A stretch of DNA of 64,000 bases, taken from an uncultured Candidatus Poseidoniales archaeon (lineage in GTDB: Archaea; Thermoplasmatota; Poseidoniia; Poseidoniales; Poseidoniaceae). The notes beneath the pieces were generated by a model, which saw nothing but the letters and a program-made list of their open reading frames with translations, had not been told where the DNA came from and did no database searches. The position numbers were made by a program, and so were the translations under genes. Positions 1 to 64,000 of this stretch are shown here, piece by piece; positions within the stretch are counted from its first letter, which is position 1; the number at the start of each line of letters is the position of its first letter. The stretch spans positions 30,760 through 94,759 of the forward strand of contig CAJJAV010000006.1 of the NCBI GenBank assembly GCA_905182125.1. The letters are read 5' to 3'.

Positions 1-3000
1 CTTGCACAATCTGGGAACACACTCTACATCCTCAATGGTGATTCGATTCACACCTACAACACGGCGAGCAATGTGTTCTCCGGATCCCAATCCATCGAAG
101 ATTTCGGTTTGACGAGTGAAGGGCAAGAGCTGATTCTATGGCCAACTTCAGGAGCCCGCTCCCCAGCTTCTGAACTCATGCTCCTCAGCGATGGGAACGG
201 TGCCTTGGTGGAACTTACGCCGGGCTCAACCCCCCTTAACACGGGTGTTTTGTTGCTCGGCAGTGGACCGACGACTGAACAAATGATCGACGCCACTGAA
301 CTTGATGGCGTGCTGTTTGTGGCCACTGACGACCAGTACCTCAACAGATTTGATACCCAAACTTCGCGCTGGATTGAACCAGTGTTCATTGGTGCCGACA
401 TCAACCGATTGAGCAACGATGGAAACCACGTCTACATTGCCGCAGACAACGGGGCTCATCAAATGCACAACAATGGAACTGTCCTCCAAACGTGGGACAC
501 GACAAACACGGCGCTCTCAAGCAACGAAGTGACCGTCGTCCAATCGGACGGTTCAACCGTCGTGGTGCTCAACGAGTTTTACAGCGAATTTTTAGCCATT
601 AACCTCACAGGATCTCAACCAGTTGTGTTCGAAAGCATCGTGTTGGATACAGGCTCGGTTACCGATGCCGCACTGCACAATGGAGTGGCATATGTAGGAA
701 CCCAAAACGATGGTCTGCTCCGTTATCACATCGTGAACAATACTTGGCTCACGCCCTGGATTTCGACTGGCGTCAATGGGGCAAATGAGGTGCCAGTTGC
801 GGTTGTTGGGGACATCCTATACTTCGGAATTCCCGGGTATGGTGTTGCACGGAAAGATTTGTCCACTGGCGAATTGATGATACCGCTCACAGCGGCTGGC
901 AACACGCCTGGCCAAGGTGCTGCAACAAGTTCCCTGCCCAGCGACAACATCTACGCTCTCGAATCCGACGGTGCTAACCTCTACATCGGAACACAACAAG
1001 GTGCAAGCCGATGGGACGGAAACCAAATGACGACGTTCGGCCAAGGTTCCTCCTGGGACACACGCCCTCAACAATTTTACGACTTCGTAGCCATTTCTAG
1101 CATCTCTGGTGGCGACCTCTACGCTGGCACCAACATCGGCGTATGCAAGTACAGCATTGCTACTTTGGGAATCAACGAATGCCTCAATGTATACGACGGT
1201 ATGCCGAACTGGGCGACCTACTCGATTGGGGCTGGCATCTCAAACTCATACCTCTTCGGAGGGACGAATTCTGGCGTTGGCATCATCACCACTTCGCCCT
1301 TTGAAGTGGTCGGTGAGTGGACCGCTGGAGAACAAACAAACAACGCACCTGTCGTGGTGATTGGAGATGTGGCGTTCATTGCTTTGGATGGCATTGGTAT
1401 CGCTCGGTATGACCTCCCTAACGATGAATGGCTCACCCTGTGGACCGATGACAATGTACTCGATGATGGAAATGAGGATGCAACCGCAATCTCGGCCGAT
1501 ATGAATCCAAATTACATTTGGATTGGAGGCGCTGATGGATTCCAATTGCTCAACGCTACGACAGGAGCCGAAATCTATGACATCGAAAAAACAAGCAGCC
1601 TGTTTGCTGGAAATGGGGACCCTCTTGATATGATCCTCAAAGGCACTGTCATGTACTACCATGACGGAGCTAGCAGCGATAATCTGTATCGGTTTGATGT
1701 TCAAAGTTTCACTTCCCTTCCTGCCCTTGATGCTGGCGCACAGGTGGGCCAGAACAACGGCGATGTCAATGGAATGAACCTTATTGGTGACATCATCATG
1801 ATCAGCGTAGCCTCTCAAAATTGGTGGCAGGTTGATGGCTCTGGTGGCATCGCACAATTCAACACAAGCAACGGTTCGTGGGGCGAAAACATTCTGCCAA
1901 TTGGGCAAGTGGACCGCGTGACAGCTTACCAATCTTCAACAGGAAACATGTGGGTTTCATGGGGCGAAAATTCTCTCCAATACATGGACGCTAATGGAAC
2001 ACTGCTCGGTGAATGGGACGATGGTGACTTTGAGTTCCCAATCCGTGAGATCATCGAATACGACGGCGAAGTGATGTTTGCAACCGAGGATGGTGTCGCA
2101 CGGTACAATGAATCTGCAGGTCAATGGTTGTCTGAATGGACCCCTGGCTCCGGCCTACCCAATGATGCTGGCGACCAAATCTACGAGTTGTGGACCGACG
2201 GCACAGACCTGGTTGTTGGCAGCGGTGAAGTGAATGGATTCGGCCAGTTCAGAAACGGCGCCATTTCCCATTGGGATGGCGCAACATGGAATAATTACGA
2301 AACCGGATCCAACGGATTACCAAATGGTTACCCGATTACGATGACCGAGTGTGCGGGTATTGTCCACATTGGCATTTACGCAAACAATGGAGGCGTAGCC
2401 CGGTTTGATATGGCAAATGATTCCTTTTTGACCACCTTTAGAGAAGCTGACTGGAACGAGAATTATGGCGAAGTTTCTGGTGTCGCTTGTGACAGCGCAG
2501 ACACCCTCTATGTGGCCTTCTATGAAGATGAGGCAGACGTCAAGAAGTACAGTTACACCTCCAATACTTGGCTCAACCCAATCACCACGGCAAACCACAA
2601 CTTACCGAGCGATCGTGTTTGGTGGGACGCTATTGATTATTCCAACAGCATGCTTGTGCTGGGCCATGGCATTGGCACAAGCGGGGACAATCTCATCGGA
2701 GGAGGCTACAGCGCCGTTGCAACATCTGGCGGGTCCACTGCACAAGTTGCCTTCAACGGACAAGGCTCTTCGGTTACTTCCTTCCAATGGCTCACCAGTG
2801 AGTGGCTCGTCGGGCAAGCTGGTGGTTCATCTGGATACAGCCATGTCGACACAATCAGTTCCTTGGGGCAAAACACGTTGCTGGACTTCCCAGGGCTTGT
2901 AAGCGGTCAAGTGACCAGTATGGCAGGCAATAGCACGCACTTATGGATCTCGACTCAAGGCGCAATCCAAGGGTTCGGACAAGGCGGATCGGCAGGCGCC

Positions 3001-6000
3001 GGATTGCTTCAGGGCGAGCGGCAAACCGATGGAACGATGGATTGGCAGCAAGGATGGACAATGATTGCAAACACTGTGGTCAAAGACATGAAACTCATGG
3101 GCACTGACCTTTACATCACGACAACCCCAACAGGGCTCTACAAACTCGACACCTTAACCGGCGTACTCAGTCGAGTCGGCGGAGCTTTGCACAACAACAT
3201 GGATGGGCTTTTCGCCTATGGAAACACCTTCGTCATCGGGTTGCAAGGTAGTTCAGGTTCAGCAGCTGGAGTCCAGGTGTACGACCCGAACACAGGCTTC
3301 GGAAACGGCAGGTTGCTTGGCGGCCTGCCCTCAAACAACGTCAACGCATTCACTGAATCCTCAACCATGCTCTACATCGCGACCAACGGAGGAATCGGAC
3401 GATGGGACTACGCACTATCGGATTGGATAAACCCGCTCACGACGAGCGATGGGCTACCAACAAATGTAATCGAGGATGTTCAGTTCCTCGGGACCGACCT
3501 CTGGATTGCTACAGCAGCGGGTGTCGTCAAAATGGACACGCTCACCAACGCAACAACCCTCTATTCGAGTGGCACGGGCCTCATGGCAACCTCGGCACAA
3601 TCCTTGACCACTGCCGTCACTACCGCTGTTGTCAATGGCACCTCATCAACTTCCACTTCCCTCTTCATCGGCCACGATGGTGCGGGATCTGAACGGCCTG
3701 GCGTCACCAGCGTCGACTCGACGACAAACGCCGTTACCTGGCATAAATTCGATCAACTGTCATCAAACACTGTTGATGCTTTGGCTGCAGACTGGTGGGG
3801 CTTGCATATTGCAACGGACATCGGTCCAATGACCCATTACAACGGACAATCCAATCAATTTGAAGATGGGGCTCCGTCCTTCCAAGTTGCTGGGTGGCCT
3901 ATACAGAAGATGGTCAGCGATGGCGATCATGTCCTTGCCATTGGTGAAAATGGCGCCTCAATTCTGAGCGCTCGCACCCCATCGCATGCAACCCTCAAGA
4001 TGTTCCAAGGCCCCGGGATGACAGGCGGTACAATCACAACCGACGCCATCTGGCTGACAACCGATTACATCGGCCTCTTTGGCTATGAAAACAACGCTCA
4101 ATACTCCGAAATGGAGCGGTTCTCACTTCGCAAGGCAGATCCATTAAGCGTTGGATTCAACCTTCAATCCCTCGACATCAGTGATATGACCCATCCTGGA
4201 ATGCCAATCACATTGGCAGACGCTTCCAACACCGTTTCCCTCGACCCGGCGTTTGGCGTTGAAGGCACAAACGGAATCATGTTCCAAACGGTGCCGTTGG
4301 CGTTCACTTCTCCGGTAAACAACGCAGCCACATGGGCGAAATCTGTCAGCCTGAAGTACAACGCAACCATTGAACTGAACAACAACCCAGATTTCGAAAC
4401 CACAATGCAACTCGCTGTTGATAACGGCGTAATCATCAACGGAACTCAATTCCTCCAACTGACACTCCGCTCACCGTCGAATGGCTCACTACATGTTCGT
4501 CTGATGTACGATTACATCAAGGTCGAAACACCAGTTGAACTCACTGATTTAGTTGATCGCACAGATGATGGCGGTGGCGCATTGCTCGCCGATTGGAGCC
4601 TTGTTCACGATGAAGACTTTGCACGTTACCTGATTTATGTCAACGAAGGCCCATTCATTGTGGGTGGAATGATTGATGACTTCGATTTAACAAATCGCCA
4701 AATTGACAAGGCCATTTCCCTGCACAGCCGCCTGTCGAGCGATATTACGACTGCAAACGGTGTGCCGTTGGTCGACGGGACAGACTACTACGCAATCATC
4801 GTTGTCGAATATGACGATGGTCGCTTGGGCACCCCATCAGCGGTGCTCGGCCCCGCCTCACCAAGTGACGAAGTACCTCTACCGCCAATTTGGGCGAACG
4901 CTGGACCTCACGAAGGTGGCGAAGATGGCGATCTGGATGTCGAATGGGCACGATGCACAAGCCTCGACTTAGTTCAAACAAACATCTATCCTTCCACTCA
5001 ACCAATAACCGATGTATTGGGTCTCACACCTCAATCTGAAGTCATGAAGATGGAAGGGAATTCGACGGTGCTTGCACTTGAACCAGGCCAGCCGTATTGG
5101 CTCGGCCTCACGTGTGTCGACGAAGCTGGGCAAGAAGACATGTCGAACGCTCTCATCGTTGGACCATTCGTTCCAACCGGTGGCTTGAACGACAACACGG
5201 CTCCACCAAAGATGGAAAACGTTGCAGCCATTGACACACCTGACGATGACGGCGGACGAATCACCGTTTCATGGGATGTGAACCCGGCAGAAGACTGCAC
5301 CTTCTACGCTATCTTCATGCGCCTCTGGGAAGATGCTGATGCCGAGATAGATGAGCAAGTTTTATTCACAGAAAGCGGGTTTTCTCAGGCTAAAATCATC
5401 AACGACTGTTCTGAAGAATCAACGATCGTCGCAAGCATCGACGGGGTTGCACTCCAAGACGGGCAGATGTACTATGTTGGCGTCGTGGCTTACGATGATT
5501 GGTTGAACGTCAACCTCGAAGATGTCGACCTCATCAACGTCACACCGCTCCGGAACACCGCTGGAAGCGGCACGACCCCAAGCCGAATCACCTCGGTTCA
5601 ATCCTTCGATCATCCGGAAGATGACGGAACTGCAATCGATGTACTGTGGTCAATTTCTGATGCGGACGATTTCTCCCATTACACGGTGTGGGCCGCTGAT
5701 CAACCCCTCACAGACCTCTCCGCTGCATGGGCTGCGTTTGGTGAAAACTCGGACCTTTGTGGATGCCTTAAAATCAACAAACAATGGGTCGATGAAGAAT
5801 TCAATCCAATCGAGGTTACCATCTCCACCGCCCTCTATGGTGGCCAAGGTAACATGATGGACATCACCCAGACGACGCCACAACCAATTCGGCCCAACAT
5901 CGAACTCTATGTTGTCGTGACCGTTCATGACCTCGCTGGCAATGTGTATCTCACGGACCTGGTTCAAGCAACAGTCACTCCAATCGACAACGAACAAGAC

Positions 6001-7149
6001 GATGAGGCTCCTGCTCGTCTTGAAGCGATTGATTTGTTCGATCGTCCAAACGATGATGGTAGCGCACTGATGCTTGGATTTGATTTGAGCGCAGCAAGCG
6101 ATGTTGGATCCTACGAAGTCTACGCCGCAACATGGTCGTTCACGAGCGTCGGACCAGGAACACTTGGCCCAAGCACACCAATTGCCATACTCGAGCGAGC
6201 TCCGACCCTCCCGGTTACCATTGACTTGGTTGCCGGCGACACACCAGTCATACCGGGCCAAGAAATTTGGGCTGTTGTTGTGGTGCGAGACACCTCGGAT
6301 AACGCATTCACCTCCGACCTCGTGGCCGTGTCTTCACAATCGGTTGACGATGGTGTTGATGCAAAGGGCGATTACTTGCCTGATGTGAGTGGCATCGCCC
6401 TTACCTGGGTTGACGAAACCAATATTTTGGTGACATGGACGCTTTCGCAGAATGAAGACATTGAAGGCTACAACATCTACATCGCTGAAGAAGAATATTC
6501 GACGACCTTGGAAGCAACTTGGTTGGCTGGGGTGAAGCAGTCAAACTCCTTCCTGATCACATCTGATTCCTTTGGAGACCTCACCAACGCCACGGCATGG
6601 TATGTGGCCGTGAACGCTGAAGACAACCTGTTTGAGAAACAAGCCGTTTCACCCGTTATGCTGGATGCTTTCAATGCTGATGGAAGTGGAAACAATGGCG
6701 AAGAAAGCACCAACGATGGCGCTGAATTCTCATCGCTTTTGACCACTCCTAACATGCTTGCTGCAGGCTTGTTCCTAACAGCAATGATCCTCTTTGTCGC
6801 CGTGGTTCGATCCCGTGGAAATCAACGTGGCCGTTCCAAATCATGGGAACTTCAAGAAGCAACTTGGGGCATTCAAGACGACCAAGGATGGGGTGACGCT
6901 GGTGCAACAGCACCGACTGCGCCGCCAACGACTGCAGCACAACCAGCTGCCGTTGCGGCACCTGCAACCAACATGTACGCTCAACCAGCAGGCCAGCAGG
7001 ACATCTATGGAAGGACGCAATACCAACCAAACCAGCCTGTCATGCAGCCAGTCCAGAACAATAATCTGTTAAACGACCTTGGTGTAGGAAATGCACCAGC
7101 TCAACCAGCGAAGACCATTGACACATCCTTCTTGGATGACTTGCTCTGA
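1..7149 (+). CDS. Giant secreted/surface protein, 5' partial: repeated beta-propeller (Reg_prop-like) region, then fibronectin-III-like repeats, C-terminal TM helix and Ala/Pro/Gln-rich cytoplasmic tail
   Basis: Frame 1 is open from base 1 (the ATG at 73 is internal). Repeats such as 'GLPSNNVNAFTESSTMLYIATNGGIGRWD' and 'GLPTNVIEDVQFLGTDLWIATAAGVVKMD'. Later 'D.P.DDG......W' FN3-like repeats. TM 'MLAAGLFLTAMILFVAVVRSRGNQRGRS'. Confidence 0.85.
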   Translation, partial: LAQSGNTLYILNGDSIHTYNTASNVFSGSQSIEDFGLTSEGQELILWPTSGARSPASELMLLSDGNGALVELTPGSTPLNTGVLLLGSGPTTEQMIDATELDGVLFVATDDQYLNRFDTQTSRWIEPVFIGADINRLSNDGNHVYIAADNGAHQMHNNGTVLQTWDTTNTALSSNEVTVVQSDGSTVVVLNEFYSEFLAINLTGSQPVVFESIVLDTGSVTDAALHNGVAYVGTQNDGLLRYHIVNNTWLTPWISTGVNGANEVPVAVVGDILYFGIPGYGVARKDLSTGELMIPLTAAGNTPGQGAATSSLPSDNIYALESDGANLYIGTQQGASRWDGNQMTTFGQGSSWDTRPQQFYDFVAISSISGGDLYAGTNIGVCKYSIATLGINECLNVYDGMPNWATYSIGAGISNSYLFGGTNSGVGIITTSPFEVVGEWTAGEQTNNAPVVVIGDVAFIALDGIGIARYDLPNDEWLTLWTDDNVLDDGNEDATAISADMNPNYIWIGGADGFQLLNATTGAEIYDIEKTSSLFAGNGDPLDMILKGTVMYYHDGASSDNLYRFDVQSFTSLPALDAGAQVGQNNGDVNGMNLIGDIIMISVASQNWWQVDGSGGIAQFNTSNGSWGENILPIGQVDRVTAYQSSTGNMWVSWGENSLQYMDANGTLLGEWDDGDFEFPIREIIEYDGEVMFATEDGVARYNESAGQWLSEWTPGSGLPNDAGDQIYELWTDGTDLVVGSGEVNGFGQFRNGAISHWDGATWNNYETGSNGLPNGYPITMTECAGIVHIGIYANNGGVARFDMANDSFLTTFREADWNENYGEVSGVACDSADTLYVAFYEDEADVKKYSYTSNTWLNPITTANHNLPSDRVWWDAIDYSNSMLVLGHGIGTSGDNLIGGGYSAVATSGGSTAQVAFNGQGSSVTSFQWLTSEWLVGQAGGSSGYSHVDTISSLGQNTLLDFPGLVSGQVTSMAGNSTHLWISTQGAIQGFGQGGSAGAGLLQGERQTDGTMDWQQGWTMIANTVVKDMKLMGTDLYITTTPTGLYKLDTLTGVLSRVGGALHNNMDGLFAYGNTFVIGLQGSSGSAAGVQVYDPNTGFGNGRLLGGLPSNNVNAFTESSTMLYIATNGGIGRWDYALSDWINPLTTSDGLPTNVIEDVQFLGTDLWIATAAGVVKMDTLTNATTLYSSGTGLMATSAQSLTTAVTTAVVNGTSSTSTSLFIGHDGAGSERPGVTSVDSTTNAVTWHKFDQLSSNTVDALAADWWGLHIATDIGPMTHYNGQSNQFEDGAPSFQVAGWPIQKMVSDGDHVLAIGENGASILSARTPSHATLKMFQGPGMTGGTITTDAIWLTTDYIGLFGYENNAQYSEMERFSLRKADPLSVGFNLQSLDISDMTHPGMPITLADASNTVSLDPAFGVEGTNGIMFQTVPLAFTSPVNNAATWAKSVSLKYNATIELNNNPDFETTMQLAVDNGVIINGTQFLQLTLRSPSNGSLHVRLMYDYIKVETPVELTDLVDRTDDGGGALLADWSLVHDEDFARYLIYVNEGPFIVGGMIDDFDLTNRQIDKAISLHSRLSSDITTANGVPLVDGTDYYAIIVVEYDDGRLGTPSAVLGPASPSDEVPLPPIWANAGPHEGGEDGDLDVEWARCTSLDLVQTNIYPSTQPITDVLGLTPQSEVMKMEGNSTVLALEPGQPYWLGLTCVDEAGQEDMSNALIVGPFVPTGGLNDNTAPPKMENVAAIDTPDDDGGRITVSWDVNPAEDCTFYAIFMRLWEDADAEIDEQVLFTESGFSQAKIINDCSEESTIVASIDGVALQDGQMYYVGVVAYDDWLNVNLEDVDLINVTPLRNTAGSGTTPSRITSVQSFDHPEDDGTAIDVLWSISDADDFSHYTVWAADQPLTDLSAAWAAFGENSDLCGCLKINKQWVDEEFNPIEVTISTALYGGQGNMMDITQTTPQPIRPNIELYVVVTVHDLAGNVYLTDLVQATVTPIDNEQDDEAPARLEAIDLFDRPNDDGSALMLGFDLSAASDVGSYEVYAATWSFTSVGPGTLGPSTPIAILERAPTLPVTIDLVAGDTPVIPGQEIWAVVVVRDTSDNAFTSDLVAVSSQSVDDGVDAKGDYLPDVSGIALTWVDETNILVTWTLSQNEDIEGYNIYIAEEEYSTTLEATWLAGVKQSNSFLITSDSFGDLTNATAWYVAVNAEDNLFEKQAVSPVMLDAFNADGSGNNGEESTNDGAEFSSLLTTPNMLAAGLFLTAMILFVAVVRSRGNQRGRSKSWELQEATWGIQDDQGWGDAGATAPTAPPTTAAQPAAVAAPATNMYAQPAGQQDIYGRTQYQPNQPVMQPVQNNNLLNDLGVGNAPAQPAKTIDTSFLDDLL

Positions 7150-7158
7150 GGATGAAGG

Positions 7159-7941
7159 ATGCCTGAACCAAGTGAGGCGAACCCACGTGACAGCGTGTTC
7201 ACGACCATTGTCTGGGACCAGGGCAGCCACCTCGCAGATTTTGGCCCACAGTTGAAACGAATGGAGCAGCATGCCCGGCGCTTACGAATTTCATGGCCTG
7301 AAGACATGGGGCAAGATTTTGCCACAGTTTGGAAAAAGAGCGTGATGCATCAAGATTCATCGCATCCATGCACGCCTCTCGGTTTGATTCGAGTAGAATT
7401 AACGCGCACCGGTGACCTTTCCATCGAAGCACGAACGTTTGATTTGAGAAATGAAGGCGTTGAAGCAATCACCCTTCCAGCCCCACGTTGGTCACCAAAA
7501 ATTAATGGAACAAAACATGGTGATTGGCAGCCTTATCGCGAGGCAAGTAGAATTGCTGATTCAAAAGGGGCAGACCTCGCACTCTTAGTCCACGACTTTG
7601 CAGTGGTGGATGCAGATCGTGCCACCCCTGTTGTTTTTGATGAAGATGGAACTGCTTGGTTCGCAGAAATTAGCGAAGGTGGTGTTTCGAGCATCACCGC
7701 CGAAGCCTTAGCGCCGATGTTGGAGAGCGAAGGCATCCCCGTCCACCGAGGAAGACTCAATGAACGGCTCATAGCAAGAGCGTTGGAAGTTGTCGCTTTA
7801 GGCAGTGGCATTGGAGCATCAAGAATCGAATCAATCGATGGAGAAGCCGTTGGTGAACAACGCGGCTTCACTGAGAAATGTCAAACCTTACTGACCCAAC
7901 ACTATGAAAACGACAACGCTTGGAGTCATGTGGGGGCGTGA
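7159..7941 (+). CDS. pabC: Class IV aminotransferase-fold enzyme, probable 4-amino-4-deoxychorismate lyase
   Basis: Class IV PLP fold features and GTGA overlap with the ADC synthase fusion gene downstream. Confidence 0.65.
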   Translation: MPEPSEANPRDSVFTTIVWDQGSHLADFGPQLKRMEQHARRLRISWPEDMGQDFATVWKKSVMHQDSSHPCTPLGLIRVELTRTGDLSIEARTFDLRNEGVEAITLPAPRWSPKINGTKHGDWQPYREASRIADSKGADLALLVHDFAVVDADRATPVVFDEDGTAWFAEISEGGVSSITAEALAPMLESEGIPVHRGRLNERLIARALEVVALGSGIGASRIESIDGEAVGEQRGFTEKCQTLLTQHYENDNAWSHVGA

Positions 7942-10175
7942 CCATCGAAGAGCGTACGTTGGCCCTCATGCACCATCTTGAAGGTGCTGAACTGGTCGGT
8001 CCATCTGCGATTAAGTACGGCGGTCCTGATGAAGTGGTTCTCCTTTCTGGCGGTCCCGCCTCGCACTTGTCAACACACTCAATGTTCTGTGGACCCTCTT
8101 CCCGGCGGTTCATTGTTCGTCAACCATTAATTGAACCAGCACCACCTCACAAACCAAGCGAAGGAGAAACACTCCTCGCCCAACAATCGGTCCAATTGGT
8201 CGGACGGATTGAGGAATGGAAGCATGGCTGTTGGTACCATGCTACATCGATCTTTGACGAGACTCTTGCAGGATTGTTGGAAAAACTGAAAGGATTTTCT
8301 GATTCAGAAACCTTCACTGAACTTCCAGCAAATGAACTTCCACAACGTCCATTTTGGGCGGGTAGCCTCGCATACGACCTCGTTCAATGGACGCAGCCGC
8401 TTGCGTTACAACACCCGCCAAAAGAAGGCGACCTCCTCTGTGTGTTGTGGTTGGTCGAGCGCTTTGTAGTCGAAACCCGAGCAACGGGTCAAACCGAAGC
8501 CTTTGCAATGGAAGGCGATGATTGGGCAGAGCGTGTCAATGCCCTGAAAGATACCGCCCCAAAATGGCACCCTCCGTCACACGACTCCAACCCCCACCCA
8601 GAGAGTTCGAGCATGTCCGATGCTGAACACGAACAAGGGATCGAAACAATCCGAAAGAGCATTGCTGCTGGGCAACTCTACCAAGTGAACCTTGGAAGAT
8701 GGTGGGAGGGACAACTCAATGAGCATCCAAGAACCATTTTTGAGCGCCTGTGCCATACAAACCCAGCACCATTCTCGGCGTACCTTCATTCAGATGATCT
8801 TGGACTTGCTTTGGTAAGTTCGTCTCCAGAATTGTTGCTACAGTCGGACGGAAAAAGATTGAAAACGTCACCAATCAAAGGCACTCGGCCTCGTGGAGCG
8901 ACTGCAGAACAAGAAGAGGAGCTGCGCTTTGAAATGCTTAATGACGAGAAAGAGCGTGCTGAACATCGCATGCTTGTCGACCTTATGCGCAATGATTTGG
9001 GGTCCGTATGCGCTGTTGGTTCCGTCGAAGTCGAGCGATTTGACGTCGAAGCTTATGCCACTGTTCAACACCTCGTGTCCCAAGTGGCTGGAGAATTATC
9101 AGAGGGTGTGACCTCACTCGATGCTTTGCAAGCGGTGTTCCCGGGTGGCAGCATCACCGGATGCCCCCGCACTGTTGTCTGCGCTACCATCGATGAACTT
9201 GAAGCGCGACCTCGTTCATTCTGGACTGGGTCCATCGGCTGGTTTGATGCACATTCGGGTGCATCCGCTTGGAACATTTTGATTCGAACATTGATTGCAC
9301 AGAAAACCAAGAAGCAGTGGCATGGTGCAATTGCAGCAGGCGGTGGGATCACCATCGGCTCATCCCCTGCCAATGAAGTTGAAGAAGCAAAATGGAAAGC
9401 TGCAGCACTTCGAACTGCTTGCGGATGGGATGCACAAAAAATCGGAGACCTTCCTAAAGGCCGATTAGAAATTCATGCCCTTGAGCCAGAACCCGTGCCC
9501 ACACCTATGGAAATCGGGCGCATTTATCGGGACGCTGAGGGGCTGGAATTGGAGCAGTGTGTGCTGTTGATCGACAACCTTGACTCGTTTACTCAGAACA
9601 TCGCTCATGCTGTTGCAGGCCTCGGCCATACCGTTGTGATTCATCAGTCACGATCGGCCATCGAACACACAGCCACTGAAGCAGAAGTGTTGGCGTCCCT
9701 TGTCCAACGGCTGAATCCGACTCATGTCCTCCTTGGGCCAGGGCCTGGTGAACCAAGCGACTCGCCACTCACCCTCGAGATCGCACATCAAGCGGTTAGC
9801 GGACTTCTCAACCTACCAATATTGGGTATTTGCCTCGGCCATCAAGCCCTCGGCGTGGCTGCAGGCATGGAACTGATTCAAGTCCCTACAGGCCCCGTGC
9901 ATGGCTCTCCTCGAGCGATAAAGCACGAACAAACTCACGTCTTCGAAGGACTTGATTCACCTCACCCCTTTGCGTTGTACAACTCCCTCGTTCTCGTGAA
10001 CGCGGGGGTTTCTGCATGGATTGAAACCGCCCACCTCGAAACAACTGGGGACATCATGGGGATTCGCCATCAAGAAGACATGGTCTTCGGGATTCAATTC
10101 CATCCAGAGTCCGTCGGCTCTCCAAATGGAATCAAAGTGCTGCGTAATTTCCTCAAGATGAGAGCGGATGCTTGA
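7938..10175 (+). CDS. pabB-pabA: Aminodeoxychorismate synthase, fused component I (PabB) and glutamine amidotransferase (PabA)
   Basis: 'SPIKGTRPRG' (PIKGT is ADCS-type rather than PIAGT of TrpE), 'AHRMLVDLMRNDLG'-like block, C-terminal 'LLIDNLDSFTQNI', 'GICLGHQALG', 'QFHPESVGSPNG'. Likely GTG start at 7938 overlapping the pabC stop; the track ORF starts at 7920. Confidence 0.87.
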   Translation: MTIEERTLALMHHLEGAELVGPSAIKYGGPDEVVLLSGGPASHLSTHSMFCGPSSRRFIVRQPLIEPAPPHKPSEGETLLAQQSVQLVGRIEEWKHGCWYHATSIFDETLAGLLEKLKGFSDSETFTELPANELPQRPFWAGSLAYDLVQWTQPLALQHPPKEGDLLCVLWLVERFVVETRATGQTEAFAMEGDDWAERVNALKDTAPKWHPPSHDSNPHPESSSMSDAEHEQGIETIRKSIAAGQLYQVNLGRWWEGQLNEHPRTIFERLCHTNPAPFSAYLHSDDLGLALVSSSPELLLQSDGKRLKTSPIKGTRPRGATAEQEEELRFEMLNDEKERAEHRMLVDLMRNDLGSVCAVGSVEVERFDVEAYATVQHLVSQVAGELSEGVTSLDALQAVFPGGSITGCPRTVVCATIDELEARPRSFWTGSIGWFDAHSGASAWNILIRTLIAQKTKKQWHGAIAAGGGITIGSSPANEVEEAKWKAAALRTACGWDAQKIGDLPKGRLEIHALEPEPVPTPMEIGRIYRDAEGLELEQCVLLIDNLDSFTQNIAHAVAGLGHTVVIHQSRSAIEHTATEAEVLASLVQRLNPTHVLLGPGPGEPSDSPLTLEIAHQAVSGLLNLPILGICLGHQALGVAAGMELIQVPTGPVHGSPRAIKHEQTHVFEGLDSPHPFALYNSLVLVNAGVSAWIETAHLETTGDIMGIRHQEDMVFGIQFHPESVGSPNGIKVLRNFLKMRADA

Positions 10176-10212
10176 AGAATCTTGAGTGTGTGGGACGGTT
10201 TGAGGGAAGACC

Positions 10213-10599
10213 ATGCCAACCTGCCGTCATTGCTCAAGCACCTATCCACGTGAGCAGTTCATCCATGGAAATGGCCCAATGAGCCAAGTCTGTGTTCGCT
10301 GCGGAGTTGAGAAAGGATTGGTGTCCAAAGAGGATGCTGCAAACATGTTTGACAGCGGCACTGGAAGCGCTCGCCTTCAAATCATGGCTCGAAGGTACAG
10401 CATCTTCCTCTACATCCCTTTGTTGTGGACCCTTTGGGTCATGGTGCTCAAAGATGTTCAGCCATGGGGCTTCTACTTCCTCCTCCTCTTCCTCGTTTTG
10501 ACCTTGATCACACCTGTTTGGTTCATCTACCGTGGTGGCCAATATTCTGGAGATATGGCAAGGCTTACCCCTGCTTATGATCGACCAAAGGGCCATTGA
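10213..10599 (+). CDS. Small membrane protein with N-terminal zinc ribbon (CxxC...CxxC) and hydrophobic C-terminal segments
   Basis: 'CRHCSSTYPREQFIHGNGPMSQVCVRCG' followed by hydrophobic segments. Confidence 0.65.
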   Translation: MPTCRHCSSTYPREQFIHGNGPMSQVCVRCGVEKGLVSKEDAANMFDSGTGSARLQIMARRYSIFLYIPLLWTLWVMVLKDVQPWGFYFLLLFLVLTLITPVWFIYRGGQYSGDMARLTPAYDRPKGH

Positions 10600-11892
10600 T
10601 CACGATTTGGCATGTATCTTCAACACGTCACCGTCTTGAAGTTCATAATCTGAGCCAACAACTCGGCGACTCCGTCCGTCGACACCTCGAATAAATCCGT
10701 CACCGAGATCGCTGTGTACCTTGTATGCAAGGGCCTTGGCCAGGATTGCAGATGGTACAACAAATGCATCTGGGAGAATTTTTCCATCACCGTCCGTCCA
10801 TCGTGCTTCGTCTTGGACGGGGTACACAACAATGTGGTCCAATTCGTCAAACAAGACGGTGTCAAGCACGGTGGCCACGCCAGTTCCTTGATTGGAGTGA
10901 AGGCGTTCTTGCATGTGATCCAAGGCTTTGAGTTGGGCTTCATTCAATGAGGAGGCGTCAGTAAACGAAAAACCGTTCGAACCAGGCACATAGGCGATGA
11001 GTTCTGCGCCAGCAGCACGTCGCAAGCCAAGTTCAACATCAGCCATGCAAGGTACGATGATGCCATTCGCCACCACGCCGTCTAAGACGCCCTCGGGGGC
11101 GACATCAAATTTGTTAGCAGCGATGTGAATCGGGAACAGCGCCTTTCGCAAGTGGACGGCGAGGGAAGCAATGACTGATTCTTTCCAATCCCAAGGAGAG
11201 CCCAATTCAGTTTGCTCTGAGCGAAACGCTTCATATGCGGAAGTAACAGATTGAAGGGTTGCTCCGAGCCCTGTCAGCCGTTCATGGATGAAGGAAGTCA
11301 ATCCTTTGTCGCCTTCTGCTTGGACTCTTCGAACGCCACGAACCCACCCATCGTTCAGCAGACCTGCAATCCAAGCATCAAGTTCGAGACCCAGGAATTC
11401 AATTTCTTCATTCACCCTCGAACGAGCGGTTTCAACCGTCTGGTTCAATCCCTGAGGGTTGCCTTCGAGATCGGTGCTGCCTGCTGCATCCACCACCTGA
11501 ATCAGAGCGTTGCAGTTGGCAAGGTCAGCCAAGAAAGCATTGCCACGTCCCCGGCCCTCACTCGCACCGGGTACCAAGCCGGCAATATCGACGAGGAAAC
11601 AGGGCACAAGTCTGCGATGGCCAACGCACGAACCAGTCCGAGGCTCGCACAGGCTACCTTCCCTCGCATCATCATCGGCAACGGGCTCAAGCCTTCCTTC
11701 AGCTTCCAATTTCGCACGAAGGTCCTTGCACGGGCATGGGAGACGGGCAGCAACAAATGCTACACCGACGTTTGGTTCAATGGTACAGAAGGGGTAATTC
11801 GCAATGTCAACTTTAGCTAAAGTAGCAGCACTGAAGAATGTTGATTTGCCAACATTTGGTTTGCCAACAAGGCCGATTCGCACCTTGTTCAC
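10600..11892 (-). CDS. ychF: YchF/OLA1-family GTPase/ATPase
   Basis: 'MNKVRIGLVGKPNVGKSTFFSAATLAKVDIANYPFCTIEPNVG', 'DIAGLVPGASEGRGRGNAFLADL', C-terminal TGS-like domain. Confidence 0.9.
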   Translation of the reverse strand: MNKVRIGLVGKPNVGKSTFFSAATLAKVDIANYPFCTIEPNVGVAFVAARLPCPCKDLRAKLEAEGRLEPVADDDAREGSLCEPRTGSCVGHRRLVPCFLVDIAGLVPGASEGRGRGNAFLADLANCNALIQVVDAAGSTDLEGNPQGLNQTVETARSRVNEEIEFLGLELDAWIAGLLNDGWVRGVRRVQAEGDKGLTSFIHERLTGLGATLQSVTSAYEAFRSEQTELGSPWDWKESVIASLAVHLRKALFPIHIAANKFDVAPEGVLDGVVANGIIVPCMADVELGLRRAAGAELIAYVPGSNGFSFTDASSLNEAQLKALDHMQERLHSNQGTGVATVLDTVLFDELDHIVVYPVQDEARWTDGDGKILPDAFVVPSAILAKALAYKVHSDLGDGFIRGVDGRSRRVVGSDYELQDGDVLKIHAKS

Positions 11893-11911
11893 ACACCCAC
11901 GCTTAACGAAA

Positions 11912-13888
11912 TCACTCTTCTTCTGAACCTTGACTGGCTCGGATTTTCATCAAAGCAATCTGGAGTTCTGGGAGGTTGATTTTTCCATCACCATCAAGAT
12001 CCATTGCTTCTAACAATGCGCCCATTCCCCATGGAGGAAGGTTGGCGATATCTGCACCCTTCAACGCTTTTTGGAATTCATAACCATCGACGGTTCCTGA
12101 GTCATCAAGGTCAATTGATTTGAAAAATTGAGCAAGCGACTGGTCTGATTTGTCAAGGTAGTCCGCAAGCATGACAAGTTCTGACGCTGGTTCTTTTTCA
12201 TCGTCTGGGAATTCTGTCACTTCGTCGTTGTGCAAATGAGCACCAACGGCGATGATGGTCGATCCTGATTCTTCTTCAGTGTGACCGACGTTGAGTTGAG
12301 TGTCGATACCGACCCCACGGCCCAGAAGGGTGCGGATGGTTGTCGATCCTTCCACAAGCGTGTAGGAATCAATGTCGCTTACTGTGCTTGATTCCTCAGC
12401 ATCAGCGTTGCTTCGGTTCCCGGTTCGAATCATGATCAACGCAGCCATGATGGCAGCCAGAGCGCAGAGGTAGAACAGAGCAGAGGAAACCAGAAGGAAA
12501 CCGCCACTGGATGGGACGGCTTCTTCAACGCCGGAATTGACGACAGCCTGGGTTGTGAAATCTCCCATCAAGCGAACGATGGTGGATGTGGCTCCACCAA
12601 TGAAAGTGAACCAGACAGCGAGTTGGGCGTTCGAAGGGTTAGCAAGTTGCTTACGAGCAGCCAGTGGGTAGGCTGTGAAGATACTTGCAAGCATCATTAA
12701 GCCGCCAACGGTGTACATGAATCCTTGATCCACGGTTTCAGCCATGGTACCAAGGTTACCGAGGCCGACAAAGACATCCATGCCGGTGAAGTAACCGCCA
12801 ACAGCAAACACTGGCAAGAGGAGCATAGCCCCTGTTGCTGCAAATGCGCCTGGACTCTTGACAATTGCTTCTGCATTGGATTTTGCTGTGATCAGGAGGT
12901 TGAACGAACCTGCAAGGATTGGTAGCAAGCCAAGGGTGAGCAAAATTGCGCCGAGGTTTTGGAGCAACTCAGCGCTTGAAGCAGCCGTCATGTAGAAGGG
13001 TGGAATGGTGAGGAAGAGCAAGACCATGTTGACCTTGAGCAGGGATTCAGACCAAACAGGCGTGCCTGTGGTGAACGGGATGATATGGTATGCGAGTCCG
13101 AACATGAGAGCAAGTGGCACCCATCCGGTGATCACGTGTTCAGCCATCCAAACCGTCTGAGTAGACCCAGCAAGATCACCGAAGAAGGCCATCATGCCAC
13201 CTGCAATCTTAGCCACAAGGGCGAGAACGAGGAACCATGTTGTTGGGGTGATGTTTTCTGAATCACGGTTTGCAACGGTGATCAAGACGTTGATCAGAAT
13301 CGCAGCGTGGAGCAGACCCGCAAGAACGAAGGCAGACAGGTTGGTGACATTCTCAATGATGCCAGCCTCGTTATTCAAGGACACGAAGGAGAGAAGCGCT
13401 GGGAGCAAGAGGTAGGCTACTGTTGAAACTGTCAACAGTAATGCGACCATTGATGCGCTCTTTTCACTGGCCAATCGGCCCTTTGCAGTTCGGGATACCG
13501 CAACAAGAGCGCCACCAATAAGCATGTAATTGAGCGCCGTCATGAAGAAGACGTTCGTGTACGTGGTGAGCATCGAACCGTCGTCGTACGACCAGCCAAT
13601 GCTGGCGAGGGAATTCAATGCAGCTCCATCATAACTGTGCCATAGACCGAGGAAAGAAGCAATGGCTGCAAACAAAAACCAAACCATACCGAAACGGATC
13701 CATGTTTTGCTTCCACTTCCTGCTTCGTCATTGAACAAATCAATGAGGCCGGCTGGGGCTTTGTTAAGCAAAAAGAGACCAATTTGTTGCAAAGGGGCAC
13801 TCATGCCACCGATGCCTTTGACGAGGTAATTTGCTGTCAGCGCCAGGATGGCAAGTAAAAGGCCGGAAGTAATGAAGACGGTTTCCAT
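11912..13888 (-). CDS. Multi-pass membrane protein homologous by eye to cbb3-type oxidase subunit I (CcoN) but lacking heme and most CuB ligands; two C-terminal EF-hands
   Basis: 'EHVITGWVPLALMFGLAYHIIPFTTGTPVWSESLL' aligns to CcoN 'GHNAVGFFLT..FL..MYYFVPK....PVYSYRLS'. EF-hands 'DLDDSGTVDGYE' and 'DLDGDGKINLPE'. Confidence 0.7.
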   Translation of the reverse strand: METVFITSGLLLAILALTANYLVKGIGGMSAPLQQIGLFLLNKAPAGLIDLFNDEAGSGSKTWIRFGMVWFLFAAIASFLGLWHSYDGAALNSLASIGWSYDDGSMLTTYTNVFFMTALNYMLIGGALVAVSRTAKGRLASEKSASMVALLLTVSTVAYLLLPALLSFVSLNNEAGIIENVTNLSAFVLAGLLHAAILINVLITVANRDSENITPTTWFLVLALVAKIAGGMMAFFGDLAGSTQTVWMAEHVITGWVPLALMFGLAYHIIPFTTGTPVWSESLLKVNMVLLFLTIPPFYMTAASSAELLQNLGAILLTLGLLPILAGSFNLLITAKSNAEAIVKSPGAFAATGAMLLLPVFAVGGYFTGMDVFVGLGNLGTMAETVDQGFMYTVGGLMMLASIFTAYPLAARKQLANPSNAQLAVWFTFIGGATSTIVRLMGDFTTQAVVNSGVEEAVPSSGGFLLVSSALFYLCALAAIMAALIMIRTGNRSNADAEESSTVSDIDSYTLVEGSTTIRTLLGRGVGIDTQLNVGHTEEESGSTIIAVGAHLHNDEVTEFPDDEKEPASELVMLADYLDKSDQSLAQFFKSIDLDDSGTVDGYEFQKALKGADIANLPPWGMGALLEAMDLDGDGKINLPELQIALMKIRASQGSEEE

Positions 13889-13900
13889 ACATCACACCTC

Positions 13901-14182
13901 CTAATCGACGATGACCTCTGCTAAAACAGATGCAACAATCGCACCTAGGCCAATCAAGAGCCCAATGAGGTAGTACCAGATGCCACTGCCGCCGAGATTA
14001 CCGATCAATGGCACGAGTTCACCGAGGAGTGGGATGTTATCCCATCCAAAGACATTTGAGAACAAAGCGAGCATGCCGATGACGCCCACAAAGAAGAGGG
14101 TCAAAAGAATACGACTGGAAGCCGGTTCGCCGGTTCCAACGGTTACATCAGGAAGACTGGTTGCGTTTGTCATGAGGTTCAC
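13901..14182 (-). CDS. Small two-TM membrane protein upstream of, and probably co-transcribed with, the CcoN-like/EF-hand gene
   Basis: 93-aa ORF, two hydrophobic segments, 12-bp gap to the downstream gene. Confidence 0.6.
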   Translation of the reverse strand: MNLMTNATSLPDVTVGTGEPASSRILLTLFFVGVIGMLALFSNVFGWDNIPLLGELVPLIGNLGGSGIWYYLIGLLIGLGAIVASVLAEVIVD

Positions 14183-14280
14183 CCGAACAAGACCCCAAAG
14201 GGGACATTCCGCCCACTCGTACAGCAGTCATAAAGATTCACACCCCGCAAAGAGGGATACGAGGGATTGCTGGCAACCAC

Positions 14281-15447
14281 TCAAGGCGCCCGGAGAGCGT
14301 TCAACATGTTGCCTCGGCGAGGTTTGGAAATGCCAAGTGGTGTTGGCAATGCGTGCTCTAAAGCGACTTCTTCAGCCCATGCTTTTTGGCAATCACATGC
14401 AAGTCCATCAAACTCTTGAATATCACCTGAAACCGCATAGCGTTCGATTGCAGCAACAACATGTGAGTCGCAAGCACCACAATTGTGCGCACCACGGACC
14501 CTTCCACCTGCAGTAGGATGAACGATCAGCCGACTCACTTGGCCAGCGCCTCCGTTTCCGGTCCCTTGAGGATGGATGGTTGGATGGGCCCTGGTGATCA
14601 TTTCAACAAGTGACCACAACCAAGGTGGCCGATACTCGTTGTGCCTGTGCAATCGATCGATGATGGTCCCTCGTTGGATGTTCATTGGATTCACTGAAAT
14701 TTCATCGCTTCGGTCTGCAACGGCTTCAATCCACTTAACGCCGTGCAGCAAAGCATCGGCTTCGTTCATGAATGGGGGTTTGAACATCAGGTATGTTTTC
14801 ACGCGAATGTTGTATTTTTGGAGGTTTGTCACGGCACGATCCCACGATTTGGTGGTGAATCCTTTGTTGACGTGGAACCTTAACACTTCGTCATCATAGG
14901 CTTCGAGACCAATTGCAACAGCAAAACTGGTGTTGATCGAGGTTGCCCATTCGAGCTTCTCTTCCGTCAGTTGCTCACAACGAGATTCTACAATCAATTC
15001 CTTGCCGAGTTCTTGGCATTCACGAAGCACGGTTTCTTGGAACGGGACGGGAATCTCTCGGTCTTCGAGCAGTGACCCGCTGGTGTAGACCTTGACCATG
15101 CCATGGTCCTTGAAATCATCAAATTTATTTTTTGCATAAGCCCATTGAGCATGCAAATCTTCGTTGGTTACATCGTCACGTGTGTCGTTGAAATAACCGC
15201 AGAACGTACAGCCGCTCGACCACCACCAATGGCAACCCTTGGTCCGCAGAATGACGGTGACTGCACTGGTTGGTGTGCCATCAGCAAGTGTTTCTGGCGT
15301 GAAGTACACCGTAGCAGGTTCGTTGGCATCCCAAGACTGTTGTCTGGCCTTTGCCCAGGGCGTGTTGGCAGGGGCTTTGACCAGGTCGTGAATGCGGGCA
15401 CCTTTGTTGCCTTCGCCGACCAATGTGAGTGATTTATGATTCGACAT
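14281..15447 (-). CDS. Archaeosine biosynthesis radical SAM protein RaSEA
   Basis: 'TKGCHWWWSSGCTFCGYFNDTRDDV' cysteine motif, 'KVYTSGSLLEDREIP', 'ELIVESRCEQLTEEKL'. Confidence 0.8.
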   Translation of the reverse strand: MSNHKSLTLVGEGNKGARIHDLVKAPANTPWAKARQQSWDANEPATVYFTPETLADGTPTSAVTVILRTKGCHWWWSSGCTFCGYFNDTRDDVTNEDLHAQWAYAKNKFDDFKDHGMVKVYTSGSLLEDREIPVPFQETVLRECQELGKELIVESRCEQLTEEKLEWATSINTSFAVAIGLEAYDDEVLRFHVNKGFTTKSWDRAVTNLQKYNIRVKTYLMFKPPFMNEADALLHGVKWIEAVADRSDEISVNPMNIQRGTIIDRLHRHNEYRPPWLWSLVEMITRAHPTIHPQGTGNGGAGQVSRLIVHPTAGGRVRGAHNCGACDSHVVAAIERYAVSGDIQEFDGLACDCQKAWAEEVALEHALPTPLGISKPRRGNMLNALRAP

Positions 15448-15504
15448 CGAAGTCCCCCTTGATTCTACTGGCTGGTCGAGTGTGTTTCAATCCACCGACG
15501 CGGT

Positions 15505-16353
15505 TCAAGCCTTCGGATGAAACAAAATTGATGCCCCTGCCTGTACAAATTGACCCTTTGGATGCCTAGGATCGTTCATCTCTGCAGAGATCAAAGAGGA
15601 AGTGAAGGCTTGGGCAGGAACACGTACATCGACACGAGAGCCGAGGCGAATCATTCCATACCTTTGGCCACGCCTCATTTCATCTCCGATGCCTTGCCAA
15701 GGTATGATTGTGCGAGCGAGTGCACCTGAAATCTGCGTCACTTCGATTCGAACCCCATCATTGCTCAGGAACACGGTTCGCACCCGTTCGTTGTATTCGC
15801 TTTCTTTTTTGTAAGCGGCGAGAAATGGTCCGCGCTTCAAACCCTTTCCAGTTCGATGCTCCATGCGTTCAATGGTTGAAGCCATTGGCGCACGGTTGAC
15901 GTGCACGTCAAGCGGAGACATAAACACGGCAATACGAACCACATCGTTTGGATCTTCATCGCCGACAGCAACTGCTTCGAAGCGTTGTTCAGTAGCGAAG
16001 GAAAGGGGTGTTTCGCATGGGCTAGGCATCCAATCACCACTTAGGGGATCGCTTTCGGTGAGCCCCGTGTCGTGTTCTTTTTTCGAAGGACGGTGCCCTG
16101 TGGCTCGTTCTCGACGGATGAACATGACATGCCCGTCGGCTGGAGAAACTAAAATTCCAGATGCTTTTGGAATCGGACGGTCTGGATCGCGCCAGAAGTT
16201 GACAAAAAAGGCCGAGGCCATCAGGCACAGGATGCCGAAAAGAGGGACGAGTCCGCTCAACGGATCAATAAGTGAACCGACAATGATGGAACTTACGCCC
16301 ATCATGAAGGTGATCAGCACCGGCGCATGGCCGCCATGGGCCAGCCCAGTCAT
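15505..16353 (-). CDS. Phosphatidylserine decarboxylase family protein
   Basis: 'FFVNFWRDPDRPIP', 'LVSPADGHVM', 'SPLDVHVNRAP', 'GMIRLGSRVDVRVP' (Gly-Ser processing site). Confidence 0.85.
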   Translation of the reverse strand: MTGLAHGGHAPVLITFMMGVSSIIVGSLIDPLSGLVPLFGILCLMASAFFVNFWRDPDRPIPKASGILVSPADGHVMFIRRERATGHRPSKKEHDTGLTESDPLSGDWMPSPCETPLSFATEQRFEAVAVGDEDPNDVVRIAVFMSPLDVHVNRAPMASTIERMEHRTGKGLKRGPFLAAYKKESEYNERVRTVFLSNDGVRIEVTQISGALARTIIPWQGIGDEMRRGQRYGMIRLGSRVDVRVPAQAFTSSLISAEMNDPRHPKGQFVQAGASILFHPKA

Positions 16354-16362
16354 TGGAAAGCC

Positions 16363-17163
16363 TCACTCTGCCCAGGGGTCTTCACCGTCGGACCAACCTT
16401 CTGCGGAGGCCTCTTTGGCTCCCACTTCGGCGGCTTTGGATGGTTCCTCTGCTGGTGCTTCTGCTGGTGCTTCTGCGCTGGTGTCCGAAGTGCCCTCTTC
16501 AAGAGGTTCTTCGACTGCTTCATCAGCAACGATTTCAACGGTAGATGAATCGGTGTCAGCGGTGATTTGTTCTGCCTTTTCGATGGTCATGTCGGCTGCT
16601 CGTGCATCGACCATGTCGTCCATTCGCTCAGTAAAGGCACGGGACATGTGCTGTGATTTGCGCTCGGCTTCGACCGCTCGCTCAATCATCTCATAGCGTT
16701 GCTTGATGGCCTTGTTGAGGTCTTCGAAGATTTGCATGTGATCGACGTACCAGTCGTCACGGGCCTTCATTTCTGAAACGGCGAGGCGGAGATCGTTGTC
16801 GAGTTCTTCTGCAATTCCAAACACCTTGCCGAGGCGGTCTTTTTCACGGGAGTACTTCTCTTCCATCTTTTCGAGTTCTGGCTTGAGATGTTCGACTTGC
16901 TTTCCTGCCTTTACAGCACGAAGTTCGAGTTCTCGGACCCGGATTTCACGCTCATTGAGGAGCGCTTCTTGGGTTTCTTTCTCGATTTCCCGTTCAATGA
17001 TTTCCTTTTCGAGGACTTCATTTTCAGTTCGTGAGTCAAAGAGGTCCTTTTCTACAGCTTCATACGCTGCAAACAACTTCTGGAGACGGTCCGTCTCAGT
17101 CGAGAGTTGTTCCTCAAGTTGCTGGATTCGAATCTCTGGCGTGACGGTCCCTTCTTCTGTCAT
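16363..17163 (-). CDS. Coiled-coil protein with acidic/Ala-rich C-terminus
   Basis: Heptad-like E/K/L-rich sequence; likely start 'MTEEGT' preceded by GGTGA. The track ORF begins at 17268. Confidence 0.6.
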   Translation of the reverse strand: MTEEGTVTPEIRIQQLEEQLSTETDRLQKLFAAYEAVEKDLFDSRTENEVLEKEIIEREIEKETQEALLNEREIRVRELELRAVKAGKQVEHLKPELEKMEEKYSREKDRLGKVFGIAEELDNDLRLAVSEMKARDDWYVDHMQIFEDLNKAIKQRYEMIERAVEAERKSQHMSRAFTERMDDMVDARAADMTIEKAEQITADTDSSTVEIVADEAVEEPLEEGTSDTSAEAPAEAPAEEPSKAAEVGAKEASAEGWSDGEDPWAE

Positions 17164-17264
17164 GGTTTCACCGGGAGGCAAGCCTCCATGCGAGTCCACC
17201 GAACTCCACCCTATCAAGCCGACGCCTAAACGACCCCGTAAATCGCCTTGAATGCGCGCGTTGG

Positions 17265-18230
17265 TCATTCGCAGAGGGCGTTGGTTGCTGACACGAGTTC
17301 GCGAGCAATGCTTACTTCACCCATTGAATGTCCAGCGTCTGGCACCATAATCAAGCGACTGTTTGGTAATACTTTGTGCAACTCCCAGGCACTGCGGGCA
17401 GGACAAACCACATCATATCGGCCCTGTACAATCACCGTAGGAATGTGTTCAATAATGGATGCGTGGTTGAGGATATGTGCTTCTTCGACGAAAATGGCGT
17501 TGATGAAATAGTGGCATTCGATGCGCGCAAAGGCGACTGCGAAATCCAAATCATCTGCTTTTTCGAGGTAAGATGGATCAGGGAACAACCTGCTCGTAGC
17601 CATCTCCCATCGGGTCCATTCCTTTGCTGCAGCACGACGAACTTCGCCATCTTCACTGGTGAGGCGGGTGTAATAGGCTTGGATCAAATCTGAACGTTCT
17701 TCTTCTGGAATGTGCTCCCTGTAGGGTTCGAAAGCATCAGGGAATATGTGACTGGCACCGTCTTGGTAGAACCATTTCAGTTCACTCTTTCTGCACATGA
17801 ATATGCCTCGTAGAACGAGACTGATGACCCGTTCTGGGTATGTTTGGGCATAAATGAGGGAAAGCGTCGAACCCCATGAACCTCCGAAGACGTGCCATTC
17901 TTCAATGCCAAATGACACCCGAAGCGCTTCAATATCAGCCACCATTGCCTGAGTTGTGTTGTCTCTCAATTCGGCATGAGGTGTGGATTTGCCACAACCG
18001 CGTTGATCGAATTGTATGATGTGAAATTGCTCGGGGTCGAAGTATTGTCGGTAAGCTGGTTGGCCTCCGCCGCCGGGACCGCCGTGGATCACGACAACTG
18101 GAATTCCTTCTGAGTTTCCTGTTTTTTCCCAGGCGATTGTATGAAGGTCCGTCACTTGAAGCGTTCCGGCCTCATAGGCATCAATAGGTGGGTAAAGCAC
18201 ATCTTCGAGTGTGGCGGTTGTGTCCAGCAT
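17265..18230 (-). CDS. Proline iminopeptidase-like alpha/beta hydrolase
   Basis: 'VVVIHGGPGGGG', 'DQRGCGKSTPHAELRDNTT', 'VFGGSWGSTLSLIYAQTYPERV'. Confidence 0.85.
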   Translation of the reverse strand: MLDTTATLEDVLYPPIDAYEAGTLQVTDLHTIAWEKTGNSEGIPVVVIHGGPGGGGQPAYRQYFDPEQFHIIQFDQRGCGKSTPHAELRDNTTQAMVADIEALRVSFGIEEWHVFGGSWGSTLSLIYAQTYPERVISLVLRGIFMCRKSELKWFYQDGASHIFPDAFEPYREHIPEEERSDLIQAYYTRLTSEDGEVRRAAAKEWTRWEMATSRLFPDPSYLEKADDLDFAVAFARIECHYFINAIFVEEAHILNHASIIEHIPTVIVQGRYDVVCPARSAWELHKVLPNSRLIMVPDAGHSMGEVSIARELVSATNALCE

Positions 18231-18309
18231 GGTTTCGGCCACAGAACGACCGACCATGTGCCTTTCGTTTGAGGGGCATCTTCATGGAACGGGGGGTAAG
18301 CCACGGTGC

Positions 18310-18930
18310 ATGACCACCCGAGCGGCTACTGATTTGTTTTCAGAATGGGCGAACAAGAACAAGGACGAAGGTATGGAGCGCGGCCATGCAGCCTCTGTCA
18401 CTGCGATGCTGAACTTGGCTCTGGCCAAGGTTGGACGACCGTTTTCCGCCATCGATGTCGGGTGCGGAAACGGATGGGTCTGCAGAGCCCTCCAAGCAAC
18501 TGACGGGTGCACGCATGCGGTGGGCGTCGATGGTTCACAGGCCATGATCGAGAAGGCACGCAGCCTTGGCGATGGAGAATTTCATCTCGCTCTTTTACCC
18601 GAATGGCAACCAAGCGAGCGTTTTGATTTGCTTCACTCAATGGAATTCCTCTACTACCTCCACGACCCGGCCACGATGCTCAAAGCACTGCATGATGGTT
18701 GGTTGAGCGATGGTGGTGTTTTGGTGGCCGGAGTGGACCATTACCTCGAAAACGATGACAGTCACGGATGGCCTTCCGCTTTGAATGTCCACATGACATT
18801 GTTGAGTCAAGCACAATGGGAACAAGCCATGAACATGGCTGGGTTTGTTGATGTTGAGATGCATCGAGTCGCAGCAACCGATGATTTTGTCGGCACGCTC
18901 GTCATGATGGGTCGTAAACTGGCCATCTAA
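18310..18930 (+). CDS. SAM-dependent class I methyltransferase
   Basis: 'FSAIDVGCGNGWVCRALQ' motif I, 'VGVDGSQAMIEKA'. Internal start chosen over the track start at 18211. Confidence 0.75.
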   Translation: MTTRAATDLFSEWANKNKDEGMERGHAASVTAMLNLALAKVGRPFSAIDVGCGNGWVCRALQATDGCTHAVGVDGSQAMIEKARSLGDGEFHLALLPEWQPSERFDLLHSMEFLYYLHDPATMLKALHDGWLSDGGVLVAGVDHYLENDDSHGWPSALNVHMTLLSQAQWEQAMNMAGFVDVEMHRVAATDDFVGTLVMMGRKLAI

Positions 18931-21900
18931 GCTTCTGCGTCAAAAGGTCCGAGCCCGAGGGGGCTGCCTGCTGGACCGCACAGCCGAACATCGCCAGTGT
19001 AAAATGGACACGTTTGACAGGGTTCCGAGGTTTCAGAATCAAGACGCTCTGGCTCATCCAGTGTTTCGGGAACCACGGCGAGGTGACCGATCCACTCGAG
19101 TTGATCATCGAGGTCTTTTCGAGCTTTGACAAATGCTCCAGGGGACAACTGTATCATTCTCCCCGATGCTCCAACGAGCAAGGCAGGTGGAAGGATGGTT
19201 CGTTGTTCTTCAGCAGGTTTGCTCATCTCAATCGCTTCGAGCGCCATGGAATACAGTGTCAGTTGAAGGCGGTGTTCCTTCAAAAGAGCACGCTCTGCAT
19301 CAGTGGATGGTTCTGGATTGAGCACGTCACCCTTGTACTGTTGAAGCGCTGTTCCCTTGGAGGGATTGGCGGCATTAAATCCATCGCGACATCCCTTTGT
19401 TTTGAGGTCGACAATCTGGAGGAAACCTTGGTTGGATTCATTGCGAAGGGCAAGCACAAGGTCCGCCCGTCCGTCAAAAATCAAGGTCAGCGCTTCGATC
19501 GTGGCATGGTTGATTGGTTCGACGACATCGAACGTAGTTCGCTTCAAACCATCGACATCAACGCTGTGAGAATGGTAGAAAGGCAATTCTGTCCGCAGAC
19601 CCTCAACCGTGAGTCCGAAGTGGGTTTCACCTGCTGCTAATTTTCCAAGCAGACCCTCTCGGACGAGCGCCCCAAGTTCGACTAAACGTTCACCTGCTCG
19701 TTTGGCGACGTGGCTTGAGGCATCCTTTCCTTGTCGAATATACCCCTCTTCGGCAAGGACAACATCGATCATGGCCTCGTCATCAAGCCCGTCTTTCCCT
19801 TCAAACTGCCAGGCGGCAGGGAGAGGGATTGAGTGAGGCGCTGCGTGGAGTGAAGGGTTGGCCAGGCCAAGTTCCACCAAACGATGCATCATCGTTCCAA
19901 ACACAGTTGCGAGGGGATACTGGCTCGATGTTCCTTTCGATTCTTTCTTCACGCCAATCAAGTTGAGTTTTTCCGGCACCCACCCTTTGACTTCGGACAG
20001 CCAATGACGGCGATGGCAGAGGTTGCTGGTGTCCAGTCCGTGAGCAGTCATACGAACGGATTCCATGACCATGAGCGGCGGAGTTTGCGGTTGGGGTTCG
20101 ACCGGAAGGTCTTCAATCCGTTGTTCTAAGAGGCGCCAATCTTCCAAAGGCGTGCTTTTCTGACCTGCTTCAAAACAGTCTGGATGGTGATAAATTCGAA
20201 CCGATTGGATGGCATCTTCGCCCAACTTGGCGTTTTGAGAGAGTGCGAACGGGTCGAGTGTGAGGGTTGTTTTGTCGTAAGGAGGCAGGGTTTGATGGGA
20301 TAAATCCCCGGTCAACAACCAGGGTGAGTCAGCGATTTGGCCTTCGTGGGCAAGGCTTCTGAGCCCTTCAATCCACATGCCTCCCATGGTTTTCCTCGAT
20401 GCTTTGGATTCAACCTCAAGTTCACCCGACGCCGCATTGATGGTTGATGTGTTTTTGTGAGCACCGACAAGGATCAAACGGTCCCGTGCTCGTGTGAGCG
20501 CGACATAGAATGAACGTCGGCGTTCTGCTTGAGTCTGGGCTTGATCCAGTTGAAGGGTGAACTCCCAGAGTCCGTCTTGGGGTCTGGTAAGGGAGCGCCA
20601 TGGATTGATCCGCCCGGCAATAATTTGGGGCGTCACAAGCACGTTTTCTTTGGTGTTCAGTTGTGTATCCGAGGCTCCTGCTTTGAACAAGCCAGCAACA
20701 AACACCACATCGGCTTCTAACCCCTTGGCGTTGTGCACCGTCATGATTCGAACAGCCCCTCCAGCTGGAACATTTGTTGCCGAGGGGCCTTTTTGGCGCA
20801 ACCGTTGAAGTTCACACATCCGTTCATGGATCGCTGCTGCTTCATGGCCGAGTTCATTGCCAATCGAAGCCGCTAAACTGTACCACGCCTCTGCATTTTG
20901 CCGATCTGTGTCCTCTGGGAAAGCAACGAGTAAATCTGAATGGTCAAGCACCGCATCGACGACTTCATACAGCGCTCCTTTCCGAACAAGGCGACCTAGA
21001 TGAGCCACTAAGGTAGCGATGTTCTTGTTCGGTGCATGGTGTTCCAGATGGTTCCACCAATCGCTTTCTGGTGCTTGTTCCATCATGGTCTGGATTTGGC
21101 CATCAGTAAAACCGAGCACTGGTGAGCGGGCAATACCGAGCACGGCCGCCCTCGAACCAGGGTTGGCAATCAGATTGAGCAAAGCCATCAAGGGTTGAAC
21201 GATTGGCCTTCCAAGCAAACTCCCTTGCCTGTCCGCAACCACAGGGATGCCTCGTTGTTGTAGACGGCGAATGAGGTCTGGAACGTGCTTCCGAGAATGA
21301 ACGAGGATCATGACATCTGAAGGATCGACGGCTGCGTCTGGGCCCTCGACGTCGCGGAACGCTCTGTCCGCTGCGCTCCATACCTGGGTGGTTTGGCCTT
21401 GAAGAAGCGCTGAAAGCCGACCAGCAATCAGTTCGTGTTCGAGATGTATGTCCTTCGATTTCTGATTTGAAAACACATCGACGGGCACCGAAAGGTCAGA
21501 AGAAACATCGCCTTCTTCTGTGCTCAACGGCATGAGCCATTCAAGGACACCGGGGGTGTTGCCTGACGGCCTGCCAGCGTCAAGGTCCTGCGCTGTAGCA
21601 TGCCATTCACCAGGTAAAAGGTGATGCCGTGGATGAAACACATCTCTGAAAATTCCATTCATGGCGTGAACAAGATTGGGTTTGGTCCTGTAGTTGCTGG
21701 TGAGATCAATGAGTCCGTGCTGCCTGAACATCTGCCTGTCCCCACCCGAGAATTCTGGTGCGTAGTCACCGGTATCGGTTCCAAGACTTACATGCGTCCA
21801 TGCCTGTGAAACAACTTCGCCTGGTGCTAACGCATCAGCCGTGATAAATGCTGAAGTCTCACCGCCCGCTCCAAGTGGTCGTGGATCCCGCCCAAAGCCC

Positions 21901-23921
21901 TCTCGACGAACTTCTGGTGGCCATCGACTTTCGTACAATTCATTCTCATTGGCAGCCATAATTGCGGCGACTGCGCGCCTCATAACGGACACCTCTGCCT
22001 GCCGGAATCTGTAGATGCTCTGTTTCATATCCCCGACGATACAAACGGTTGGATCCCAAGGGCCGAGCGGTCGTTCTGGCTCGCCGTGATGCAAAACTCT
22101 GTGGCCCCACAAGCGTGCTAGAAGGCGGAAATGGGCAGGGTTGGTGTCTTGATATTCATCGATGATGAATGCACGGTATTGCCGGCGAATGGTTTGCAGA
22201 ACGTGGTGCCTTCGTTGCAAATCCAACGCACATGCTTCGTCATCTCCTGCAAGCGTGAGCGCTCTGGAAATATGATGATCGCTCCAAGGTTCGTTGCCTA
22301 GGCCATCCAGGGCCTCAACAACGGCAACTGGATAGTCAAATCGAACCATGTCTGGGCACCGAGCAAGCAGTAAATCTGCTGCAAGGTTTTGGATGTCATC
22401 AAAATCATGCACCCCTTCATGCGCCTTCAGTTGGGCAAGAATATCTTTGCAAGCCTCGTGAACCCTCAGCAGATCCAAAAGAATCTGAGACTGTAGCGCT
22501 GCACCAACCCTCATGTTTCCAACATCGCCCATCGTTTCGGGGAGTTGGACTTCGAGTTCGGTCAAACTGTACGTGCTGCCTTCAGGAATGTAAGGGGATT
22601 CAATGGCAGGCGAAAGTAACGTGGCACTGCGGCCCATTAAGCAAATCAGCCGTCCGGTTTGAGAGTTGAGCATGTTTGACATCGTTTGACCAAGTGCTTT
22701 TGCACTTGCATTAATCGCATCTTTTTGGGCCCCAGTCACGCCTTTAGCCTTGGATTTGGGGAGCAAGCCTGGGTGCCAGCCACTGGTACTGGCTGGAGGA
22801 AGGGCGCCCTTTGGGAAGAAGGTGGTTTTTGTCCCATCTGTTTTGATTTTCCCTCCTGCTGCAATCGCCGTGTTCCAGACCCATTGCATACGAAGCAAAG
22901 GTTCCTGTCCGAAAGCATGGCGCGCCATGTGACGCAGATGGTTGAAGCGTGTTTCCGGCCCACCTGCAACCACCTGTGCGGGATCGATGTAGGATGCTGC
23001 GTGAGGCAAGTACAGGTCGATGTAATCATTTAGAAGAGCATGAAGTTCCACAGCAAAAGAATCGATGTCCTCGGCAATCGGTTGCAAAAACATCTCCAAA
23101 AACAGCTGTTCGGGGATCTGAGTGTCATGGCCAAACGGTGCCCCTAAGCGCAGTGAGTGGGCCTCAATGGCTCGCTTCGATTCCTCTACGAAGAGGGATT
23201 TGTTGAGCATGCCTGACAACACGACTGAGGCTTGCTCTTGGCCACCAAGCGCAACAGCGAGCCGGTTCCTAGCCTCGATGAAGGAGTTGACGTAGCCCAG
23301 AACACCTGCTTCTTGGGCATCATTAACGGTTCGAATTCGCCATGCTGAATGCAGGGCTTCTTCAATCAATAACGGTGCTCGTTCTTGGGCGATTTGCTCG
23401 CGGCTCGGATGGACTGCCACCAAATCCAAGTGTGGGGCAAGCAATTGTGAAAGGAAGGCGTCAATGGTTGAAATTGGTGCTTCATCAAGCGATGAAAGGA
23501 GCATTTCCACGTCGGCATCCGAACTGATTCTCGGATCAAAGATACCTGCGTCATCGCCGGTTTTGACCGGTGATTTCCGGGTCGCTGCGACCCGCGCTCT
23601 GATTCGTGCCTTCAGTTCAGAAGCGGCTTTCCTGGTGAATGTAATTGCCACGACTTCGCTTGGAAGCAAGCCTTGCCATGCCTTTCGTTCTGTCCGTTCA
23701 CGCGCCGGAGCGCGCAGTGAACCGTGCCCGCTCAAGGGCTCTCGTGGGCCATTTGGAAGGACCAATGTTGAGCGTTGAAGAGGTGAAATCAAGTGCTGGA
23801 CATAGCGCTCAGCCATCACCGTAGTCTTCCCTGTTCCTGCACCGGCATCAAGGGCGATGTGCCGGTCGATATCAAGGCCTAGGCGTTGACTGCGGTTGAA
23901 TGGGATTCGATTGTTGCTCAA
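18927..23921 (-). CDS. AddA-like UvrD-family helicase with C-terminal PD-(D/E)XK nuclease domain
   Basis: Walker A 'ALDAGAGTGKTTVMAERY', 'VVAITFTRKAASELKARI', 'AFIIDEYQDTNPAHFRLL', 'FYVALTRARDRLILVG'; nuclease 'FDGRADLVL...IVDLKTKG'; Cys pattern 'NLCHRRHW...SEPCQTCPFYTGDVRLCG'. Confidence 0.85.
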   Translation of the reverse strand: MSNNRIPFNRSQRLGLDIDRHIALDAGAGTGKTTVMAERYVQHLISPLQRSTLVLPNGPREPLSGHGSLRAPARERTERKAWQGLLPSEVVAITFTRKAASELKARIRARVAATRKSPVKTGDDAGIFDPRISSDADVEMLLSSLDEAPISTIDAFLSQLLAPHLDLVAVHPSREQIAQERAPLLIEEALHSAWRIRTVNDAQEAGVLGYVNSFIEARNRLAVALGGQEQASVVLSGMLNKSLFVEESKRAIEAHSLRLGAPFGHDTQIPEQLFLEMFLQPIAEDIDSFAVELHALLNDYIDLYLPHAASYIDPAQVVAGGPETRFNHLRHMARHAFGQEPLLRMQWVWNTAIAAGGKIKTDGTKTTFFPKGALPPASTSGWHPGLLPKSKAKGVTGAQKDAINASAKALGQTMSNMLNSQTGRLICLMGRSATLLSPAIESPYIPEGSTYSLTELEVQLPETMGDVGNMRVGAALQSQILLDLLRVHEACKDILAQLKAHEGVHDFDDIQNLAADLLLARCPDMVRFDYPVAVVEALDGLGNEPWSDHHISRALTLAGDDEACALDLQRRHHVLQTIRRQYRAFIIDEYQDTNPAHFRLLARLWGHRVLHHGEPERPLGPWDPTVCIVGDMKQSIYRFRQAEVSVMRRAVAAIMAANENELYESRWPPEVRREGFGRDPRPLGAGGETSAFITADALAPGEVVSQAWTHVSLGTDTGDYAPEFSGGDRQMFRQHGLIDLTSNYRTKPNLVHAMNGIFRDVFHPRHHLLPGEWHATAQDLDAGRPSGNTPGVLEWLMPLSTEEGDVSSDLSVPVDVFSNQKSKDIHLEHELIAGRLSALLQGQTTQVWSAADRAFRDVEGPDAAVDPSDVMILVHSRKHVPDLIRRLQQRGIPVVADRQGSLLGRPIVQPLMALLNLIANPGSRAAVLGIARSPVLGFTDGQIQTMMEQAPESDWWNHLEHHAPNKNIATLVAHLGRLVRKGALYEVVDAVLDHSDLLVAFPEDTDRQNAEAWYSLAASIGNELGHEAAAIHERMCELQRLRQKGPSATNVPAGGAVRIMTVHNAKGLEADVVFVAGLFKAGASDTQLNTKENVLVTPQIIAGRINPWRSLTRPQDGLWEFTLQLDQAQTQAERRRSFYVALTRARDRLILVGAHKNTSTINAASGELEVESKASRKTMGGMWIEGLRSLAHEGQIADSPWLLTGDLSHQTLPPYDKTTLTLDPFALSQNAKLGEDAIQSVRIYHHPDCFEAGQKSTPLEDWRLLEQRIEDLPVEPQPQTPPLMVMESVRMTAHGLDTSNLCHRRHWLSEVKGWVPEKLNLIGVKKESKGTSSQYPLATVFGTMMHRLVELGLANPSLHAAPHSIPLPAAWQFEGKDGLDDEAMIDVVLAEEGYIRQGKDASSHVAKRAGERLVELGALVREGLLGKLAAGETHFGLTVEGLRTELPFYHSHSVDVDGLKRTTFDVVEPINHATIEALTLIFDGRADLVLALRNESNQGFLQIVDLKTKGCRDGFNAANPSKGTALQQYKGDVLNPEPSTDAERALLKEHRLQLTLYSMALEAIEMSKPAEEQRTILPPALLVGASGRMIQLSPGAFVKARKDLDDQLEWIGHLAVVPETLDEPERLDSETSEPCQTCPFYTGDVRLCGPAGSPLGLGPFDAEA

Positions 23922-26900
23922 CGTGATTCACCTCCGAGGACAGAAGATGGGCAAATCGACCTGACATTACAAAAAGAACACGATGAACTTGGAACGGGGT
24001 GGATATGGCCTGAGGCGGCAGTGTCCACTGCTCGGCGAGCGGTCTGAAGCCGTTCATTCATCCATGCGCGGAACCCATTGCTCTGATAGGATTCATCATC
24101 AGAAAATCGGAACTGGTTGGCGGTTAGGAGCGTGCGTTCACCAAGCGAAAGCCCGTCGAGGTAAGGTTCGATTTCTGGATCGATTTCCACGTAGTGGGTC
24201 GATCCTTCACCGACTTCCATGACGCCGACACCAACGACTCGGTCACCGGGATGAGCAAGTTCCCAAGCCCGCGCATACAGGCCCAATTGAATTTCATTGA
24301 ACAGGGCTTTTAGGTGGCGCTTCCCGCTCTCGCCAACCTTTGGACCATTGACGGTTTTCAAATCACGAATAATCACCCAACGGCGTGCTGGCCCACTCGA
24401 TGTTGGGTTTCGAAGATTGAGAGGTGTTGTGGCATCGCCGCCGGGTAAAAGCAGGTTGTCTTTGATGGCTCTTGCTTGCAACTCTTGACTCAGAATCACT
24501 TCGTCAACCCGGTCCACATTCCCTCGAATGTTAAAGGGGCGGAGTTCGCCCGAATCATTGACTGCATCAACTTCCACAAACGATGAATCGCCGTTGGAAA
24601 CTGGCCATTCGCAGGCCAGTGGTCCTGCGTTTTCAAGTGCGTAGTCTGCTTCTAACATTCGCCAGATCCGGCCCCCTGCTACGAGCACGTTTTCACCATC
24701 GAGGTGTGCACGCCATGCTTCAGGGTCGACGCCCAGAAGATCGCGGCATCGGTGGGTGGCAATGGCATCATTTCGAGTCAGCCAAGGAACGTTTTCTTCG
24801 AGGTGGACCAAGATGGCTTGCCATCCCTGAACTGGGGCTGGACTCGGCCCGAGGTGCAAAGGCGTCGGTTGTTGTTCTGTTTCGCCACCGGTTGGAACGC
24901 CATGGGCCGCCAGAAGGGCTGCTTCAGCATCGTGAATAATCTGACCGCGTGTGCGGTGATCGATGTCTTCGAGTTCGTCTTCTTCACCTTCAGCTTGCAG
25001 ATGACCAGTCACCCAAGCTTGTCGCGGGCAAGAAAGCCAAGGCTGCAAACGGCTTGCCGACCACACCTTTCGATGGACGCCAGGTGAACGGACGCCGAGG
25101 ACATCGGGGAGGGCACCTTCGCTCAATGGCGTTGGAGGGAGAGGACGTGGGTCGATCGAAACACCCCGGCTGACTTTGTTCTTGCGCATGCCCAAATGAG
25201 GCCATACCGCTTGCTCTCGGCTGCCGATTTGGGCTTGATTGAGCGTCGGGTCGAGCGAAAGAAGGTCTGTTGAGACCAAACGATTTCGAGCATCCCATGG
25301 CATGTATTCGAGATTCTCAAGATCGTCAAACGAAGGTTGACGTTGCTTACGATCGTTCAGAACTTGTGCTTCGTACGCCATCGCCAAACCGGGCACTGCA
25401 TTGATTCGGCCGATGGCTTCGCGGTCTTCTCGCAACCCTAATCCGATGCGTTGGCGCTCATCTCTTGGCCTGTGTCCAGAGCGCAGCCCACTGACAACGC
25501 CACCGCTCGCATGCATCGTGAATGGGCGGGGTGTCAGCCAAGTGTGTTCAGGCGTCGAAGGGTCGATTTGCCACGCTCTTCGAGGATCTTCTCCACTGAT
25601 TGCTTCACTCGGCACAAATTCTGGGGCGCCTTGGTAAGACAAAAAGTCCCCATCCCGTTGCGAATCTGCTAGCCATTCAGCAAAAGGTGCTGCAGGACCA
25701 CCACCCTCCTCAAGGGTGCTGTCGAACACAACAACTGTCGAGCCTGCTTGCATCAAATGGCGCAAATGATGTCGCCCTCTGCGCACGGCTAAATCAGTGT
25801 GAAGCATACCCAATTTCAATTTGGTTGGAGCATCGAGCCAAGGCACTTTAGGGAGTTTCATCGACCAGGCATCGACATCCATGCCGACCAGTAAAATCAG
25901 ATCTGCCGAGACCCCATGCGCCTCTTCTGGCGTTAAGACACGGACATCTTTACTGGAGGCTCGTTCGCTTGGCATTTTGGTTTCTGCTACAAGGCGTTCG
26001 AGGTATTCGATGAATGCCAACCCTGCCTTAGGTGTGTCGAATTTGGCTTTCTGGAGGAGTGTTTTCGCATCATGGTGGGCTGTGGAAAGATGTTGCAGTG
26101 CTGGCAAGCTGCGGTCGTAATCACCAACCCTGTCACTTAATGCCGTCCAATCCAAGTGAGAAAGAATGTGGTTCAGCCACGCTTCCCCGGTTTTGACTAC
26201 AGCTGGAAGAGGGAGGGTGTCACCCGAGATGCATCCCGCAACACGCTCCCCAAGCGTTTCTTGATCATCGCCTTCAATGAACGGGGCCCACACTCTGGCG
26301 ACACATGCAAGCCACCACTGCGTTTCTTCAAGGGCTCGGCGGGCCTGATCTGAATCTCTGCCGAGTTGAGGTTGAGCGTTTGCTAAGGTTCGTGTCCACC
26401 GGGTGAGTGCTCCCGGCCCGCCACGAACGTGGAAACTTCGCGCCATACTTTCGAGAACCTCTGGATGAGGTTTTGGAAACCAACCTGCGACACTGGGGTG
26501 CTGTAATTCTGGCACCCCACCGTTGAGGAGGGGCAAGGCTTGATGCGACGTTAGACCACGTAGTTGGGGCATGGACCATGCTTCTGCACCGACGCCCAAT
26601 CGTAGAAGTCGTGTCAAATGATTGATGCCTGGTACCGCATTCAAAGACTCTGTTCCTCGGCCCAAATTCACTCCAAGTTCTAACAACCGGGACCGCCAGA
26701 GATCGATTGTTGATGTTGCTTGGCCGTCGATGATCAAAATTGACCCTTTGTTGGTGGCTTTGAAATGCCGCACGAGGTCGATGGCCGCGTCCAATGCATG
26801 CATTCGTTGGTGCAGTTGCACCCTGTGGATGTCAGGTTTCGAGGCGGTGTCGTTGTTTGCTGCGCTCGCAGAAGTGTGGACGCTGTGATGTGGCACCCAC

Positions 26901-27655
26901 GACGGGAGGTCTTCTTGCCCGACGTAAGGTACATCCTCAATGTAGGTGCCGTGGTGCCCAAGACGGAACGAACCAGGATTGCATAGTTGATGAATTGGGC
27001 GATGCATCGAAAGCGCACGGAGCAAGCTGATCTCGGTTTCAGTGTAATCTGGTGCGGCGTCCAAAATCAAAATGCCATCGACATCGTTCAAGGTAAAGGG
27101 GGTTGTGGCTGTTTCTAAGGCCTTGACCAAGGAGGACTCAACCAAAGAGGGGTGAGTCCCCTCTAATCGTTTTCCCACCTCTCGAAGAACGCGGTCCAGT
27201 TCTCTCGCCCCTGGATCTTCTTCCCACGTCCAAGGGTGATCAAGGTCCATCAGCGCCCGATGAAGGGACAGGATTCGCTCCGTATTGTAGGGCCTCCACA
27301 CTCTGTTTTGTTTCGTGGGAGCGAACAGCAAGGGCAAGTCTCCTCGTTCCGCTGCTTGCTTGGTGAGTTCGTGAACTACATTGAACAACGTTGGACCGTC
27401 TTGTAATTTACGAGGTCGTTTCAAATCGAGATGGACAAGGTCGACCAGTCGCGTCAGCGTAAGATGGTGGGTCGTATCGACGGGTAGCCCGTGGCCAGAA
27501 AGCAAACTAAGAGCTTGGCTTCGAGCTTCTTCATTCGGATAGAGGACAAGAAGGGCGTGCCCCTCTCGTGCCAGAAGAGCATCCTTCAACCACACGGGGA
27601 AGTGCTCGCCAACGGGCTGCACTTCGATGGTGATGGGAGGTTGTTCTCGATTCAT
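23918..27655 (-). CDS. AddB-like nuclease subunit, C-terminal PD-(D/E)XK domain with Fe-S-type cysteines
   Basis: 'SRLQPWLSCPRQAWVTGHL', 'RGNVDRVDEV...VIIRDLKTVNG', 'NEIQLGLYARAW', 'CSFCNVRSICPSS'. ATG/stop overlap with the addA-like gene. Confidence 0.75.
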   Translation of the reverse strand: MNREQPPITIEVQPVGEHFPVWLKDALLAREGHALLVLYPNEEARSQALSLLSGHGLPVDTTHHLTLTRLVDLVHLDLKRPRKLQDGPTLFNVVHELTKQAAERGDLPLLFAPTKQNRVWRPYNTERILSLHRALMDLDHPWTWEEDPGARELDRVLREVGKRLEGTHPSLVESSLVKALETATTPFTLNDVDGILILDAAPDYTETEISLLRALSMHRPIHQLCNPGSFRLGHHGTYIEDVPYVGQEDLPSWVPHHSVHTSASAANNDTASKPDIHRVQLHQRMHALDAAIDLVRHFKATNKGSILIIDGQATSTIDLWRSRLLELGVNLGRGTESLNAVPGINHLTRLLRLGVGAEAWSMPQLRGLTSHQALPLLNGGVPELQHPSVAGWFPKPHPEVLESMARSFHVRGGPGALTRWTRTLANAQPQLGRDSDQARRALEETQWWLACVARVWAPFIEGDDQETLGERVAGCISGDTLPLPAVVKTGEAWLNHILSHLDWTALSDRVGDYDRSLPALQHLSTAHHDAKTLLQKAKFDTPKAGLAFIEYLERLVAETKMPSERASSKDVRVLTPEEAHGVSADLILLVGMDVDAWSMKLPKVPWLDAPTKLKLGMLHTDLAVRRGRHHLRHLMQAGSTVVVFDSTLEEGGGPAAPFAEWLADSQRDGDFLSYQGAPEFVPSEAISGEDPRRAWQIDPSTPEHTWLTPRPFTMHASGGVVSGLRSGHRPRDERQRIGLGLREDREAIGRINAVPGLAMAYEAQVLNDRKQRQPSFDDLENLEYMPWDARNRLVSTDLLSLDPTLNQAQIGSREQAVWPHLGMRKNKVSRGVSIDPRPLPPTPLSEGALPDVLGVRSPGVHRKVWSASRLQPWLSCPRQAWVTGHLQAEGEEDELEDIDHRTRGQIIHDAEAALLAAHGVPTGGETEQQPTPLHLGPSPAPVQGWQAILVHLEENVPWLTRNDAIATHRCRDLLGVDPEAWRAHLDGENVLVAGGRIWRMLEADYALENAGPLACEWPVSNGDSSFVEVDAVNDSGELRPFNIRGNVDRVDEVILSQELQARAIKDNLLLPGGDATTPLNLRNPTSSGPARRWVIIRDLKTVNGPKVGESGKRHLKALFNEIQLGLYARAWELAHPGDRVVGVGVMEVGEGSTHYVEIDPEIEPYLDGLSLGERTLLTANQFRFSDDESYQSNGFRAWMNERLQTARRAVDTAASGHIHPVPSSSCSFCNVRSICPSSVLGGESR

Positions 27656-27702
27656 GACCCGCCCTCTTCACACCAATACGGTCGAGGGTTTTTGAGGAAC
27701 AC

Positions 27703-27772
27703 GGTGAAAGTCGTTCGTATCCGGTGTTCCATCTTTCGTTTTCTGCAAAGTGGTGAAAGCGTTTCTATCCGG
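27703..27772. repeat. Imperfect direct repeat pair GGTGAAAG-N6/7-TATCCGG (27703-27724 and 27752-27772)
   Basis: ggtgaaagtcgttcgtatccgg and ggtgaaagcgtttctatccgg, about 49 bp apart, 50-120 bp upstream of the addB-like start codon. Confidence 0.65.
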
Positions 27773-27880
27773 AAGGAGAGGGGTTTTGGCTGTGCCCTTA
27801 CACCCGTACCTGTTCTGGAAAGAGCCTGTTTGATCGGGTGAACCACCGTTGCAGGACTTACCGTTGTGGTCTGCCTTCGG

Positions 27881-27894
27881 CCACTTATATAGTG
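27881..27894 (+). promoter_or_regulatory. Candidate archaeal TATA element inside an interrupted palindrome CACT-TATAT-AGTG
   Basis: 'ggccacttatatagtgttg' in the long intergenic region upstream of the TFB-like gene. Confidence 0.4.
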
Positions 27895-28115
27895 TTGAAA
27901 GGAGTAATGTTGTGAAGGCGTGTGGGAAAGTGCACAAGGTTTATTCTTGTTTGCTATAAAATACTCTTGTTGACCGAAAACTTTATCGGCTTCGGCGTGT
28001 AGAAGATAATGTATGCAGTGCAAACCGGAGTCTCATGGGCCTTTTTTAGGGACACCAAAGTTTCGACGATCGGCCTTTGCACCCGCAGAACAAACAAAAA
28101 GGAATGGTGATATGA

Positions 28116-29321
28116 ATGACAAATAGGAACATGAATGGAAAAGATGACTGCGTCGAATGCGGTGCCGGTAAGATGGAACTGGACGCCGAAAAGGGCGAAC
28201 TCGAATGCAACACCTGCGGCATTGTCGCAAGTTCGGCTGATATCCTTGATACGAACCCTGGCAAGACCACCTATGGTGGTGAATCCGCAACTCATGAAGT
28301 GGTTCGCAACAACTGTGACCAGAACGCCAACATGGGAACAGGAGGCGGTTACATGGACACAAAGGGGCTTTCAGCAAGCGAACGCAAGAAGTGGAACCGA
28401 CTACGTAAAGTCAACCGCAGTACAACGCGACTCAAGCACCCTCTTGCTGAAGCAGTTCGTAAGAAGATCAAGGAGATGTACGGTTCCTTCGCTATGCAAG
28501 CGGCTGAACCGTTCGTCAAAATGATGTGCAAACCGCTCAAGGGCAACTTGGAACTGCAACGTCAAGCCCTGGACAATAAGGCCCTCAAAAAGCAACTTGG
28601 TATGCCCAAGCAGAGTATTTGTCGCAAGAAGACCGGGGTCCGGGGCAAAAGCACAGAACTCAACATCATCCTTCTGGCCATGGCAGCTGTCGAAGTCGCA
28701 GGCGAACTGGGGTTGCTCTCAAAGATGGACCGAAGGGCCGGAATGGCCCAGCACGACCTCACACGGAAGCAACTCGTCAATGCCAAGCGAACGTTGCTTA
28801 ACCACTTCAAAGCCCGAATCAAGATGGGTTGGGAAGAGAAGCCGCCAACAAAGACGCCCGATGACATTCGAGAAGATGGGGTTGACCAAGCGGTCGAGCA
28901 CATTCACGACATGCTGGATGAGTCTCTTGGTGAAGAACTGCTGGATGAGGTGAACTACGAGACCGAAGCACGGCTTGCTTTGCTTGGTGAAGGCAAGACG
29001 AGTGCACTGACTGCGAACACCGAAGTCCGCATGGCGGTTTGCGTCGCCTTCTTCGCCACCTTGGTCTCGATGGGCTTGCAAGCAGGCATGGCCGATCGGC
29101 TTGGCGCTGTGTTTGGCATGACTGGCAGTGGCATTCGTTCTCGCTACGAGGCGTTGTCTGCGGCCGAAAAGGCTGGCGAAGGCGACTACAACGGTGTCTT
29201 TCTTCGATGTGAGATGACGTGCTTAGAAATCCTAGCCACGCTGCAACCAGCCCACACGTTGATACAACGGGTCGGGCTCGGTGAAGTATGGTCAAACAAG
29301 GAAGGCTCTTCAGTCTCTTGA
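28116..29321 (+). CDS. TFIIB/TFB-like transcription initiation factor, divergent core domain
   Basis: N-terminal zinc ribbon 'CVECGAGKMELDAEKGELECNTCGIV', then 'KGLSASERKKWNRLRKVNRS' resembling the TFB linker; weakly conserved cyclin-fold region. Confidence 0.75.
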   Translation: MTNRNMNGKDDCVECGAGKMELDAEKGELECNTCGIVASSADILDTNPGKTTYGGESATHEVVRNNCDQNANMGTGGGYMDTKGLSASERKKWNRLRKVNRSTTRLKHPLAEAVRKKIKEMYGSFAMQAAEPFVKMMCKPLKGNLELQRQALDNKALKKQLGMPKQSICRKKTGVRGKSTELNIILLAMAAVEVAGELGLLSKMDRRAGMAQHDLTRKQLVNAKRTLLNHFKARIKMGWEEKPPTKTPDDIREDGVDQAVEHIHDMLDESLGEELLDEVNYETEARLALLGEGKTSALTANTEVRMAVCVAFFATLVSMGLQAGMADRLGAVFGMTGSGIRSRYEALSAAEKAGEGDYNGVFLRCEMTCLEILATLQPAHTLIQRVGLGEVWSNKEGSSVS

Positions 29322-30169
29322 TTACGCTCGTGCTATGCTCTTCTGGAGCAAGCGCAGGGGTTGCAGAAACCCTTGAGGCAGGAGCCGTCTTTGGCGGCCA
29401 ATCCACTCAAGCCAACGAGACTTCAGCCAGCATTGTTAACCTGAGCGAGTTGCCAAACATCGTCGAAGTTTACACCGCCACATGGTGCTCCAACTGTGTG
29501 GACGTGGAGCATGCTTTGGATGATGTCGAAGCAAATGTTTCGATGCAACAATACCACATACACCGTTCGATTTCAGAAGTCCAAGACCCATTCGGAACCG
29601 ATATTATCGACAAAAGGTTCCACGATCGCTATGGCCGCTGGTCCCCACCAGCAGTGGTGTTTAACGGTACCACGATGGTGAGAGGGAGTGTTGCACAATC
29701 TGACAGCCTTCAGCAAGATTTCACCACCATAGTCGAACAACCATTGCTGCTTGGAAACGGCAGCAGTACGTTTGGTTGGACGCCCATGAGCGATTCCAAA
29801 GGGACCGTGACATGGAACCTCGATGTCGAAATGGCACAGTTTGGTGAAGGTACTCTTAGCGCCTACCTCTGGGTGGTCGAAGGGTCTGCATACTTCGAAG
29901 AAGGCTCCAATGGCCTCGGCGATTACCCTCACATCGTTCGAGACATCATACACCTCGGCAACGATACCCAAGGGAGCATGAGCGTTGACCTACCTGCAAC
30001 TTTTGATGGAGATGATCTCTCTGTCCACCTTATTTACCAGTTCAATCCCTTAATCCCTGAGGAACCGGTCGTTCCAACGCCAGTTGTGGATGAAGAAACC
30101 GTTCCCTTTCTCTCCAGCATATCGACGCTCGCTATGGTTGGTGTTGCTGTAGCCGTTCGCCGTTCATAA
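29288..30169 (+). CDS. Secreted/membrane-anchored thioredoxin-like protein
   Basis: Signal peptide 'MVKQGRLFSLLITLVLCSSGASA', 'EVYTATWCSNCVDVEHAL' CxxC motif, C-terminal hydrophobic segment. Confidence 0.7.
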   Translation: MVKQGRLFSLLITLVLCSSGASAGVAETLEAGAVFGGQSTQANETSASIVNLSELPNIVEVYTATWCSNCVDVEHALDDVEANVSMQQYHIHRSISEVQDPFGTDIIDKRFHDRYGRWSPPAVVFNGTTMVRGSVAQSDSLQQDFTTIVEQPLLLGNGSSTFGWTPMSDSKGTVTWNLDVEMAQFGEGTLSAYLWVVEGSAYFEEGSNGLGDYPHIVRDIIHLGNDTQGSMSVDLPATFDGDDLSVHLIYQFNPLIPEEPVVPTPVVDEETVPFLSSISTLAMVGVAVAVRRS

Positions 30170-32572
30170 TCACGGTTGGAAATCCCCTTCCATCCGAGGC
30201 CCTGGATTGTCACGAAGATCTATGCCCAATTCCCAACGGAATTCTGGTACTGCCTCCGGCGCCTGTTGAACGTCCATGTAATGCCACCACCAAGGTGGAG
30301 CGCCCCGAAGTCCAAAGCGCTCTTGGGCCCGATTGAGGCTCTCACTTAGATTTCTGCGGGCCCACTGGCGTGGATGGTCTCTACGAAGATAGATGATGCG
30401 CCCTTGCTCGTGGTCTTCCTCTACGTACCCAAGTAAGGTTGCGAAGCTGCGTACTAATCGTCGTTCCGCCCCATTCCGAAGCGTCACGTTAAGCATACAA
30501 TGCTCGAATTGTAATTCGCCACCGTCTGCTGCATCAAATCGAAGATTGGACCCGATAGGTTGGAGCAGCATCGCTTCCCATAGCCTGGGGAACACTTCGC
30601 AGAATCGGCGCTCTCCGTTCCGGATATCCCCGATAACGCCAGCGATTTCTGGTTGGCCGTGATTTCTCAAAAACATCCAATCGTTGCGCTGGAAGTCGTC
30701 GATGTAATTGCCGGCACGCCCTTCATCAGCGACCACCTCTTTCGATTCTTCGAGAAGGAATGCAAGAGACTTCCCCCACATTTCAGCCATCGCTTGAATC
30801 GGCACGGGACGTTTCGCTGCAACAGCATGCTCAACAAGCGTACTAGCCCCTCCTGCTTGACCGTTGACTGGAATGTAATTCTGTTGATTATGTCGGTTCC
30901 GGTGTTCCAGGTATCGGAAATGGCGACGGTTGCCAGGTGGAACCACTTCGTTGTCTACCTCGTGATACTGATCACGAAATTCTTTCAACCAGGAAGGCGC
31001 AACCATCCCGTTCAAACTTTGCAGCACCTGTTTGAGTTGGGAGACTGCTCCTTCGTCGAGCAGAGCAAGATGAGATTCATCTAAAACTCTGGGAAACCCA
31101 AGGGGGGATTGGTGGCCGAGGTACTCAAGCAAAGGGGGAATTTGGCGGGTGCTGCCGACATCATCCAAGAGGGTGAGGACAACCGAAGCCATGGTATCAC
31201 CGAGTGGAACTGACGTGTGGAAGTTGCCTTGATGAATGCACACAGATGTTGTGCGTCGCGGGAGCAGGGAGCCGATGATGCGAATCATGAATGGAGCTCC
31301 GTGAACGCCTCGACCAACGGACACTTCGTAGAAATGGCCGAGACGCCCCACCACGAGTATGTGCTTCTGATGAACGAAAGCCCGTCCGCCGCTGCCTTCG
31401 ATGATGTCGTTCAAAAATTCTATTGAACGTTTGAGGGGCGGGGCGACGTGCGTTGGAGTTGCACCAAGCGAGGTCCAGTCATGTTGGATTGCGAACATCG
31501 TTTCACCTGAATGCGACGTCACTGGGGAAAGTGCCAATGATAAAAGAAGGGCCCAGATAGCAGGGTTTTCGGGAACATTGGTGTGGAGGGAAGTTCCTTT
31601 TTTGGTCCGAACACGAAGTTTCAATTTTGAACCGGTGATCCGCAGGGGCCACTTCACGGGCGCATTTCCTTGTTGTGTGCCTCGGTAATTCTTCCAGCGT
31701 TGCAGCCAAGGGTATGTGTTGAGTTCTTCGAGAGCTGGTGGATGGTTGAGGAAAGCCTCCACGATGTTGCCATCAAAACCTCCTCGTGTGTCCAAGCGCT
31801 GCCGGATGTCCCTTGCCCAAGCGGCAAGAGGGTGAAGTATGTGATTTCGAGGCGGGGGGATATGCTCTTCCGCCATCCACCCAACCCAAGTTAACAGGCC
31901 GTTGACAGCATGCTTGCTTGGCTGGTTGACTCTGCGTAAGAGTCGGCGACGTTGGTAGAAATTATCCTGCCCTCGCCTTTGATCATTGTTACCGGGCATT
32001 GCTTCGGGCAGAGCAACTGGGTTCGAGCAACCAAAGACAATCAACAACTTGCTCAAGTCCCATCCGACTCTGATTTTTGGTGACGATAACACACGAAGGA
32101 GCGATACGGTCGGGACTGCGCAGGGGAGTTTTCGGCCGTTCATACTTACCGTATCGTCTTGAAATGAAAAGTGGAGCCCATCATGCATCAAAAATCCACG
32201 GTGAAGGATCAAGCGTTCTTCTGAAGAGAGCTTGAACCCTTGCTCGATGTGATCGATGACGGCTGTGATCTCTTGCTCAGACGCGGGGGGTTCCAAAACC
32301 GGATCTGATGCCTCTGGCAATCGAGCCCAATGCACATCCTCAGAACTTTCGTAAGCACGCTGTAATGCCTTCCACCGTTGTTTCGTGTTTGGATGGGGCC
32401 CCCCAAGAGCGACGGCGACTTCGTTGTGAAGCATTTCTGGAATTTTGAAATCCCACGCCGTTTTTGGAGCACCACGGATCAGTGATGCACAAAGTTCGCA
32501 CGGAGAGGTTGGTTTCTTACGCCCGCACACATCACATTTGTTGCGGATTCTTCCTGTCATGGAAGTTTTCAA
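30170..32572 (-). CDS. 800-aa protein of unknown function with N-terminal Cys4 zinc-ribbon-like motif
   Basis: Single long ORF; 'CDVCGRKKPTSPCELC' at the N-terminus; no family recognised in the rest. Confidence 0.65.
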   Translation of the reverse strand: MKTSMTGRIRNKCDVCGRKKPTSPCELCASLIRGAPKTAWDFKIPEMLHNEVAVALGGPHPNTKQRWKALQRAYESSEDVHWARLPEASDPVLEPPASEQEITAVIDHIEQGFKLSSEERLILHRGFLMHDGLHFSFQDDTVSMNGRKLPCAVPTVSLLRVLSSPKIRVGWDLSKLLIVFGCSNPVALPEAMPGNNDQRRGQDNFYQRRRLLRRVNQPSKHAVNGLLTWVGWMAEEHIPPPRNHILHPLAAWARDIRQRLDTRGGFDGNIVEAFLNHPPALEELNTYPWLQRWKNYRGTQQGNAPVKWPLRITGSKLKLRVRTKKGTSLHTNVPENPAIWALLLSLALSPVTSHSGETMFAIQHDWTSLGATPTHVAPPLKRSIEFLNDIIEGSGGRAFVHQKHILVVGRLGHFYEVSVGRGVHGAPFMIRIIGSLLPRRTTSVCIHQGNFHTSVPLGDTMASVVLTLLDDVGSTRQIPPLLEYLGHQSPLGFPRVLDESHLALLDEGAVSQLKQVLQSLNGMVAPSWLKEFRDQYHEVDNEVVPPGNRRHFRYLEHRNRHNQQNYIPVNGQAGGASTLVEHAVAAKRPVPIQAMAEMWGKSLAFLLEESKEVVADEGRAGNYIDDFQRNDWMFLRNHGQPEIAGVIGDIRNGERRFCEVFPRLWEAMLLQPIGSNLRFDAADGGELQFEHCMLNVTLRNGAERRLVRSFATLLGYVEEDHEQGRIIYLRRDHPRQWARRNLSESLNRAQERFGLRGAPPWWWHYMDVQQAPEAVPEFRWELGIDLRDNPGPRMEGDFQP

Positions 32573-32589
32573 TTCAAGGCTTTATGAAC

Positions 32590-33633
32590 TCAGTTAAGTG
32601 ATTTGAAGATGTCAATCACCGCTTCCACATCTTCATCGGTGACGTGAAGGTGGACAACAATCCTACAACTGTTTGGCCCAATGTCGAGTACATCGACGCC
32701 GGCAGTGGACAACTCGTTGACAATCGTGGTGGCGTCAACCGTCGAGTCGAAGTAAACCATGTTGGTCTCCACGGTTGATAAATCGACTGAAAAGCCCTCC
32801 AATTCATCGATTGATTTTGCAATCCTTGTCGTACGGGCATGGTCCTCTGCCATACGATCTACATGGTGGTCGAGAGCGTGTAAGCCACCGGCTGCGAGCA
32901 TTCCAGCCTGCCTCATTCCGCCACCAAACATCTTGCGCCAACGGTGGGCTTGGGTGATGAATGAAGTTGAACCAACGAGCAGAGAGCCAATGGGTGCACC
33001 GAGGCCTTTCGAGAGGCAAATGGAAATTGAATCATAGTCCCGTACCATTCGATCGAGTGGCGTGTTTGTGGCAACTGTGGCGTTGAACACCCGGGCCCCA
33101 TCCATGTGAACAGCGCAGTTGTTTGCTTTTGCCACGGCAGCAATTTCATCGAGGGTCGATTGTGGATAACAGGCGCCTCCACCACGGTTGGAAGTGTTTT
33201 CGACGCACACCAATGTTCCATCTGGGTAGTGAGACAACGATCCTGCTTGCTTTCGGATCGCTCCTTGAACATCGTCGGGGCGCATAAGGCCGCCATGCAC
33301 GTCAACCAAAGCAATCGAAGCACCGCACAGGGCAGCATACCCGCCACCTTCGTAGATGTAGATGTGGCTGTTCTTTGCGGTAATGATTTCATCGCCGGGA
33401 GAGGTGTGGCAACGCAAAGCGATTGCATTCGCCATGGTTCCCGATGGAACAAACAGAGCAGCTTCTTTGCCACACATGGTTGCAATCCTCGCTTCGAGTT
33501 GCTTGACGGTGGGGTCGTCGCCGAGGACATCGTCGCCAACCGCAGCCGTGTGCATTGCTTCGCGCATTGCAGGGGTTGGCTGTGTGACGGTGTCAGAGCG
33601 CAGATCGATTCGGCTTGATGAATAGTGGCGCAT
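32590..33633 (-). CDS. Low-specificity L-threonine aldolase
   Basis: 'IDLRSDTVTQPTPAMREAM', 'VGDDVLGDDPTVKQLE', 'CLSKGLGAPIGSLLVGS'. Confidence 0.9.
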   Translation of the reverse strand: MRHYSSSRIDLRSDTVTQPTPAMREAMHTAAVGDDVLGDDPTVKQLEARIATMCGKEAALFVPSGTMANAIALRCHTSPGDEIITAKNSHIYIYEGGGYAALCGASIALVDVHGGLMRPDDVQGAIRKQAGSLSHYPDGTLVCVENTSNRGGGACYPQSTLDEIAAVAKANNCAVHMDGARVFNATVATNTPLDRMVRDYDSISICLSKGLGAPIGSLLVGSTSFITQAHRWRKMFGGGMRQAGMLAAGGLHALDHHVDRMAEDHARTTRIAKSIDELEGFSVDLSTVETNMVYFDSTVDATTIVNELSTAGVDVLDIGPNSCRIVVHLHVTDEDVEAVIDIFKSLN

Positions 33634-33674
33634 GATGTTGCCACAGCGCCCCCCTTCATCAAGACGGTGGCGAT

Positions 33675-34091
33675 TTAGAGCAGTTTGAGAGCCCCGGTCA
33701 CAGGTTCTAATTTCGCTTCTTCGGCTGGGCCAAGGACCAAAATTGTGAATGAACCACTGGGAATTTGAGTGTGGCCTGCATCATGAACTCGGGCTGTGAG
33801 GATGTTGAGTTCTTTCGCCTCCTGCTCCAGCCGTTCAAGGTGTGCAGCATCCGTCCCCTTAACGCAGATTTTCTTCTGTCCGGAGGAGAGCCAAGATTCG
33901 AGGTAAGCAGGGCGCTCCTTGCCTGCCTTCATCGTCGCAATCACAGCGCCATGGCCAACTTGGGCAGCGATTTTCCCTTTGCCCATTTTTAGGCCATGAT
34001 TAACCACGAGCACCATCTTAACTTCTTCTTCAGGTGCGTTGCCTTGGGTGCGTGGGGCGGTCATGCTGTGAATGAATGAACGAAGACCCAT
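33675..34091 (-). CDS. pth2: Peptidyl-tRNA hydrolase Pth2 family, paralogue 1 (atypical N-terminal strand)
   Basis: 'KMGKGKIAAQVGHGAV', 'VHDAGHTQIPSGSFTILVLGP'. Confidence 0.85.
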   Translation of the reverse strand: MGLRSFIHSMTAPRTQGNAPEEEVKMVLVVNHGLKMGKGKIAAQVGHGAVIATMKAGKERPAYLESWLSSGQKKICVKGTDAAHLERLEQEAKELNILTARVHDAGHTQIPSGSFTILVLGPAEEAKLEPVTGALKLL

Positions 34092-34105
34092 GCTGGTTCG
34101 TGGCG

Positions 34106-34474
34106 TCAGTAGGGTTTCAATTCTCCGACGAGGGCGTCGATGGCGCGCCGAGGCCCTGGGCCAAGACCAAGAACGGTGATGGTGCCAGGCTCCACCTCTG
34201 TGTGGCCTGCATCTTTGACGAGGTAACTGACGATGCCTACCGATTGCGCTTGGCCAGCAAGACGTTGGAGTTCAGCAAGATCTTCTGCCTTGAGGCAGAT
34301 TTTCCGAGCCCCGGATTGGCGCCATCGTTCAACCAATCGCCCATTTGATTTCTTGGCGTTAAGGGTGCAGGAAACCGCTGCATGGGCGCATTGCACTGCA
34401 ACCTTACCAGCCGACAATTTGAGATCGTGACGAACGATGAGAGCCATCGTTGGTTCATCAAGCGTCGATGCCAT
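34106..34474 (-). CDS. pth2: Peptidyl-tRNA hydrolase Pth2 family, paralogue 2 (canonical)
   Basis: 'VRHDLKLSAGKVAVQCAHAAV', 'VKDAGHTEVEPGTITVLGLGP'. Confidence 0.88.
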   Translation of the reverse strand: MASTLDEPTMALIVRHDLKLSAGKVAVQCAHAAVSCTLNAKKSNGRLVERWRQSGARKICLKAEDLAELQRLAGQAQSVGIVSYLVKDAGHTEVEPGTITVLGLGPGPRRAIDALVGELKPY

Positions 34475-35174
34475 GGCTGTCCATCACCGCGTATTCCAAT
34501 GCTTCAATTGTTGGTTGGCGCACCAAGAGGCTGCTGAACCAAGCACCAAACCAAATTGCAAAGGTGAGGTTACCCAAGGCGTGCAGACCATCAAACGGAA
34601 GGCCGTTGACCAGGTACAACAAGAAATCCATGGCACCAAAGGTACCGTCGAGGATTGAAAATGAGACGATGATGCCAAACAAAAAGGCCGATACAACAGC
34701 AGCAAAACAGGTACGTCCAGCATTGTAAACGCCATCGACGACGAGTGAGAAATTCGCTCCAAAGACGGCAATCGTCGACCAACCTGCGGCTTGGAATAAC
34801 GTCCACCAGCCATCGCCCATGAAGAAATTCGACAGCATAGCAACCATGACGGCAAACGCTGCTCCACGCCGTGCACCGAGCTGGGCTCCCACGAGGAGAC
34901 ATGCGACTGTGACAGGTTGAATGTTTGGAAGAGGCTGCATAACGACGCGGAGCAAAGAAACGCTCAACACAAGCGTTGCCATCAGGACAACGTCGTGGAC
35001 TGAACGGCGGTTTTGACCAGCGAGAAGCCAGAAAGCAGCTCCAAGCAAAAGCACATCCAGAACCAATCCCATTGTTGGAGAAAGTTCGGGACCGTGGGTG
35101 CCTAGGGCTCGGAACATATCAATGGCCACCGGCCCCCCCGATTTGAGGCTTACCTCGCTTCCACTGGGTACCAC
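34458..35174 (-). CDS. ECF transporter S-component-like membrane protein
   Basis: 'LPNIQPVTVACLLVGAQLGARRGAAFAVMVAMLSNFFMGDGWWTLFQAAGW' resembles ECF S-component 'lPnvqPvt...lG...G...G...allsNfflG.G.wt.wQm.aW'. Confidence 0.65.
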   Translation of the reverse strand: MVPSGSEVSLKSGGPVAIDMFRALGTHGPELSPTMGLVLDVLLLGAAFWLLAGQNRRSVHDVVLMATLVLSVSLLRVVMQPLPNIQPVTVACLLVGAQLGARRGAAFAVMVAMLSNFFMGDGWWTLFQAAGWSTIAVFGANFSLVVDGVYNAGRTCFAAVVSAFLFGIIVSFSILDGTFGAMDFLLYLVNGLPFDGLHALGNLTFAIWFGAWFSSLLVRQPTIEALEYAVMDSHGIDA

Positions 35175-36871
35175 TGCACTATCGAGGCGGCATCAAGCAT
35201 GGCTGAGTCGGCAGCGAGGGTTGCTAAACGCCCATCCACAGTGTACTCCCAGCCTTCACCCGTCACGCCTTCAAAAGCCACGACGTAAATCCCTAAGCTG
35301 GTGCTTTCTACCCGGATTTCGAGGCCGAGTTCTTCACAAGCAGCCATGGTAAGTTCGTAGGCATTGGTGTACCCTTCAAGTCCACCGACCGAATGAAGTT
35401 CCCCCTCGATGGTGATCGAAACAATTTGCGTTCCTCTCCAAGATTCATTCCATGATGAATCCCATGCCTCTTGTGCTTCAGCATCAGAAGTATTTTCTTG
35501 AATGAACTGAGACCATTGCACTGCCACTTGATCAACGATCAGAAGAGCAATGATGAGCAAGTAGATGCTTAAGAATCTCAACACTGATGTGCCTTTGTTC
35601 CGGAGGAATTGGACACCTGCGGCGCCGAGTGAAAGGAACAACAGAAACGTCATGCCTTGGACAAACCAGTCGAATTCCATCTGATCGACTTCGATGTTCT
35701 CAACAGCGGGAGTCTGGTTTGAGGTGTAGACATAGACCACGCTGTCATCGCTACCAAAGGCAAGATAGGTCATCTCCTCGTAAGTGAGGGACCCTGGCGC
35801 AGAAGTTGCGTAGCCGTCCGCCCCTGTCGTGAATACCTCGAGCAAGAGGCCGCCACTTGAGGACACATTGACGAAGCCCCAGCCACGTTCAAGACCATTG
35901 AATGGGAGTGAAAACTGACCTTCGCCCAACACCCCTATTTCACCGTTTGAGCGGAAGGAAACCCGACTGGTCTCTTCACAGGAATCCGCACAACTGAACA
36001 AGCGGATGGCTTCTGAATCGGCTGAGAGTACAAATGAATCGTACATCACCGGGACGGCAGGGGAGGTACCGGTTCGAAGGGTCGATTTGGAGGTGAAATC
36101 GTCAACATCGATGAGATGAACCGTGCTGAATGGCACCCCTTGAACTTGAACGAAAAGTCCCGCTGTTGTCATCAGTGGTGCGTGTCGAATCTTGCCTTCT
36201 CCGAGATCGATGGAACGCACAACGCCATCTCGAGTGACGCCCCAGAGAAGTCCGGATTCATCACCCAAGAAATATTCCTCGGCCCCGATGGTGACGCCAT
36301 TACGCCACCCAAGGCCTGTTTGTGCCTCCATTTCGAGCAGTCCGTTCGAGGCGCAAAGGGCAACAACGCCGGAGCGAGTTGGGGCAACAATACGATCTTC
36401 GTCGACTGCCATAGCCCCTGTGATTCCCCAAATTGTTGGCTCGGATTGATGGGCCCAAATCAAGGCGCCATCGTCGGTTGATCTGGCTTCAATCTGACCA
36501 TCGGACCAGCCAACGATGAGCATGTTTGGCCACGAGCCGCACGGCCCTTCTCCCTCTGCGACATGAAGCAATGGAGCCATATCATGGTGGGTCGAATTCG
36601 CATTGGTGTGCGACCAAAGGGGTTCGCCATCAAGTGAAAAAGCCGCCAAGGCTGGTGAATTGTCCCCTCCCCATGAAGCGGATGTGCGAACAAACAATTG
36701 CTGATCGACAAAGAGGGGGGCGGTGGTGATGTAAGAACCACCGAAATCATATGTCCAATCGAGGGTGTAAGTTTCCTCAAACGCCCCAGGTTCTGCACTT
36801 GCATTTACCGCTGGCAACGTGAACAGAACCAGTGCGGCAAGAAGCAACGGACGGAGGTCCATTTTGTTCAC
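35150..36871 (-). CDS. Secreted PQQ-like beta-propeller protein with TM segments and C-terminal DUF4430/transcobalamin-C-like domain
   Basis: Signal peptide; propeller blades; 'FLLFLSLGAAGVQFL...FLSIYLLIIALLIVDQVAV'; C-terminal 'GLEGYTNAYELTMAACEELGLEIRVESTSLGIYVVAFEGVTGEGWEYTVDGR...ASIVQWYPVE'. Confidence 0.65.
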   Translation of the reverse strand: MNKMDLRPLLLAALVLFTLPAVNASAEPGAFEETYTLDWTYDFGGSYITTAPLFVDQQLFVRTSASWGGDNSPALAAFSLDGEPLWSHTNANSTHHDMAPLLHVAEGEGPCGSWPNMLIVGWSDGQIEARSTDDGALIWAHQSEPTIWGITGAMAVDEDRIVAPTRSGVVALCASNGLLEMEAQTGLGWRNGVTIGAEEYFLGDESGLLWGVTRDGVVRSIDLGEGKIRHAPLMTTAGLFVQVQGVPFSTVHLIDVDDFTSKSTLRTGTSPAVPVMYDSFVLSADSEAIRLFSCADSCEETSRVSFRSNGEIGVLGEGQFSLPFNGLERGWGFVNVSSSGGLLLEVFTTGADGYATSAPGSLTYEEMTYLAFGSDDSVVYVYTSNQTPAVENIEVDQMEFDWFVQGMTFLLFLSLGAAGVQFLRNKGTSVLRFLSIYLLIIALLIVDQVAVQWSQFIQENTSDAEAQEAWDSSWNESWRGTQIVSITIEGELHSVGGLEGYTNAYELTMAACEELGLEIRVESTSLGIYVVAFEGVTGEGWEYTVDGRLATLAADSAMLDAASIVQWYPVEAR

Positions 36872-38898
36872 TCCATCATCGTTTGAATGGCTTGTCGGAG
36901 CAGGGCGCTGACAACTTTGCCATCTGCTGCACCGACGGTCTGCATGACGACGCCCATCAGCGGCCCCATAGCGCCCATGCCTCGTTCTTTGACGAAATCT
37001 GCTCGCTCTTGGACAATCGATTGGATGGTTGAAGCAAGGTCTCCCGCGTCAGCTGGCTTGTAGCCATTGGCCTCGCCGTAGGCTGCAATCTCTTCCATTG
37101 ACGGTTGTTGTTCGGAAAAGGCTGCGATGATTTCATTCATCGATTCACGTGTGATGTCGCCTTGTTCCTTGACCTTCAGCACCTTCGCACAGAGTTCTGG
37201 ATCTGCTTCGTCGTTCTCAAGCACGACACTCGCCCAACCTTTGTGAGGCAGCGTTTCGGCATGCTTGACAAAAACATCGTCGAGTTCACGGGCAACCAAT
37301 TGTTTGGCTTGATCTGCAGATACTTCGTAATCGGACATGCGGGTTGAGCGTTCTTCATCGCTCATTGGCAAGGTCGCAAGGGTTGCTTTCCAGAGTTCTG
37401 CATCGATGACGATGGGCGGAACATCGGTTTCAGGGTACATGCGTGCGCCTCCGGGGAGTGGTCGCATAGGTCCTGTTGTGCCGTCTTCTGGTGCTCCTTT
37501 CTTGACCACCACGTTTCGAACCTCTTGTCGGATTCGATGCCAAGCCATTCTTGCTCTTTGAAGGACGCTCTCAAGCGCTAATTCAGCCTGCCAACGTGGG
37601 GCAAGGCACAAAATGAATCCATCGTCCTCTGTGAGCGACAGTTCGTGGCGAACCAAATCGACGTGTTCTTGTTCGATGCCGTAAGCCGGCAATTCATCAG
37701 AGTGGAACACACCTTTGACGCCTGCAAGTTTTGCTGCACCGGCCAATTCGCGGCCAAGTCGAGGCATTTGGGCGCCTTCTTTATCGAGCGTTTTTGAACC
37801 AATTTTCCCACTCAAACCAGCAAGCGGTAGGCTGAGCATGGTGTGGCCGCTCGACAGGCCTGTGGAAACCATTTTTGATTCACAGGAAGCAAACGCAGTC
37901 GAAACGTCGACCAGGTGAAGGGGAAGATGGTTCGCGACTGCTGAGGCCACTGTGGCTTCGAGGGTTGCGTCGTCGCTCCTTCGATCTGGTGGAAGGAGGG
38001 GGAGTTGAAGCGAGGACCTCAGGTCATTTGCAAGTCTGTAGAAGTGAAGTTGCCGGGACATCTCAAGTCGGATGATTCGAGGGATCCAGTTGAGGTCCTG
38101 ACAACCTTTGATTTCGACTCTGTCGCCACAAGCCAGCGAGACGTTGAGGTCTTGGCGGATGCTGCCAAGTCCACGGCGTACCCGTCGTGTTTGACGCAAG
38201 ACTCGCCCAAGAGCCATCGAAGTCACTTGTGCATGCTCTGGAGAAAGGACATCGGGCGCCGTTGCGATTTCGATTAAAGGAAGCCCAAGTCGATCGAGGT
38301 TGTAGATGACCTGCTCCCCGTTCTCTGTAGCGAATGTGTCCAATTTACGAGCACTGTCTTCTTCCAAGCACAGCACGTCGATACCCACTGGACCGTCCTC
38401 CGTATGCAACACTCCATCCGTGGCAACAAGCGAAGTGCGTTGAAAGCCGCCGGTGTTGGATCCATCAACAACTGTTTTTCTCATCGTCTGAAGCAGGGAA
38501 ACTGGTTTGGCCTCGAGCAATGCCGACACCGTGAGCGAAATTTGAATGGCGTTCCTGTCGTGCCCCAACGGTGGTTGGTCATCAAGTTCAATCAAGCCAG
38601 CATTTGGACTTTGGACATAAACAAATGAACGGTTTCGCCGGGTCTCAAACCGAGCTGCAATGTCGATTGCTCCACCTTCGCCTCGTGCTGCTCGCAATTT
38701 TCTCTCAAAGCGTTTCCAATCGGATGGGACCGTGTCAATCGTCACATCATAGAGGACGCCTGGTTGTCGTGAGTGCAACTTTCCTGTCGCCAACTGCTGG
38801 TGAACTTCAATGCCGCACATGAACCCAAGTTGCTCAGGTGAAAGCGCTGTAGCGTCATCAACCTGACCGACGGGCTCGGTGGTGCGCGGTTCGGCCAT
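36868..38898 (-). CDS. gatE: Glutamyl-tRNA(Gln) amidotransferase subunit E
   Basis: 'GFMCGIEVHQQLATGKLHSRQPG', 'LPLIEIATAPDVLSPEHA', 'GLGSIRQDLNVS', 'ARMYPETDVPPI'. SD-like GGTGG before ATG 38898. Confidence 0.9.
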   Translation of the reverse strand: MAEPRTTEPVGQVDDATALSPEQLGFMCGIEVHQQLATGKLHSRQPGVLYDVTIDTVPSDWKRFERKLRAARGEGGAIDIAARFETRRNRSFVYVQSPNAGLIELDDQPPLGHDRNAIQISLTVSALLEAKPVSLLQTMRKTVVDGSNTGGFQRTSLVATDGVLHTEDGPVGIDVLCLEEDSARKLDTFATENGEQVIYNLDRLGLPLIEIATAPDVLSPEHAQVTSMALGRVLRQTRRVRRGLGSIRQDLNVSLACGDRVEIKGCQDLNWIPRIIRLEMSRQLHFYRLANDLRSSLQLPLLPPDRRSDDATLEATVASAVANHLPLHLVDVSTAFASCESKMVSTGLSSGHTMLSLPLAGLSGKIGSKTLDKEGAQMPRLGRELAGAAKLAGVKGVFHSDELPAYGIEQEHVDLVRHELSLTEDDGFILCLAPRWQAELALESVLQRARMAWHRIRQEVRNVVVKKGAPEDGTTGPMRPLPGGARMYPETDVPPIVIDAELWKATLATLPMSDEERSTRMSDYEVSADQAKQLVARELDDVFVKHAETLPHKGWASVVLENDEADPELCAKVLKVKEQGDITRESMNEIIAAFSEQQPSMEEIAAYGEANGYKPADAGDLASTIQSIVQERADFVKERGMGAMGPLMGVVMQTVGAADGKVVSALLRQAIQTMME

Positions 38899-38943
38899 AC
38901 TTCCACCCAAGCGTTCATCCTTCAAGATTCAAACCCCTGAACC

Positions 38944-41118
38944 TCAAGGGATTCCGTGGGTGTCATAGCCACTTGGCCTGAACAGTTTTCCATCTGTATG
39001 GAACTTCTCAAGAATGTCTTCTGCCCGGTTGCGATCGATTTTATGACGTTCTGCTTCATTCAGCACGTCGTTGTGTTGTGCTACGCCGCCGTTATCGACA
39101 GCAAGCGTTGACACAATGTCGAACATGAGTTTTTCGCGATTCCTGGCACCGCCTTTCTTGCCGGTTTGCATGGCGGTCTCGTCGAAATTACCGCCCATGA
39201 GATCTTCGCGCCAGTGCTTTGTGAGGCGAACGGCCCGCTCTGCGTCTGCGATTGTGGCAACTTGTGACAAACGGATGCGTGCGCTGGCCTCGGCTAATCG
39301 TGCCAAAGCCTCGAGGGAACGGGCTGTGATGGCAACTGTGTCGGTGAAGTCGCCGATTTGCTTCCTGGTGTCAACGTAATAGTTGACAATTTCATCGCGT
39401 GCTTCCTGATCAAGCGAGGGGTGGATGCTTCGCTTGGCGTAGGCCACATACTTTCGAATCAAGTCCCGCGAAAGCACTTCGCCCTGCTCTTTTGTGACTT
39501 TGACGCCCGCTTCTGCAGCGGTTTTGGTTGGGTCTGGTGCTGTGCCTTCATTGACGAGCAATTCACTCACACCGAGCAAACGGGTGTTGATGATGTGCCT
39601 AGCAATCTTTGCGTCATTTTCCGCTTCAGGGGTGTCCGTCAACAACCAAATGATATCAAAGCGGGAAACCAAAGGTGGTGCAAGATTAATTTGTGAGGTG
39701 AACGGGACATCAGTCACAGATTCGAACCGTCCGCTCTTAGGGTTGGCCGCTGCTAGCACTGCACAGCGGGTGCGGAGGCTAGCGTTGATGCCCGCTTTTG
39801 AAATCGATATTTTTTGTTGTTCCATTGCTTCGTGCATGCTTGAACGATCGCCTTCGTTCATTTTGTCGAATTCGTCGATGGCGGCCAGACCAAGGTCGGC
39901 CAATACGAGGGCCCCTGCTTCCAACGTCCACCGACCATCAGCCGCTGGGTCTTGAACCGCTGCTGCGGTGAGACCTGCTGCAGAGGCCGATTGACCAGAT
40001 GTGAACCGTCCACGTGGAGAAATATCTGCCATGTAGTTGAGCAACTGAGACTTCGCCACCCCGGGGTCTCCCATCAACAGGATGTGGAGGTCGCCTCGGT
40101 TTCTGGTTCCGTCAGAATTCAGCCGAGCCACGCCGCCAAAGAGTTGGAGCGCAAGTGATCGCTTCACAAACTCCATTCCAAAGATGGAAGGGGCGATGCT
40201 GTTTGTGAACACTTCATAGATGTCAGGACGGCGAGCGAGTTCTTTGATTTCCAACTCTTCATCTTCCGTGATCACGATTTCTTCAAGCGGAATGTTTTGC
40301 CGCTCAAGCGAATGCATACGAAGGAACATATCGAACACGGGTGTGTCTTTGCCACCCTTGCGCTGGGAACGGATGAACAACACACCGTTGGCTTTGACAC
40401 GGTCACCAGGGTTGAGTTTTCCTGCGAGGTCGTGCTCAACGATGCACAGAATACGTTCTGGCTGGATACCACCTTTCATTTGTTCTGGCAGTTCTTGGAG
40501 TTCGACGAATTGAGAGTTAATCAAAATCGAATCTTTCTGCCTCAATTCAAACCGTGTTTGCCGTTTTGCACGGCCACAACCTCCGTCGATTTGCTGGCAT
40601 TCGATGGGTTCAATCAATTCTTGTTCATTTGGTTGGTTGATGACCATGGTGTGGCCGCAACCAACACACTCGAATGTGGCCGCATAGATTCGGGGGCGAA
40701 CGCCAGTGATCTTCGTAGCGACGGCGTCGATGGCCAACATGTGGCCGATATCATCAGCTCTCAAATGTGAAACGATACGGATTTGGTCGCTGGGCAGATG
40801 GACAATTCTGACGAACGGGTACATGTTGCTGTGCCCAGCGTCGAGTAAGAACTGCCGCAGAGCCTGATTGGAGGCGTGAAAGTGCAGTTCGGGGTGCTCG
40901 ACGATGTCGTGTGCGAATTCGGGATCAAATCCTTCGATGACCCGGTAGGAAATTTCAATGGATTGTTCGTCAGGCCACATCTGCGCAAGGTTGTGGACCG
41001 CTTCTGCAAAATGATCTTGAATCAAGGAAGTCCAACGGGCTGGAAGGTCGAATTCTTGCAACATCTTGGACACCAATGGGAGTTCTTTGCCAACCGAACT
41101 CTCTCTGTGTAACGCCAA
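38944..41118 (-). CDS. mcm: Minichromosome maintenance replicative helicase MCM
   Basis: 'LMGDPGVAKSQLLNYMADISPRGRFTSGQSASAAGLTAAAV', 'LGLAAIDEFDKMNEGDRSSMHEAMEQQ', 'AANPKSGRF', Zn motif 'CVGCGH...CQQIDGGCG'. Confidence 0.95.
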   Translation of the reverse strand: MALHRESSVGKELPLVSKMLQEFDLPARWTSLIQDHFAEAVHNLAQMWPDEQSIEISYRVIEGFDPEFAHDIVEHPELHFHASNQALRQFLLDAGHSNMYPFVRIVHLPSDQIRIVSHLRADDIGHMLAIDAVATKITGVRPRIYAATFECVGCGHTMVINQPNEQELIEPIECQQIDGGCGRAKRQTRFELRQKDSILINSQFVELQELPEQMKGGIQPERILCIVEHDLAGKLNPGDRVKANGVLFIRSQRKGGKDTPVFDMFLRMHSLERQNIPLEEIVITEDEELEIKELARRPDIYEVFTNSIAPSIFGMEFVKRSLALQLFGGVARLNSDGTRNRGDLHILLMGDPGVAKSQLLNYMADISPRGRFTSGQSASAAGLTAAAVQDPAADGRWTLEAGALVLADLGLAAIDEFDKMNEGDRSSMHEAMEQQKISISKAGINASLRTRCAVLAAANPKSGRFESVTDVPFTSQINLAPPLVSRFDIIWLLTDTPEAENDAKIARHIINTRLLGVSELLVNEGTAPDPTKTAAEAGVKVTKEQGEVLSRDLIRKYVAYAKRSIHPSLDQEARDEIVNYYVDTRKQIGDFTDTVAITARSLEALARLAEASARIRLSQVATIADAERAVRLTKHWREDLMGGNFDETAMQTGKKGGARNREKLMFDIVSTLAVDNGGVAQHNDVLNEAERHKIDRNRAEDILEKFHTDGKLFRPSGYDTHGIP

Positions 41119-41270
41119 CTGTTTATGAGCGTATCTTTACCAAATCACCACCCCCCTGTTTCCATTGGAGAACACCGTTGGCGGCGTAACCTGTTTTTCT
41201 GATTCTGCTGTGTCCACTGACCGAACGCCATCACCGCATCATCCATGTGCAAGCACCCCAAGGCAGCATC

Positions 41271-42293
41271 ATGCCCGACCATGCTTTTTCGCCCACACGC
41301 GGCTTGCTCGAACGATGGTCGGTTGATTCTCCTTTGTTGAACAACCGCCTCGGCGATCCAACCGAAAGGGAAGTGCTCGTTCACATTCCCCCCGAAGGCA
41401 TCACTGCGATGGCTGAAGGGGCAAGGCTCCCCACCATCATCTACCTTGCACCGTTCACTTCCTCGGGGCCTGCACGAGCCGGATGGAAAGCGTTTGGAGA
41501 AACAATCCCTCAGCGACATGAACGACTCGTATCTGAAGGAAAGATGGGCCCGGCAATTTTGGTTATGCCCGATACATTCACCAGTTTAGGTGGCAATCAA
41601 TTCGTGGATTCACCAGCCCTTGGCCAGTGGTCGACGTGGTTGGTCGAAGTGTTGAAACCAGCCGTTATTCGCCGGTATTCGACAAATGAGAACTTTGGCT
41701 TGGTCGGAAAGTCTTCCGGCGGGTACGGTGCCCTTGTCAACGCCATGATGGCGCCTGGATGTTGGGGTGCAATCGCTTGTCACTCAGGCGATGTTGGCTT
41801 TGAAGCAATGTTCAAACCGACCTTGAGTGAGACCCTCACACATGTCGCCTCTTTTGGCTCAGCCGCTGGTTATGTCGAACATGTTCGTCAAGCAGCAAAG
41901 TTATCTGGCCCTGATTTTCACAGTTTGATGATCTGCGCAATGGCAGCATCCTATGATCCAAGGCAACCGACAACGGACAATCCAATCGGCATTGAATTGC
42001 CTGTTGAAGCACGAACCGCCAGCATCGATACTGAGGCATGGAATCGGTGGTTGGCCTTTGATCCACTGGTGATGATTGAAGCACAGGCTGAAGGATTGGA
42101 AAACCTCTCTGGGTTTTGGCTCGACTGTGGGGACCGCGACCAATACCACATCCAATATGGGTCCCGCTCCCTGACCGATCGACTTTCACAACTCGGTATC
42201 AAACACCACTGGGAAGAATTCAGTGGCACACATTCTGGTATTGACCACCGCTTGGACCTCAGTCTGCCGTTTCTGGCCAATGCCCTGAAGTGA
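41271..42293 (+). CDS. Esterase D-like alpha/beta hydrolase
   Basis: 'FGLVGKSSGGYGALVNAMM' nucleophile elbow; enterochelin esterase/esterase D-like layout. Confidence 0.7.
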   Translation: MPDHAFSPTRGLLERWSVDSPLLNNRLGDPTEREVLVHIPPEGITAMAEGARLPTIIYLAPFTSSGPARAGWKAFGETIPQRHERLVSEGKMGPAILVMPDTFTSLGGNQFVDSPALGQWSTWLVEVLKPAVIRRYSTNENFGLVGKSSGGYGALVNAMMAPGCWGAIACHSGDVGFEAMFKPTLSETLTHVASFGSAAGYVEHVRQAAKLSGPDFHSLMICAMAASYDPRQPTTDNPIGIELPVEARTASIDTEAWNRWLAFDPLVMIEAQAEGLENLSGFWLDCGDRDQYHIQYGSRSLTDRLSQLGIKHHWEEFSGTHSGIDHRLDLSLPFLANALK

Positions 42294-42347
42294 AGGCCTG
42301 AACAGTTCAGCCGGTTGGTTCTTGAAACGCCTTTCTGTGGAAGGGGT

Positions 42348-43472
42348 ATGGCCGAGCCAATGGATTACGCAAGCGCTGGTGTTGACATCGACCTTGAAGG
42401 GGCTGCTGTGGCATCACTCATCGCCTCGCTTGGCCGCTCTTCGAGGCAACCTGGTACACCCGGTGCTCCAGTCGATTTGCCTGGCGGTTTTGGCGGATTG
42501 ATTGAGTTTGGAGATTCATTGTTGGCCCTCGCAACCGATGGGGTTGGAAGCAAATTACAAATCGCCTCTGCACTCAACCAGTGGGGCGGCGTCGGCATCG
42601 ATTGCATGGCTATGAACGTCAACGATCTGCTATGTGTCGGTGCTGAACCAATCGCTTTTGTCGACTATGTAGCGGTACCAAAGCCGGACCCGGAAACACA
42701 CGCTGCGCTTGGGGCCTCGCTTGCTGAAGCATGCAGGCTCGCCCGCGTGACCTTGGCCGGCGGAGAAACCGCTTCGCTTCCCGGTATTGTGACCGAACTG
42801 GACCTTTCAGGCACCGCTCTTGGCTACGTCAAGAAAGGCGATGCAATTACGGGTGAACACCTGAAAGCTGGAGATGTTTTGATTGGCTTGCCTTCCTCTG
42901 GTGTGCATTCCAACGGCTACTCACTGGTCCGAAAGGTGATGTCGCACATTGGTGCAGAGTACACAGATGAAGCCCCGTTTGCAGTTGCAAGCGTTGGACG
43001 CACTGTCCTCAGGTTCGAAGGTCGTGACGATTTAGCCTTCACTTTGGGTGAAGTGTTTCTCAACCCCACTCGGATTTATTGTGACCCTGTTGTTGATTTA
43101 TTGCACGCCTGTGCAACTGAAGAGGTCCCCTTTGCGATTCAAGACCTCCACGGCATATGCCACGTCACCGGTGGTGGGTTGTCAAACCTCTTGCGCCTGC
43201 ATGACAGCCTCGGCTGGCACATTGATGCGCCACTACCAGCTCACCCTGAGTTCGATTGGCTCCAAAGCGCAGGAGGCATCGAAACGCGAGAGATGTACCG
43301 CACCTTCAACATGGGCTGTGGCATGATCATCGCTGTTGATGCGGCGCACGCACAGTCCATTTGCGACTGGCTGAGCCAGCGCCTCACGGGTGTTGCCATT
43401 ATTGGCACCGTTGAAGATCACGGTCACAAGGTGACCCACGCTATGGAAGGCGTGGAATTCACCCATTACTGA
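42348..43472 (+). CDS. purM: Phosphoribosylformylglycinamidine cyclo-ligase
   Basis: 'DYASAGVDIDLEGAAV', 'LATDGVGSKLQIA', 'GIDCMAMNVNDLLCVGAEP', 'LAGGETASLPGI', 'LPSSGVHSNGYSLVRK'. Confidence 0.93.
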   Translation: MAEPMDYASAGVDIDLEGAAVASLIASLGRSSRQPGTPGAPVDLPGGFGGLIEFGDSLLALATDGVGSKLQIASALNQWGGVGIDCMAMNVNDLLCVGAEPIAFVDYVAVPKPDPETHAALGASLAEACRLARVTLAGGETASLPGIVTELDLSGTALGYVKKGDAITGEHLKAGDVLIGLPSSGVHSNGYSLVRKVMSHIGAEYTDEAPFAVASVGRTVLRFEGRDDLAFTLGEVFLNPTRIYCDPVVDLLHACATEEVPFAIQDLHGICHVTGGGLSNLLRLHDSLGWHIDAPLPAHPEFDWLQSAGGIETREMYRTFNMGCGMIIAVDAAHAQSICDWLSQRLTGVAIIGTVEDHGHKVTHAMEGVEFTHY

Positions 43473-43533
43473 TGCCACATAAGGGGCTTCTTGGGACTGT
43501 TGTCCCAATTCAATCGATGCGTGCGAGTGGAGT

Positions 43534-43782
43534 TCACTCGGTTGCTTCGGGAGATTCTTGCTCACCGACTTCTTCAGCTGGTGCGTCGGCCTTCATTGCT
43601 TCATCTGTTTCATCTTCTGAAACCATGAGGCGAACACCGTTGGCAAGAGCGCCAATGGCCAAGAGGTAGAACATGACCGTGATGTAATCTACTGGGTGAT
43701 CGAAGTTTGACCAATATCCGAACGTTTCTTGATTGGTCACGATTGAACTTTCCATAGTATCAGCATCTGCAGCACCGATCAT
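43534..43782 (-). CDS. Small single-TM protein with acidic tail, immediately downstream of the CD36-like gene
   Basis: 82-aa ORF 'DYITVMFYLLAIGALANGVRLMVSEDETDE...'; 25-bp gap. Confidence 0.5.
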   Translation of the reverse strand: MIGAADADTMESSIVTNQETFGYWSNFDHPVDYITVMFYLLAIGALANGVRLMVSEDETDEAMKADAPAEEVGEQESPEATE

Positions 43783-43807
43783 CGATGATGATTTGATTGT
43801 GAAAACC

Positions 43808-46384
43808 TTAGTTCAAATCAGACATTTGAGGAGCTGTTGTCATGTTTGTATTTTGACGCGTGTCCAAGTAGAATGTTGTTGTGGATTCACCAGCAATAAT
43901 CAAGCCAGATAGTTTTTCACTCTTCAATGTAATATCACTGCCCAAGAAAATTGGTAGAGCGCTCGGTGTTGCATCGAGCAATGTGAATGTCTGCAAGTTC
44001 TTTGCTTGAATGGAACGTGTTGTTGCTTCAACAGATGCCGTACAAACATCAACTGGAATATTTTCAACGGTTCCTGTTGCGTCACAAGTAACTGGAACGA
44101 CTGCATAGCCTGAGACATCGACCTTGTCGTCGGTTCCAGTTAGGAATCCGCCGGTTGCACCATCGAGGTATTCAACTCCAATCAATCCAAAGGTTGCTGT
44201 GGCCATTCTGGTGTTATGCCATGGCAGTTCATTGGAACCGTCTTCTAATACTGATTCTCCTTTGTCGCATCCTGCAACTTCCCCAGTACAAATTGTGTAT
44301 GAGGTTCCGTCACCATTGAGAACTCCGTCAGAGCCATAGTATGTTTCATTGGTATCGAGAGAAGCCCATCCAACGGTCATGTCCATTGGGTTTCCTGAAG
44401 CAAGGAAAGCGCTAACTGGATCGTGCCATCCGAATAACCACGCACTCACAGGCTGTTCCAAATACTGCGTCGTTCCGAATGAACTCATCAAAAATCCTGG
44501 TACGAACGATTCTGATGTTTCGCCATAGATTGGACCCATCATCAAAGCGCGAACTGCGCTTGCTGCATTTACATCGATTCCGTAGAGTGTTGCAATCGTT
44601 GAAGCATTCCATTCCATTTGTGGTCCGCCTTGCATTGTGGTGAAATCGATTGGAGGTGTTTGTCCTGATAATTCACCGAAGAGGAATATTGTTGCTCCTG
44701 CTGAAGTTGTGAGTCCAAGAGGGCCATAGAGGAGGTTACCAGATTGTGCTGCGGTCAACTCGACTGCCGGAGCGCCAAAAGATGCACCGACAACTCCCCA
44801 TGCACCGCCTAAGTTCAGGCTGTTGGTTAGGAAACCACCGTTGATTGGGTCTGCTGCTCCGAAGGAAACATTAACGAATTCTTCAGCAGTCATTGTACCA
44901 GTTCCTCCAAGGAGAATCATTGGAAGAGCAGTTGCGCTTGTGAGCCATCCGCCAACCCATGCTCCGACTGCAGCATATTGTGTTGCATCGAGGCCATAGG
45001 TTGTCATTGCAGTAGCAGCATCCATTCCAGCGAATGCAGCAATACCGAAGGATGTGCTTTCGAGATTGGTTGCGAGAATACCTGTTGGCATGTCAGTATC
45101 TTGTCCACCAAAGAGAAGACCCATTGCAACTGTGTTATCGATGTCAACACCAAGATAGTTCATCATTCGTGTTGAAGCATTGACTGCAAGAGGATCTTGG
45201 AACCAATCATCATCAGCCCCACCGTGAGTCATTGAGAATGCTCCTCCGACACCGAAACATACCGCAAAGTCTGTTGCGATTGTAGCGTTGATGTCAGCGG
45301 ATGCATAGCCCCAGATACTTGCTCTTTGCATTGTTCCAACGTTTGCAAAGCCATTTGCTGCATCAGCCATAACTTCACCATAAGTTGCTGTAGCGAAGGC
45401 GTTACAGTGCCCAGCAAAGATGAGAACACCTTGCATGCTGGTAAGTGAAGCATCTTCGCCAGTTGGCATCATTGCTGTCTCAAATGCAGCTGATAAATCT
45501 CCAATAGATTGGTTTCCAGTAAAGGTTACGCCAGCGGCGTTGACACCACCTGCTGCTTCTGCTGCTTGCAGTCCCTGAATCGCCATGGTATAGGTAATCA
45601 TTTCTTCATTTCCAGTCATATTGTTCATTTGTGAACCGTTAATGAGGGCAAAGAATGCATCATATGCATCATACCAGCCCATTCCGAGCATCATTGATGC
45701 GTTTGCAGCATCGACTGGTGTTCCTTCGGTCAGTGCGCCCATTTGGATACCGCCGTAAGAAGTTGCAATTCCATCTGCTGTTGCTTTTCCAGCGGAGAAG
45801 GATTCCATCTCATTACCGATTGCACCAGCAGCGAATCCAGCCTTTGTCGCATCCATAATTCCATTAATGGCCATTCCTGTTGCACCGATCACCTGTGGTT
45901 GGAATCCAATGTTTATTTGAGTTACAGGAGTGTCACAAGGATTTGCACTTTCTGCAGCGCATTGATGTGCCTTGACTTGAGTGTATGTTAGAGTGCCATT
46001 TGTTTCATCATAGCCAGTAATGGTTTTGGTACTGGTAATATCGTAAGTGAACGGCCCAAGCTCTTCGTAGGTCGGTTCTGAACCATTGGCCATCATATCG
46101 TCAAGATTTGAGATTGACCAAGCGGAATAGTCGCGCTGGGAAGTAGAAACTGCCCAATCGGCCTCTGCTTCTGTACAATCATCGTTTGCACACGCTGTAT
46201 CTTTTGTGTAGGTCGCAAATGTTTCGTCGACTGCATCTTGGACTCCACCAGTCGATAGTGGTGCCAAAACTGCGAGGTTTAGAATGAGGAACATTAGGCC
46301 GGCTACAAGCATCGCTTTATTGGATTTCAATAAGGACATAACCAACGGTAGGACATCGGATGCGGTATAAGCCTTAGTGTGCAT
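43808..46384 (-). CDS. CD36/scavenger receptor class B-like membrane protein with large Ala/Gly/Met-rich insertion
   Basis: N-terminal TM; 'DYSAWSISNLDDMMANGSEPTYEELGPFTYDI'; 'SAWLFGWHDPVSAFL'; 'MTVGWASLDTNETYYGSDGVLNG'; 'PIFLGSDITLKSEKLSGL...TTFYLDT', in the CD36 order. Start chosen at MHTKAY (46384). Confidence 0.6.
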   Translation of the reverse strand: MHTKAYTASDVLPLVMSLLKSNKAMLVAGLMFLILNLAVLAPLSTGGVQDAVDETFATYTKDTACANDDCTEAEADWAVSTSQRDYSAWSISNLDDMMANGSEPTYEELGPFTYDITSTKTITGYDETNGTLTYTQVKAHQCAAESANPCDTPVTQINIGFQPQVIGATGMAINGIMDATKAGFAAGAIGNEMESFSAGKATADGIATSYGGIQMGALTEGTPVDAANASMMLGMGWYDAYDAFFALINGSQMNNMTGNEEMITYTMAIQGLQAAEAAGGVNAAGVTFTGNQSIGDLSAAFETAMMPTGEDASLTSMQGVLIFAGHCNAFATATYGEVMADAANGFANVGTMQRASIWGYASADINATIATDFAVCFGVGGAFSMTHGGADDDWFQDPLAVNASTRMMNYLGVDIDNTVAMGLLFGGQDTDMPTGILATNLESTSFGIAAFAGMDAATAMTTYGLDATQYAAVGAWVGGWLTSATALPMILLGGTGTMTAEEFVNVSFGAADPINGGFLTNSLNLGGAWGVVGASFGAPAVELTAAQSGNLLYGPLGLTTSAGATIFLFGELSGQTPPIDFTTMQGGPQMEWNASTIATLYGIDVNAASAVRALMMGPIYGETSESFVPGFLMSSFGTTQYLEQPVSAWLFGWHDPVSAFLASGNPMDMTVGWASLDTNETYYGSDGVLNGDGTSYTICTGEVAGCDKGESVLEDGSNELPWHNTRMATATFGLIGVEYLDGATGGFLTGTDDKVDVSGYAVVPVTCDATGTVENIPVDVCTASVEATTRSIQAKNLQTFTLLDATPSALPIFLGSDITLKSEKLSGLIIAGESTTTFYLDTRQNTNMTTAPQMSDLN

Positions 46385-46476
46385 TTTCACACCAAGTGTC
46401 CCATCTTCAACCGAATTGTCTTGGCCGTACCTTTGTCCATCGGTGCGGTCTTGAATGAGCAGTGTCACCGAGGAAC

Positions 46477-47841
46477 ATGGGCGAAGAGGTACAACAGGGT
46501 GAGCATCCTGCTGGCTGGCCCGGTCACATGTGGCTTGAAGGTCGCACATTGATCCACCTCATGGAGGAACAAGAACGGCCCACACACATGCCGAGAGGGC
46601 CGGCAAAGCGCACTGGCCCGGGCTTTCTCAATCCGGCAATGGCTCCTGCACGAACCCGCAGCGTAATGCTCCTAGCAGATGCGCTCGAACATGAGTGGTT
46701 GGTCAAAGAGCAGCGACCTATTCGAGCACTTGACGCCTTGTGCGCAACCGGGGTACGCATCAGGCGATGGCGCAATGAAATCCCTGCGGAACTTCAACAT
46801 CGATTGCGCATCACTGCCAATGACTTGGATGAGTTCGCTCTTGCTTGGGCACAAACCTCCCATGAACAACACCCTCCTGAGCAACCAGTTGAACACGAAC
46901 CTGAAGACGATCGGCACGGCCAAACATCAACAGCCGTGTTTGACAATGGAGTTCATTTCCAACGGCTTGATGCACGCATGGCGATGGTTGGTGCCGCTTA
47001 CCAATGGGTCGATTTGGACCCCTTTGGGTCGCCGATTCAATTCCTCGACGCTGCATTGCAAAGCCTCTCCCGCACCGGCGTAGTCGAAGTAACCGCCACT
47101 GACACCGCTGCATTGACCGGTTCCTCGCCTTCAAGTCAGGCTCGACGCTACCAAGCAAAGGGCCTGGTCGACGCCTATGCCCATGATGACGCGGTTCGAT
47201 TGTTGATCGCTACGGTCGCCACCACGGCTGCGCGCCTGGACAAGGTGGTCACGCCACTGCTTGCTTTGTTCGATGGCCACCATGTTCGAATTTCATTATT
47301 GGTCAGAACCAGTAAGTCAGAAGCTACAGCCATTCGAAAATCGATTGGATGGCGCGTCCGCTGCAAAGATGTCCCCTATCGGTTTGTGCAACACCCTTCA
47401 CCAGAGGATCTACCAAATGCAAGTGGGCCCCTTTGGATTGGCCCGATGTGGCACAGTGACATCGCAGGGAGGATGACTGAGGAACGTGCATTGGAAATGT
47501 GTCACCCGACGGCAGGAGACATCGAACTGGCTCGGAGCCAAGGCTTGACTTGGGACGAGGAAGACATCGAACATTCTGCTCGAGAGGTTCGAAGAAGCGT
47601 CCGTCACATTGCCGCTGCTGCAGATCTGATGAGCAGAGAACATCTCTTGTTGAACCTCGACACTTTGCCCCGTCTTGCTGGTGTCGGCGGGGCTCCAAAA
47701 ATGGAGAAACTCATCGCCGCTTTGATTGAAGCGGGGCATGCTGCAGCACGTTACCCTGATTTGGAACCAATGCTTGTGACCGATGCACCGTTCGAAACGG
47801 TTGTTCAAATCGTGCAGAATGCTCGTGAATCATCCGACTGA
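46477..47841 (+). CDS. trm1: tRNA (guanine(26)-N2)-dimethyltransferase Trm1
   Basis: 'RALDALCATGVRIRRWRNE', 'ITANDLDEFALAW', 'VDLDPFGSPIQFLDAALQSLSRTGVVEVTATDTAALTG'. Confidence 0.9.
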   Translation: MGEEVQQGEHPAGWPGHMWLEGRTLIHLMEEQERPTHMPRGPAKRTGPGFLNPAMAPARTRSVMLLADALEHEWLVKEQRPIRALDALCATGVRIRRWRNEIPAELQHRLRITANDLDEFALAWAQTSHEQHPPEQPVEHEPEDDRHGQTSTAVFDNGVHFQRLDARMAMVGAAYQWVDLDPFGSPIQFLDAALQSLSRTGVVEVTATDTAALTGSSPSSQARRYQAKGLVDAYAHDDAVRLLIATVATTAARLDKVVTPLLALFDGHHVRISLLVRTSKSEATAIRKSIGWRVRCKDVPYRFVQHPSPEDLPNASGPLWIGPMWHSDIAGRMTEERALEMCHPTAGDIELARSQGLTWDEEDIEHSAREVRRSVRHIAAAADLMSREHLLLNLDTLPRLAGVGGAPKMEKLIAALIEAGHAAARYPDLEPMLVTDAPFETVVQIVQNARESSD

Positions 47842-48579
47842 AGGATCGTTGCCCAAATCCAGTTCAGGCCCTGGGAGCATGGTCCTCGAATTTTCAATAA
47901 CATCTTGCACGCTTGATTCGATGGTTTGTGCATTCTCCAGAAGTTCGCTCAATGGGATTTCGAGGCCGGTTAATTCACCAATCGCCTCAACCGCAAGAGC
48001 AGCTGCCCTTGCGTCGGGATACAAAGGGCTGGCTTCCGCTAACAAAGCCGTCACGTCAATCCCAAGTCGGTCGCCTTCACCGAGAAGGAAACCTGTGATG
48101 CCTGCAACAATACCTTGCTGAATTGGTTCGATGCCTGCGGTTCGAAGCCGTGCTCGTGCTGCATCAGAAGACCCGACGCCAAACAATTGCCCAGTTGGAA
48201 CATCGCTTGAACCGACAAGTCCATCGATGATGATGAGGCGATCAAAGCCACCTTTCGTGAACCATTCTAAAACCGTTGATGCGAACATAATGTCTTGTTC
48301 ATTCTTGAATTGTATTTCGGAGGTGAACACCCCGATGCCTTCGCCTTGATACACCCGCACGGGGTGCTTTGGAACTTCGTTATGAATCAGTGCCACTGCC
48401 GGAAATTCAGCGTTGAGGACCGTGCCTAATTGGCGTAATTTGAGGGTCTTAATGATGTGTGAAGCGGCGATGACACCAACCATTCCGGCTGTGGTGAAAC
48501 CAGCGATTGCGACACCGCCAGTTCGTGGATCAGCGCCCTCTTGAAGAACAAGTGCGTAGCCTTTGAACTCATGCTCCAT
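47830..48579 (-). CDS. PAC2-family (proteasome assembly chaperone-like) protein, paralogue 1
   Basis: 'ALVLQEGADPRTGGVAIAGFTTAGMVGVIAASHIIKTLKL', 'PLYPDARAAALAVEAIGEL'. Confidence 0.8.
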   Translation of the reverse strand: MEHEFKGYALVLQEGADPRTGGVAIAGFTTAGMVGVIAASHIIKTLKLRQLGTVLNAEFPAVALIHNEVPKHPVRVYQGEGIGVFTSEIQFKNEQDIMFASTVLEWFTKGGFDRLIIIDGLVGSSDVPTGQLFGVGSSDAARARLRTAGIEPIQQGIVAGITGFLLGEGDRLGIDVTALLAEASPLYPDARAAALAVEAIGELTGLEIPLSELLENAQTIESSVQDVIENSRTMLPGPELDLGNDPSVG

Positions 48580-48635
48580 AAATCGCCCTCTGTAATAAGG
48601 GTGAGAACGGTTGTATGAAAAGACCTACGATGGGG

Positions 48636-51600
48636 TTAGTCTTCCCAAACTGCCCAATCTTCCCATCCTTCCTCACGATACCACCAGACGCCTTCTTCAT
48701 CTTCCCACCATTCAGTACCGTTTTCGTCCGTGCTGATGTCGGGCTCTTCGGCTTCTCCGTCGGCCTCTTCGAAAGAAGATCCCCCGTCAAATGTTTCGGA
48801 TTCATAGTCTTCAATTTCCTCAACAGGAGAAGTGTCGAATTCATCGAACAGACTTGATGCACGTTCTTCTGGAACTTCGATATCATCGATTGAGCGCCCC
48901 TCGGATTTCAGTTCCTGAAGAGATTTGCTCGATTCGCTTCCTGGTTTCTCTACGACTGGGGCATCGGTTTCTTCTTCGTCTTCGTCGTACCAATCGTCCT
49001 CTTCATCTTCCTTATTTCGTAAGACGATCACGCCGCCAACAACAGCGACCACCAAGAGAAGTCCGAGGATGCTGCCAACCAAAAGTGGAGCTGAACTCTT
49101 GGTATCGGTCGGTGTTGTGTCAACTGGTTGTTCCACCTCAGGTTGTTCGCCCAGCGTCCATTGCAATTCACCTTCAGTGCTTGCGGTTGGTGTGGCCATG
49201 GAGTCGCACTGATTGGCTCCGCCGACCTCCGAGCATGTGATGTAAACGATGTACTCCACACCCTGGATGCCAGGGAACAAACCGTCAGAGGGCCCATTAC
49301 GAACCGGTAGGAATTCAACTTGAGTCGAGCCCTCCGCAGAAATGGTGAGGGTTGGCTCACTTCCACTCAATAAGGACGACTCAAAGGTGAACGGTGGAAG
49401 CGTTGTTGGAATCACTTTCCAGGAAAACCCTACGAACACATCAAACGGATTCGGATTGGTAATGGTGCATTCGATGGTTGAATCCGTGCCATCCCCCTCC
49501 CACGCGTAGGTGGCCGTGCCGCACTCGATGAGGGCCGGCAGGGTTGCATCGGGGAACGATGGCTCTTCTGTCTGATTGTTCTCGGTCTCATTGGAGTCCG
49601 TCTCGTTTGTATCATTGCCGCTGCCACCGGAGCCGCCGGCAAAGGAGAACACGAGCGGATTGATCGATGGAATGATCCAAGACTTGCTTGGGTCAGAGAT
49701 GAGGGTCAAGGTATCAGTGGAATTGGCCGTGCCTGAAAGAATCAATTGGCCCCCTTTCACTTCAATCGTACCGCTGCTGGTGATGTTGCCGCTGGCGTTG
49801 TGCTGCTCCCAACTGTAGGTTAGCCCTTCGAGGTAGGTGTTCTGTGTTGGCAATTCCGCAGACAAGTCAACCTCAAGGTTGTAGACACCTGATTCATCAA
49901 CACTGAGAACGGGGCCATCCATACTGATCTCAGCACGAAGCAAACCAATTCCTTCCAATGTGAGGGTCGCTGGTGCAACGGGTTGCATGCTTATGGCTCC
50001 ACTGTTCCCGAGGTATTCGATGGTGAATGAAGCACTGTCAAAGAACGTGATGAAGGTCCCGCCGAGTTCGGTGAGGGCTTCCACTGCGACAGCTTGCCAG
50101 ATCCCTTCCTCATCTGTGGTTCCCGAGATACTGAACGTGATGCCTGTTGCCTCGACGTGAAGTTCGAGGTCTTCACCGGCCAGTAATTCGCCGTTGGCGC
50201 TCAAAGTGATGTTGAGGTACAATGAATCAAGAGCACTCAAACCGAATTGCTTGAGGGCATGGTCGCTGCTCGATGAGAGGGTGTACTCAATCAACGCACT
50301 TCGCATTGAGTTGTTCAGTGGACTCACAGGGCCTGCGGTGCTGAAGGACGAGGTTGCGTTACCATAGCTGTCAAAGGCAACGACTGCAGCATAGTAAGGG
50401 GTTCCGTCTACAAGGATGGAACCAACTTCTGCCGTGTTGACAGACATCGTTGGTTGATTGGTCGAATGAGGCAGGGTTGCGATGGCTACCAAACCGTCAA
50501 GGGAGCTGATGTTGGAACTTTCAACATAGACGCGATATTCGACAGGCCCATCGCTCGAAATGTTCCATGTCACATCAAGTGAACCACCGGTGTCATTTGT
50601 GGTATCGGACAAGGTAAGCCCGTTCACTGCAGATGGGGGTCCTGGGTATGGGATGGTGACGAGCACCGGTGTGGACATGGAGCTTGTCACCCCAAACGAA
50701 TGGAGGGAGCGGACGCCGTAGACATAGGATTCACCGTGAACGACGTCGCCATCAATGGTCATGTTGATGCCTTCATTGGTCAGCGGAGAAGTCAGGTCGA
50801 ATGTCGTGTTTGGGGCGGAACGGAACACTTCGAATTGGATGAGATCGTCCCCGAAATCAGTGATGTCTTGCCATTCAATTGTAACATAATCTGAAGTTAA
50901 TTCTGACACCAAAACGACCGGTGTTGGCGGAAGGGAGAGGTTTGGCGCCCCTGGAACATATTGGGCGATCAATCCTGAAACTGCGAAGGTCCCATTCAGG
51001 GTTGAATTGACTGGGATGGGGATGAGGATTGTTCCGGTACCGGCTGTTTGCTGTTGATTGATGATGTTGGTCAGGTTACCCGCTGAATACGGATTGTTTT
51101 CGACGATGAAATCTGCGTCATACCCAATGTCAAAACCTGAGAGGTTGAAGGTCCCGTTTCCAGTGTTTGACATAGAGAATTCGAGGGTCGAAAGGCGCAC
51201 GTCAAAACCATCGGCGGTGTAAGGGAGGGCATTCATCAAGACTGAAAGGATGGCCGAAATGTTCCCCATCGGATCTTCGATGTAGAGTGGTGTCATACCA
51301 AATGAAGCATCGCCCGCATAGCCTGATGTTGCGAGGTCGTCTTGGCCATCGTTGTTGACGTCAAGACCAATGTGGTGCCAGCCACCAATGTACAGGCCAA
51401 GGGAACTTTCACCTGCTGCGACAATGTGTTCGAGAAGGCCATCGCCGTTCATATCAACGGCTTGGACATTGGTTGGTATTGACCACGGTTGCACGGCTGC
51501 TGAGACGTTTCCGATGGATGTAGCGTTCAGATCGAAGACGTTCAAATTACCATCAATGGTTTGGGCAATGCCATCGCTTGACCCTGGAGCGGGGATCACA

Positions 51601-52916
51601 AGCGATGTTGTCCCGTCGCCATCATGGTCGAAGATCGAGGCATTGGTGAGTTCAACAGTGGACAGCACGCTTGTAGTGTTCCATTGCACCCCATCATTCA
51701 AGGCGATTGTGTAGCCTTGTTGATTGGTCCCAATAAAGTCGATGTCTCCGTCGCCGTCAAAGTCGCCAGTCACGAAGTTTGATTCTAAGCCATCGAAGTG
51801 GTTTGGATTTTCAGTGATGCCGCTGCCGAGCACCCATCCGAGGGGTGTGCTGTGACCAAAGAAATCCGTGACGACGGCTGAGAATATGGTTGAGTTTGCC
51901 CCAAACACTCCCGCAGTCATTGATGTGAGTGTGGTGGCTGTTGCGGTGTTGTTCATGTTGATGGTGTGGGTTTGGTTGTCGGCGAATGCACTGATTTTGT
52001 CATTGTATGTTCGGACCACAAACTGTCCACCCGCGTGAATTGAAACCACGTCAGCATGACCATCGTTGTTGAAATCGCCGACGGCTGCAGAAATACTGTT
52101 GCTGTACAAGGAAAGAGGCTGCGCAGCGCCAAGAGCAGAGGTTGCAGCATTTGTGAAATGGACACAAGCTAAATCCGAACCATAGGCGAAGGTGACGATG
52201 TCATCGTGGCCATCGTCATTGAAATCGCCTACATCAACCTCGCTGGCACCAGCGCAGGTTTGTGTCCAATTGGAGGTGTTGAGTCCTGAAGTAGAGTCCC
52301 AATCAATACGAAGGATGCCTGCATTGAATCCGGTCACGGTTGAATCTCTTGAAAGAACAACAATCTCTGGTAGCGTGTCATTGTCGGTATCCCCAGAAGT
52401 GTAGTCGGTGACCGCACCAACTGGCATGAAACCCCCGTTCACTTCGGGGGTGAACGAAGTGTTGAGCTGTGCAGATTCAATCGATGATGCGAATGGAAGG
52501 AAAAAGAGAGATGATAACGCGGCTCCTGTCGAGAACACTTCAGAAGATGTGTTTCCGTTGGAAAAAGTGTTTTGATGGCCAAGATCGCCGTAGCCTAAAC
52601 CTTCGAAAGCCCATTCTTTGACCCCGTCTTGACCGATGTCAATGTACACTTGGCCAGGTGATGAAACCTCGGCTTTGGCGTTAATCAAGAACGAAGCCGA
52701 ATTGAAGGTCACGTTTCGTGGCACTTCAATTCCGATCTGGGTGTTTATTTGGCCCTCTATGACGCTGGCCGTAGGCGCAGCACTGCCTCCATCGAAAGTG
52801 CTCACCGCCCCCGCTGTGGGGTTTGCAGAAACGGAAATTGCCGCAAATGACTGAAGCAACAAGAGCAGAACAAGAACATACGGGCCGGTTCGGCGAGGGT
52901 TATCCATGGTTGTCAC
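48636..52916 (-). CDS. Large secreted protein: FG-GAP/VCBS-like repeats and FN3 domains, C-terminal TM, acidic tail ending in Trp-rich motif
   Basis: Signal peptide; 'GDFNDDGHDDIVTFA', 'GDFNNDGHADVVSIHA', 'GDFDGDGDIDFIGTN'; TM 'APLLVGSILGLLLVVAVVGGVIVL'; tail 'EWWEDEEGVWWYREEGWEDWAVWED'. Confidence 0.85.
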   Translation of the reverse strand: MTTMDNPRRTGPYVLVLLLLLQSFAAISVSANPTAGAVSTFDGGSAAPTASVIEGQINTQIGIEVPRNVTFNSASFLINAKAEVSSPGQVYIDIGQDGVKEWAFEGLGYGDLGHQNTFSNGNTSSEVFSTGAALSSLFFLPFASSIESAQLNTSFTPEVNGGFMPVGAVTDYTSGDTDNDTLPEIVVLSRDSTVTGFNAGILRIDWDSTSGLNTSNWTQTCAGASEVDVGDFNDDGHDDIVTFAYGSDLACVHFTNAATSALGAAQPLSLYSNSISAAVGDFNNDGHADVVSIHAGGQFVVRTYNDKISAFADNQTHTINMNNTATATTLTSMTAGVFGANSTIFSAVVTDFFGHSTPLGWVLGSGITENPNHFDGLESNFVTGDFDGDGDIDFIGTNQQGYTIALNDGVQWNTTSVLSTVELTNASIFDHDGDGTTSLVIPAPGSSDGIAQTIDGNLNVFDLNATSIGNVSAAVQPWSIPTNVQAVDMNGDGLLEHIVAAGESSLGLYIGGWHHIGLDVNNDGQDDLATSGYAGDASFGMTPLYIEDPMGNISAILSVLMNALPYTADGFDVRLSTLEFSMSNTGNGTFNLSGFDIGYDADFIVENNPYSAGNLTNIINQQQTAGTGTILIPIPVNSTLNGTFAVSGLIAQYVPGAPNLSLPPTPVVLVSELTSDYVTIEWQDITDFGDDLIQFEVFRSAPNTTFDLTSPLTNEGINMTIDGDVVHGESYVYGVRSLHSFGVTSSMSTPVLVTIPYPGPPSAVNGLTLSDTTNDTGGSLDVTWNISSDGPVEYRVYVESSNISSLDGLVAIATLPHSTNQPTMSVNTAEVGSILVDGTPYYAAVVAFDSYGNATSSFSTAGPVSPLNNSMRSALIEYTLSSSSDHALKQFGLSALDSLYLNITLSANGELLAGEDLELHVEATGITFSISGTTDEEGIWQAVAVEALTELGGTFITFFDSASFTIEYLGNSGAISMQPVAPATLTLEGIGLLRAEISMDGPVLSVDESGVYNLEVDLSAELPTQNTYLEGLTYSWEQHNASGNITSSGTIEVKGGQLILSGTANSTDTLTLISDPSKSWIIPSINPLVFSFAGGSGGSGNDTNETDSNETENNQTEEPSFPDATLPALIECGTATYAWEGDGTDSTIECTITNPNPFDVFVGFSWKVIPTTLPPFTFESSLLSGSEPTLTISAEGSTQVEFLPVRNGPSDGLFPGIQGVEYIVYITCSEVGGANQCDSMATPTASTEGELQWTLGEQPEVEQPVDTTPTDTKSSAPLLVGSILGLLLVVAVVGGVIVLRNKEDEEDDWYDEDEEETDAPVVEKPGSESSKSLQELKSEGRSIDDIEVPEERASSLFDEFDTSPVEEIEDYESETFDGGSSFEEADGEAEEPDISTDENGTEWWEDEEGVWWYREEGWEDWAVWED

Positions 52917-53080
52917 TGTACCTCTGGGGTCGCATGCCCTTCAAGTTCCTTACGGCTCATGATGGGTGTTCTCCGGGGTAAATTGGACTTTTTGCTATGT
53001 TTCGGGCACAGAAGTTCATTGACATGAACGCTAAAGGGTTATACGGAAAAGAGAGGCACTTTCACATTGAGGGGCACCAA

Positions 53081-53581
53081 ATGGAAACGAGCAGCAAAGT
53101 CTCCGTCATCGCCGGTGACATCGAAATCGATCTTGAAGGCGCTCCTATGGAAGTCGAAGAGCAGTTAGCCCTTCACCGACAAGACGACACGTGGACCCTG
53201 ATGCTCGACAGGCTGACTCAAGCCCGTGCCGAAGCAGTGCAGGCCGCTGTTTCTGCAGCGAAAGAGAAGGGCCTTCCGGAACGAGGGTCTGCCTTCAGAG
53301 TCCTGCTGGAAACCTGTTCTTTAGAACGGAAACCCGATCAGGTTCTCGGTGCGATTCACTACCTCCGGGAAGTTGAGGGCGTCCAAGATAGCCCGCCGCG
53401 TATCATCAACCAGTTGTTTGAAGATGCAAAAATCAACCCTCCCGGCAACCTCTCGCTTTATCTCAATCGGTTGAGGGAACGAAACTTCCTCACCATTCCT
53501 GAAGGAAAGGAAGACAAAAACAGGTTTGCTCTTCTGACCGAAGAAGGCCGAACTCATCTTGATAAACGCTCCACTGCATGA
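53081..53581 (+). CDS. Hypothetical protein, possible winged-helix/coiled-coil
   Basis: Start METSSK preceded by GAGGGG. C-terminal 'LSLYLNRLRERNFLTIPEGKEDKNRFALLTEEGRTHL' is wHTH-like. Confidence 0.55.
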   Translation: METSSKVSVIAGDIEIDLEGAPMEVEEQLALHRQDDTWTLMLDRLTQARAEAVQAAVSAAKEKGLPERGSAFRVLLETCSLERKPDQVLGAIHYLREVEGVQDSPPRIINQLFEDAKINPPGNLSLYLNRLRERNFLTIPEGKEDKNRFALLTEEGRTHLDKRSTA

Positions 53582-53590
53582 GGCTACACC

Positions 53591-54037
53591 ATGGTAATGT
53601 CTGGCGGAGGGGGCGACGACCCGAGGGAATCAACCGGGGAAATCGAATCCGTCGTACTGGATTGGTCCTTCCAAAATCACGCCTCTGATATCTTGAGAAA
53701 GGGGCGGCATGCCGGTTCGAACTTTCGCAGGAGCATCCTTGATGGAGCCGATCTTACCGAAGGAGATTTTTCAAACTGTGATTTCCGAAAGGCCTCCATG
53801 TACGAAGTGGATTTGATGAAATCGGCATTTGACGGCGCTGATTTTAGAGGGGCGGATTTGAGGAAGGCCCGACTCAACCTTTCAAACTTCAGAAATTGTA
53901 AATTCTCCGGTGCCGATCTTCGGGGCATACGTGGCAAATACGCTATTTGGCAAGGCAGTGACTGGTGGAACGCGACGATGGATGAAGGGTTGCAGAAGGC
54001 GCTTGCCAAGAAGTGGCCCCGCCCCAGCGATGCTTGA
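53591..54037 (+). CDS. Pentapeptide-repeat protein
   Basis: 'SNFRRSILDGADLTEGDFSNCDFRKASMYEVDLMKSAFDGADFRGADLRKARLNLSNFRNCKFSGADLRG'. Confidence 0.85.
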   Translation: MVMSGGGGDDPRESTGEIESVVLDWSFQNHASDILRKGRHAGSNFRRSILDGADLTEGDFSNCDFRKASMYEVDLMKSAFDGADFRGADLRKARLNLSNFRNCKFSGADLRGIRGKYAIWQGSDWWNATMDEGLQKALAKKWPRPSDA

Positions 54038-54043
54038 ACCGGT

Positions 54044-54691
54044 TCATTCTTGCTCTGAAACAAGAAGCACTTTCGGACGTGAATACAGTGCAAGCCTTGC
54101 GCGAGCGTTGAGCAGCGGTAAAGCAGCGAGGCTGAGGCATGTCGCCATGCAAACACCACAAAAATAGGTTGAAATCTCATAGGTGAGCAACAGAGGGCCG
54201 GTGAGGCTGTCGACTGCTGCGCCACCAACCAGCCAGCTACCGACGACGCCTGTAATCAGTCCAATACTGGCACCAATCACGTTCATCCAGGCACCAAGTG
54301 GTTTGAGTTGGAACAACAAAATTGAACCGATGATCATCAGCAAGGCAGTGATGGCAAACCCAACTGCACGAAGGCCATAGCCCCCAGAATCTCGAGCTTG
54401 ATCGTGAAATTCTTGGTACTGCTCCACCGTTAGGTCATCAGCATCACTCGCCTGACTGTTAGGGGTGATCAGGAGGGTTGCAACTTCTGAATCAGACAGA
54501 TCTTCTGCAGTGTGGAATTGATAATCGCCATAGCCTTGATACCCCAACAAAATGGCTCCAAGCAGAATCAGAACGGCCACTGTTTTCGGACCTTTAGGAT
54601 CGGGACGGACAGCAAACATGTCCACGGGTGGAGCAGGTACGGCATCTGCGTCATCCATCCGCATCGTGAATCCTAAATCTAAATCGCTCAC
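54044..54691 (-). CDS. Multi-TM membrane protein of unknown function
   Basis: Several hydrophobic segments; start overlaps the thioesterase stop. Confidence 0.6.
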   Translation of the reverse strand: MSDLDLGFTMRMDDADAVPAPPVDMFAVRPDPKGPKTVAVLILLGAILLGYQGYGDYQFHTAEDLSDSEVATLLITPNSQASDADDLTVEQYQEFHDQARDSGGYGLRAVGFAITALLMIIGSILLFQLKPLGAWMNVIGASIGLITGVVGSWLVGGAAVDSLTGPLLLTYEISTYFCGVCMATCLSLAALPLLNARARLALYSRPKVLLVSEQE

Positions 54692-55110
54692 TTTGATTCC
54701 TCCACGAGATGGCCAAGCAATCCGACCCGAAGGTCATCGGGAATCGGTTGGGATTCCAGTGTGTCCATGTCAACACAAACGGTCACTTGGCTCGAACGCC
54801 ATAGCATCTCTTGATTTTGATTTTGGAGGATGTACCCCCATGTGCATGAAGACGTCCCAACGTGTTCGATCGATAGCGTTGCGTGGATTGTGTCACCATA
54901 GCGCAAGGGGGCGATAAAATCAGTTTCAACACGAACAACTGGGAATCCAATCTTGCGTTCATTGATCAGGACCGGGTAGGATACGCCGCACATTGGCTCC
55001 CATGCTTCTTCAAAAAAACGATGGGCGAGGTCAAATATTCGTGGGTAGTATGCGATGTTTGCACCATCCAGCATTGGGTAATCGACCCTTCGCGACAGTT
55101 CCACCGCCAT
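54688..55110 (-). CDS. Hotdog-fold acyl-CoA thioesterase
   Basis: 'VDYPMLDGANIAYYPRIFDLAHRFFEEAWEPM...VRVETDFIAPLRYGDTIHATLSIEHVGTSSCTWGYIL'. Confidence 0.8.
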   Translation of the reverse strand: MAVELSRRVDYPMLDGANIAYYPRIFDLAHRFFEEAWEPMCGVSYPVLINERKIGFPVVRVETDFIAPLRYGDTIHATLSIEHVGTSSCTWGYILQNQNQEMLWRSSQVTVCVDMDTLESQPIPDDLRVGLLGHLVEESK

Positions 55111-55187
55111 GCTTCGCCCAAACGGTGGGGCGTGAAGAAGGCTTGCTTGACTCAGTGTTTGGCAACAACAAAACGTAACCCGTTGCG

Positions 55188-55194
55188 CTTATAT
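55188..55194 (+). promoter_or_regulatory. TATA box of the tRNA-Arg gene
   Basis: CTTATAT about 30 bp upstream of the mature tRNA 5' end. Confidence 0.6.
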
Positions 55195-55221
55195 CCAAGC
55201 GGTCGGTGGACCGAACACCAA

Positions 55222-55295
55222 GGCCCTATAGTGTAGCTTGGATATCACGCCGGCTTGCGGAGCCAGCAACCCGTGTTCGAATCGCGGTGGGGCCG
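55222..55295 (+). tRNA. tRNA-Arg, anticodon GCG (55257-55259), no encoded CCA
   Basis: Acceptor GGCCCTA/TGGGGCC, T arm CCGTG-TTCGAAT-CGCGG, anticodon loop TTGCGGA, discriminator G. Confidence 0.85.
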
Positions 55296-55327
55296 CTCTT
55301 AACTCCAAGATGCGATAGCGTTGATGT

Positions 55328-55993
55328 TCAAACCCGCCATTCATGCATCGGCCAGTCGTGCTTTTTGGCCAAGGTTCGTAGCGAGCCCTCTGGATTGATT
55401 GCAACTGGGTTTCCTGTGATTCGCATAAACCAAGAATCGGCAAGCGTGTTGCCATAGGCATAGCAGTGTGAAAGATCGTGTCCGTTTGCTAGAGCGTCGG
55501 CTTCAACCACAGGGACTTTTCCTTTTCTTCGAGGAACCGACCAGCCTCGTTCAGATCCACTGAGGATGCCGGTTCTTGACGCTGGTCCACAGCCGTAAAC
55601 TGTGTCCATGCCAAGCACCTCGCCCATCGCTTCAGCCATGGGTGCGATTGTAGCGGTCACCAAGACAAGTCGGTGCCCTTGTTCGCGATGCCAAGCCAAC
55701 TTAGCCTTGGCTTCTTCAGACACACAAGGCGCAAGGCGCTCTGCTGCCAAACGGGTCGAATACGCTTCGAGGACACGCCAAGATGCGAGTGAGAAATGAC
55801 CCCGGTTTCGAGCAGCGTCATAGAAGGCCCGCCCACGAAGCAGGTTGCCAACCAAGCCAAGCGTCCAACTCACCGTCGCCACTGGAATTCGCCAAGGGCG
55901 TCGCTTACCAAGTTCGGCGGCGAGGGTCTTTTCACTCGATGCGTCAAGAAGGGTACCATCGAGATCAAAGTAAGCCGCGACGGTGGCTGTCAT
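55328..55993 (-). CDS. HAD-superfamily (HAD-IB-like) phosphatase
   Basis: 'AAYFDLDGTLLDASSEKTLAAEL', 'RLVLVTATIAPMAEAMGEVLGMD', 'SHCYAYGNTLADSWFM'. Internal start preferred over 56257. Confidence 0.8.
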   Translation of the reverse strand: MTATVAAYFDLDGTLLDASSEKTLAAELGKRRPWRIPVATVSWTLGLVGNLLRGRAFYDAARNRGHFSLASWRVLEAYSTRLAAERLAPCVSEEAKAKLAWHREQGHRLVLVTATIAPMAEAMGEVLGMDTVYGCGPASRTGILSGSERGWSVPRRKGKVPVVEADALANGHDLSHCYAYGNTLADSWFMRITGNPVAINPEGSLRTLAKKHDWPMHEWRV

Positions 55994-56048
55994 GTTTCGT
56001 GGGTGAACAACACCATACATGAGTGCGCCCCCATTGGTGGCGAAAAGA

Positions 56049-56336
56049 TCACACTTTTTCAGGTGCTTGAACACAGCCAAGTTCACCATACACTCTTCGT
56101 CCAGCAGTATGATCTTGCCACCATTCCAAGCAATCACTGAGATGGCGTGGTATGAAGAATCCGACTTTACGGGGCGTAAGTCCATGATTTCGCATGGCTC
56201 GGTCATTTGAAAGGCAAGCGACGATGGATTGAGCAGAGCACCCTGGGTTGGCGCCAACGAAACGTAATATCTCGTTTTTTAGGCGTTCATAACGTGCTTG
56301 CTTCTGGGATCCTTTACCTTCTCTTCTTGGGGGCAT
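56049..56336 (-). CDS. Small basic winged-helix-like protein (95 aa)
   Basis: 'MPPRREGKGSQKQARYERLKNEILRFVGANPGCSAQSIVACLSNDRAMRNHGLTPRKVGFFIPRHLSDCLEWW', an HTH-like composition. Confidence 0.55.
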   Translation of the reverse strand: MPPRREGKGSQKQARYERLKNEILRFVGANPGCSAQSIVACLSNDRAMRNHGLTPRKVGFFIPRHLSDCLEWWQDHTAGRRVYGELGCVQAPEKV

Positions 56337-56406
56337 GTACTGAAAAATCAAAATGAACCGATATGAAAGACACGGTGGCTGTCCCAAGCGAATAAGTGGC
56401 CGAAAT

Positions 56407-56760
56407 TCACTTAAAAGAGACTTTTTGGGTGGTTTTCCAGTTTGCAGTGGCAAGTTTCTTTGCTTTTCCATCTGCAATAATTGGGTGGATTTTATTGAGT
56501 TCTCCATGCATGCCGCGGACTTGGAATTTAACACGGAGTTCCGCTGCTTCATCGCGCACAACTGCTTCCATCTGCTCTTCATTGAGTTCAATAGAAGCAA
56601 GGGTGGCGCCGTCGCTATGGTTTGAGATGGTGAAGGTGTTTCCTGCAACTGAAAGCGAGGGCCTGAAGTCCATATCGTTCGGGTGGTGCATCCAGACAGA
56701 AACGTCAACAGACAACGAATCTCGAATGTTGACGCGGCTGATTTCGAGGGTATCGACCAT
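56407..56760 (-). CDS. Hypothetical protein (117 aa)
   Basis: Start MVDTLEISRVNIRDSL at 56760, within the longer track ORF. Confidence 0.5.
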   Translation of the reverse strand: MVDTLEISRVNIRDSLSVDVSVWMHHPNDMDFRPSLSVAGNTFTISNHSDGATLASIELNEEQMEAVVRDEAAELRVKFQVRGMHGELNKIHPIIADGKAKKLATANWKTTQKVSFK

Positions 56761-56818
56761 TGCAATCAGTCCATGCGAAGGGCTGGTGATTGATACGCCT
56801 TTCCATTGACCAAAGTGG

Positions 56819-58004
56819 TCACTCGTAAGCAATCTCGACAAGTTCTGGCACATGCAACTTGACAACGACGGTGAGCGTCCAGTCGTTTCCAGGATCAGGG
56901 TCGGGTAGGCCTTCGAAGGGGGGGTCGGGGTCAGCTTGTTGGGCAACAACAGTCCATGTCCAGTCACCTTGGCCAGCCCGAGCGTTTGCATCCATCAGCA
57001 GCAACTGCAAGAGGTCTTCTTCTGAATCAGAGTCAAACATACCGTCTTCGCCAAACATGTTCAAATCCTCTGCTGACACGGTCGCTGTAGCTGATTCATT
57101 TGAGGTGAGGTTCTCTCCCGAGGTTTGGTCAGAGCGCTTGAATCCATCATTGATGATCAGGACATTGAGTGTGAAATTATCTTGTGGAGCCAACACGTCT
57201 TGTGAGAGGGTGAGGGTGCCTTCGAAGCTCAACACGCGCCCTTCGAGGCCAGGCGTTATGTTGCCTTGCCATTCATCTCCTTGAGCGAGGTATTCATCCC
57301 AGGTGTACTCCAGTTCCATTGTCTTCCATGTCACTTCATACCTTCGAGTTAACACATCAAGGGTGAACACCTGTTGTGCCGTCGCCCCTTCACCATCATC
57401 GAGGAATAAACTTCCAGTGATGGTTCCTGAACGGTTGGTTGGAATCAGAACTTTATCGGTGGTTGCGTCGACATCGTTTCGAGGGTCGCCGTCCTTATCG
57501 CTGTCTTCGCTCCAGTCCAAATCCCATGCGAACGCCAAGGATTTGCCTTCTGGGTCATAGCTGTCACTGGCATCGAGCAGAGCAGAGTCGCCGGATCGAA
57601 TGAGTTCAGGGAAGGTGAGGTTGAGTTGTGGGGCGCCGTTCACGATGACTGTAGCCGTGATGTCATCCACGCCGCCTTGGTCGTTTGTGATGGTGAGTTG
57701 GGCGGTAAAGATGCCATAGGTTGCGTATGTGTGAGAGGTGAAACCTGATACTGTTTCTGATTGCCTGCCATCGCCGAACGACCAAGCGTACGAGGTGATG
57801 ACGCCTTCCACTGCTTCGGATTGACGTGCATCAAAGGTAACGGTCTCGCCTTCTTGAATGAGCAACGGGTAGGCATTGAGTGAGGCTCGGGGGCTCACCG
57901 TTGTATCCAAAACACCAGTGCAGCCTGAGAGTGAAGTCGTTGCCATCACGAGGGCGGCCAAGAGCACGAAACCGACGCGCCGGGCTTCTCGTGAACTCCA
58001 CATT
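56819..58004 (-). CDS. PKD-domain lipoprotein
   Basis: Lipobox-like 'ALVMATTSLSGCTG'; 'SYAWSFGDGRQSETVSGFTSHTYATYGIFTAQLTITNDQGGVD'; second PKD-like 'DASDSYDPEGKSLAFAWDLDW'. Confidence 0.8.
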
Positions 58005-58092
58005 ATTCGGTCGAGCCCGCTTCCCTTTCTAACGCTTGGGGGCATAGATGTCTTTGTGCACCCCGTTCTGGATGTGAATAAAAGGCGCAACC

Positions 58093-59409
58093 TTACACAC
58101 GCCAACGTTGCTTGGTACCGTAGGTCATCGTACGCCAAAGCCATTCTGCCGGGCCAAAGGCGTAGCGGTTCAACCACCAAGGACTCACAAGAAGCTGAAC
58201 CACCCAGATTGCGAGAACAACGAGGTACAATTCCCAACGCTCGAACATGCCAACTAAACCGAATCCTGCACCCGTAAACAGCACCATGCAAATCAGCGAA
58301 TGGAGAAGGTAATTGCTCAAAGCACTGCGGCCGACAGCTGACAATCTGAGGCGCAGTGAAGGGAACATCTGGCTTTGACAAAGCAGCATGATGAGGCCTA
58401 ACCAGCCCATGGCCATGGACACTCGACCAACTTGGTAGGTGCCCTGAAAGTAGCCCGAAATCACGATCGCATCGAATCCAGAATCAATCGCCTGGTACAA
58501 CTCATATCCATTCACGAGCAAGCCCACGCCAAAGCCACCTATCGTCAACCGCATGTAGAACATGCGCGAACCTTTTGCCGACAAGATTCCCTTCCGGTAC
58601 ATTGCCATTCCAAGAAGCATCATTCCTATGACATCCCAAAGCATGAACACAGGGGCGAAAAACAGCAGATTCTCATTGACGCCTTTTGCGTTGTAAACCG
58701 CAACTTCTCCATAGGACCCTTTGCGAATGTCAAGTTCTTTGTCGACCGCTGTTTCATTGTATTCAAAGGAATTTTCTGATTCATGCCAAAGGGTTGCTTC
58801 ATCTAGGAACGCCTGAGAATAATTACCGTCAGGGTCCGATTCAACAACTTCTGCTGCAGCCCTTGCATCCATCATGACTCCACCGGCAGTGATGAACAGC
58901 AAGGAAGAACAAAACAAAATGGTAACTGAAAGGATGACCAAGTTTTTTGGTTGTGCGTGCCGCAATGGGTAAAGCAAAGCCCCCGCGACGGCGTAAAGCA
59001 TCAGAATATCGCCTTTCCATAGCAGGATATAGGCATCAAAGATTCCAAAGAGAAGCAAAAAGAACGTGCGGCGATAATGCAACCAACCGCTTTTTTCAAC
59101 ACCTGACTTGCTGCCGAGACCCGTCGTAAACATCACGATACCTGCACCGAACAACAAAGAGAAAAGGGCCCGCATCGAACCCTCGAAAAAGAGATTGATG
59201 CCGCCCCAAACGGCATAATTTAGTTCGGGATGATTGCCAAGCCCGACAAATGGATTGTAATACCCGACTGAGGCCATTCCAAATGCGAGAATGTTTAGCA
59301 AAAGCACCCCGAGCAAAGCCACACCACGAAGCACATCCAAAGATTCAATTCGACGGAATCCAGCAACGGGCGTTGAAACAGACTGGGGTGGTAAATCTGC
59401 TCCTTTCAT
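58093..59409 (-). CDS. DUF418/YeiB-like multi-pass membrane protein
   Basis: 'RRIESLDVLRGVALLGVLLLNILAFGM' and multiple TM helices; C-terminal 'GPAEWLWRTMTYG'. Confidence 0.85.
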   Translation of the reverse strand: MKGADLPPQSVSTPVAGFRRIESLDVLRGVALLGVLLLNILAFGMASVGYYNPFVGLGNHPELNYAVWGGINLFFEGSMRALFSLLFGAGIVMFTTGLGSKSGVEKSGWLHYRRTFFLLLFGIFDAYILLWKGDILMLYAVAGALLYPLRHAQPKNLVILSVTILFCSSLLFITAGGVMMDARAAAEVVESDPDGNYSQAFLDEATLWHESENSFEYNETAVDKELDIRKGSYGEVAVYNAKGVNENLLFFAPVFMLWDVIGMMLLGMAMYRKGILSAKGSRMFYMRLTIGGFGVGLLVNGYELYQAIDSGFDAIVISGYFQGTYQVGRVSMAMGWLGLIMLLCQSQMFPSLRLRLSAVGRSALSNYLLHSLICMVLFTGAGFGLVGMFERWELYLVVLAIWVVQLLVSPWWLNRYAFGPAEWLWRTMTYGTKQRWRV

Positions 59410-59570
59410 ACCTGCGTGTTCGGTGCCGGGGGGTTAAATCTTCAGCCGTTTGGTATCGGAATATCTCGGTTTTTAGATGCTTTGTGCCCAGTGGTTTGCC
59501 GCCTGATCAAATATGACCTCTCTCCGATGGTTGGGAGATGTTGAAAGAGGGACGCCGTTAGTGTGTTGCT

Positions 59571-60392
59571 ATGGCCGCAGACCTCTTGGCTGGTGAGCGA
59601 GTGCTCGCTTTCGATTTGGAGACGACTGGCGTGTCCACACAATACGACCGAGTGGTCCAGTTAGCCCTGGTCGGAGCCAACCCTGACGGGTCTGAAATTC
59701 ATTATGAGAAACTCGTCAATCCTCGACGCCCCATTCCTGCTGGCGCAAGCCGCGTTCACGGCATCTATGATCCTGATGTTCGTTCAAAGGGAGACTTTTC
59801 GACCATCGCTGACGATGTCTCCGAACTCATCGAAGGCGCTATCATCGTCGGACATAACGTCCGGAAATTCGACATGTCCATGTTGGAAAGCGAGTACCTC
59901 CGCCTCGGAAAACAAGCACCAAAACCCAAAGCAATCATGGACACCTATGAACTGGTCCGCCGGTTGAAAATCGGACGGCCGCACGGCCTTGGGCCGCAAT
60001 GTACGCGCCATGGGATTGAACTGAAAAACGCCCACACCGCTGCTGCTGACGCTGCTGCATCGCTGCTTCTGTTTTGGAGGCTCTCTGTTGATCATGCGCC
60101 ATCATTCCGCAAGTCTGTTGAAGAGATTGAACGCTGGGCTGTCCACGGAGCAGCCAGCCCTGACTCTTCGGACCTTGGGCGTGGTTTAACCGACCTTGAG
60201 CCGGTCGACAACCTTGGAAAAATTCGAATTGATGACGGGCACATGGTGCTCGCCTTTGGCCGGCATAAAGGGCGCCATTTGAGCGAAGTTCAGAAGGAAG
60301 ATCCACGTTACATCCAATGGTTGCTGTCGCCCAAAGGCATCGAAGACGATGATGCACGAGACCGCGTTCGCACCTACCTCGGAAACATATGA
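59571..60392 (+). CDS. DnaQ-like 3'-5' exonuclease (DEDDh) with ExoX-like C-terminal motif
   Basis: 'VLAFDLETTGVSTQYDRVVQLALVG', 'IIVGHNVRKFDMSMLE', 'HTAAADAAASLLLF'; C-terminal 'FGRHKGRHLSEVQKEDPRYIQWLL'. Confidence 0.82.
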   Translation: MAADLLAGERVLAFDLETTGVSTQYDRVVQLALVGANPDGSEIHYEKLVNPRRPIPAGASRVHGIYDPDVRSKGDFSTIADDVSELIEGAIIVGHNVRKFDMSMLESEYLRLGKQAPKPKAIMDTYELVRRLKIGRPHGLGPQCTRHGIELKNAHTAAADAAASLLLFWRLSVDHAPSFRKSVEEIERWAVHGAASPDSSDLGRGLTDLEPVDNLGKIRIDDGHMVLAFGRHKGRHLSEVQKEDPRYIQWLLSPKGIEDDDARDRVRTYLGNI

Positions 60393-60444
60393 GGCAAAGC
60401 CTTGCAACGGCTTGGTAGCCATGGGTAAAGGACGTCCATTTCCA

Positions 60445-61611
60445 TCACGTCCGGTGATGTTCAACACCGTCGGGCATTGGACTCCAGGGCAAAACATCGC
60501 ACCAGTGGCCGACGCGCCAAACCCGTTGAGCAGTCATGATGGACCCGAGGAAGAGAGCCCCTTGATGCCCGCTTGCAAGTGCTTCTTGGAGGGCTTCTTT
60601 ACCACGGTCAGAAAACCGAGCTGATTGATGCACACCCGTTGGAATGGCACGGCCATCTTCGTTAAGCGGCTCGCATAACTCCAACACAGCAGCACCAGTC
60701 GAAGGATCAAATTCGTGAAGGAGAACTACAGCATCTGCGAAGTCGCTCTTGTGAAGCGTTCCGTTCTCATGCCGCCAATTCCACCAATGTGGGCACCAAG
60801 CTTTCCAATCACAAAATCCTCCGCACGAAGCGTCCCCCACTGTCGGCTCCATAGGGAGGGGGGTTGGTATTGTGGCCTGCCAAGCAGCATAGGCGTCTTC
60901 CAAAACGCTCTCACCAACGGCAGCCCATTTTGAGGAATCATGTGTGTACCAGCCTTCAGTACGAACCGGTGGGGCACCTGGGTTATTGGAAAGGAGAATG
61001 TCGCGATACATACGCAATTGACGGTTGACGTCCACCTTCAACTCACCTTCAGGAATCCGGCCAGTCTTGAGATCTGCAACCAACCAGCCTTTCGGTTGAC
61101 CGGCTTCGTCAAGATCGGTCATCAACAAATCAAGTCGCCCCATCAAACGCCCGTCTGAGGTTTTTAATTCCCCTTCCACTGCGATCGCTGCAGATTGAAT
61201 TCTTCGCCACAACGCCGCAGTAATTCTTTGATGATCGAGTCCCCGAACCCCGACGTGATCGAGAAGCATGATGATACCCCCGCGTTGATGTTGTAAGGCG
61301 TCCTTCCACTTCTCCTCCTTCCATTTTGGCCGGCGAGGTGTGGCCATGAACACGGCCTTCTCTTCTTCCCAGCGTACCTTCAGTACCCGTTCTGCCTCAG
61401 CAACAATCCATCCGCTCTCCGCATCTGGTTTTCCGCTGATATCGAGGTTGACAAGATCTTCAATTGAGGCGTGAACGGCAGTTCCAACTGATGCTGCCAT
61501 ACCTGCTTTCCTTGGCAAGCCTTGCCGGCTCAACCAGTACATGCGGGGGCAGGTTTCGTAACGGTTCCAGGCTGATGGAGAAAGCATGTGGGGTCGTGCT
61601 ACATCGGCCAT
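60445..61611 (-). CDS. Stand-alone RecB-family PD-(D/E)XK nuclease with Fe-S-type cysteines
   Basis: 'LSPSAWNRYETCPRMYWLSRQG', 'GRLDLLMTDLDEAGQPKGWLVADLKTG', 'QLRMYRDIL', 'CGGFCDWKAWCPHW'. Confidence 0.8.
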   Translation of the reverse strand: MADVARPHMLSPSAWNRYETCPRMYWLSRQGLPRKAGMAASVGTAVHASIEDLVNLDISGKPDAESGWIVAEAERVLKVRWEEEKAVFMATPRRPKWKEEKWKDALQHQRGGIIMLLDHVGVRGLDHQRITAALWRRIQSAAIAVEGELKTSDGRLMGRLDLLMTDLDEAGQPKGWLVADLKTGRIPEGELKVDVNRQLRMYRDILLSNNPGAPPVRTEGWYTHDSSKWAAVGESVLEDAYAAWQATIPTPLPMEPTVGDASCGGFCDWKAWCPHWWNWRHENGTLHKSDFADAVVLLHEFDPSTGAAVLELCEPLNEDGRAIPTGVHQSARFSDRGKEALQEALASGHQGALFLGSIMTAQRVWRVGHWCDVLPWSPMPDGVEHHRT

Positions 61612-61701
61612 AGAATGTGCTTGGCCTCAACAAACATGAAGCCACCGGCCTCAAGCAATGGATGCAAAGTGTTGATACCGAAGGGGACTTGTCAGGGAAT
61701 C

Positions 61702-62496
61702 ATGGAAGGCGCAAAAGTTCGCATTACGAAAGACGTCAACACGGAAAACGCACTCGTTGTAGCGTGCTTCCCAAGCATCGGCATGGTTTCGAGCGTCGTA
61801 GCTCATTTCCTGATCGATCACCTGGGCCTTGAATTCGTTGGGGCTGTTGTCGACAGCCGCCTACCGGTGATTACACTCGTCAACGATGGCGAGCCAATGC
61901 CGGTCATTCGCGCCTATGCAGGAAGCCCTAAGTGCACCATTGAAGGCTGTGATCAGGTCATTCTGTTGATGAGTGAACTCGTCATTCCAGAACCATTGAT
62001 CAATGACATTGTCTGGGCTATGTTTGAATGGTCAAAAGAAAATAACATCGTCGCTGGTGTTGTCATCGATGCGTTTGCCAAAGAAGGAATGAAAGGCAAC
62101 CTCAATGGCTCGGAACCGTCGGTTGAATACGATGACACTGAAGGCGTTGACGTCGTCGGTATTGGCGCCAATGCAAAGGTCCGAGAGATGCTCAAAGAAT
62201 TGGGCATCCCGCTCCTGAACCAAGGCGTGATCAAGGGCATCAACGCAGCAATTCTTAGCGAAGCACGGCGGAGAGGTTTGGACCTCATGTCGATCATGGT
62301 TGAAGCAGACCCTCGCTTCCCTGATGCTCGTGCTGCAGCGACCCTTATCGAACATCTGAATGCCTACTTGCCGGCGATTGATTTACCTCATCAGCCACTG
62401 ATTGAGGAAGCAGAATTACTCGAAGCCCAAATCAAGTCGATGATGGATGGCGCGGCCTTACCAGAAACGACCCAAGGCAACTCGATGTACAGTTAA
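61702..62496 (+). CDS. PAC2-family protein, paralogue 2
   Basis: 'ALVVACFPSIGMVSSVVAHFLIDHLGLEFVGAV', 'PRFPDARAAATLIEHL'. Internal start chosen. Confidence 0.8.
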   Translation: MEGAKVRITKDVNTENALVVACFPSIGMVSSVVAHFLIDHLGLEFVGAVVDSRLPVITLVNDGEPMPVIRAYAGSPKCTIEGCDQVILLMSELVIPEPLINDIVWAMFEWSKENNIVAGVVIDAFAKEGMKGNLNGSEPSVEYDDTEGVDVVGIGANAKVREMLKELGIPLLNQGVIKGINAAILSEARRRGLDLMSIMVEADPRFPDARAAATLIEHLNAYLPAIDLPHQPLIEEAELLEAQIKSMMDGAALPETTQGNSMYS

Positions 62497-63053
62497 TCGG
62501 TAGGCTTGAAGCCGACCACGGTGCAAGCAAGACCGAGAAGAAGCAGAACAACGCTGAGGTATGTTGGCATCAACATGACCTCATTGTAGGGTAAATGCAG
62601 CCAATCAAGCAAGGACTCGCCTCGTGAGAACGTTCCACCAGCTGATGCTGTAAGTAACATCAGTCCCGTAGCACCCGCTCCCGAGCATGCTTGAATGATG
62701 CTCGATCTCCTCGTCTCCCAAACTGCGGCCCCGCCGCGCCAACGGCCAACCAACGTGCCCAAAGCAAGTCCGAGCCCGCTCATTGAGAGCAGCATTTTGT
62801 TCGCCAGCAATGGGCTTCCCATGTCCCCGCTGGGGGCAGAAGATAACCCGCTCCAAATGGCAAAAGGGGTAGCAATTATTCCAAACATGAGGGCTGAATG
62901 GGCCACAGCGTCGCCTGCTGATCGCTTTTCTTTGATTGACGTTGGCAACCACGGGCAAAGTAGACAAAACAGAAAGGCGATGCCTGCTAGAGAATAAGCC
63001 CCCACCACCAATTCGGTCGCAACGACATGGAACGTATTGGCCGAGACCATCAC
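62493..63053 (-). CDS. Multi-TM membrane protein of unknown function
   Basis: Several hydrophobic helices; 4-bp overlap with the upstream gene. Confidence 0.6.
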   Translation of the reverse strand: MMVSANTFHVVATELVVGAYSLAGIAFLFCLLCPWLPTSIKEKRSAGDAVAHSALMFGIIATPFAIWSGLSSAPSGDMGSPLLANKMLLSMSGLGLALGTLVGRWRGGAAVWETRRSSIIQACSGAGATGLMLLTASAGGTFSRGESLLDWLHLPYNEVMLMPTYLSVVLLLLGLACTVVGFKPTD

Positions 63054-64000
63054 TGGCCACCTCCATAGGTTCCTGCAAGGTATTCATGGCCATACCAGGC
63101 CCACTGCTCTTCGGTCCAACCAGATGGCAAGCCCTCTTCTGGGATCGGTGCAGGGGCGTCAGATAACGACGCTGCAACTGGTTCTGCAACTGGTTCTGCG
63201 GCTTGGACGGTGAAGATCTCGGCGGTTTGGTCAAATGTTTTGAGAGCGGCTTCTGGGTTCGTTCGAGGCTTTTGTAAAGCCACAACAGCACCGAAAAGAA
63301 GCAGGCCCATGGCCAGACCTTGGATGTAAATTGGACGGTCGTCAACCTCTGCTGGAGTGATTTGAGCAGCGAGTGTAAACCAAGGTGTGGTTTGCTCAGG
63401 ACCTTGCCCCGTGAATGTAGCACGCCATTGCAAGCTTGAGGGTTTGAGGGTTGCAGGGAGAGAGAATTCCCACAGCTGTTCTCCCGATGCATTCACCGGG
63501 GCATCGAGGATCGCCCCGTCTTCAGTTTGCCATTCGATGGCAACCGTCTCCGTGAATTTGGTCTGAAGTTCGACAAGCGTCGCTTCACCGACTTCCCTCA
63601 TGCTGAGTGGTACGAAATCCTCGTGCAAGCGCGGTAGGTCTTCTGGTACCGGTTCGATGTTGATCACAAAGGCTTCAGATATCCCAAAAAATGGCCGGCC
63701 TTGGGATGAGCCCGTCGCATCACCATGATGCACTGAAGCGAACAAGGTCTGCTCACCAAGTGTATCTGTCCGTAGGATCCAGGTGTGTTGAAGTGAGACG
63801 CCGCTACCATCTGTTGAACGCTCAACGTAATTACCAGTCCCTCCCTTGCCATCAGAGAGGATCTCCCAGCCATTCGAGAGCGGTGTGTCTCCGTTCGCAT
63901 TTGTGCTTGACAAAAGGAAGAGCCCGACTAAATCTTCGTCATGACTCACATCAACGCCTGCGGCCACGATGGTTACTTGTGTGGGCTGGCCGGCCCACAC
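63050..64000 (-). CDS. Secreted membrane-anchored protein (N-terminus outside window), C-terminal 'GWTEEQWAWYGHEYLAG' tail motif
   Basis: Open to the window edge (first codon GTG reads through as Val). TM 'PIYIQGLAMGLLLFGAVVAL'. Confidence 0.7.
   Translation of the reverse strand: MWAGQPTQVTIVAAGVDVSHDEDLVGLFLLSSTNANGDTPLSNGWEILSDGKGGTGNYVERSTDGSGVSLQHTWILRTDTLGEQTLFASVHHGDATGSSQGRPFFGISEAFVINIEPVPEDLPRLHEDFVPLSMREVGEATLVELQTKFTETVAIEWQTEDGAILDAPVNASGEQLWEFSLPATLKPSSLQWRATFTGQGPEQTTPWFTLAAQITPAEVDDRPIYIQGLAMGLLLFGAVVALQKPRTNPEAALKTFDQTAEIFTVQAAEPVAEPVAASLSDAPAPIPEEGLPSGWTEEQWAWYGHEYLAGTYGGGQ

Follow-up and report, generated by a model that had tools for sequence, protein, structure and literature searches.

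A putative, highly diverged AddAB-type helicase-nuclease as the candidate break-resection machine of the archaeal order Ca. Poseidoniales

An AddAB-type gene pair throughout the order

The window (the whole 64,000-nucleotide stretch of DNA that was analysed) carries two overlapping genes whose products, judged from their sequences, are best assigned at the superfamily level to the AddAB-type helicase-nucleases, in an enlarged and highly diverged form and in an archaeon. AddA was found in 112 and AddB in 110 of 115 Ca. Poseidoniales (Marine Group II) genomes, with the pair represented in all 21 genera of the order, and it is very likely that across the order this enzyme processes the ends of double-strand breaks and feeds the recombinase RadA. 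AddAB and RecBCD are the bacterial resection machines, and Mre11-Rad50 and HerA-NurA the archaeal one (PMC12977600, PMC6452273). We found no earlier report of AddAB in Ca. Poseidoniales in the literature covered, subscription papers lying mostly outside that coverage.

The genes overlap by 4 nt, the addA start with the addB stop (TTG/TGA). The genes and their motor and nuclease motifs are as follows:

23918..27655, (-) strand: addB-like gene, 1245 aa, ATG start
18927..23921, (-) strand: addA-like gene, 1664 aa, TTG start
23823..23846, (-) strand: AddA Walker A, AGAGTGKT, aa 26-33, near-invariant in 21 order sequences
22146..22166, (-) strand: AddA helicase motif II, IIDEYQD, aa 586-592; D588, E589, Q591 and D592 invariant in 21 order sequences
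20487..20507, (-) strand: AddA helicase motif VI, YVALTRA, aa 1139-1145; Y1139, V1140 and R1144 invariant in 21 order sequences
19251..19886, (-) strand: AddA nuclease catalytic core, H1346...D1487...D1505-x-K1507...Q1553...Y1557, all six residues invariant (21/21)
24275..24934, (-) strand: AddB nuclease catalytic core, H908...D1048...D1098-x-K1100...Q1123...Y1127, invariant or near-invariant in the order

AddA consists of an SF1A (UvrD-type) motor followed by a C-terminal PD-(D/E)XK nuclease, the domain search returning UvrD-helicase N and C domains and then PDDEXK_1. AddB has an N-terminal helicase-like part and a C-terminal PD-(D/E)XK nuclease (PDDEXK_1, E 2e-13) that carries four conserved cysteines, and a motif search of the 1245-aa protein gave no Walker A match. 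Among the features that define the AddAB superfamily, the pair shows motor motifs in one subunit and PD-(D/E)XK catalytic residues in both. A preliminary description of this DNA had proposed overlapping genes for a UvrD-type motor-nuclease and an AddB-like partner without an obvious N-terminal Walker A, with which the coordinates and domains agree, and its reading of the pair as an AddAB-like machine in an archaeon is borne out by the catalytic residues and by the profile and fold matches described below.

Relationship to known helicase-nucleases

The top NCBIfam match of AddA was TIGR02785 AddA (E 1e-52), but its score of 179.3 bits is under the cut-off of 707.65 for this Firmicutes AddA equivalog, and we therefore file it at the superfamily level only. 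The top PDB match of the AddA profile was B. subtilis AddA (E 3e-38), and the best fold match of the AddA nuclease was the AddA of the AddAB crystal structure. The adjacent partner aligns as a full-length homologue of bacterial AddB (hhalign 99.8%, E 2e-30, 908 columns); its profile matches bacterial AddBs, the best being that of Bordetella (E 1e-11), and its structure model, which is of low confidence (mean pLDDT 55.7, poor overall), had AddB chains as all five of its best PDB fold matches, with E down to 3e-15. The window AddB gave no significant match to curated AddB models. As AddA falls under the TIGR02785 cut-off and AddB lacks a curated-model match, both proteins are distant from the characterised enzymes.

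The order's proteins resemble bacterial AddAB (e.g., that of Bacillus subtilis) in that a UvrD-type motor subunit is paired with a helicase-like one, both carry a PD-(D/E)XK nuclease, and AddB has the four staple cysteines; bacterial AddABs are also their top sequence and fold matches. They differ in scoring far under the AddA/AddB equivalog cut-offs, in belonging to an archaeon, where RadA takes the place of RecA, and in their larger AddA (1544-1698 aa, vs. roughly 1050-1280 aa for most other AddAs compared), which has inserts (e.g., aa 47-81, 524-570, and 662-735) and an additional four-cysteine motif. AdnAB of Actinomycetota is likewise a two-subunit helicase-nuclease, and Streptomyces AdnA has a CxxCx5C motif; however, AdnB forms its own clade in the tree and both Streptomyces subunits have a Walker A. 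Membership of AdnAB requires this motif in both subunits and was rejected, as the window AddB is without it. RecBCD shares the RecB-type motor-nuclease architecture, but RecB forms a separate clade in the tree, the nuclease core of the order's AddB is intact, unlike that of RecC, and the order's two-gene unit is without a RecD-like gene.

Cysteine motifs in both subunits

The cysteines of the two putative Fe-S staples are located as follows:

25028..25030, (-) strand: AddB first staple cysteine, C876 (LSCPRQAW), 21/21 order members
23951..23980, (-) strand: AddB C-terminal staple cysteines, C1226, C1229 and C1235 (CSFCNVRSIC), 21/21 order members
20016..20018, (-) strand: AddA first staple cysteine, C1302 (NLCHRRHW), 19/21 in the order
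18978..19019, (-) strand: AddA C-terminal cysteines, C1635, C1638 and C1648 (CQTCPFYTGDVRLC), complete motif in 14/21 of the order

All four AddB cysteines are conserved across the order even at about 28% identity, and on sequence alone their presence is as in AddAB. The AddA cysteines C1302, C1635, C1638, and C1648 are kept in 19, 19, 18, and 14 of the 21 order members, respectively, so that the full motif is intact in 14 and eroded or lost in seven. The alignments indicate that both patterns are real and not the product of chance, and the cysteines of AddB and AddA may each bind an Fe-S cluster; most of the cysteine region in the AddA structure model has pLDDT <50. The motifs quoted in the preliminary description for both subunits were found in each, but only that of AddB is constant in the order.

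The order is not alone in having Fe-S-type motifs in both subunits, because some bacterial AddAs carry the same four cysteines: aligned counterparts were found in the AddAs of Thermoflavimicrobium (Bacillota), a Tissierellia bacterium, a planctomycete, and a myxococcote, with AddA C1302 aligning with C926, C865, and C937 of the Thermoflavimicrobium, Tissierellia, and planctomycete proteins, respectively. The genes for the Thermoflavimicrobium, Tissierellia, and planctomycete AddAs adjoin that of an AddB with C-terminal cysteines; these AddABs differ from the order's pair in being bacterial and of standard size. The cysteines are also present in the type-1 Thermoplasmatota AddB, and some AddBs have a C-x3/4-C spacing that is wider than CxxC.

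Recombination proteins of the order and proposed mechanism

HerA-NurA and Mre11-Rad50 are presumed to do the same job as the order's AddAB, to which they are unrelated as proteins. The preliminary description had raised the co-occurrence of HerA and NurA with the pair, and neither was detected, nor was SbcD/Mre11, in any of 15 order genomes (13 of them estimated to be 91-97% complete). Rad50 was also not found (0/15); its absence is weaker than that of Mre11, because the query was a single diverged sister sequence that also missed several non-order genomes. No full-length RadB match beside the RadA locus rings was identified in the same 15 genomes. Among four sister class-mates, HerA was found in three, a Mre11-like protein in all four, and NurA in one. 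RadA was present in 28 of 28 genomes, including all 15 of the order.

As AddAB is order-wide and the usual archaeal machines are apparently missing, broken chromosomes are probably repaired through a front end like that of bacteria, followed by an archaeal recombinase. In the mechanism we propose, the two proteins would form a heterodimer in which AddB, helicase-like but without motor activity and bearing a nuclease stapled by Fe-S, would hold the broken end and cleave the 5'-ended strand, while AddA, as the sole ATP-driven motor, would draw the 3'-ended strand through. The AddA nuclease would trim the latter until a switch, such as a Chi-like site or competition from another factor, spares it, after which the 3' single strand would be taken up by RadA. 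We somewhat favor the broader proposal that a bacterial-type AddAB supplying RadA has replaced Mre11-Rad50, HerA-NurA, and RadB, in a hybrid pathway fixed since the ancestor of the order.

Origin of the gene pair

Whichever its origin, AddAB is older than the radiation of the order. The lateral acquisition suggested at the outset gains no clear support from two trees and AU tests, which point to no single donor: a clade of the order's AddA with that of other Thermoplasmatota was not rejected (p-AU 0.56) and its tree scores slightly better. It is possible, although we lean against it, that AddAB was inherited from early Thermoplasmatota or archaea and that the order made no separate lateral acquisition. 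Other families of Thermoplasmatota have AddA/AddB pairs of standard size, and the haloarchaeon Halorientalis persicus also has a pair, findings that agree, as does the constrained tree, with such an inheritance; conversely, the distribution within the phylum is patchy, six sampled sister class-mates had no AddA or AddB match, and free trees place other Thermoplasmatota AddAs among bacterial AddA, away from the order's AddA, which is a single long-stemmed clade next to RecB and AddA. A clade that unites the order's AddA with all AddA and leaves out RecB and AdnB was also not rejected (p-AU 0.62). Inheritance of this kind concerns origin and is compatible with a resection function.

Locus conservation and alternative functions

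The addA and addB genes are adjacent across the order, in a largely syntenic locus with recurring neighbors of housekeeping type. This conservation bears on whether AddAB could instead be mainly an antiviral helicase-nuclease (GajB- or UvrD-Cas4-fusion-like) that degrades foreign DNA ends, with breaks repaired by an unrecognised nuclease. PADLOC GajB helicase models do match the motor of AddA, and UvrD-Cas4 fusions, which have been linked to defence (PMC5704561), are present in other Thermoplasmatota. We nevertheless consider a mainly antiviral role improbable: defence genes are patchy, the GajB matches are generic matches to a UvrD motor, AddA falls outside the UvrD-Cas4 clade in the tree, and AddB is a full-length AddB. 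That the pair is itself a UvrD-Cas4 fusion, a single PcrA-type/Cas4 protein, is ruled out by this separate clade and the two-gene system. Viral origin or carriage was rejected as well, there being no relative among the viral contigs scanned with the AddA and AddB alignments.

Bacterial contamination of the metagenome bin might be suspected from the source assembly (31 contigs, estimated 82% complete and 3.4% contaminated), but is effectively refuted by the occurrence of the pair at the same locus in >110 genomes, one of them a single contig of 2.1 Mb, and by the MCM and GatB/GatE genes near it in the window.

Significance

The loss or erosion of the additional AddA cysteine motif in several lineages of the order, while that of AddB is kept, provides a natural test of the AddA motif. 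The order would also offer a system for asking if AddAB is able to pass DNA to RadA, a recombinase of the Rad51 type, rather than to RecA. If true, our proposal would mean that a step as central as resection can be exchanged wholesale, the bacterial-type machine being a core component and the archaeal parts undetectable in an abundant marine order.

Identity and organization of the gene pair

The positions given in the preliminary description for both open reading frames were borne out:

23918-27655, minus strand: addB, AddB-like nuclease (1245 aa)
18927-23921, minus strand: addA, motor-nuclease (1664 aa)

The genes overlap by 4 nt (TTG/TGA). Most other representatives of the order, Ca. Poseidoniales, likewise have a short overlap (1-10 nt). 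The source assembly comprises 1.85 Mb in 31 contigs and includes a RadA above the family cut-off; the window also encodes an MCM helicase, a GatB/GatE protein and a 2358-aa open reading frame (73-7149, plus strand) with zero Pfam matches at E 1e-5.

AddA carries UvrD-helicase N-terminal and C-terminal domains followed by PDDEXK_1, which is also the domain of AddB. The top NCBIfam match of AddA was the AddA of Gram-positives (E 1e-52), at 179 bits vs. a cut-off of 708, and AddB had no significant match there. Against the PDB, a profile of 21 order AddA sequences matched Bacillus subtilis AddA best (E 3e-38), followed by AdnB and RecB, and the AddA of the AddAB crystal structure was the best match to the C-terminal model of AddA. 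The order's AddB profile matched AddBs encoded next to AddA in bacteria, with a best E of 1e-11, and, in a profile-profile comparison, 18 AddB sequences (probability 99.8%, E 2e-30, 908 columns). Confidence in the predicted AddB model is low (mean pLDDT 55.7); its top five PDB matches were AddB chains, with AdnA after them. Nuclease residues H, D, D-x-K, Q, and Y are kept order-wide in both subunits. AddB has no Walker A motif, and the pair therefore has one motor and two nucleases, the arrangement of AddAB.

AddA ranges from 1544 to 1698 aa across the order. Compared with AddA of bacteria and of other Thermoplasmatota, it has additional segments, among them residues 47-81, 524-570, and 662-735 in the motor half and smaller ones in the nuclease half.

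Cysteine motifs

The four staple cysteines of AddB were present in 21/21 order sequences. In AddA, the first cysteine and the C-terminal CxxC...C were all intact in 14 of 21 and eroded or lost in seven (one sequence of the first family and six of the second). Within the order the motif is thus less constrained in AddA than in AddB. Cysteines had been noted in both subunits, correctly, but the pattern is not special to the order, as a minority of bacterial AddA share it: the same four cysteines align in AddA of Thermoflavimicrobium, a planctomycete, a Tissierellia bacterium, and a myxococcote. The AddA motif may bind an iron-sulfur cluster; in a related nuclease structure, zinc sits at the same four cysteines (PMC3466216).

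Distribution and origin

Ca. Poseidoniales (Marine Group II) comprises two families and 21 genera, in a class shared with MGIII within the phylum Thermoplasmatota (PMC6461757); the order sampled here agrees with this in its two families and 21 genera and in a class with one further sampled family, and is very probably Ca. Poseidoniales. AddA was found in 112 and AddB in 110 of 115 order genomes, representing every genus, and the genes adjoin in 20/20 loci examined. AddB was absent from six sampled class-mates (same class, outside the order) and from most of the phylum.

Neighbors recurring across both families are a divergent 293-aa gene, the gene at 16363-17268, and a beta-eliminating-lyase-family gene. 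The 293-aa protein (29288-30169, plus strand; family unassigned) is encoded divergently near addB, is found beside it in nearly all 20 loci, and is possibly linked to it functionally. The gene between them, at 28116-29321 (plus strand), encodes a rapidly evolving protein with a weak zinc ribbon of the TFIIB type and was seen only in loci of the first family.

Other Thermoplasmatota families have standard-size AddA/AddB pairs or UvrD-Cas4 fusions, and the haloarchaeon Halorientalis persicus has an AddAB-type pair (locus L154, 2606-9816). Archaeal AddAB as such is thus not confined to the order; what stands out is its order-wide fixation. At three loci of other Thermoplasmatota families (L125, L132, L133), UvrD-type helicases have a Cas4-like C-terminal end. 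At four others (L122, L123, L126, L127), AddA-like proteins of ~990 aa adjoin partners of ~830-905 aa ending in CxxCx5C; two partners checked against NCBIfam had no match, and the partners are possibly unrecognized AddB-like proteins.

A tree of the order's AddA with UvrD, UvrD-Cas4, AdnB, RecB, bacterial AddA, and other Thermoplasmatota proteins recovered the order's AddA as a single clade (support 100, stem ~1.3 changes per column), attached with weak support among the RecB, AddA, and AdnB lineages. Constraints joining it with other Thermoplasmatota AddA (p-AU 0.56) or all AddA (p-AU 0.62) were not rejected. The lateral acquisition proposed initially is plausible as an entry of AddAB into archaea, and it would predate the order's radiation.

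Other resection and recombination genes

Among 15 order genomes, one a single contig, NurA, HerA, and SbcD/Mre11 were each found in none, which answers the question raised initially about HerA-NurA. The SbcD model matched 13 of the 14 genomes used as controls, and all four archaea were among the 13. Rad50 was likewise found in 0/15, a weaker test as the query also missed several non-order genomes. Four class-mates had HerA (3/4), Mre11-like proteins (4/4), and NurA (1/4). Mesophilic archaea, Haloferax for example, reportedly lack HerA-NurA and keep Mre11-Rad50 (PMC7776575), so it is the absence of Mre11 that is telling in the order. RadA was above the cut-off in 28/28 genomes. Its paralog RadB occurs in most other sampled Thermoplasmatota (nine above the RadB cut-off, with separate matches in class-mates) and was detected in 0/15 order genomes (from the set G000-G023); in each of the 15, the only full-length match to the RadB model was the RadA locus.

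Proposed role

In AddAB, AddA moves 3'-5' and cleaves the 3' strand, and AddB cleaves the 5' strand and grips the end by its staple. In the order these parts are present; by analogy, its AddA and AddB would form a complex of the same polarity, may be regulated similarly, and would hand resected DNA to RadA. We found no earlier report of AddAB in the order in the literature searched, a search whose coverage excluded most subscription journals. The pair is a real, order-wide, and strongly diverged AddAB, and most likely the main end-resection machine of Ca. Poseidoniales.

Follow-up and report, generated by a model that had tools for sequence, protein, structure and literature searches.

A CD36 family protein with a large helical apical domain in Candidatus Poseidoniales, and its homologues in Asgard archaea

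CD36 takes up fatty acids and is the fat-uptake receptor of animals. The closest described systems to the gene reported here are CD36 itself and LIMP-2 (SCARB2), the latter crystallised, as its structural report describes, with cholesterol and phosphatidylcholine (PMC5712522). A 2023 survey recorded the CD36 domain across Eukarya and inferred its presence in the last eukaryotic common ancestor, with archaea unmentioned (PMC10715195). A second relevant group comprises LmcA and PgfA (PorA, DUF3068, PF11271), membrane-anchored lipid-handling proteins of mycobacteria and their relatives that are restricted to Actinobacteria and whose limited structural homology to CD36 has already been noted (PMC9678360). 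Our literature search, the scope of which left subscription papers and preprints largely outside, found no paper naming CD36 in Poseidoniales or Asgard archaea; the Pfam CD36 label may already be present in automatic database annotation. The CD36 family itself is known, and what is new here is its archaeal distribution and the large apical domain of the archaeal proteins.

The DNA under study is a stretch of 64,000 nucleotides from an uncultured Candidatus Poseidoniales archaeon, referred to below as the window. A first-pass annotation had pointed to CD36-family hallmarks in the open reading frame at 43808-46384 (minus strand, ATG at 46384), which encodes a protein of 858 aa (P0001). All of the strings it quoted are present, and P0001 matches Pfam CD36 (PF01130) at 44.4 bits against a curated cut-off of 26.5 (E 1.1e-11), the sole Pfam family that it matches. 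The match lies mainly in about 80 positions (residues 89-167), HMMER coverage being mainly of profile positions 57-134 with a second stretch in some homologues. PF01130 is likewise matched by 35/35 aligned homologues (best E 2.2e-20), some single-segment matches among relatives scoring below the curated cut-off. Matches were seen in 0/14 control genomes, and the resemblance to CD36 greatly exceeds what chance would give. A search of PDB sequences with P0001 alone gave no match and only the profile search succeeded: run against all PDB sequences, the homologue profile retrieved LIMP-2 first (E 2.4e-6) and CD36 second (8.2e-5), the next match being an ADP-ribosyltransferase at 0.02. Its alignment to LIMP-2 consists of two segments in the same order in both, at chain residues 37-114 and 129-215, the second weak when taken alone. 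One proposed motif correspondence did not hold: 'PIFLGSD...TTFYLDT' had been equated with 'PHFLYA...TYLDI' of CD36, and the two are out of register, since both profile and multiple alignments place GSDITLKSEKLSGLIIAG opposite HDTYLDIEPLTGAAMNAA and 'FYLDTR' one strand later. The window protein is an archaeal protein that truly belongs to the CD36/class B scavenger receptor family, and its membership is firm. It has in common with LIMP-2 and CD36 the Pfam match, the order of core segments, the topology with two membrane helices (in intact relatives) and the top fold matches, whereas identity in fold alignments is about 8-13% and the archaeal ectodomain is roughly twice as long. No cysteine is invariant among the 35 homologues; the metazoan ectodomain disulfides are therefore not common to the archaeal proteins, and conserved ectodomain disulfides are a metazoan rather than a family-wide CD36 trait.

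By comparison with relatives, the whole CD36-like gene spans 43534-46384 (minus strand), where five relatives (L064, L039, L070, L061, L066) have a single unbroken reading frame and the window has two parts. The main frame begins with an N-terminal membrane helix (residues ~21-43, 46256-46324), placed by hydropathy and corresponding to model helices at residues 21-38 here and 3-38 in the relative L219. The N-terminal part of the CD36 core follows (residues 60-160, 45905-46207), bearing the GPFTY motif and delimited by the Pfam match, by the profile alignment to LIMP-2 37-114 and by hhalign against the Asgard N part. The inserted helical domain (residues ~161-640, 44465-45904) then separates it from the C-terminal part of the core (residues 641-858, 43811-44464), which carries the WLFGWHDP and LPWHN motifs and aligns with LIMP-2 segment 129-215 and, by hhalign, with Asgard CD36. 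The gene had initially been taken to end at 43808. Pairwise DNA alignments to four relatives (L064, L039, L070, L240) instead reveal one extra base near 43811-43813, absent from 4/4 of them, although the exact base within the run is ambiguous. In this assembly the gene is split by that single base, either a true frameshift or an assembly error, which cuts off the last strand and the second membrane helix. The relatives continue past the window's stop codon through a final strand region, another membrane helix and an acidic tail, and their in-frame C-termini (L064, L039) are matched by an out-of-frame piece at 43534-43782 (minus strand) that encodes the end of the last ectodomain strand region, the second membrane helix (YITVMFYLLAIGALANGVRLMV, 43621-43686, with an in-frame counterpart in relatives and helix 801-842 in the L219 model) and an acidic cytosolic tail. 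This small frame matches no Pfam family of its own, and the idea that it is a separate partner gene was rejected because it corresponds to the in-frame C-terminus of relatives. Thus the second membrane helix of the window protein is encoded but out of frame, while nearly all intact relatives have one helix at each end of the large ectodomain (hydropathy and the L219 model). Upstream of the extra base, 113/177 mismatches to the closest relative (L064) fall at third codon positions, and P0001 is therefore a maintained coding gene.

Structure prediction for P0001 gave a mean pLDDT of 76.9 and a pTM of 0.68. In a PDB fold search of this model the best ten matches were all LIMP-2 or CD36, with probabilities of 0.98-1.00 that fell to 0.05 immediately afterwards, and these matches are weak (E 4e-3 to 7e-2, TM up to 0.35). 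A model of L219, a relative with an unbroken gene, was built from 75 sequences and reached a pLDDT of 86.6 and a pTM of 0.76; CD36 and LIMP-2 account for all of its best 13 matches, with E from 1.6e-6 and TM reaching 0.61 across the LIMP-2 chain, and next in rank comes LmcA, a lipid-binding protein of mycobacteria. The predicted fold thus agrees with the motif-based assignment, weakly for P0001 and strongly for L219. Neither of the two outcomes that the first-pass annotation had named as refuting its reading was observed, since the CD36 profile matches above its curated cut-off and LIMP-2 and CD36 head the fold matches. Both models contain a strand core broken by a helical domain, which in L219 occupies residues 134-545 between strands 126-130 and 550-554, with membrane helices at both ends of the protein (3-38 and 801-842).

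The helical domain is about 480 residues long in P0001 and about 410-480 across the modelled proteins, where LIMP-2 and CD36 have a small apical bundle. Its position in place of that bundle, as originally suggested, is confirmed by the two LIMP-2 profile segments that flank it (chain residues 114 and 129), by an insertion at the same site in Asgard proteins and by the L219 model. The description of the segment as low-complexity has to be revised. It is Ala-, Gly- and Thr-rich, and SEG masks 29 of its ~475 residues, split over two short stretches. Its columns are conserved to a degree close to the core's (mean majority 0.51 vs 0.54 and 0.59), 35 of them at 90% or more, and the models predict a mostly confident helical domain. 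In codon comparisons third positions vary most, although the remaining positions change proportionally more often here than they do in the core. As modelled, the insertion is a conserved, predicted helical domain that replaces the CD36 apical bundle, and its sequence variation fits a putative ligand-facing, faster-evolving apex. The lack of the small apical helix bundle is not counted against membership, since the apex of eukaryotic CD36 proteins is evolutionarily labile (PMC10715195) and not family-defining.

The gene is far more widely distributed than the single protein first described would suggest, extending across the order and into Asgard archaea. CD36 matches occur in 54/60 relatives of the window genome, and the neighbourhoods are conserved and archaeal, so that the window gene is archaeal and not part of a stray contig, as the initial description of an archaeal member had supposed. 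Among 393 genomes drawn from the window's phylum 103 have matches, all 103 in two families of the window's order. Apparent absences are partly false, since 13/24 genomes without a Pfam match have the gene by a Poseidoniales profile, in many cases truncated at a contig end; in three genomes of genus g14 that profile found no CD36 either. A CD36-like gene is near-core in both families of Ca. Poseidoniales. The order is assigned to Ca. Poseidoniales through named genomes: match coordinates equate G398, a member of the window's family, with UBA53 and G387 with a named Thermoplasmatota genome, and the copy of the named Poseidoniales genome AG-404-A19 groups with family f2 in the tree. Two copies occur in some genomes, in certain cases head to head, and in three family-f2 loci (L031, L032, L033) the head-to-head pair are divergent paralogues. 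No CD36 was found in phylum samples of a Calditenuaceae genome (0/200), Methanoculleus (0/149) or a gammaproteobacterium (Pseudomonadota; 0/299), searches that a remote member could escape, or in the remaining named archaea searched; viral contigs yielded 45 pattern matches, 0 of them relatives. An archaea-specific 16S pattern was seen on contigs (L113, L142) from genomes that bear the labels Campylobacteraceae and Gammaproteobacteria and may be contaminated bins.

In the phylum of a Lokiarchaeota genome strong CD36 matches were found in 10/197 genomes, a patchy distribution. Eight full Asgard proteins (L207, L209, L210, L211, L214, L215, L216, L217) match CD36 at E 2e-51 to 2e-98, and four further loci are fragments (L203, L208, L212, L213). 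Plain phmmer aligns L211 with human LIMP-2 at E 5.5e-43, with ~296 residues inserted between positions 114 and 116 of the LIMP-2 chain, the same site as the Poseidoniales insertion. Eukaryotic contamination was considered as a source of the Asgard matches and is unlikely, given long intronless reading frames, a gene order common to three genomes and neighbours of prokaryotic type (ThiF and JAB, QueC, MeaB, AIR synthase). The CD36 family is not restricted to eukaryotes.

Profile-profile comparison (hhalign) matches the Poseidoniales C-terminal core to Asgard CD36 at 99.1% (E 1.4e-18) and the N part to the Asgard N part at 98.6% (E 5.7e-16), and by these alignments the two sets of proteins are homologous; the first of them also supports the C-terminal half of the CD36 domain in the Poseidoniales proteins. 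The Asgard proteins (L207, L209-L217) have in common with those of Poseidoniales the CD36 core, two membrane helices and a large insertion at the same site. Their core is much closer to human LIMP-2 than the Poseidoniales core is, and the insertion sequences are weakly alike: profile-profile comparison of the insertions was not significant (probability 5.5%), and in a direct profile search one Asgard protein scored 15 bits, against at most 4.8 for any of 400 shuffled sequences, which is no more than suggestive of homology between them. Within the insertion of L209 (5426-8923, protein residues ~612-855) a 118-residue unit is tandemly duplicated (score 466 vs 59 in shuffles); the apical domain can therefore grow by internal duplication. 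The compact Asgard protein L217 (549-2369) also matches PF11271 (PorA/DUF3068) above cut-off, and so links CD36 at the level of sequence to LmcA/PgfA, the lipid proteins of mycobacteria.

A tree of 316 core columns, with LIMP-2 as the one eukaryote included, separated Poseidoniales as one group (100) from Asgard proteins plus LIMP-2 as the other (100), and positioned LIMP-2, which has a long branch, amid the Asgard sequences (90). Because a single eukaryote on a long branch was used, the tree gives no direction of descent or transfer. In a tentative scenario, against which the odds lie somewhat, the CD36 family would be archaeal in origin and inherited by eukaryotes through their Asgard ancestry; the apical bundle of animals would then be a remnant of a large helical domain that Asgard archaea retain, as do Poseidoniales, which would have acquired the gene by transfer. 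Through the Asgard homologues, phylogeny can put the origin of a receptor family of eukaryotes to a direct test, and the function of the apex can be tested independently on the archaeal apical domain.

The best explanation for the window protein, to which we assign a probability of roughly 0.6, is that this genuine CD36 member acts as a surface lipid receptor or conduit that would feed fatty acids to beta-oxidation. The computed elements of this reading are family membership, fold, two-helix topology in intact relatives, the apical insertion and order-wide distribution. The two membrane helices would anchor the large ectodomain outside the single cell membrane, and the barrel-like conserved core most likely accommodates lipid and delivers it to the membrane in the manner of LIMP-2 and CD36. 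The big, faster-evolving helical apical domain most likely captures the ligand or its carrier particle; its faster evolution relative to the core is what a ligand-facing region should show. Marine organic matter would supply the ligands, fatty acids or other lipids, and imported lipid would then be degraded by beta-oxidation. In favour of a lipid ligand stand the binding of cholesterol and phospholipid by LIMP-2 (PMC5712522) and the rank of the lipid-binding LmcA as the next fold neighbour after CD36 and LIMP-2. Fatty-acid degradation is encoded in all genera of Poseidoniales (PMC6461757), transcription of 3-hydroxyacyl-CoA dehydrogenase is high in situ (PMC9723583), and PF02737 was present in 26/26 genomes tested. 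In several family-f1 genomes a gene that fuses 3-hydroxyacyl-CoA dehydrogenase with enoyl-CoA hydratase is found a few genes away from one CD36 lineage. Co-occurrence of CD36 and beta-oxidation proves nothing, however, because beta-oxidation is universal in the order, including genomes in which no CD36 was found, and the neighbours of the window copy are housekeeping genes (purM-like, esterase, Trm1, PAC2, MCM), which counts against a lipid role. If the proposed role is true, the protein is a candidate lipid-uptake route for one of the most abundant planktonic archaeal groups.

The same large, sequence-variable and fastest-evolving apex could belong to an adhesin, in which a CD36-type stalk presents the apical domain to attach the cell to particles or other cells and no lipid is transported. 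Families and genera of Poseidoniales differ in adhesion, among other functions (PMC6461757), and adhesion is a function of some CD36 relatives (PMC4912623); yet the core equivalent to the lipid-handling part of LIMP-2 is conserved in parallel, which a stalk would not need, and we consider this explanation unlikely. Lipid traffic might also run the opposite way or inside the envelope, with the protein exporting endogenous lipids or surface molecules, as has been proposed for PgfA and LmcA. The rank of LmcA directly after CD36 and LIMP-2 in the L219 fold search and the PF11271 match of the Asgard protein L217 point this way, as does the binding of trehalose monomycolate by PgfA (PMC9678360). LmcA and PgfA are smaller than the window protein. 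P0001 matches neither PF11271 nor the PgfA model, and no envelope-lipid synthesis genes were found adjoining the CD36 gene, so that outward delivery seems rather improbable.

Import of carotenoids by SR-B proteins is known in insects and vertebrates, and the window's genome has a rhodopsin gene, so uptake of a carotenoid or retinal precursor for proteorhodopsin may be envisaged in place of fatty-acid supply. Rhodopsin does not track the CD36 gene: six CD36-bearing genomes lack it at 85-97% completeness (G047, G039, G157, G055, G058, G330), and four genomes without detected CD36 have it (G173, G364, G187, G051). This speaks against the carotenoid role, which we hold to be very improbable. Least credible of all is a chance or convergent set of motifs in an unrelated archaeal surface protein, a reading that can appeal to the PDB search in which the single P0001 sequence matched nothing and to a Pfam match confined mainly to ~80 positions, but that is already refuted for practical purposes by the PF01130 matches of all 35 aligned homologues, the homologue profile's retrieval of LIMP-2 and CD36 first in the PDB, the profile-profile match to Asgard CD36 and the fold searches of two models.

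Two further observations concern the surroundings of the gene. Near the CD36 gene, the window encodes a large FG-GAP-repeat surface protein of 1426 aa (48636-52916, minus strand). Family f2 (L046, L047, L050, L051, L054, L056) keeps a conserved gene neighbourhood around CD36, in which a TctA-family transporter occurs together with a secreted protein that has both lamin-tail and phospholipase-D-like domains.
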